Shown here: positions 1 through 29,444 of the stretch, one piece after another
Layout: every line of letters starts with the position of its first letter
Position numbering within the stretch: position 1 is the first letter of the stretch
The notes under the pieces: model-generated
The model's database searches: none
What the model saw: only the letters and a program-made list of their open reading frames with translations
What the model was told of the DNA's origin: nothing
Program-made: the position numbers and the translations under genes
Source of the DNA: Dysgonamonadaceae bacterium
Lineage (GTDB): Bacteria; Bacteroidota; Bacteroidia; Bacteroidales; Azobacteroidaceae
Length of the DNA: 29,444 bases
Assembly (NCBI GenBank): GCA_031260235.1
Contig: JAIRKG010000065.1
Location: 1 to 29,444 of the forward strand
Reading direction: 5' to 3'

Positions 1-179
1 GTAATTGTGTTGGCTGTCGGCGAGCCAATGCCGAAAATCTTGCGATCTCCGTAAATCCGGTATTCTCCGTCAGCTGATATCACAACGCTGCCGGCGTTAA
101 TGTAGTAATCTGTTCGCGCCTGCACCTGTGCAAAGCAAAGCAGGCAGATTGAAAGAATAAAGTAAATTTTCTTGTTCAT
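1..179 (-). CDS. Secreted protein, N-terminal fragment (cut by window edge)
   Basis: The minus strand is open from an ATG at 179 to the window edge, about 59 codons without a stop. The start reads MNKKIYFILSICLLCFAQVQA, a typical Sec signal peptide: two lysines, a hydrophobic core, and a likely cleavage after AQVQA. The mature part begins RTDYYINAGSVVISADGEYR and shows no domain I recognise. An in-frame ATG at 185 would add two residues. A well-spaced Bacteroidota-type promoter lies just upstream at 218-249. The function is unknown; an exported or surface protein is an inference from the signal peptide. Confidence 0.6.
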   Translation of the reverse strand, partial: MNKKIYFILSICLLCFAQVQARTDYYINAGSVVISADGEYRIYGDRKIFGIGSPTANTI

Positions 180-217
180 ATCCATATATATTAAAGGAGT
201 GTTTATTAATTTGATTG

Positions 218-249
218 CAAAGATAACCATCACTTTTTCAAAGTGCAAA
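218..249 (-). promoter_or_regulatory. Bacteroidota-type promoter for the minus-strand secreted protein
   Basis: Read on the minus strand, TATCTTTG (225 to 218) fits the TAnnTTTG -7 box. TTTG (249 to 246) sits 20 nt upstream as the -33 box. The likely transcript starts about 35 nt before the ATG at 179. Confidence 0.6.
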
Positions 250-275
250 TATATTTGAAGGAATAACGGTTTTTT

Positions 276-410
276 GGATTGCTTCACACACGTCACCCGG
301 AGCCGCGAAGCGGCGCGGCAATCCATTTCTTTTCTGGATTGCTTCACTGCTTTGCAGTTCGCAATGACGAGTACGGACTGGATTGCTTCGGGCTGCGCCC
401 TCCGGGTGAC
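276..410. repeat. Cluster of REP-like GGATTGCTTC palindromic repeats
   Basis: GGATTGCTTC occurs at 276-285, 336-345 and 380-389. Its partner GGCAATCC is at 317-324, and a GCAATGACG-type arm begins at 361. Similar GGATTGCTTC...GCAATGACG elements are scattered in the intergenic DNA of many bacteria. A related arm (CGTCATTGCGAGGCGAAGC) lies at 754-772, and a complete element lies at 10326-10397. The copies are degenerate and probably old. Confidence 0.6.
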
Positions 411-615
411 GGGGTAGGCTTGCGCCGTCGCTACGGACAGGCTACCACTCTTCGCCGTTTAGTACAATTACGGGCGATGCAAATTTCATGCTTCCATCCT
501 TATATTCAAATTTCATTATTGCCGACTTTAAGTTTGGGTATGGAACTCCATTTGTTATTGCCATAATTTTTATATTTTAAGCGTTATATTAAAAACAAAT
601 TTTTTTATCTGTTAT

Positions 616-711
616 GTTCATAGTTTTTCTCCCCCCGTTGGGGAGGAACTTGCTACGTTCATAGTTTTTCTCTCCCCGTTGGGGAGGAACTTGCTTTGTT
701 CATAGCAAACG
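616..711. repeat. 41-bp direct repeat, two full copies and a partial third
   Basis: Copies start at 616, 657 and 698, each with GTTCATAG. The first two continue with a run of T, then CTCCCCGTTGGGGAG, which is a small hairpin with C4/G4 arms, then GAACTTGCT. The two full copies differ at only a few positions. There are no unique spacers, so this is not a CRISPR array. Confidence 0.75.
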
Positions 712-792
712 AAACAAAAAGTTTTTGCTTGCATGTATGTTACAACCTCACCTCGTCATTGCGAGGCGAAGCGTAGCAACTTTCCCTTTTCC

Positions 793-836
793 CTACATTT
801 TTGTAGCAACCGCCTCTTTTTTCTACATTTTGGTAG
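793..836. promoter_or_regulatory. Two copies of a palindrome upstream of nifH, possible activator sites
   Basis: CTACATTTTTGTAG (793-806) is a perfect inverted repeat. CTACATTTTGGTAG (823-836) repeats it 30 bp further on with one change. Both lie about 110-150 bp upstream of the -24 element of the putative sigma-54 promoter, the usual distance for an enhancer-binding protein. TTACATTTTTGTAA occurs at the matching position before anfH (9267-9280). A regulatory role is an inference. Confidence 0.4.
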
Positions 837-942
837 CCTTGGCGCTATCCGTTATAAAACCGGTGTTTACAATGAACCGTTATTCTCATCTATCTTTTAT
901 ATAATATCTTAAACGCATTTTATGTTTTTCGTTTCCCTGTTA

Positions 943-958
943 TGGTATACGATTTGGT
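943..958 (+). promoter_or_regulatory. Sigma-54-like -24/-12 promoter of nifH
   Basis: TGGTATACGATTTGGT matches the consensus TGGYAYRNNNNTTGC, including the 10-nt gap between the two dinucleotides (944-945 and 956-957), except that the -12 GC is GG. The likely transcript starts near 969, about 50 nt before the nifH ATG. The candidate anfH promoter has the same GG at -12. No well-formed TAnnTTTG box was found in this upstream region. Confidence 0.45.
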
Positions 959-1008
959 TACTAAAACTACGAATTTTTATTTATAAATGTAAATTATTAA
1001 ACAGTTAA

Positions 1009-1845
<837 letters not shown>

Positions 1846-1867
1846 AAATCATAAATAAAGAATAAAT

Positions 1868-2194
1868 ATGTTGTTAATAAGAGCCATAGTACGTCCGGAG
1901 AAATCGCCGGTAGTCATGAAGGATTTATTCAACGCCGGTTTCCCGGCTGTAACGAAACTCTCTGTTTTCGGTCGGGGAAAACAGCGCGGCTTGAAAGTGG
2001 GAAATGTTACTTACGACGAACTGCCCAAAGATTTGTTGATTATTGTGATTCAGGACAGGGACAAAGATTTTGTGGTGGAAACAATTATCCATTCCGCCCG
2101 TTCCGGCGAAAAGGGGCAGGCCGGCGACGGTAAGATTTTCATAACTCCGCTTATAGAATCTTATACCATTTCAAACGGTAAAAAAGAGCAATAG
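1868..2194 (+). CDS. nifI1: PII-family nitrogenase regulator NifI1
   Basis: This 108-residue GlnB-like protein begins MLLIRAIVRPEKSPVV and carries the VFGRGKQRGLKVGNVTYDELPK segment typical of NifI1. Near the end it has the PII-type GDGKIFITPL. NifI1 and NifI2 form a complex that binds the MoFe protein and blocks its activity when ammonium is present; 2-oxoglutarate and ATP relieve the block (known from methanogens). The position between nifH and nifD is the usual one in archaea and anaerobic bacteria. It lies 22 nt after nifH and 1 nt before nifI2. A second copy of the pair lies in the anf operon. Confidence 0.93.
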   Translation: MLLIRAIVRPEKSPVVMKDLFNAGFPAVTKLSVFGRGKQRGLKVGNVTYDELPKDLLIIVIQDRDKDFVVETIIHSARSGEKGQAGDGKIFITPLIESYTISNGKKEQ

Positions 2195-2195
2195 T

Positions 2196-2588
2196 ATGAA
2201 ACTGATTTTAGCAGTCATAAGGATTGCCCAAATGGGCGCAACCAAATCGGCGCTGGCGGAAGCCGGACTACCGTCTTTCACGGCGATGCCCGTACTGGGG
2301 CGCGGATGCGGCCACGGGGATTTGGAAAAGATGAGCCATGAGAAGGAAAGCGAAAACCGGACGGCAATATTGGACGACGTCATGTCGTTTGTTCCCGAAG
2401 AACCCCGTTTGAAATCAAAGCGGATGATTACACTGGTGGTTACGGACGATAAAAAAGACCTGGCGGTAGAGACTCTGCTCAAAGCCAATCAGACAGGCAA
2501 GTCGGGCGACGGGAAAATCTTTGTCGTTGAAGCCCTGGATTCATACAGCGTTCATTCCGGCATATCCGGTAATGAAACATTAGATTAA
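2196..2588 (+). CDS. nifI2: PII-family nitrogenase regulator NifI2
   Basis: This is the partner of NifI1 (130 aa). It begins MKLILAVIRIAQMGATKSAL and has the conserved VLGRGCGHGDLEKM loop followed by a long T-loop region, then SGDGKIFVVEALDSY. The longer T-loop is normal for NifI2. It follows nifI1 with a single intervening base, so the two are almost certainly translated together, as fits their hetero-oligomeric complex. It should act on the NifDK encoded just downstream. Family assignment is firm; the regulatory effect is inferred from studied homologues. Confidence 0.92.
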   Translation: MKLILAVIRIAQMGATKSALAEAGLPSFTAMPVLGRGCGHGDLEKMSHEKESENRTAILDDVMSFVPEEPRLKSKRMITLVVTDDKKDLAVETLLKANQTGKSGDGKIFVVEALDSYSVHSGISGNETLD

Positions 2589-2601
2589 TTTGTAAAATAT
2601 T

Positions 2602-4254
2602 ATGGTAAACGAAACAGATAAACCCAAAGATGCGGAAGCGCTTATTGCCGGACTTCAGGAATTTCGGGACGAAGTGATAACAAAGTATCCGAAAAAAATC
2701 GGTAAAAAGCGGGCTAAATCCATCATTCTGAGCGATGCGGAAAACCCACCGCAGATTCAAGCAAACGTGCGCACCGTTCCAGGCATCATCACCCAGCGCG
2801 GATGTACCTATGCCGGATGCAAAGGCGTGGTGCTGGGACCTACCCGCGACATCGTAAACATTACACACGGGCCTATCGGCTGCGGTTTTTATTCGTGGCT
2901 AACGCGACGCAACCAAACGAAACCTGTGGACGAAAATGATTCCAATTTTATTCCCTATTGTTTTTCTACCGATATGCAAGATTCCAACATTGTTTTCGGT
3001 GGCGAAGAAAAACTCAAACAAGCCATTCGCGAAGCATACGAGCTATTTCACCCGAAAGCGATTGCTATTTTCTCCACCTGTCCCGTGGGACTGATTGGCG
3101 ACGATGTACATCGCGTGGCGCGGCACATGACGGAAGAGATTGGTAATGGAATTAACATTTTCGGTTTCTCATGCGAAGGCTACCGCGGCGTGTCGCAATC
3201 GGCTGGACACCACATTGCCAACAACGGTTTGTTCAAAAACCTTATCGGACGAGACGACGAGGTGCGCGGAAGCCTCAAATACCGCGTAAACCTGCTGGGT
3301 GAATACAACATCGGCGGCGACGCTTTTGAGTTAGACCGCGTGATGGAGAAGTGCGGTATCAACCTTGTGGCTACATTCAGCGGTAACTCGTCAATTCAGA
3401 AATTTGAAAACGCTCACACCGCCGACTTAAATATGGTGATGTGCCACCGTTCGATAAACTATGTGGCCGAGATGATGGAAACGGCTTTCGGGATTCCATG
3501 GATTAAGGTACAGCCTATCGGCGCTCATTCTACTGCCAAGATGCTCCGCAAAATAGCGCAATACTTCGGTGACAAAGAACTGAGCGTCCGCGTAGAAGAA
3601 GTCATCGAAGAAGAAATGAAAGCAGTGGAAGCGGTCAGGGCAAAGATTCATCCCCGTACGAAAGGCAAACTGGCGATGCTGTTTGTTGGCGGTTCACGCG
3701 CACATCATTATCAAGATTTGTTTGAAGAATTGGGCATGACAACCATTGCCGCCGGCTACGAGTTCGGACACCGCGACGACTACGAAGGACGCCGCGTGAT
3801 TCCCACCATACAGATTGACGCCGACAGCCGCAATATCGAGGAAATAACCGTTTCAAAAGACGAAACCCGTTACAATCCGCGCAAAACGGAAGAGGAAATG
3901 AAAGCCCTCGAAGCCGAAGGGATGGAGTTTAACGAATATCACGGACTGATGGCGCAAATGGAGAAAGGGACGCTTGTTATCGACGACCTCAGCCATTATG
4001 AAATGGACATGCTAATCGAAAAATATCATCCCGACGTGTTTTGTGCCGGCATTAAGGAAAAATTCTGCGTGCAGAAAATGGGCATTCCGCTGAAACAACT
4101 TCATAACTACGATGTGGGCGGTCCATACGCAGGATTCAAAGGCGCGATCAACTTCTACAAAGACATTGAACAAATGGTATGCGCCTCAATCTGGAAAGAA
4201 ATAAAAGCCCCCTGGGAAAACGAAGACTACGTTGAAGCCCAATTTGTCTTTTAA
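2602..4254 (+). CDS. nifD: Mo-nitrogenase MoFe protein alpha subunit NifD
   Basis: This is the catalytic alpha subunit (550 aa) of the NifD2K2 tetramer. The P-cluster ligands are visible as Cys68 (RGCTYAG), Cys94 (GPIGCG) and Cys160 (FSTCPVGLIGDD). The FeMo-cofactor ligands are Cys281 (MCHRSINY) and His501 (QLHNYDVGGPY). All essential residues are present, so the enzyme should be active. An insertion at roughly residues 395-450 makes it longer than the Azotobacter protein and is typical of the clostridial/anaerobe NifD group. The gene follows nifI2 after 13 nt and precedes nifK by 27 nt. Confidence 0.97.
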   Translation: MVNETDKPKDAEALIAGLQEFRDEVITKYPKKIGKKRAKSIILSDAENPPQIQANVRTVPGIITQRGCTYAGCKGVVLGPTRDIVNITHGPIGCGFYSWLTRRNQTKPVDENDSNFIPYCFSTDMQDSNIVFGGEEKLKQAIREAYELFHPKAIAIFSTCPVGLIGDDVHRVARHMTEEIGNGINIFGFSCEGYRGVSQSAGHHIANNGLFKNLIGRDDEVRGSLKYRVNLLGEYNIGGDAFELDRVMEKCGINLVATFSGNSSIQKFENAHTADLNMVMCHRSINYVAEMMETAFGIPWIKVQPIGAHSTAKMLRKIAQYFGDKELSVRVEEVIEEEMKAVEAVRAKIHPRTKGKLAMLFVGGSRAHHYQDLFEELGMTTIAAGYEFGHRDDYEGRRVIPTIQIDADSRNIEEITVSKDETRYNPRKTEEEMKALEAEGMEFNEYHGLMAQMEKGTLVIDDLSHYEMDMLIEKYHPDVFCAGIKEKFCVQKMGIPLKQLHNYDVGGPYAGFKGAINFYKDIEQMVCASIWKEIKAPWENEDYVEAQFVF

Positions 4255-4281
4255 TTTGTAATTCATAATTCATAATTAAAT

Positions 4282-5664
4282 ATGTTACTACGTCATACAA
4301 CAGAAAAAGAAATAGAGCGGAAAGCGTTAACCGTCAATCCGGCAAAAACTTGCCAGCCGGTAGGCGCCATGTACGCCGCATTGGGATTACACGGCTGTTT
4401 GCCGCACAGTCACGGTTCACAGGGCTGCTGTTCCTATCACCGTAGCGCCTTGACACGCCATTTCAAAGAGCCGGTCATGGCGGCAACAAGTTCCTTCTCC
4501 GAAGGTTCGTCCGTCTTCGGCGGTTCATCCAATCTTGTGTCGGCAATCGAAACCATTTTTACGGTTTACGACCCCGACGTAATCGCCGTTCACACCACTT
4601 GTCTCTCCGAAACGATTGGCGACGATATGACCCAGATCATCTCCAAAGCCGGCGAAGAAGGCAAAATTCCCGACGGGAAAAGGGTTATCTATTGCAATAC
4701 GCCGAGTTATGTGGGGACGCATATCACAGGGTATTCCAATCAAGTGGCGTCATTTATCAAGTTCTTTTCGACAGCTACGTCCAAGAAACGGAACGTGATC
4801 AATCTCGTTGCAGGGTGGATGGAGCCGTCGGACATGCGTGAGATAAAACGGATTGCATCCGTTATGGAAGCGCGGACAATCCTCTTTCCCGACATGTCGG
4901 GCGTACTGGATGCGCCGCTGACGGGGAAATTCAAGATGTATCCCGACGGCGGGACAACAATCCGCGATATGATTGCTACAGGCGACAGCAAATTTACAAT
5001 CGGGCTGGGGGCATATTCTACCGAAGATGCCTGCGTGAAGATGGAAAACAAATGCAAGATAAAGTTTGAAGTTGTTGAAATTCCGATAGGACTAAAAGCC
5101 ACCGACCGTTTCGTCACTTCCCTGAGCCGCCACGCTAATGTGCCGGTGCCGGATGCGTTGACGGAAGAGCGTGGCCGTCTCGTCGATTTGATTGCCGACA
5201 ACTCCAAATATTTCTGGAGAAAGCGCGTGGCTTTGTTCGGCGATCCCGACACGCTCATCCCGCTGACGGAATTTCTCCTCACTCTCGACATGAAACCGGT
5301 GTATCTCGTTACCGGAACGGCGGGTAAACATTTTGACGAGGAAATGACGCGCATGTTGGCGGATACCGTGCCGGAAGCGCGGTTTAAGAGCGGCGAGCGG
5401 GCGGATGTTTTCCAATTGCATCAGTGGATAAAGCAGGATCCTGTCGATTTGCTGATAGGCAATACTTATGGTAAATACATCGCGCGAGACGAGAATATTC
5501 CGTTTATACGGATGGGATTTCCGATAGTTGACCGTCCGGGACATAACTATTTTCCGAATACGGGATATGTAGGAGCGACCAATCTTGTTATCAAGATTTT
5601 GGACAAAATACTGGAGCATACAGACAGGACGTGTCCCGAAGAAAAGGTAGAATTTCAGATGTAG
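4282..5664 (+). CDS. nifK: Mo-nitrogenase MoFe protein beta subunit NifK
   Basis: This is the beta subunit (460 aa), which supplies the other half of the P-cluster. Likely ligands are Cys24 (KTCQPVGAMYA), Cys49 (HGSQGCCSYHR) and Cys107 (HTTCLSETIGDD). The conserved TPSYVGTHITGY segment follows. It lacks the roughly 50-residue N-terminal extension of Azotobacter NifK, as expected for the clostridial-type group. It is the last gene before a strong inverted repeat that overlaps its stop codon, so the nifHI1I2DK transcript probably ends here. Confidence 0.97.
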   Translation: MLLRHTTEKEIERKALTVNPAKTCQPVGAMYAALGLHGCLPHSHGSQGCCSYHRSALTRHFKEPVMAATSSFSEGSSVFGGSSNLVSAIETIFTVYDPDVIAVHTTCLSETIGDDMTQIISKAGEEGKIPDGKRVIYCNTPSYVGTHITGYSNQVASFIKFFSTATSKKRNVINLVAGWMEPSDMREIKRIASVMEARTILFPDMSGVLDAPLTGKFKMYPDGGTTIRDMIATGDSKFTIGLGAYSTEDACVKMENKCKIKFEVVEIPIGLKATDRFVTSLSRHANVPVPDALTEERGRLVDLIADNSKYFWRKRVALFGDPDTLIPLTEFLLTLDMKPVYLVTGTAGKHFDEEMTRMLADTVPEARFKSGERADVFQLHQWIKQDPVDLLIGNTYGKYIARDENIPFIRMGFPIVDRPGHNYFPNTGYVGATNLVIKILDKILEHTDRTCPEEKVEFQM

Positions 5665-5688
5665 GGGTAAATAATTATTTGCCCCTAC
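5661..5688. terminator. Bidirectional terminator between nifK and the antisense gene
   Basis: GTAGGGG (5661-5667) pairs with CCCCTAC (5682-5688). The arms continue through a T-G wobble into the self-complementary AAATAATTATTT. The hairpin contains the stop codon of nifK and overlaps that of the convergent minus-strand gene, and each strand has T-rich sequence within or beside it. It probably ends transcription from both sides. Confidence 0.7.
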
Positions 5689-6098
5689 TACGGTTGTTCC
5701 GGCTTGATTTTATCAATAATTCCGTAGGCGTCATCAAAGCCGGATTTTATAATATGCGCGTTTAGCGTGCCTTCGTAATAACCGTTTAAATGCAGCGCCT
5801 CGTAGGCATTGTTTAGATGTTGTAACATCTTTTTGTCAAGTTTGCCGAGTTGTTCGCAGTAGTATTCGATTGATTTGCGCCTTTTCGCCGTCTTTATTCC
5901 CTTTAAGAGGAGGTAAGCATCGAGGGCGAGAAGCACGCCGTTATAAGCGGTTCCACAGGCGGTTTTTACATACTTGCGGTCTTTGTAACGTTGGTCGTCT
6001 TTACCTGCTTTTTTCAGGGTTTCTTTGGCGTTTTCCATATACCGCATGGCTTCGGAATAAGATTGTTGTTTGATTAATTGTTGTTCGTCAATAGACAT
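5688..6098 (-). CDS. DUF5618-like / HEPN-like small protein
   Basis: This 136-residue, mostly helical, charged protein resembles the DUF5618 family seen in Bacteroidota, small helical-bundle proteins probably related to HEPN domains. Recognisable stretches are SYSEAMRYMENAKETLKKAG, CGTAYNGVLLALDAYLLLKG and LNNAYEALHLNGYYEG. I see no clear R-x4-6-H nuclease motif, so I do not call it a toxin. It lies antisense between nifK and nifE, with its own Bacteroidota-type promoter (6127-6158) and a shared terminator at its end. It therefore splits nifHDK from nifEN. Function is unknown; the family call is from memory of the sequence pattern. Confidence 0.75.
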   Translation of the reverse strand: MSIDEQQLIKQQSYSEAMRYMENAKETLKKAGKDDQRYKDRKYVKTACGTAYNGVLLALDAYLLLKGIKTAKRRKSIEYYCEQLGKLDKKMLQHLNNAYEALHLNGYYEGTLNAHIIKSGFDDAYGIIDKIKPEQP

Positions 6099-6126
6099 AA
6101 TCTTTTCATTTTATAAGTTAAGACTG

Positions 6127-6158
6127 CAAATATACTTGAAGTAGTTAAAATAAACAAA
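6127..6158 (-). promoter_or_regulatory. Bacteroidota-type promoter of the DUF5618-like gene
   Basis: On the minus strand, TATATTTG (6134 to 6127) fits the -7 box. TTTG (6158 to 6155) is the -33 box with a 20-nt spacer. It fires away from nifE, and its -33 box lies 7 nt upstream of the nifE ATG, so this short gap serves both genes. Confidence 0.65.
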
Positions 6159-6164
6159 GACAGA

Positions 6165-7538
6165 ATGACTGCTTTTTTACAGGAACGGAAAAACCAAATT
6201 CTCACGAAAGGAAAAGATTCCTTTGAATTGGAAGGTGGTAAGCCGAGCATAGCCGGCTCCGTCAGTCAGCGGGCATGTGTATTCTGCGGGTCACGGGTGG
6301 TGCTGTATCCCATTGCCGACGCGCTTCATCTGGTGCATGGTCCAATCGGCTGCGCCGCCTATACGTGGGATATACGTGGCGCCATGTCGTCGGGACCGGA
6401 ATTGCACCGCAGCAGTTTTTCCACAGACTTGCGGGAAAAGCATGTCATTTTTGGCGGCGAAAAGCAATTGTACCGCGCTTTGCACGAACTGACAGACAAG
6501 TACCGTCCCGAAGCGGCTTTTGTCTATTCGACCTGCATAGTCGGAGTTATCGGCGACGACGTTCGGTCGGTTTGCAAACGGGTTGCGGCGGAAAAAAATA
6601 TTCCTGTGATACCCGTCATGGCAGAAGGGTTTCAAGGAACGAAAAAAGATGGCTATAAAATTGCGTGCGATGCCATGGCAAGCCTCATCGGAACCGACGA
6701 TTCAAAAGAGGTATCGCCCCAAAGCATCAATATACTGGGCGATTTCAATCTGGCCGGCGAACTGTGGATACTGGCCGGGTATTATAAACGGATAGGTGTA
6801 CAGATTCTGGCCTCAATTACCGGCGACGGGCGGGTAAAGGACGTCCGGAATGCGCATCGCGCTTCCCTGAATGTCGTTCAATGCTCCGGTTCCATGATTC
6901 ATTTGGCAAAGACAATGAAAGAAAAATATGGCATTCCGTTTATCAAAGTTTCTTATTTCGGGATAGAAGACATGTCAGACGCATTGTATGAAGTGGCCAA
7001 ATTTTTTGGCGACGAAACGATGATGAATAAAACCCGCGAAGTAGTAAAAGACGAATTAAGCCGCCTGTTGCCCGCCCTCGAACCCTACAAAAAAGCCTTG
7101 CAGGGAAAAATAGCAGCCATATACGTAGGCGGTGCCTTCAAAGCCATCTCGCTTGTAAAAGCATTAAGGCTTATCGGGATAAAAACGATGATTGCCGGTA
7201 CGCAAACCGGTAATACGGAAGATTACAAACTGCTGAAAACCATTTGTGACGACGGATGTATCCTCGTGGATGATTCCAACCCGATAGAACTTTCTGAATT
7301 TGTAAAACAAACGGGTGCCAATCTTTTTATCGGAGGCGTAAAGGAACGCCCCATCGCCTATAAACTGGGAATTGGTTTCTGCGACCATAACCACGAACGG
7401 AAGCTTGCGCTCGCGGGATACGAAGGGATGCTCAATTTTGCCCGCGAAGTATATGAAACAGTAACAAGTCCTGTATGGAAATTAAAAACGACGCATTCGC
7501 ATCTTCTTGCAACGCATGTAAACAGTGCGCTCCGTTAG
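6165..7538 (+). CDS. nifE: FeMo-cofactor assembly scaffold NifE
   Basis: This 457-residue NifD paralogue forms the NifE2N2 scaffold, on which the NifB-made cluster is turned into FeMo-co before transfer to NifDK. The diagnostic NifE stretch AVSQRACVFCGSRVVLYPIA-type sequence is at residues 33-51. Cluster-site cysteines are Cys38 or Cys41, Cys63 (GPIGCAAYTWD) and Cys124 (YSTCIVGVIGDD). VVQCSGSM contains the cysteine expected to hold the cofactor precursor. The C-terminus runs about 15-20 residues past the usual SPVWKL end, and this tail is encoded in the 64-nt overlap with nifN. No clear promoter was found in the 66-bp upstream gap. Confidence 0.95.
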   Translation: MTAFLQERKNQILTKGKDSFELEGGKPSIAGSVSQRACVFCGSRVVLYPIADALHLVHGPIGCAAYTWDIRGAMSSGPELHRSSFSTDLREKHVIFGGEKQLYRALHELTDKYRPEAAFVYSTCIVGVIGDDVRSVCKRVAAEKNIPVIPVMAEGFQGTKKDGYKIACDAMASLIGTDDSKEVSPQSINILGDFNLAGELWILAGYYKRIGVQILASITGDGRVKDVRNAHRASLNVVQCSGSMIHLAKTMKEKYGIPFIKVSYFGIEDMSDALYEVAKFFGDETMMNKTREVVKDELSRLLPALEPYKKALQGKIAAIYVGGAFKAISLVKALRLIGIKTMIAGTQTGNTEDYKLLKTICDDGCILVDDSNPIELSEFVKQTGANLFIGGVKERPIAYKLGIGFCDHNHERKLALAGYEGMLNFAREVYETVTSPVWKLKTTHSHLLATHVNSALR

Positions 7539-8875
7539 GCGCATGTGTAGCATTCAGAGGCATTGAAGGCGTGCTGCCCATGCTGCACGGCTCGCAGGGT
7601 TGCGCAACTTACATCAGACGTTACCTGATAAGCCACTTCCGCGAGCCGGTAGACATCGCCTCCTCCAATTTCAGCGAAGAAACGACCATCTTCGGCGGAA
7701 ACAGGAATTTCAATACCGGCATCGACAATATTATCCGCCAGTATCATCCCGCCGTCATTGCCATTGCAAGCACTTGTCTGAGCGAAACGATAGGTGAAGA
7801 TGTGCAGCGGCTCATCAACGAATACAAAACGATACATGCGGGAGAAAAAGATTTGCCTGCCATGATTTACGCTTCCACGCCAAGCTATTCGGGAACGCAT
7901 TACGACGGTTTCCATGAAGCGGTCTGCGCCGCCGTCAAGTCGCTGGCATACGCCGGCGACAAAACAGGTAAGCATATCAACCTCTTCGGCAATTTTATCT
8001 CGCCCGAAGATATCCGCCACCTGAAAGAAATAACCGGCGATTTCGGAATAGATACTGTGCTGTTTCCCGATTATTCACAAACGCTCGACAGCGTTTCGTG
8101 GGACGCTTACCGGCGTATTCCCGAAGGCGGGACAAGTATTGCCGGCTTGAAACGTAGCGCATCGGCAATGCTTTCGGTGGAATTGGGCTATATCCTGAAT
8201 TCCGGCGGAAGAAACGGAGCCGTCGGGGAAAACAATCAGTCGGAATCGGCAGGAGAATATCTGCAAAAGCAATTTGACGTTCCTTGCCGGAAAACAGGCC
8301 TGCCGGTAGGTGTGAATGAAACGGACCGGTTTTTCGACCTGCTTTCTTCCGTATCCGGCAAAGCAGTTCCCGAAAAATATCGTGAGCAGCGTGGACGTCT
8401 TATCGACCTCTACATCGACGGTCATAAATACGTATCCTGCAAACGCGCCGTGATTTACGGGGAAGAAGATTTGGTCGTCGCCCTGGCGGCGTTTGCCGCA
8501 GAAACAGGTATTCGTCCCGTACTTTGTGCATCGGGAGGCGAAAGCGGCAAGTTGAAAGATACTTTAAGAAATGTTCTGGGCGATTTATATCCCCCTGATA
8601 TAATTGTTGGCCAGGGAATGAGTTTTGAACGGATGGAAAGCCTTATGACCGAACTCAAACCCGATTTGATGATCGGCAACAGCAAAGGCTATTACATTGC
8701 CAGGAAGATGGATATTCCCCTCGTTCGTACAGGCTTTCCGATACACGACCGTATCGGCGCCGCACACGCGAGGATATTGGGATATGAGGGCGCAATCCTG
8801 CTGTTTGAGCAAATTGTCAATACCATTTTAGAAGATAAACAGCGCAAATCACCCGTTGGGTACAAATACATGTAA
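7475..8875 (+). CDS. nifN: FeMo-cofactor assembly scaffold NifN
   Basis: This is a NifK paralogue (466 aa) and the partner of NifE. Diagnostic stretches are NACKQCAPLGACVAFRGIEG, LHGSQGCATYIRRYLISHFR and EPVDIASSNFSEETTIFGG near the start, then STCLSETIGED and TPSYSGTHYDGF. The start at 7475 is forced: the conserved cysteine region begins at residue 12 and no later start codon would keep it. It therefore overlaps nifE by 64 nt in another frame, which suggests coupled translation of the two scaffold subunits. Confidence 0.95.
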   Translation: MEIKNDAFASSCNACKQCAPLGACVAFRGIEGVLPMLHGSQGCATYIRRYLISHFREPVDIASSNFSEETTIFGGNRNFNTGIDNIIRQYHPAVIAIASTCLSETIGEDVQRLINEYKTIHAGEKDLPAMIYASTPSYSGTHYDGFHEAVCAAVKSLAYAGDKTGKHINLFGNFISPEDIRHLKEITGDFGIDTVLFPDYSQTLDSVSWDAYRRIPEGGTSIAGLKRSASAMLSVELGYILNSGGRNGAVGENNQSESAGEYLQKQFDVPCRKTGLPVGVNETDRFFDLLSSVSGKAVPEKYREQRGRLIDLYIDGHKYVSCKRAVIYGEEDLVVALAAFAAETGIRPVLCASGGESGKLKDTLRNVLGDLYPPDIIVGQGMSFERMESLMTELKPDLMIGNSKGYYIARKMDIPLVRTGFPIHDRIGAAHARILGYEGAILLFEQIVNTILEDKQRKSPVGYKYM

Positions 8876-8922
8876 ATAAACCGTACAATATAAATAATTA
8901 TTAACAAGTAAAATTAGAAAAA

Positions 8923-9225
8923 ATGAAGAAGCCGGATTTTATGATTTTGGTATGCAACTCATACAGGGTTGCCGGAGATGCGCAAGGAGCGTGTAACAAA
9001 CAAGGAGCCGCCTCGTTGGTGCAGTACATTACGGAAGAGTGCGCCGACAGGGGCATCGACGCCGTAGTAACCACCACTGCCTGCCTGAGCGTATGTAGTC
9101 AGGGACCTATTGTGGTCGTACAGCCTAACAACTATTGGTATGGCGGCGTCGACAAAGACAAAGTGGACGAAATACTCGACGCTTTGGAAGAAGGAAAGGC
9201 TATGGAAGAATATTTGATAACATGA
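8923..9225 (+). CDS. Thioredoxin-like [2Fe-2S] ferredoxin
   Basis: This 100-residue protein matches the thioredoxin-fold [2Fe-2S] ferredoxins such as the Clostridium pasteurianum protein. Likely cluster ligands are Cys11, Cys24, Cys54 and Cys58 (VCNSYR..., GACNKQGA, ACLSVCSQGP). The clostridial homologue has been linked to nitrogenase, and genes of this type recur in nif clusters. It follows nifN by 47 nt, so it is probably the last gene of a nifEN-fdx transcript. It could donate electrons to an iron protein or help cluster assembly; the sequence cannot decide. Another description is the NuoE-like ferredoxin family. Confidence 0.88.
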   Translation: MKKPDFMILVCNSYRVAGDAQGACNKQGAASLVQYITEECADRGIDAVVTTTACLSVCSQGPIVVVQPNNYWYGGVDKDKVDEILDALEEGKAMEEYLIT

Positions 9226-9266
9226 CTCTAAGCGGGCGAGCGTCACACTCCTAAGTAAGCAGGGTG

Positions 9267-9280
9267 TTACATTTTTGTAA
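9267..9280. promoter_or_regulatory. Palindrome upstream of anfH matching the nifH sites
   Basis: TTACATTTTTGTAA is a perfect inverted repeat that shares the core TACATTTTTGTA with the nifH upstream palindrome. Its centre lies about 151 bp before the putative anfH -24 element, against about 145 bp for the first nifH copy. A common activator site is an inference. Confidence 0.4.
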
Positions 9281-9370
9281 TATTTAGATGTTTTCTCTTT
9301 CCAAATGGTAAGAAAGTTCATTTTGTTTTTCACAGGCGTAAACAGCAATAAAAAAAATATACCGGTGAAT

Positions 9371-9398
9371 ATCAATTAAATATTCTGTTTTAATTGAT
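9371..9398. promoter_or_regulatory. Perfect 10-bp inverted repeat upstream of anfH
   Basis: ATCAATTAAA (9371-9380) and TTTAATTGAT (9389-9398) are exact reverse complements separated by 8 nt. The repeat ends 25 nt before the putative -24 element. It is AT-rich, so it is more likely a protein-binding site than a terminator, although a weak terminator for the ferredoxin transcript is possible. Confidence 0.45.
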
Positions 9399-9421
9399 TG
9401 TTTTTCGGAGGTGGAAATCCT

Positions 9422-9438
9422 TTGGCATGTTTTTTGGT
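9422..9438 (+). promoter_or_regulatory. Sigma-54-like -24/-12 promoter of anfH
   Basis: TTGGCATGTTTTTTGGT fits TTGGYAYRNNNNTTGC with the correct 10-nt gap (GG at 9424-9425 and 9436-9437). The only departure is GG in place of GC at -12, the same as before nifH. The likely transcript starts near 9449, about 28 nt before the anfH ATG. Confidence 0.45.
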
Positions 9439-9452
9439 TTTTCTTTTCATGA

Positions 9453-10301
<849 letters not shown>

Positions 10302-10325
10302 TTGGTTGATTTGGGTGTGCTTTTT

Positions 10326-10397
10326 CCGGATTGCTTCACCGCTACGTGGTTGAAATATCGCAGCTGTCGTTGCGAGGCGAAGCCGAAAGCAATCCGG
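10326..10397. repeat. REP-like palindromic element between anfH and nifI1
   Basis: CCGGATTGCTT (10326-10336) is the exact reverse complement of AAGCAATCCGG (10387-10397). The middle contains a CGTTGCGAGGCGAAGC-type stretch like the repeats at 276-410 and 754-772. The 72-bp element can fold into a long stem inside the anf transcript and might protect or partly terminate the anfH message. Confidence 0.7.
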
Positions 10398-10429
10398 TAA
10401 GCGCAAGTTACATTTCTAATAATATATTC

Positions 10430-10436
10430 AAGGAGG
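10430..10436 (+). promoter_or_regulatory. Strong Shine-Dalgarno site before the anf-operon nifI1
   Basis: AAGGAGG lies 9 nt before the ATG at 10446. Most genes in this window, as in Bacteroidota generally, lack such a site. It may let this gene be translated efficiently after the hairpin that separates it from anfH. Confidence 0.6.
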
Positions 10437-10445
10437 AACATAAAA

Positions 10446-10763
10446 ATGAAAATGATAAGAGCAATTGTCCGCCCCGAAATGGCGGACGCGGTGAGCGAAG
10501 GATTGGCCGAAGCAGGCTTCTGCTCAATGACGAAAATGTCGGTTTTTGGACGTGGGAAACAAAAGGGACTCACCGTGGGAAACCTTCACTATGACGAACT
10601 TCCCAAAACGCTAATCATTATTGTAGTGGAAGACGACACGGTGGACGAAGTGGTGAAAATCATTCAATTCAAAGCGTATACAGGGAACGAGGGAGACGGT
10701 AAAATATTTATCTCGCCTGTCGAAAGAGTATTTACGGTGCGCACCGGATCGAACGAACTATAA
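10446..10763 (+). CDS. nifI1: PII-family nitrogenase regulator NifI1, anf operon
   Basis: This is the second NifI1 (105 aa). It begins MKMIRAIVRPEMADAV, has VFGRGKQKGLTVGNLHYDELPK, and ends with the GDGKIFISPVERVFTVRTG motif. It resembles the nif-operon copy but is not identical. Lying between anfH and anfD, it should act with the adjacent NifI2 on the Fe-only enzyme when nitrogen is plentiful. A REP-like hairpin separates it from anfH, and a strong Shine-Dalgarno site precedes it. Confidence 0.92.
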   Translation: MKMIRAIVRPEMADAVSEGLAEAGFCSMTKMSVFGRGKQKGLTVGNLHYDELPKTLIIIVVEDDTVDEVVKIIQFKAYTGNEGDGKIFISPVERVFTVRTGSNEL

Positions 10764-10777
10764 AAACGGGTACGAAT

Positions 10778-11149
10778 ATGAAAGAAATCATCGCATTTAT
10801 CCGCCCCAGCAAGATGGCGGCAACAAAAAAAGCGCTTGACAGGTTTGATATTCCCTCCGTTACGGCAATTCCTGTATTGGGCAGAGGAAATCAACGCGGA
10901 TTAAACACTGCGTTGAGCGGTATTGATGTTTCCCCCCGACTGCTTGCGCAGGGAAAGGTGCAGGGGATGAAATACATTCCCAAACGGATGCTTGTGATTG
11001 TAGCAAAAGACAGCGATGTGGAAAAAATCGTAGACGGCATCATTCAGGAAAATCGGACGGGATATATCGGAGATGGTAAAATATTTGTCTGTCCTACGGA
11101 TGATGCCATCCGCATCCGAACAAATGAAGTTGGCGACAACGCCTTGTAA
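10778..11149 (+). CDS. nifI2: PII-family nitrogenase regulator NifI2, anf operon
   Basis: This is the second NifI2 (123 aa), with VLGRGNQRGLN followed by a long T-loop and the closing GDGKIFVCPTDDAIRIRTNE. It is more diverged from its nif-operon counterpart than the two NifI1 copies are, especially in the T-loop (roughly residues 40-75). This fits a protein matched to AnfDGK rather than NifDK, though such matching is an inference. It lies 14 nt after nifI1 and 23 nt before anfD. Confidence 0.91.
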   Translation: MKEIIAFIRPSKMAATKKALDRFDIPSVTAIPVLGRGNQRGLNTALSGIDVSPRLLAQGKVQGMKYIPKRMLVIVAKDSDVEKIVDGIIQENRTGYIGDGKIFVCPTDDAIRIRTNEVGDNAL

Positions 11150-11160
11150 TCAACAATTAA

Positions 11161-12780
<1,620 letters not shown>

Positions 12781-12819
12781 TACAAACAATATTTTTAAAC
12801 GAATTAAAAGAAAAAGAAT

Positions 12820-13176
12820 ATGGACAAGGATACAGCGATAGAAAAAATGAAGCAGTTGGAATGGTATATTACCAAACACTGCCTTTGGCAATACAATTCG
12901 CGGGGATGGGACAGGGAAATCCAAAACGAACGCATACTCGGTAAGAGCAAACAAATTCTCTGCGGCGAAAATGCGCACGAGGACAATAGTTATGCCGACC
13001 GCTACTATTGGAGCGAAGCCATAACATTGGTCGAAGCCTTTAAAAGATATTTCCCTTGGGTGGAAGAGATGACGAAAGACGAAGCGACCACTGTTATGCA
13101 AATGCTGAAAGAGAAAATGGACTATACCATGATTAAAGGTTCATTAAATCAGGAACTGACAAAAGAAAAATATTAA
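12820..13176 (+). CDS. anfG: Fe-only nitrogenase delta subunit AnfG
   Basis: This is the small third subunit (118 aa) found only in alternative nitrogenases. Recognisable stretches are YITKHCLWQYNSRGWDRE, ESKQILCGE-like GKSKQILCGENAHED, DRYYWSEAITLVEAF and YTMIKGSLNQELT. AnfG binds AnfD and is needed for the active hexamer. It lies 39 nt after anfD and 12 nt before anfK. The N-terminus is shorter than in Azotobacter AnfG, but the conserved core is complete. Confidence 0.96.
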   Translation: MDKDTAIEKMKQLEWYITKHCLWQYNSRGWDREIQNERILGKSKQILCGENAHEDNSYADRYYWSEAITLVEAFKRYFPWVEEMTKDEATTVMQMLKEKMDYTMIKGSLNQELTKEKY

Positions 13177-13188
13177 AAGTTAAAAGGT

Positions 13189-14580
13189 ATGAATTGTGAA
13201 ATAAAATCAAAAGACCGGATAGGGGTTATCAACCCCATATTTACCTGCCAGCCCGCCGGAGCGCAGTATGCAAGCATTGGAATAAAAGACTGCATTGGCA
13301 TTGTACATGGCGGACAGGGTTGCGTGATGTTTGTTAGGCTGGTATTTTCCCAGCATTTTAAGGAAAGTTTCGAGTTGGCGTCCTCCTCCCTGCACGAAGA
13401 CGCGGCTGTTTTCGGCGCTCTTCACCGCGTTGAGCAAGGCGTCGATGTGCTGCTGATGCGTTATCCGCACGTTAAAGTAATTCCAATCATCACCACCTGT
13501 TCGACCGAAGTAATCGGAGACGACATAGACGGTTTGGTATTGAAACTGAACAACGGCTTGCTGAAAGAGAAATACGCCGACCGCGAAGTACACCTTATTC
13601 CAATCCATACGCCCAGTTTCGTGGGAAGCATGGTGAGCGGTTACGATATAGCCGTAAGGGATTTCGTCAGTCATTTTGCAAAAAAGGAAGGAGAGGTAAG
13701 CAGGAAAATAAACCTTATCACAGGCTGGGTCAATCCGGGCGATGTAACGGAACTGAAATCCCTGCTGTCGGAAATGGACGTGGAAGCGACCGTCCTTTTT
13801 GAAATTGAAGCCTTTGATTCGCCCCTGATGCCGGACGGTAATCACGTGTCGCACGGCGAAACGACTATCGAAGACTTGCGCGGCACGGCAAACGCTCGCG
13901 GAACAATTGCTCTCAATCGCTACGAAGGCGGAAAGGCGGCGCAGTTTCTGGAAAGCGAATTTGACGTACCAGCAGTGATTGGACCTACGCCGATTGGCAT
14001 CCGTAACACCGATATTTTTCTGCAAAATGTGAAGAATATGACCGGTAAAGCCATTCCGGAATCGCTCGTCCGCAAACGCGGCATTGCCCTTGACGCGATT
14101 AGCGACCTTACGCACATGTTTTTGGCGGGCAAGCGCGTGGCGATATACGGAAATTCCGATATGGTGATTGGTCTGGCGCAGTTTTGTATTGATTTGGAGA
14201 TGCTGCCCGTGCTTCTCCTGCTCGGCGACGACAACACCGGCTATGCCAACGACCCCCGCGTTAAGGAATTAAAGGAAAATGTCGGCTTCAACATGGAAAT
14301 CATTACCAATGCCGACCTTTGGGAACTGGAAGACCGTATTAAAAATAAAGGGCTTGGACTTGACCTTATTTTGGGTCATTCCAAAGGACGGTTCGTTGCT
14401 ATCGACAACAATATCCCGATGTTGCGGGTCGGTTTTCCGGTTTATGATCGGGCGGGATATTATCGGCATCCGATTGTCGGCTATGCCGGAGCCGTCTGGC
14501 TGGCGGAAGGGATGGCAAACGCTATTTTCACAGATATGGAATATAAACATAATAAGGAATGGGTGTTGGGAGTGTGGTAG
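13189..14580 (+). CDS. anfK: Fe-only nitrogenase beta subunit AnfK
   Basis: This is the beta subunit (463 aa) and holds the second half of the P-cluster. Ligand cysteines are Cys20 (FTCQPAGAQYASIG), Cys45 (HGGQGCVMFVR) and Cys104 (ITTCSTEVIGDD). Stretches such as FSQHFKESFELASSSLHED and RNTDIFLQNVKNMTGK match AnfK closely, and the end KNKEWVLGVW is the usual AnfK C-terminus. The gene is intact and full length. Confidence 0.97.
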   Translation: MNCEIKSKDRIGVINPIFTCQPAGAQYASIGIKDCIGIVHGGQGCVMFVRLVFSQHFKESFELASSSLHEDAAVFGALHRVEQGVDVLLMRYPHVKVIPIITTCSTEVIGDDIDGLVLKLNNGLLKEKYADREVHLIPIHTPSFVGSMVSGYDIAVRDFVSHFAKKEGEVSRKINLITGWVNPGDVTELKSLLSEMDVEATVLFEIEAFDSPLMPDGNHVSHGETTIEDLRGTANARGTIALNRYEGGKAAQFLESEFDVPAVIGPTPIGIRNTDIFLQNVKNMTGKAIPESLVRKRGIALDAISDLTHMFLAGKRVAIYGNSDMVIGLAQFCIDLEMLPVLLLLGDDNTGYANDPRVKELKENVGFNMEIITNADLWELEDRIKNKGLGLDLILGHSKGRFVAIDNNIPMLRVGFPVYDRAGYYRHPIVGYAGAVWLAEGMANAIFTDMEYKHNKEWVLGVW

Positions 14581-14615
14581 CAAACGATTATTGCGAAACT
14601 GCGGATTTGAAAACA

Positions 14616-14990
14616 ATGTCCGAGCAGGATTATCGCGATGCGCAAGCCTACCACCGGCGGGCGCGTCAGTTCTTGAGGGCGAAGAATGCGTGCAGTCTTG
14701 TCTTCAATATAGCGTCCGTTGCCCTTGAACGTTATCTGGTTGCAATATGCGAATGGCACGGTGTAGAACCGATGAGCCATAATTTTATTGGCTTAATGAA
14801 AGAAGTGGATAAGTTAATGGACATTCCCCACGAAATAAGCCGAGACGTGCGGTCGATGGATCACATTTTTGGTATCTGCTTTTTGGATACTTACCATCAC
14901 GGAGAGCCGCAGGACGCAGATCGGGACAAGGTCTTACGCTTGTGCGACGAGATGAATTGTTTAATGAAAAAAATATCGGATTATGAATAA
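14616..14990 (+). CDS. HEPN-like small helical protein after anfK
   Basis: This small helical protein of 124 residues starts MSEQDYRDAQAYHRRARQFL. It contains CSLVFNIASVALERYLVAIC, which has the pattern of a HEPN-type helical bundle (compare CGTAYNGVLLALDAYLLLKG in the gene at 5688). The ATG at 14616 is preferred because an in-frame ATG at 14559 would lie inside anfK. The end overlaps the next gene by 8 nt. I see no convincing catalytic HEPN motif. Function is unknown; location suggests a role linked to the anf system. Confidence 0.7.
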   Translation: MSEQDYRDAQAYHRRARQFLRAKNACSLVFNIASVALERYLVAICEWHGVEPMSHNFIGLMKEVDKLMDIPHEISRDVRSMDHIFGICFLDTYHHGEPQDADRDKVLRLCDEMNCLMKKISDYE

Positions 14991-15483
14991 TAATGATTTA
15001 CCAAACGGACATCCTCACGGCGTAATGCGCCGCAAAGAACGAGAAATCACCGACCGCAGGGAAATAGACGAAATTGTATATTCCGCCAGAGTGATGCATC
15101 TTGCGCTTTCGGACAACAACACGCCGTTTCTTGTCCCTGTATTTTATGCCTACAACGGCTCTTCGCTTTATTTCCATTCCGCTCGCGCGGGAACGAAAAT
15201 CAACATTCTGAAACGCAACAACCAAGTGTGTTTTGAAATATCTGTCGATCACGGCGTGATAGAAAGCGACAGCGCCTGTGATTTTGAAGCCCGCCACCGC
15301 ACGGTTATCGGATTTGGCAAGGCAATATTCGTTGAAGACGAAACGGAAAGAACAGCCGCGTTGAAAAGTATTGTAAAACAATTTACCGACAAAACCTTCG
15401 AGTTTCCGAAGGCGAACCTCCATGCAACAGCAATCGTCCGCATTGATATTGACTTAATAAAAGGTAAAAAACACGGATTTTGA
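14983..15483 (+). CDS. NimA/PNPOx-like flavin-binding protein
   Basis: This 166-residue protein contains MRRKEREITDRREIDEIVYS and then HLALSDNNTPFLVPVFYAYN and YFHSARAGTKINILKRN. This is the layout of the pyridoxamine-phosphate-oxidase-like split-barrel family that includes NimA, which binds FMN. The substrate is unknown. It overlaps its upstream neighbour by 8 nt and touches anfO, so it is part of the anf transcript. A redox or oxygen/NO-protective role near nitrogenase is an inference only. Translation could also begin at the ATG at 15025, where the family's usual start MRRK lies. Confidence 0.8.
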   Translation: MNNNDLPNGHPHGVMRRKEREITDRREIDEIVYSARVMHLALSDNNTPFLVPVFYAYNGSSLYFHSARAGTKINILKRNNQVCFEISVDHGVIESDSACDFEARHRTVIGFGKAIFVEDETERTAALKSIVKQFTDKTFEFPKANLHATAIVRIDIDLIKGKKHGF

Positions 15484-15887
15484 TGAAAATAGCCGTTTTT
15501 TTAGACAACGATGGAATGACCCTGCCTTTCGGCGAGTCCGGTACGGTGGAATTATATGATAATACCAGCGATGGCTGGTATTGCGCTAATTGTATTCCTT
15601 TCAAACCCGACCGGACAATGGATTTGGGTCTTCTCCGGCGGTATATCCACAAAACGGCTTCGCAATTAGACGGTTGTAAAGTATTTGTAGTAAAGAAAAC
15701 ACGGGGAATATTCAAAGCCATTCTTGAAGAAGAATTGGGAATAAACGTCCGGACATTTGATGGTTCTCCGCTCGAATCGTTAGACCAAATCAGAGAGCAA
15801 TGGGAACAGGAGATAATTGCCAACGCTGCCGTGTCTGCTTGCAGCCAGCCACGTAAGACACATCGGCGGTGTTGCTCCGGTACATGA
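15483..15887 (+). CDS. anfO: AnfO-like Fe-only nitrogenase accessory protein, apparently short
   Basis: The 134-residue protein begins MKIAVFLDNDGMTLPFGESG and continues GCKVFVVKKTRGIFKAILEE, which matches the N-terminal half of AnfO, a protein needed for growth with the Fe-only nitrogenase and normally found after anfK. As I remember the family it is about 200 residues long. Here homology seems to stop near LDQIREQWEQ, and an unrelated tail (SQPRKTHRRCCSGT) leads to a stop exactly where the 23-bp tandem array starts. It may be a truncated but working gene or a decayed one. The ATG at 15483 overlaps the previous stop by one base; the TTG just before it is less likely. Confidence 0.75.
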   Translation: MKIAVFLDNDGMTLPFGESGTVELYDNTSDGWYCANCIPFKPDRTMDLGLLRRYIHKTASQLDGCKVFVVKKTRGIFKAILEEELGINVRTFDGSPLESLDQIREQWEQEIIANAAVSACSQPRKTHRRCCSGT

Positions 15888-16046
15888 TGGCTGTATCGAG
15901 AACTACATGATGACTGTACCGAGAACTACAGGATGACTGTACCGAGAACTACAGGATGGCTGTACCGAGAACTACAGGATGGCTGTACCGAGAACTACTG
16001 GATGACTGTACCGAGAAGGACAAGACGGTTGTACGTTTCAAGACAT
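15886..16046. repeat. 23-bp tandem array upstream of nifB with TGT-N10-ACA in nearly every unit
   Basis: Seven head-to-tail units of 23 bp start at 15886, 15909, 15932, 15955, 15978, 16001 and 16024. The core CTGTACCGAGAACTACAG is an inverted repeat (CTGTA/TACAG, 8-nt centre). Six of seven units keep TGT, exactly ten bases, then ACA, the pattern of the classical NifA upstream activator site; unit 5 ends ACT. In the diverged unit 7 the ten central bases have changed but TGT and ACA remain. There are no unique spacers, so this is not CRISPR. As RNA each unit could also form a small hairpin. The array ends 27 nt before the nifB ATG. Confidence 0.85.
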
Positions 16047-16073
16047 ATTAATTATATAATTATAAAATAAATA

Positions 16074-17336
16074 ATGAAAGATTTATCCAAACATCCCTGT
16101 TTTAATGCGGACGCAAAGCAAAAATATGCGCGGGTACACTTGCCAGTCGCTCCGCGATGCAATATTCAATGTAATTATTGCAACCGCAAATACGATTGTT
16201 GCAATGAAAGCCGCCCGGGCGTAAGCAGCACGGTATTGTCGCCTATGCAGGCGCTTCACTATTTGAAAGCATTGAACAAAAAGATGCCCAATATCAGTGT
16301 TGTTGGAATAGCCGGTCCCGGAGACCCCTTTGCCAATCCGGAAGAAACAATGCTTACCGTGAAACTTGTTAAAAAGGAATTTCCCGACATGATTCTTTGC
16401 CTGTCCTCAAACGGGCTTGACCTGGCTCCCTATATTGACGACCTATATGATGCGGGCGTTTCGCATGTAACGCTGACAATCAACTCGCTAAATCCTGATA
16501 CGCTGGCCAAAATGTACCGCTGGGTTCGCTACAACCGCAGGGTATATCGCGGCGAACAGGCCGCTCTGATTTTGCTTGAACAGCAACTGAAATGTATCGA
16601 ACTTCTCAAGGCGAAAGGGTTTGTTGTGAAAATAAATACGGTTATCTGTCCGGGTATCAATGACGGAGAAGTGGAAGAAACCGCCGCAAAAGTAGCCTCT
16701 CTGGGCGCCGACACAATGAATTGCCTTCCGCTGTATCCGACTGAAAATACGGAATTTGCGTTGCTGAAAGAACCTTCAAAAGAGATGATGAAAGCCATAA
16801 AACAGCGCATTGCCATGCATATTGTGCCGATGGCTCACTGCGCCCGCTGCCGCGCCGACGCCGCCGGACTGCTCGGCTGCGACAATACGGAAGCGATGAA
16901 AATGATCGGTCAATTCTCGGCGTTGGTCGTAAACAGGGGTGAAGGGCGCACAAGAGTTGCGGTAGCCAGCAACGAAGGTCTGCTGGTAAATCTTCACCTC
17001 GGCGAGGCGCGCAAAATGTATATCTTCGAGCAGTCGCGCAACGGCTATCATTTCGTCGAAATACGCAACACTCCGCCCGAAGGCGGAGGAGAAGAAAGAT
17101 GGCAAGCCCTCGCAAACACAACGCTCGTAGATTGCAGGGCGGCGCTCGTGGGAGGGATTGGGGAAACGCCAATGCGTGTACTCCATGCAAACGGGATAAA
17201 AGTCATACAAATGAGTGGACTGATTGACGCCGGATTAGACGCCGTTTATCTGGATCTGCCTGTCAAAACGCTTTGTCGCAGCGAGTACACCCGTTGCGGG
17301 GAAGCTTGTCGCGGAACCGGTCTGGGGTGTGGATAA
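16074..17336 (+). CDS. nifB: NifB, radical SAM nitrogenase cofactor synthase
   Basis: NifB fuses two [4Fe-4S] clusters and inserts carbide and sulfur to make NifB-co, the precursor for both FeMo-co and FeFe-co. The 420-residue protein has the HPCF start (residues 7-10). The radical SAM motif C-x3-C-x2-C is at Cys29, Cys33 and Cys36 (CNIQCNYCNRKYDC). GIAGPGDPFANP follows, and CARCRADAAGLLG is around residue 257. From about residue 285 a NifX/NafY-like cofactor-binding domain follows (VAVASNEGLLVNLHLGEA...). It is the only nifB in the window and must supply both enzymes. The AT-rich 27 bp before the start hold no recognisable promoter. Confidence 0.96.
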   Translation: MKDLSKHPCFNADAKQKYARVHLPVAPRCNIQCNYCNRKYDCCNESRPGVSSTVLSPMQALHYLKALNKKMPNISVVGIAGPGDPFANPEETMLTVKLVKKEFPDMILCLSSNGLDLAPYIDDLYDAGVSHVTLTINSLNPDTLAKMYRWVRYNRRVYRGEQAALILLEQQLKCIELLKAKGFVVKINTVICPGINDGEVEETAAKVASLGADTMNCLPLYPTENTEFALLKEPSKEMMKAIKQRIAMHIVPMAHCARCRADAAGLLGCDNTEAMKMIGQFSALVVNRGEGRTRVAVASNEGLLVNLHLGEARKMYIFEQSRNGYHFVEIRNTPPEGGGEERWQALANTTLVDCRAALVGGIGETPMRVLHANGIKVIQMSGLIDAGLDAVYLDLPVKTLCRSEYTRCGEACRGTGLGCG

Positions 17337-17352
17337 ACCGAATTTCAACAGT

Positions 17353-18480
17353 ATGAACGATATATGGATAATAGATTCTACCCTTCGCGACGGAGAACAG
17401 GCGCCGAGCGTATCATTTTCCCGTAAGGAAAAAATGAAAATAGCCCAAATGCTGGAAGAAACAGGTATAAATGAGATTGAAGCAGGCACGCCGGCAATGG
17501 GAAAGGAAGAACAGGATACAATCCGCCGTATTGTCCGCATGTGCAAAAGAACCCGCATTTCGGTATGGAGCAGAGCCTTGCCGGAAGATGTTGAGCAGGC
17601 GGCACTCACCGAAGCGGAGGGCATACATATTGCTTTCCCGCTCTCGAACATACAGTTGTCGGCAATGGGAAAAAGCAGGCAATGGGTAGAGGACACGCTT
17701 CCGAAGATTGTAGAACACGCCCGGCGCTATTTCAAATATGTCAGTATCGGCGCTCAGGATGCTTCACGAAGCGATCGGGAAGATATTTTCAAGTTTATCG
17801 AAATGGTTAGCAGCCTGAATGTTTTTCGCATCCGGCTTGCCGATACGGTAGGCATTCTGTCACCGATGCAAACCGCCGCACTGGTAAGCAATGTTAAAAA
17901 CCGGTATCCCGATATAAATATTGATTTCCATGTCCACAACGACTTGGGTATGGCTACCGCCAATGCCTTTACCGCCTGGCAGGCCGGCGCTTCGAGCCTC
18001 AGCCTGACGGTAAACGGCTTGGGCGAAAGGGCAGGAAATGCGGCACTGGAGGAAGTCTTGATGGCACTCAAATTAGCAGGCAAGGAAACCAACTACAATC
18101 TCCGGACATTATACCCTTTATGCAAATACGTTTCGGAAGCGTCGGGACGGCCAATAGCCGAAAGCAAGCCTGTGTGCGGCGGGATGGCGTTCAGCCACGA
18201 ATCAGGGATACATGCGGCAGGTACGCTTGTCCATACGCTGGCTTTTCAGCCGTTTGACGGCAGGGAGGCCGGACGGGAAAGTTTCCGCAATCTGTTTGGG
18301 AAACATTCCGGCAGGGGAATGCTGGACAGTTTCCTGAAAGAACAAAACCTGCCTGCCGACGAACATTGCGTTACCGGCTTGAAGAAAAAAATCGCCGACA
18401 TAGCCCGACAAAACAAGCGGAACGTATCACCTGCAGAAATCGTGGAATTGTTTCGAGAATATAGAGAAAAATGCCTGTAA
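17353..18480 (+). CDS. nifV: Homocitrate synthase NifV
   Basis: NifV condenses acetyl-CoA with 2-oxoglutarate to give homocitrate, the organic ligand of FeMo-co and FeFe-co. The protein starts MNDIWIIDSTLRDGEQAPSV, the signature of the HMGL-like acyltransferase family. HVHNDLGMATANA holds metal-binding histidines, and GGMAFSHESGIHAAG is the second family signature. The ATG at 17353 is preferred; a GTG at 17329 would add eight residues and overlap nifB. It follows nifB directly and is surely cotranscribed. An isopropylmalate or citramalate synthase is less likely given length (375 aa) and context. Confidence 0.93.
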   Translation: MNDIWIIDSTLRDGEQAPSVSFSRKEKMKIAQMLEETGINEIEAGTPAMGKEEQDTIRRIVRMCKRTRISVWSRALPEDVEQAALTEAEGIHIAFPLSNIQLSAMGKSRQWVEDTLPKIVEHARRYFKYVSIGAQDASRSDREDIFKFIEMVSSLNVFRIRLADTVGILSPMQTAALVSNVKNRYPDINIDFHVHNDLGMATANAFTAWQAGASSLSLTVNGLGERAGNAALEEVLMALKLAGKETNYNLRTLYPLCKYVSEASGRPIAESKPVCGGMAFSHESGIHAAGTLVHTLAFQPFDGREAGRESFRNLFGKHSGRGMLDSFLKEQNLPADEHCVTGLKKKIADIARQNKRNVSPAEIVELFREYREKCL

Positions 18481-18549
18481 AAACCGTAAAAAAAGAATTG
18501 TAATGATAAATTTATTGACATACATATGTTATCATTATACGGAAATGAC

Positions 18550-18557
18550 TACTTTTG
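18550..18557 (+). promoter_or_regulatory. Bacteroidota-type -7 box before the activator gene
   Basis: TACTTTTG followed by CA fits the TAnnTTTG box; the -33 region is weak. It would start a transcript near 18564, just before the ATG at 18583. This argues against an upstream ATG at 18526, because the promoter would then lie inside the gene. Confidence 0.5.
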
Positions 18558-18582
18558 CACCATAAATATAACTGACAAAAAC

Positions 18583-20145
18583 ATGTTTTGCGAAAAATAT
18601 AAACGGGTTTGTTACGCCGACAGTGACTTGACTTTTTTGGTGAACATCAGCAACATCATCAGTCGCAGTCAAGATATTTACAAAGATTTGGAACTTGTAC
18701 TGGAAGAATTGTGCAAATACCTGAAGGCGCAATACAGCATCATCACAATCGTTGATCGCAACTGCGACAGAATCATGATCAGTTCGGCATACGGACTGAC
18801 GAAGGAAGAGAAAAAGAAGGGCATATACAAAATTGGAGAAGGTGTTGTCGGAAAAGTTGTCAGCACGGAGCAACCGGTTGTAATTCCCAATATTGCCAAG
18901 AGCAATGAGTTTTTGAACCGGACAGGCATTACCTTTAACAGCAATAAACCGATGGCTTTCCTTTGCGTTCCCGTCATTATAAAAAATGAAATAAACGGAA
19001 CGTTAAGCATACACAAAACGCATCCCGGTGTCACCGATTTTTCGACTGAGGTTAAATTTCTGAACATTATTGGAATGTTGATTGGAAGGAATATCTCTAT
19101 TCGCAGGAAACAAATCGAAGAACTCGACGAACTACGTAAGGAAAACATGCGTTTGAAAGGCGTAAAACTGTTCAAGCCCGAAAACATCACCGGTAATTCT
19201 TCGTTGATGAACGATCTCTACAACATGATAGAACGAATTTCTTCGACCAACACAACGGTAATGATACGTGGAGAGAGCGGCGTAGGCAAGGAACTCATCG
19301 CCGAAGCAATACACAACGCAAGCCCTCGCGCTTCCAAGCCTTTTGTGAAAGTCAACTGTTCCGCACTGCCTGAAACCTTGATAGAGAGTGAACTTTTCGG
19401 ACACGAAAAAGGCGCTTTTACCGGCGCCAACACCATGCATACAGGACGCTTCGAGGTAGCCAATGGCGGTACAATATTTCTTGACGAAATCGGAGATGTC
19501 CCCCTGTCCATGCAAGTGAAACTTTTGCGGGTATTGCAGCAGAAGCAAATAGAGCGTGTCGGCGGGAATAAAACCATCGACATTGACGTCCGCATCATCA
19601 CTGCAACCAACCGGAATCTCGAAAACATGATTAAGGAAGATACTTTCCGCGAAGATTTTTATTACCGGATTAACGTCTTTCCCATATACGTGCCTGCCCT
19701 GCGGGAAAGACGGGCGGATATTCCCATATTGACCGATCATTTCATTGACAAAGTGAACAAGAAAAACGGAACGAAAGTCAAGCGGATAACCAGTGGTGCT
19801 ATGGACATGCTAATGGTATATTCGTGGCCTGGAAATATCCGTGAACTGGAAAACGTCATAGAGCGGGCAATGATACTCGCTACCGACAATGTGATACATT
19901 CCTACAACCTGCCGCCGACTTTACAAACAGGTTTTTCATCCGATACTATCGACAAAGGCACCCTGAGTAATGTGCTTGAAAAAGTTGAAAAACAGATGAT
20001 TATGGATACCTTGATATTGACAAAGGGAAATATGGCAAAGGCGGCAACTCTGTTGGGAATCACCGAGCGCATGATGGGACTGCGCATTAACAAATACAAC
20101 TTATCTATTCAAAATTACAAACACTTATCGAATGAAAAGTCCTGA
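18583..20145 (+). CDS. NifA/AnfA-type sigma-54-dependent activator
   Basis: This enhancer-binding protein (520 aa from the ATG at 18583; an ATG at 18526 would add 19 residues) has an N-terminal GAF domain (about residues 15-175). A central AAA+ domain follows, with Walker A GESGVGKE, the sigma-54 contact motif [15 protein letters not shown], and Walker [11 protein letters not shown]. It ends in a Fis-type helix-turn-helix ([20 protein letters not shown]). It lacks the cysteine pair between AAA+ and HTH that marks oxygen-sensitive NifA, but has Cys3 and Cys10 ahead of the GAF domain, reminiscent of the N-terminal cysteines of VnfA/AnfA. As the only activator here it may control nif and anf. 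NifA or AnfA cannot be decided from sequence alone. Confidence 0.9.
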
Positions 20146-20644
20146 CGCCGTTGTTCGAGAATGGGATTACACAAACCCTGAAGACCGGAACGCCATTGGC
20201 ATGCTGATAAACGCCTATATTGCAGATGAAATGGGCGGCGGAGAACTGCTTACGCCGCCCCAACAGTCACGTCTGGCGGAAGCGCTTCACCAGCGTCAAA
20301 AATCAATAGTCCTGTTGGCATGTATCGGAGAAATCCGGTGCGGTCTGCTGGTTGCATTCGAGAATTTTTCAACTTTCACTGTCTGCCCCATGATAAACAT
20401 TCACGACATAATCGTGTTGAAAGAATATAGGGGAAAACATGCCGGAAGACATTTGCTGGAAGCCATTACAGGCATTGCAAAGGACCGCAAGTGTAGCCGT
20501 ATCACACTCGAAGTAAGGAAAGACAATCCTGTCGCCAAACATTTATATAAAAGTATGGGGTTTGATGCGCCGCTTCCTGAAATGTACTATTGGCGGAAAA
20601 ATTTGCCGGTCAATACACTACGGATCATGCCAAACCGAGTGTGA
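20132..20644 (+). CDS. GNAT-family N-acetyltransferase
   Basis: This 170-residue protein has the GNAT acetyl-CoA fold. [20 protein letters not shown] contains the R/Q-x2-G-x-G/A pyrophosphate loop as [26 protein letters not shown] and [16 protein letters not shown] form the usual C-terminal strands. It overlaps the activator gene by 14 nt, so the two are probably translated together. The substrate is unknown. A link to nitrogen fixation is suggested only by position. Confidence 0.88.
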
Positions 20645-20750
20645 ATACCATTCTAATTTGAGAAAAAACCTGCCATTAAGTTTGAACGTTCATTGCCCTC
20701 CAAGCGTTTTTGCATATACGAAAATTCTCACGCTTATAATCAAACCATCA

Positions 20751-21353
20751 CTACAAATCCTCCTGTGAAATCAAATTATTAAAAGTCGCATAAAGCGTTA
20801 AGCCTGCAACGGTTTTGATTCCCGTTTTTTTTGTAATATTCCTGCGGTGAGAAATTACCGTATGGATGGATATGAAGTGGTCATCGGCAATTTCTTTGTT
20901 GGTCAAACCTTTGGCTATGGAAACAAGGACTTCTTTTTCCCTGTCAGATAAATCAATGTTGTCTGGTTTTTCCTCATTATGGACGAACATTTTGATCATC
21001 CGCCGTAATTTTTTCGCCATACCTGCACTGTCGTCATAAATATTCAACACCCCGTCAAGACCCGTAAGCGTTTCGCTATCAACGTATCCGTAATGGATGG
21101 CGGCGATAATGGCATGGGGATAATCGGAAAATAAATCCTTTATGGCAAAAGGCTTGTGAGCATTGACGATTGTAGGATTTACCAGTATGATATCAACGGA
21201 TTTATCTCCTTTTGCTCGCTTGAACGATGGAATATCGTTATAGACACCCGTTACTGTAAACAAGGCGTTTTCTTCTATCATTTTCTTCATTCCCAGACGA
21301 ATCACGGGAGACGGTTCGATGATTACTATCCTGTTTCTATTCGTATTACCCAT
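20751..21353 (-). CDS. LuxR/NarL-type regulator with degenerate receiver domain
   Basis: This 200-residue protein has a receiver-like N-terminal domain (about 1-120) and a LuxR-type helix-turn-helix C-terminal domain (LSDREKEVLVSIAKGLTNKE and HTVISHRRNITKKTG). The usual phosphate-accepting aspartate seems to be replaced: the strand reads VDIILVNPTIV where most receivers have a DxxLLD-like end, and the acidic pair near the start is IIEPS. It is therefore probably not controlled by phosphorylation in the normal way. It follows the hemerythrin-domain gene by 6 nt, and the pair is likely one unit. Targets are unknown. Confidence 0.85.
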   Translation of the reverse strand: MGNTNRNRIVIIEPSPVIRLGMKKMIEENALFTVTGVYNDIPSFKRAKGDKSVDIILVNPTIVNAHKPFAIKDLFSDYPHAIIAAIHYGYVDSETLTGLDGVLNIYDDSAGMAKKLRRMIKMFVHNEEKPDNIDLSDREKEVLVSIAKGLTNKEIADDHFISIHTVISHRRNITKKTGIKTVAGLTLYATFNNLISQEDL

Positions 21354-21359
21354 GGCGGA

Positions 21360-22043
21360 TTATTTTTCAATTCGTTCAACCAGCGCTATCAATATTTGTT
21401 CTTCCAGTGAGGTGTGTTTACTCAAATCAAATTCAAATAAAAACAAGTCTATCAGTGCATCGCGGCATTTTTCGATGGAACATTCAGGGGGAAGATATTT
21501 AATTAAAATATTTTTCAAATCGTTCAATGCGGCGTCAAGGTCGCTGTGGTTTCTCCCGTATTCCTTAATCTTATATTTGCCCGTTTTTTCTCCGTCGAGC
21601 AGCGATTGAATATACGGAAATACCACTTGCTCTTCATATTCGAAATGCGTGATAACTTCCTGCCGGTATTTTTCGCAAAATTTCATCAATATTTTGCCGT
21701 TTTTCAGGCAGCAGGAATCAATTAAATCCAAAATCCTGGTAATCACTTTGGTTATCCGGTTTTCGAGATAATCTTTGTGGGAATTTTTCAAATACCTCAT
21801 TAAATCGGTCAGCGGTATTTGCGCCAGTGTGTGGATATTCGGACAATAATCGTTAAAGGTATATAAATTGCAAACCAGCAAAAACAGCGAAGTTGAGATG
21901 CGGTTTTTCTCGCAGATTTGTTTGACGGTTCTTTCTCCCAAATCGAGATTGAGATTGAAGGAGGGAAAGACAAACAGTAGCCGATAGTTGGTCAAAACCA
22001 AGTCTGCCACTTTCATTTTTTCGGAAAATAAATTGTGATTCAT
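21360..22043 (-). CDS. Hemerythrin-domain protein, RIC/YtfE-like
   Basis: From about residue 85 this helical protein has the di-iron ligand pattern of hemerythrin/RIC proteins: SHKDYLENRI, THFEYEEQVVFPYIQ, NHSDLDAALNDL and SKHTSLEEQILIALVE. RIC/YtfE proteins repair iron-sulfur clusters damaged by nitric oxide or oxidants; hemerythrins bind oxygen. The first 80 residues are not the usual ScdA N-terminal domain. The ATG at 22043 is chosen; a TTG at 22052 would give 230 residues and overlap the previous gene. It lies 5 nt after the nuclease-like gene and 6 nt before the regulator. Protection or oxygen sensing for nitrogenase is an inference. Confidence 0.82.
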   Translation of the reverse strand: MNHNLFSEKMKVADLVLTNYRLLFVFPSFNLNLDLGERTVKQICEKNRISTSLFLLVCNLYTFNDYCPNIHTLAQIPLTDLMRYLKNSHKDYLENRITKVITRILDLIDSCCLKNGKILMKFCEKYRQEVITHFEYEEQVVFPYIQSLLDGEKTGKYKIKEYGRNHSDLDAALNDLKNILIKYLPPECSIEKCRDALIDLFLFEFDLSKHTSLEEQILIALVERIEK

Positions 22044-22048
22044 AATTC

Positions 22049-23014
22049 TCAAATATTAATATTTTTATTTTCTATTGACATAAAATCAATGCATTTTTCA
22101 ACCACCTTAAACGTTTCCGAACTTTCAATCGAATTATCATTATGATACTCCAAAATTCTTTTTCGTTCAAAAACCAAATAATCTTGTTCTATATAATCCG
22201 AATGGTAAAATTTCCTTTCTTGAACCTTTATTAGTGAATACGGAATAAACAGAGTATGTTGCGGTTTTGTCTTATAAAATCTCAAATAATTCTCAAACCG
22301 GCGGGTGTCGTGCTGTTTGGATTCATATTTTTTCCCACAGGCACATTGGCACAGAAAGATTACTTTATTTCCGCATTTATCCGCAAAGGGCAACCAAGCT
22401 ATGATGTCTAATCCACGTTCTTGTGTGTTTCTTTCAGATACTTGATTTAATTCATAATCCTCAACCTGTAAATCTAAATCACGGGCTAACTGTTTGATTT
22501 TTGATATTGCATTTCCTTGATATTGCGTATTTTTACCAAATTCTTTAACAACTGCTTTTACCGGTAAAAATTCTCTTAATACGGCATAAGAGACTTTCTC
22601 AAAATCAGCAGTTAAATCTGATTGAAAAGGATTAAAAATATCAAGTTGTGACGATATGAGCAATGACAGATATAATTTATTTTTAACAGATAAATTTTGT
22701 TTCAACAATAAGGTTTCATTATTTTGATACTCAAATGGATATTCATCTGTGTATAAAGATATGCGTTCTTTTATTACTTCAAAAACAGTATTCAAAAAGG
22801 ATTCGTCATCATCTCTTGCTTCGGAATTACAATATTCCTTTACTCCGAAAAAACGGTCTTGTACATCTCCAAAAGTTACGCCATTCTCTTTTTCAAAAAG
22901 AGCAAATAACTCTATAAAATCAGCATAATTATTTATCTCGGACTTTGTATAGTCCGGTTTGTCTATATTATTGAAAGTTTGGATACATTTAGTGAATTTA
23001 TTTTCAAAAGTCAT
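22049..23014 (-). CDS. Probable PD-(D/E)XK-type nuclease, end of the dnd operon
   Basis: This protein (321 aa; 332 from an ATG at 23047) has a C-terminal part that looks like a PD-(D/E)XK nuclease. Glutamates occur in FEKVSYAVLREFLP (about residues 150-160 in the longer numbering). QERGLDIIAWLPFADKCGN supplies the aspartate (Asp214), and VIFLCQCACGKKYESK supplies the Q-x-A/C-G variant of the third motif. The N-terminal half is unrecognised. It overlaps the ParB-like gene, so it belongs to the phosphorothioation operon and is a good candidate for the DNA-cutting effector. Nuclease activity is inferred from this motif pattern and not proven. Confidence 0.65.
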   Translation of the reverse strand: MTFENKFTKCIQTFNNIDKPDYTKSEINNYADFIELFALFEKENGVTFGDVQDRFFGVKEYCNSEARDDDESFLNTVFEVIKERISLYTDEYPFEYQNNETLLLKQNLSVKNKLYLSLLISSQLDIFNPFQSDLTADFEKVSYAVLREFLPVKAVVKEFGKNTQYQGNAISKIKQLARDLDLQVEDYELNQVSERNTQERGLDIIAWLPFADKCGNKVIFLCQCACGKKYESKQHDTRRFENYLRFYKTKPQHTLFIPYSLIKVQERKFYHSDYIEQDYLVFERKRILEYHNDNSIESSETFKVVEKCIDFMSIENKNINI

Positions 23015-24098
23015 CGCCGTCTTGTTCCATTTTGGTTCTGAAATCATTTATTTTACTTGCAACCCTACGAATATTTTTTAAATCATCGTATAATTCAGAG
23101 TAAAACGATTTTACTCTGTTTGACAGAATATCCGCCTGTTCAATAGATTTCAAAGAATCTTTAATTTTCCTCTCAAACTGCAAATCAATATCATCTGTTA
23201 ATTCGTAGGCTTCATATATAGTCGCACCTTTTTCAAATGCAGATAGCGCCATGTTATTTCCAATTACTGCATTTAGCAATTTTAATCCTTCACTATCGCC
23301 TAACACTCTTGATTGTCCTTCTGATTTTTTAAACCACCAATTAGTTGTTTTCTTAAGATGGTCAGTATTTAGATTTTCTAATGGATTTTCGGAATTTACA
23401 TCAATGTTGATGAAATTACGAATGTTGTCCTTATTCAAACTATCCGTAAAATAATTCAGAAAGAAACTTGTGTCGTTTAATCCATCAATTTGGTAAAATG
23501 CCTCGTCTTCAACCTTTTTGTATAATTCAAAACTTATCAATAGTCGTTTCACGTATGCAGTAGTGCTACCAATAACTTTTGCTATTTCTCGTGAAACATT
23601 TAGGAAAGAAATGTCTTTAAAATTAATATCATTACGCAATTCATACAAATACCTTGCTTTTTCAAGCAAACGCCAAGACTTTTTTCCTGTAATATGAATA
23701 AAACCGAGATATTTTAAAATCTCATTTCGGCTATTAAATTCAAGACAAGGTAATATTTGAGGTTTGAATTTTGCATTGTCTGCAATTTCTTTTGTTGCTA
23801 TTTTTTTTACAGTTGTAAGATCTGGATTATTCAACAACAAAACGGCTGTTAATCTTCGATTTCCTTCAATTACAATGTATTTTTCTTCTTCTTTTTCATC
23901 CGGGACGACCAAAAGCAACTCGCCGGCAAAAAAATCATTTTCGCCAATGGCATCCATTAACTCTAATGTCGCGGCTTCCAACAACATAAATTCCATGACA
24001 GATTTTTCGTCCTTGCCTTGTTTGGATTTGGGTAGACGTGGATTGTATAAATCCAATTTCAAATTTGTGACTGGTATATTTTTTATCTGCTGTTCCAT
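23004..24098 (-). CDS. ParB-like N-terminal domain protein, dnd operon
   Basis: This 364-residue protein starts IPVTNLKLDLYNPRL, a ParB/Srx-like first strand, and has VIEGNRRLTAVLLL (about 78-90), the GNRR box that in ParB and related proteins binds nucleotide. Helical regions follow, then a charged coiled C-terminus. SREIAKVIGSTTAYVKRLL looks like a helix-turn-helix as in ParB. It lacks the DGQHR motif of DndB, so it is not an ordinary DndB. It lies 2 nt after the DndE-HerA gene. It may sense modified DNA or load the neighbouring nuclease; this role is speculative. Confidence 0.75.
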   Translation of the reverse strand: MEQQIKNIPVTNLKLDLYNPRLPKSKQGKDEKSVMEFMLLEAATLELMDAIGENDFFAGELLLVVPDEKEEEKYIVIEGNRRLTAVLLLNNPDLTTVKKIATKEIADNAKFKPQILPCLEFNSRNEILKYLGFIHITGKKSWRLLEKARYLYELRNDINFKDISFLNVSREIAKVIGSTTAYVKRLLISFELYKKVEDEAFYQIDGLNDTSFFLNYFTDSLNKDNIRNFINIDVNSENPLENLNTDHLKKTTNWWFKKSEGQSRVLGDSEGLKLLNAVIGNNMALSAFEKGATIYEAYELTDDIDLQFERKIKDSLKSIEQADILSNRVKSFYSELYDDLKNIRRVASKINDFRTKMEQDGDDF

Positions 24099-24100
24099 AT

Positions 24101-25681
24101 TTATTTACTATTATAAAACTGTTTTATTTCAAATAATTCTCCTTTTGGAAATTCTTTTATATTGGAAATTGCCTGCCCTTTTTGTATTTTTTCTAAACTG
24201 CGATATGCTTTTATACCATCTTTATCACTAAAACCTAAAAACTTATTAATTGCTTTCGCATTGGTTTTGTTTTTCACATCTAATAAAAACGACACTTCGC
24301 ACATACTCGAAAAATCAAAAGTCGGCTGGTTGAACTCTTCTATACCCTGTGATAACAGCACAACCGAAACGCCTTTTGAGCGAATTTCACGCAATATTTT
24401 TTCCAATATATCTTGATATTTCCTTTCCTTAAAAATGACGTGCGCCTCGTCTATTAACAAAACGTACCTCATTGCACGACAATTATTTTCTGTTGGCGTA
24501 CTTTCCATATTCATAAAAACGTTGTAAATGTAATTTACAATCAGAAATAAAGAAGTAAAGCGAACTGAATTAGACAAATCACCTGACAAAGATAAATAAA
24601 TGTTCTGATTCAAGAAAGTGCTTGCCTTTTTATCTTCTTTGAATATTTTATAACGGCTTAATTCGTCAATAATCTCAGTTAAGGTATCTCGTTTGTCTCC
24701 AACAATTTCCAGCAATTGTTCATTTATTTCAGAAAGGCTTGGATATTCACCCGGGCGTTTAGAAATAAATACCTCGTTAGTTGCCTCGCGTAATTTTCCA
24801 CGCTGCTTAATGCCAATATTTGAGTATTTACAAATTATATCTACAAATTTATCAATCCCCATTTGCTTGTTTACATCGTTTATACTGTCGATAAACGACA
24901 GTGGATTTACAGGAAAAGGCGTTTCTGGTGCGTCAATAAATTGCGCTTTTGTTTTTTCAAAAAACGGTTGAATTTCAATCAAATCATCATCTTTTAATCC
25001 TTTGAAATCCAAGTAGATAAAATTAACGTGATGATTTGATTTTTCGGAAATTTCTCGCAACAAATGTAATGCAAATTGTGTTTTCCCCGTTCCTGAACTT
25101 CCGGCAATAGCAATATGATTATTACTATATTCTGCTGTATTATTGAAATTTAGCACAATCTCATCATTTTTCAATCCTACATTATTGCCAACTACTAACT
25201 TTATTGGCTCACTGAAATAAGTTTTTTCAATATTTTGATTGTTGTTTTTTACGGCATCCAAACTTACTTTTACGGTGTCCAACATTGAAATTCCTTTGTC
25301 TAAATGCTCGGTCAAGAAATCTAAAAATGTATAATTATTGTTGTTTCGGAATAAATTGTCCATCAATAATAAACCGTGGTCAATGTGTAATTTGATATAG
25401 CGCGGTATATTATCGTCCGTTTTGTAAATACCATAGTGCTGACAAATCAAGGCAATGTAAAAATCGCGATATTTTTCGTCAAAAAGAATATGGTCTTTAT
25501 ACTCTTTCCCTTTGGAATCGTAAATGTTAAATTCCGAGGTCGAAAACCTTTTACCATTTTGTAATGAATACCCCAGGGCGATTCGCGCAATCACGTTTTC
25601 TTTTGTGCCTGCGGGAAGTTTTGCGGTAAGTTGCCGAACAATATCCTGATTTGCTTCCGAAGTTCTAATGTTAATTTGCAT
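24101..25681 (-). CDS. DndE fused to a HerA/FtsK-type ATPase
   Basis: Residues 1-110 match DndE, the small DNA-binding subunit of the phosphorothioation complex (RQLTAKLPAGTKENVIARIA, then ALGYSLQNGKRF). From about residue 160 an ATPase domain follows, with Walker A GSSGTGKT (194-201) and Walker B VLLIDEAH (407-414), typical of HerA/FtsK-like DNA translocases found in defence systems. DndE normally stands alone at about 110 residues, so the 526-residue fusion links modification to a motor that may take the place of DndF or DndH. It overlaps dndD by 11 nt. Confidence 0.8.
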   Translation of the reverse strand: MQINIRTSEANQDIVRQLTAKLPAGTKENVIARIALGYSLQNGKRFSTSEFNIYDSKGKEYKDHILFDEKYRDFYIALICQHYGIYKTDDNIPRYIKLHIDHGLLLMDNLFRNNNNYTFLDFLTEHLDKGISMLDTVKVSLDAVKNNNQNIEKTYFSEPIKLVVGNNVGLKNDEIVLNFNNTAEYSNNHIAIAGSSGTGKTQFALHLLREISEKSNHHVNFIYLDFKGLKDDDLIEIQPFFEKTKAQFIDAPETPFPVNPLSFIDSINDVNKQMGIDKFVDIICKYSNIGIKQRGKLREATNEVFISKRPGEYPSLSEINEQLLEIVGDKRDTLTEIIDELSRYKIFKEDKKASTFLNQNIYLSLSGDLSNSVRFTSLFLIVNYIYNVFMNMESTPTENNCRAMRYVLLIDEAHVIFKERKYQDILEKILREIRSKGVSVVLLSQGIEEFNQPTFDFSSMCEVSFLLDVKNKTNAKAINKFLGFSDKDGIKAYRSLEKIQKGQAISNIKEFPKGELFEIKQFYNSK

Positions 25682-27788
25682 ACAATTCGTTGTATTTATT
25701 AATTAAATTTTCAGGACTTGTTTCTACAAATTTAGAAACATCCGTATTGAAGTTGTCAATTATGTATGCTTTGCTAATATTGGGTTTTAATAAATCAAAT
25801 TCGCCTTCTGTCAATTCCTTATGAATTAACGGAAATAAAATCACTTGTTTTGAAACATTTGGATAAAACTCCTTTATTACATTTTCGGCGTGGTCTTTAT
25901 CGAATTTCTGCATAGGTGAATCAATGAATACCGGAAATTCAATATCCGATTCATCAACTAATGATTTTAAGAGAGCCGAAGCATACATTTGTCGCTCACC
26001 CATCGACAAAGAACCTTTATCTATTTTTTCATTTCGCACATCAAAGAGGTTTATATCTACATCATCGCCCGCTTGGTTAATATCCACAACAACTTTATGG
26101 ATAAATCCCTTTTTGTGCATTAGAATATTCAATTCATCCAAAATATTTTCCTCCAATTTCTTTTTTGTAGTGATTTTGAATTCTTTGATAAAATCTTTTA
26201 ATTGAGTTACAAGTTCTTGTGTTTTCCTGTCTTTTTCAGAATAACGCCTTGAATCATCAATCTTTTTTCGCAATTCTTCTTGACGCTGTTTTAATGTTTT
26301 TATTTCGTTTTTCAGTCCGCCAATTTTTTCACCCAAATCATAAATACCTTTATCAATGCTGAATATACGGTCATCTAATCGTTTTTTTGCTGCTCTTAAA
26401 TTTGCAATATATTCATCTTCCGCATCTTTTTCCGCCAGCCGTATTTTTCGGCGAATGGAATCTATATCGCTTTTTGAACGTAAATAGTTGTCGTTTAATC
26501 GGGTAAAAGCATCTCTAAAAGTATGTTTCAAATGATTAACCAATGTATTTAATTCATTTGTCTGTATATCTGAAAAATCGTGCAACTGTTTGAAAATTGA
26601 GGGTAATTCGGGAACGTCCGAAAAGAAATGTTTCTTAATAAGTTTTTTAATTTGTGCTTCATAAAAATCCCTAACTTCAACATCAATCACGCCTTTAAAT
26701 TGTTTCTTTTCTTTTTCAATATCATCAAGTATGCGTATTGTTTTTTCTTTTACATCGTCTTGTTTGTATTTATTGTCCTTATAGTTTTTTTCGTTTCCCA
26801 ACTGTGAAGAAACGTCCATCAAAGTTTCGCCTGCCAAACCAAACGGAATTAAGTCAAACAAATCTTTTAAATTATTCTGCAAATTTGAAATTTTATCATT
26901 CAATTCTCGTTCATTTGATTTCAATTCATTGAGTTGTTCCAAAGTCATCATATTGCCTTCTTGGACTAACTTCATTTGAATTTCATTTGATTCTCCTTGT
27001 TTTTCAACTTTTTCCTGGTTTAACTCTTGTATTTGGTTATCAATTTCATCGATATTGATTTGTTTATTCTTTATGTCCGTTTCAATCTGATTAAATTCCG
27101 TTCGCTCTTGCGGTTTTGCAGATTTTTTGCGGTATTCGTCTTGTATGTTTTCTAATTGGTCTTTTAAATCTTCGTATTTTTTTATACCTAAAACTTCAGT
27201 GTACGCCTTACTCAAAATTCTTCTTTGTTCAGGTGAGTTAATTTCGGCAAGCGATACAATTTTTTCTGCATCGAAAAAGAAAAATTTAGCAATTTCAATA
27301 GGTAAAATAAAATCGCGTATAAAAATTTCTTCGCCGTCCTGTTTCCCTTCTGTTGTCAAATCCTGAATTAGCTGGTTTTGATAACCGTCTATTAAAACTT
27401 CGACTTTATCGTTAGTACTTGTAACAGTGTCAAATGTGCGTGTGATTTTTATTTCGTTGCAAGATATTTCTGGAATTTTTACGTCTTTAAATGTTACAGA
27501 AACAGAAAATTTCGTTTCGCCTTCTGTTCGTGCTAATCTATTGAGAGTGTTTCCGATATATTTACCGTAGCCTCCTTTGTCTGCGATTTCTTTTTGATAC
27601 AGTTCATCAACTTTATCCATTTGACGACCATACAAGCACCAAACCAATGACATTAAAAAGGTCGTTTTACCGAAACCGTTTTTACCACTGACTACGACAA
27701 TATTCCTATTGTCATCTGGCAACAGATTTATCGCATTATTTCCTTTGTAAATACGAAAATTATTTAATGTAATTTCTTTAATCAGCAT
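25671..27788 (-). CDS. dndD: DNA phosphorothioation SMC-like ATPase DndD
   Basis: DndD is the SMC/Rad50-like ATPase of the phosphorothioation complex (705 aa). It starts MLIKEITLNNFRIYKGNN, with Walker A GKNGFGKT at 35-42. Coiled-coil helices fill about residues 200-550. The signature SMGERQMYASALLKSLV and Walker B FPVFIDSPMQKFD are near the C-terminus. The stretch FFFDAEKIVSLAE is also usual for DndD. It overlaps dndC by 11 nt and dndE by 11 nt. Without DndC next door it could be mistaken for a generic AAA family protein, but the neighbour settles it. Confidence 0.9.
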   Translation of the reverse strand: MLIKEITLNNFRIYKGNNAINLLPDDNRNIVVVSGKNGFGKTTFLMSLVWCLYGRQMDKVDELYQKEIADKGGYGKYIGNTLNRLARTEGETKFSVSVTFKDVKIPEISCNEIKITRTFDTVTSTNDKVEVLIDGYQNQLIQDLTTEGKQDGEEIFIRDFILPIEIAKFFFFDAEKIVSLAEINSPEQRRILSKAYTEVLGIKKYEDLKDQLENIQDEYRKKSAKPQERTEFNQIETDIKNKQINIDEIDNQIQELNQEKVEKQGESNEIQMKLVQEGNMMTLEQLNELKSNERELNDKISNLQNNLKDLFDLIPFGLAGETLMDVSSQLGNEKNYKDNKYKQDDVKEKTIRILDDIEKEKKQFKGVIDVEVRDFYEAQIKKLIKKHFFSDVPELPSIFKQLHDFSDIQTNELNTLVNHLKHTFRDAFTRLNDNYLRSKSDIDSIRRKIRLAEKDAEDEYIANLRAAKKRLDDRIFSIDKGIYDLGEKIGGLKNEIKTLKQRQEELRKKIDDSRRYSEKDRKTQELVTQLKDFIKEFKITTKKKLEENILDELNILMHKKGFIHKVVVDINQAGDDVDINLFDVRNEKIDKGSLSMGERQMYASALLKSLVDESDIEFPVFIDSPMQKFDKDHAENVIKEFYPNVSKQVILFPLIHKELTEGEFDLLKPNISKAYIIDNFNTDVSKFVETSPENLINKYNELYAN

Positions 27789-29118
27789 TTTCCCGCTCCC
27801 TTTTTATATATTCTTCAATGCGAGTTTCGATGTCGTCTTTTAACCCTCTTTTTCTATTCAAAAGCGATTTATTCTTTTGTAGGGTTAAAAGTTCTTGAAT
27901 TAGATCAAAATTTTGCGGTTTATTTTTGCAAGAATTTTTCAATAACTCTAATTCTTTGTCTTTTTTCTTGTTATGCCCGTCCATGTTTAAATTGGATTTA
28001 TATGCGTTACTATATATTTCTGACACTTTATAATCAAAAACAAAATCACGATACCAAATTGTTTGTATAGCAATAAGTTCCTGATTTGTAATTAATTCTA
28101 TATGCGGTCTTTCTTTTTGTATTTCCTTTTGCGTTTTCAACAGTCTACCTAAAATAGAAGCCCTATAAAATGGATAATAAGCCCCCATATCATTAACTGC
28201 CTGTGTCCCATTCCTGCGAGTTGGCATACGATTTTTAATGTCATTACGCTCTGCAACAATTTCATCCCTAAAATCCAAAAGCGGTTTCAACCACGCAAAA
28301 CCGTTATTAATCAATGCTCCCATTGATTTATCTACCTTAACAACCGTACACATCCAACAGCCGAAACGACTTTGTCCGCAGGATTTATGCTTTGTGTCTG
28401 TTACAACAACCGGGCATTCGTAATCGTCAGCACTTGCATTGGCATAAATTTGAAAAAGTTCTTCATTGCTTGCCTCCCAAGGAGAAGGCATTGTGTTAAT
28501 AATGTGCCAAACTTGCTCCAACTGTAAATGTCTGATTGGTGCATATATATAAGTGTTTGGCTGTAAAGGGTGCTTTGTTAAGCGCTTCCCTTTTATAGCG
28601 TGTTTGTTCATTGATTTTGCACGATTGGCGCTTTCGCTCATTCGTGTTCCAATCAAAATTATTGCTTCGCCAAATTCACTTACCTGTTCTGTTATAAATC
28701 TCGACGTTGGTTTGATTTTAAGTCGTTCCGTACACCAACGAAAAGCGTTGTTTGGTGCGGGATAACCGCGTCCAATCATATTGACCCACAAAGAATCTTC
28801 TAATCTTGGTATGGTTTTTATAACCCTAATCGGCAAATCTTGGTCGCGTGCTGCCTTTTCAATTTTATCTAAAACACGATAAACATATTCCGTAATAACA
28901 GGATTTTCAACCATTGTATCATTACAAACTACGTAAATATCACGACCAACAAAGCCATGAAAATGTTTTACCTGTTCTAATGCTTTCCAAACTAATTGAA
29001 GCATTAGGGTTGAATCTTTTCCACCGCTGAAACCAATTATCCACGGACGTTTGGTATTGTCTGCAAATATATATTGGTCAATGATTTCATCTACTATATT
29101 TTGAACAAAACCCATCAT
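27778..29118 (-). CDS. dndC: DNA phosphorothioation sulfurtransferase DndC
   Basis: DndC is a PAPS-reductase-like, Fe-S-containing ATP pyrophosphatase that places sulfur into the DNA backbone together with a cysteine desulfurase. The PP-loop reads GFSGGKDSTLMLQLVW. The conserved CNDTMVENP, FRWCTERLKI, ECPVVV and CGQSRFGCWMC segments contain the likely Fe-S cysteines. The ATG at 29118 (446 aa) is preferred over the TTG at 29139. It is the first gene of a five-gene minus-strand operon. No dndA is present, so a housekeeping IscS probably supplies the sulfur, and no dndB is present either. Base composition is clearly more AT-rich than in the nif region, suggesting acquisition by transfer. Confidence 0.92.
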   Translation of the reverse strand: MMGFVQNIVDEIIDQYIFADNTKRPWIIGFSGGKDSTLMLQLVWKALEQVKHFHGFVGRDIYVVCNDTMVENPVITEYVYRVLDKIEKAARDQDLPIRVIKTIPRLEDSLWVNMIGRGYPAPNNAFRWCTERLKIKPTSRFITEQVSEFGEAIILIGTRMSESANRAKSMNKHAIKGKRLTKHPLQPNTYIYAPIRHLQLEQVWHIINTMPSPWEASNEELFQIYANASADDYECPVVVTDTKHKSCGQSRFGCWMCTVVKVDKSMGALINNGFAWLKPLLDFRDEIVAERNDIKNRMPTRRNGTQAVNDMGAYYPFYRASILGRLLKTQKEIQKERPHIELITNQELIAIQTIWYRDFVFDYKVSEIYSNAYKSNLNMDGHNKKKDKELELLKNSCKNKPQNFDLIQELLTLQKNKSLLNRKRGLKDDIETRIEEYIKRERENAD

Positions 29119-29213
29119 ACGATTTATTATTGGCTGCAAAACTACTCATTTTCTATAAGATCAATTTATACTTAATTCGTGTATTCGCGGCATAAATCAA
29201 TTTTAATCAAGTG

Positions 29214-29221
29214 CAAAGGTA
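29214..29221 (-). promoter_or_regulatory. -7 box of the dnd operon promoter
   Basis: On the minus strand, TACCTTTG (29221 to 29214) fits the Bacteroidota -7 box TAnnTTTG. The -33 region is weak. The leader to the dndC ATG would be about 90 nt. Confidence 0.5.
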
Positions 29222-29231
29222 CAAAAATGAA

Positions 29232-29260
29232 TTGGATGCGTCGGAAATTGTTTACCTTTG
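29232..29260 (+). promoter_or_regulatory. Bacteroidota-type promoter of the rhomboid-like gene
   Basis: TACCTTTG (29253-29260) is the -7 box. TTG at 29232-29234 lies 18 nt upstream as a weak -33 element. It is divergent from the dnd promoter, with which it shares a 150-bp gap. Confidence 0.5.
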
Positions 29261-29293
29261 TCGCGAATTAAATCAAATGAAAATTATATATCA

Positions 29294-29444
29294 ATGACTT
29301 ACTTTTCGGGAAATAGCTATCGAAAGAATAGTTTTTACGACAATATTCCGCTGGTTACGCGGAATCTGTTAATCATCAATGCAGGCATTTTTCTTGCATG
29401 TCTTATCATCAAACCGTTGGAGTTTTATTTAGCCCTGTTCAATT
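29294..29444 (+). CDS. Rhomboid-like membrane protein, N-terminal fragment
   Basis: An open frame starts at the ATG at 29294 and runs to the window edge (50 codons, no stop). It reads MTYFSGNSYRKNSFYDNIPL, then VTRNLLIINAGIFLACLIIK and PLEFYLALFN. The IPxVTRNLLIINxxIFL pattern is typical of the first membrane segment of Bacteroidota rhomboid-family intramembrane serine proteases. The catalytic Ser-His region lies outside the window, so activity cannot be judged. It is divergent from dndC and probably belongs to the resident chromosome rather than the defence operon. Confidence 0.65.
   Translation, partial: MTYFSGNSYRKNSFYDNIPLVTRNLLIINAGIFLACLIIKPLEFYLALFN

What the first reader, a model, noticed from the sequence alone, without database searches (positions are those of the whole stretch)
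22049..29118. Variant phosphorothioation system: DndC, DndD, DndE-HerA, ParB-like, PD-(D/E)XK-like
Five overlapping or adjacent genes combine the modification core (DndC, DndD, DndE) with three parts not usual for dndBCDE-dndFGH: an ATPase fused to DndE, a ParB-like GNRR-box protein and a nuclease-like protein. There is no DndB, DndF, DndG or DndH and no SspE. The likely reading is a one-operon modification and restriction system in which ParB and the nuclease are the effector module.
Basis: partly seen in the sequence, partly recalled or inferred. Interest (0 to 1): 0.8.

Follow-up and report, generated by a model that had tools for sequence, protein, structure and literature searches.

The report
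Sulfur-tag DNA defence with ParB nuclease
This is a bacterial defence operon that probably marks the cell's own DNA with sulfur and uses a two-gene cutting cassette against unmarked DNA; relatives of the same cassette sit beside DNA-methylating enzymes in viral DNA, so the cutting part looks shared between different self-marks.

Summary
The five-gene minus-strand operon is real: DndC, DndD, a DndE fused to a HerA/FtsK ATPase, a ParB-fold protein and a nuclease-like protein. The DndE-HerA fusion is already known (DndEi). The less familiar half is ParB plus nuclease, a two-gene cassette. In 76 of 80 viral contigs it lies beside a DNA methyltransferase; the other four are cut by contig ends. Examples: phage Wphi gp98/gp96/mth, and 48 of 5,426 E. 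coli genomes. One Bacteroidota clade of the cassette sits beside dnd genes instead (8 of 11 loci found; three inconclusive at contig ends). Closely related dndCDE cores carry either this cassette or one with DndB, and DNA homology stops at the dndE stop codon. No DndB was found in nine genomes with the dnd-linked cassette. The nuclease keeps a D...Q...K site in 91 of 92 readable sequences, but its fold is modelled only weakly. Best reading: a phosphorothioate restriction-modification system whose restriction half is otherwise paired with methylation. How ParB and nuclease act is inferred. In the papers I could search I found no description of this layout.

The parts
27778..29139 (-). dndC: PAPS-reductase-like / PP-loop sulfurtransferase; SGGKD at residues 38-42; cysteines at 242, 254, 261 and 264, possible Fe-S ligands (role recalled). 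Alternative ATG start at 29118
   Evidence: TIGR03183 417 bits (cut-off 290.4); PF01507; motif positions
25671..27788 (-). dndD: coiled-coil ABC ATPase, Walker A GKNGFGKT, FIDSP; cysteines only at 51 and 110, so no CxC zinc hook
   Evidence: TIGR03185 275 bits (cut-off 245.85). PADLOC's best model is called PbeC (PDLC02742, E 1e-274), but the CxC that defines that clade is absent
24101..25681 (-). dndE-herA (DndEi type): DndE domain fused to a HerA/FtsK ATPase, Walker A GSSGTGKT, Walker B LLIDEAH
   Evidence: PF08870 E 4.8e-20 at 5-109, HerA_C and TrwB_AAD above cut-off; PADLOC DndH match to the HerA part
23004..24098 (-). parB-like gene: ParB/Srx nucleotide-binding fold with EGNRR box, ParB-type helix-turn-helix domain, C-terminal helices
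22049..23047 (-). PD-(D/E)XK-type nuclease gene (by motif): D214, Q234, K244; helical, winged-helix-like N-terminal part. Probable start 23014
29214..29221 (-). TACCTTTG, a match to the Bacteroidota -7 promoter consensus TAnnTTTG (consensus recalled), upstream of dndC; weak
   Evidence: no test of function or of chance occurrence

Best explanation
A phosphorothioate restriction-modification system. DndC, DndD and DndE-HerA, with a cysteine desulfurase encoded elsewhere, put sulfur into the backbone at a short DNA site. The ParB-nuclease pair is the restriction half: ParB, by fold a nucleotide-binding DNA-clamp-type protein with a helix-turn-helix, finds and engages DNA, and recruits or switches on the PD-(D/E)XK-type nuclease unless the DNA carries the self mark. 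The pair is a cassette: in viral DNA it works with a cytosine or adenine methyltransferase, and in one Bacteroidota clade with DndCDE. Shown here: gene content, pairing, partner types, cassette exchange, the ParB fold and conservation of a nuclease-type motif. Inferred: that PT is made, that ParB binds CTP or another NTP and clamps DNA, that the nuclease cuts unmarked DNA, and that the two proteins interact.
For: Modification core above curated cut-offs with intact ATP motifs. ParB, nuclease and a modification gene together: of 80 ParB-seeded viral loci (the best 80 of 103), 76 have the nuclease and an MTase (73 m5C, 3 Dam-like), the other 4 being cut 1, 17, 322 or 1046 bases beyond ParB; of 55 nuclease-seeded viral loci (many on the same contigs) 53 hold all three, the other 2 being cut. 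Named examples: Wphi gp98-gp96-mth, Pseudomonas phage vB_PaeM-D14A, 48 of 5426 E. coli genomes. dnd-linked cassettes lie in one ParB clade (12 rows: 9 with dnd, 3 at contig ends; SH-aLRT 100), and three partner states need only 2 changes, the minimum, with 8 rows without a partner left out; on the nuclease tree 3 changes. On the DndD tree presence of the cassette needs 7 changes. L009 and L172 share dndCDE at 82/89/95% protein identity and DNA homology ends at the dndE stop; L009 continues with ParB-nuclease, L172 with a weak GIY-YIG candidate plus DndB. No DndB in 9 of 9 genomes; no DndH apart from the HerA part in 9 of 9. D...Q...K site.
Confidence: 0.72

Rival explanations
1. ParB-nuclease is triggered by the mark or by failure of the system (SspE-like or back-up suicide effector), rather than cutting unmarked DNA as a restriction enzyme.
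Against: The cassette is also kept with m5C and Dam-like methyltransferases, and those enzymes would mark host DNA, so a common logic fits avoidance of the mark better. In the window and in seven of eight dnd-linked loci the cassette follows dndE directly (not L008), whereas PMC10853773 says that back-up nucleases tend to lie at locus boundaries.
Confidence: 0.17
2. ParB is a DndB-like regulator of modification, and the nuclease nicks or processes DNA during sulfur insertion; there is no restriction.
For: ParB-nuclease and DndB occupy the same slot and did not occur together: PF14072 beside 6 of 7 close HerA-fused loci without the cassette, 0 of 9 genomes with it. DndB is itself a ParB-superfamily protein (PMC10853773).
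Against: Methyltransferase systems need no nicking partner, yet they keep a homologous pair. DndC loci lack the cassette in 14 of 15 Bacteroidia genomes with DndC above cut-off.
Confidence: 0.07
3. The ParB gene belongs to a plasmid or prophage partition cassette and is only a neighbour.
For: RefSeq and PLSDB label relatives as ParB or partition proteins; the fold is that of ParB.
Against: Regular pairing with the nuclease and a modification gene and location inside the dnd operon, two bases after dndE; no feature named ParA in the stretches whose annotation I read for Wphi, pPP2 and D14A.
Confidence: 0.03

Closest known systems
DndCDEi (DndE fused to a helicase/HerA domain; Zheng 2016, cited in PMC7464106, and clade-3 HerA of PMC10853773)
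   Same: DndD next to a DndE-HerA fusion in a PT-modification locus
   Different: The passages seen do not mention the ParB-nuclease pair; the 2016 paper itself was not readable
IscS-DndBCDE-DndI (PMC11662687, passages)
   Same: dnd modification plus a ParB-superfamily-containing restriction component that spares PT DNA, without needing DndFGH
   Different: DndI is one polypeptide of DUF262 plus HNH; here ParB and a PD-(D/E)XK-type nuclease are two genes, and DndB is absent
Viral ParB / hypothetical / DNA cytosine methyltransferase loci (phage Wphi gp98-gp96-mth)
   Same: Homologous ParB and nuclease in the same order, with overlapping genes in Wphi
   Different: The partner is an m5C methyltransferase, mostly convergent, not dndCDE; nuclease identity to the window 22-32% where BLAST aligned wider-family members
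PD-lambda-5 (PMC9519451)
   Same: PADLOC PD-Lambda-5_A models match the ParB N-terminal half (best E 1e-25); the paper calls PD-lambda-5 a compacted prophage version of an RM+Abi system and labels a methyltransferase in it, so it may be a relative
   Different: The best match covers residues 1-178 of ParB only, the models are longer (428-592 positions in all but one), and no nuclease of this family tested matches a PADLOC model. Its figure was not visible
DndBCDE-DndFGH
   Same: DndC, DndD, DndE
   Different: No DndB, no DndH found; the HerA domain is fused to DndE

Membership tests
Dnd phosphorothioate modification system | DndC and DndD above curated cut-offs with intact ATP motifs | tested here: met
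   TIGR03183 417/290.4 bits; TIGR03185 275/245.85 bits; motifs
Dnd phosphorothioate modification system | DndE domain | tested here: met
   PF08870 72.4 bits, cut-off 25; TIGR03184, however, is below its cut-off (39.8 of 71.85)
Dnd phosphorothioate modification system | PT linkages present in DNA | not testable with these tools
   needs LC-MS or PT-seq
DndEi variant | DndE fused to a HerA-type ATPase/helicase | tested here: met
   one 526-aa ORF
DndBCDE-DndFGH | DndB and DndH present | tested here: not met
   PF14072 absent; DndH profile matches only the HerA part of the fusion. The MAG is 75% complete; DndF and DndG not searched
PbeABCD (CxC ABC ATPase) system | CxC zinc hook in the ABC ATPase | tested here: not met
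   window DndD has cysteines only at 51 and 110, although PADLOC's top model is named PbeC
DndI / SspE | DUF262 fused to an HNH nuclease | tested here: not met
   for these two genes: ParB and nuclease are separate ORFs and Pfam finds no HNH in either. The genome was not searched for DndI or SspE
ParB/Noc/KorB CTPase fold | ParB/Srx nucleotide-binding fold plus HTH | tested here: met
ParB/Noc/KorB CTPase fold | NTP binding, clamp formation, sliding | not testable with these tools
   EGNRR box present; activity needs assays
PD-(D/E)XK nuclease superfamily | catalytic D...(E/Q)xK-type residues conserved | tested here: met
   D and Q in 92 of 92 readable distinct sequences; K at 244 only (87), 236 only (3), both (1), neither (1)
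PD-(D/E)XK nuclease superfamily | beta-beta-alpha core and structural match to a solved member | tested here: inconclusive
PD-lambda-5 | both components | tested here: inconclusive
   A-type models match the ParB N-terminus; no second component named by the PADLOC scans
Restriction-modification system (general) | nuclease genetically coupled to a DNA-modification enzyme | tested here: met
   dnd-linked 8 of 11 loci, 3 inconclusive; MTase-linked 76 of 80, 4 cut

The most novel reading that the evidence does not exclude
The ParB-nuclease cassette defines a clamp-type restriction module that reads DNA at a distance: ParB loads at a site, slides, and licenses the nuclease unless it meets the self mark, whatever its chemistry (5mC, 6mA or phosphorothioate). 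That would let a sparse mark protect long stretches, answering how PT systems, which can modify only a fraction of their sites, avoid cutting themselves, and it would explain why one module can be moved between methylation and sulfur chemistry.
Probability: 0.3. Interest if true: 0.87.

Novelty: new variant of a known kind. Interest (0 to 1): 0.67.

Why it matters
It links two things so far kept apart in the papers I could search: Dnd phosphorothioation and little-annotated restriction-modification-like loci of phages, through one homologous ParB-nuclease cassette. Because closely related dndCDE cores carry either this cassette or a DndB cassette, nature has supplied matched pairs for testing what the restriction half does. 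It adds a likely restriction module for DndEi systems in which DndH was not found, and a small genetically tractable counterpart (phage Wphi gp98-gp96-mth in E. coli K-12) in which the partner is a simple methyltransferase. It also offers a testable answer to the puzzle that only 10-15% of GAAC/GTTC sites carry PT in Salmonella (PMC11662687, passage).

Tried and rejected
Considered and dropped: (a) novelty of the DndE-ATPase fusion, already published as DndEi. (b) ParB as a chance partition gene, because of its regular partners. (c) PADLOC's PbeC label for DndD, because the CxC is absent.

Led nowhere: PDB sequence profiles for ParB and nuclease (no useful hit); Foldseek for the nuclease; the nuclease against Pfam, PADLOC and NCBIfam; the DndEi paper (not held); plasmid searches with ParB, nuclease and DndE-HerA (few or distant hits). 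In the VIA-align list for the nuclease a clear PD-(D/E)XK match was absent, which shows neither presence nor absence. A reverse-transcriptase check of the genome was irrelevant to the question.

Weak points of my counts: viral loci include near-copies; the ParB tree used 68 rows after collapsing at 80% identity (dnd-linked rows all kept), the nuclease tree 50 hand-picked rows. MTases beside the cassette were found by BLAST with four query enzymes; Pfam was run on only five of the partner enzymes (PF00145 for L015, L028, L091; PF02086 for L113, L112). The 53 of 55 count asks for all three genes anywhere in the locus (about 6 kb flanks), not for adjacency. P2-like surroundings rest on ORF lengths, with Pfam on one locus (L015) and the Wphi annotation. 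Of 17 phage records with ParB I read two, of 4 plasmid records three. G207's second, weak nuclease match (L100) was left out. In the DndD tree (28 rows; L004 and L176 left out because DndD is incomplete) the script's fused/not-fused label is wrong for L123 (its HerA protein is separate), so I do not use its count for HerA; the cassette count (7) does not depend on it. The 7 close HerA-fused loci leave out four divergent fused ones (L117, L118, L119, L179; 26-31% identity), none of which shows the cassette. Eight rows labelled 'none' were left out of the three-state count on the ParB tree, seven on the nuclease tree. The genome-contig scan used two peptide patterns from the dnd-type nuclease, so it cannot see divergent relatives.
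Full report
What is there. The window holds five minus-strand genes that overlap or abut: dndC/dndD and dndD/dndE overlap by 11 bases, dndE and parB are 2 bases apart, parB and nuc overlap. DndC (TIGR03183) and DndD (TIGR03185) pass their curated cut-offs; the third protein carries a DndE domain above Pfam's cut-off (TIGR03184 is below its own) and then a HerA/FtsK-type ATPase. ATP-binding motifs are intact. PADLOC prefers a model named PbeC for DndD, but the protein has cysteines only at positions 51 and 110 and so lacks the CxC zinc hook that PMC10853773 gives as the mark of that clade (section 16 read). The DndE-HerA fusion is known: PMC7464106 describes dndEi in Bacteroidales and cites a 2016 paper whose title names a GAAC/GTTC motif (passages), and PMC10853773 describes clade-3 HerA domains fused to DndE beside a DndD-related ATPase (passages).

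The pair is a cassette. A scan of viral contigs seeded with ParB kept the best 80 of 103 confirmed loci. In 76 the nuclease follows and a DNA methyltransferase lies within 3.5 kb (73 cytosine-5, 3 Dam-like); in the other four the contig ends 1, 17, 322 or 1046 bases after ParB (PF00145 for three m5C enzymes). A scan seeded with the nuclease gave 55 loci, many on the same contigs: 53 hold all three genes, two are cut by a contig end. Many look like P2-type phages, with ORFs of portal and terminase size upstream (checked by Pfam in L015). Named cases are Escherichia phage Wphi gp98, gp96 and mth, Pseudomonas phage vB_PaeM-D14A, and 48 of 5426 complete E. coli genomes, where the 20 rows listed read 'ParB N-terminal domain-containing protein | hypothetical protein | DNA cytosine methyltransferase'.

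In 395 Bacteroidota genomes the nuclease profile rang in 7, and in 395 Bacteroidia genomes in 5, the window's own in both. The ten others are divergent: 3 beside an m5C enzyme (L110, L111, L182), 4 with a D12 (Dam-like) enzyme within 1 kb (L112, L113, L114, L183), 1 with an m5C enzyme 4.8 kb away (L181), 1 with none beside it (L180), and 1 at a contig edge (L115). Of four plasmid relatives I read three: one Dam-linked (L127), two without an adjacent modification gene (L126, L128).

The dnd-linked branch. A scan of the genome collection (84,980 species) with the dnd-type nuclease gave 11 loci, all Bacteroidota. Eight have dnd genes next to ParB-nuclease: six with the DndE-HerA fusion (L004, L006, L009-L012) and two with a short DndE (L007, L008; in L008 the dnd genes are inverted downstream). 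The other three meet contig ends: L002 and L003 have only 409 and 210 bases upstream, L005 has 8.9 kb upstream without dnd genes but only 217 bases downstream. In the ParB tree (68 rows) these 11 and the window form one clade (SH-aLRT 100), the Dam-linked rows another (98), and the three partner states need two changes, the minimum; the 8 rows without a partner were not counted. The nuclease tree (50 chosen rows) needs three. The genome of L003 has DndC on another contig; those of L002 and L005 have none above cut-off, nor has that of L004, whose contig starts inside dndD.

Exchange at one point. In 395 Bacteroidia genomes, 15 have DndC above cut-off. I read the surroundings of DndC in all 15: the cassette is beside it only in the window's own; one other, G492, has a divergent pair on another contig (L180). 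Seven of the others have a close DndE-HerA fusion; six of these carry DndB (PF14072) just downstream, mostly after one small gene (L116, L169, L170, L172, L174, L176; not L173). In contrast none of nine genomes with the dnd-linked cassette (G000 and those of L004, L006-L012) holds a DndB match. In L009 and L172 the dndCDE-HerA core is alike (82, 89 and 95% protein identity; DNA 77-84%) and DNA homology ends at the dndE stop codon; L009 goes on with ParB-nuclease, L172 with a 172-residue protein (GIY-YIG only at E 0.025) and DndB. L010 and L174 behave alike (85, 70 and 85% protein identity): homology stops within about 12 bases of the dndE end, then ParB-nuclease in one and a small, apparently membrane protein plus DndB in the other. 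On the DndD tree presence of the cassette needs 7 changes among 28 rows. The cassette therefore moves between dnd cores. DndH is absent apart from the fused HerA match in the window's genome and in the 8 others (6 of 8 show only that match, 2 none). The window's genome is a 75%-complete MAG.

Mechanism. Most likely this is a PT restriction-modification system. DndCDE-HerA marks DNA; ParB, by fold a nucleotide-dependent DNA-binding clamp, selects DNA and licenses the nuclease on unmarked DNA. That a homologous pair keeps company with 5mC, 6mA and PT enzymes is the main argument: what these share is that they can mark self DNA. The window's genome encodes aminotransferase-V proteins that could supply sulfur, for example at C149 (which one is the desulfurase was not tested). 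A sliding clamp could explain how a sparse mark protects: PMC11662687 states that only 10-15% of GAAC/GTTC sites carry PT in Salmonella (passage). That step is inference. Rivals are a PT-triggered or back-up effector, and a DndB-like regulator with a processing nuclease; the exclusion of DndB fits the latter, the methyltransferase partners do not.

Known or new. PT-based systems already described are DndFGH, DndI, SspE, PbeABCD and type-4 BREX (passages, abstracts and two sections). Literature searches (listings), sections 16-17 of PMC10853773 and section 7 of PMC9519451, and the passages seen in those two and in PMC7464106, PMC11662687, PMC11931770, PMC12704722, PMC12839542, PMC9122126 and PMC5608340 gave no description of a ParB-nuclease pair with dnd genes. 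PD-lambda-5 (PMC9519451) may be a methyltransferase-linked relative; its figure was not visible. [quoted passage not shown] some of these may be this cassette, which I did not test. The DndEi paper and the supplements were out of reach, so an earlier drawing cannot be excluded. I call it a new variant of a known kind.

Noticed in passing
window 1021-20145, + strand: Nitrogen-fixation cluster: nifH, two P-II genes, four nitrogenase-component-1-type proteins, then a second nifH, two P-II genes and an Fe-only nitrogenase (AnfD TIGR01861 1030 bits, AnfG PF03139, AnfK TIGR02931, all above cut-off), a radical SAM protein with a FeMo-co domain, a homocitrate-synthase-like protein and a sigma-54 activator.
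   Followed up: partly
window genome G000 and same-genus genome G629: G629 is 1.2 Mb in 5 contigs, which resembles Candidatus Azobacteroides, a nitrogen-fixing endosymbiont of termite-gut flagellates (recalled, not tested). If so, a defence operon persists in a reduced endosymbiont-like genome.
   Followed up: no
window 20751-22052, - strand: A hemerythrin-domain ORF overlaps the nuclease stop codon (TTG start; an ATG follows a few bases later), followed by a LuxR-type regulator. Neither was seen beside the cassette in the other loci, so probably only neighbours.
   Followed up: partly
L008 1070-6070: ResIII helicase with a PLD-like domain, a DndD-like ATPase (22%) and a 150-aa protein, a Pbe/CxC-like set, lie near ParB-nuclease and an inverted dndCDE: a composite locus.
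   Followed up: partly
L180 (G492:C85) and L172 (G492:C41): A lone ParB-nuclease pair between UbiD and BipA genes, in a genome whose dndCDE-HerA locus is on another contig: possibly paired in trans.
   Followed up: partly
L115 135-2317: A divergent nuclease of this family (QCKTG form) followed by an AAA_21 ATPase; PADLOC PDC-M38A likewise joins a ParB-like half to a half matched by an AAA ATPase ORF.
   Followed up: partly
L169 11441-13278, L172 13013-14784: DndE-HerA loci with a 172-199 residue protein (GIY-YIG-like by eye; Pfam only E 0.025 for L172 and nothing for L169) directly before DndB: an alternative cassette in the same slot.
   Followed up: partly
L176 (G445:C1): dnd genes broken into several ORFs; left as found.
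   Followed up: no
phage record NC_070904.1 (Peduovirus P2): The methyltransferase next to ParB-nuclease is annotated as Modification methylase BspRI; BspRI acts on GGCC (recalled), a possible site for this cassette type.
   Followed up: no
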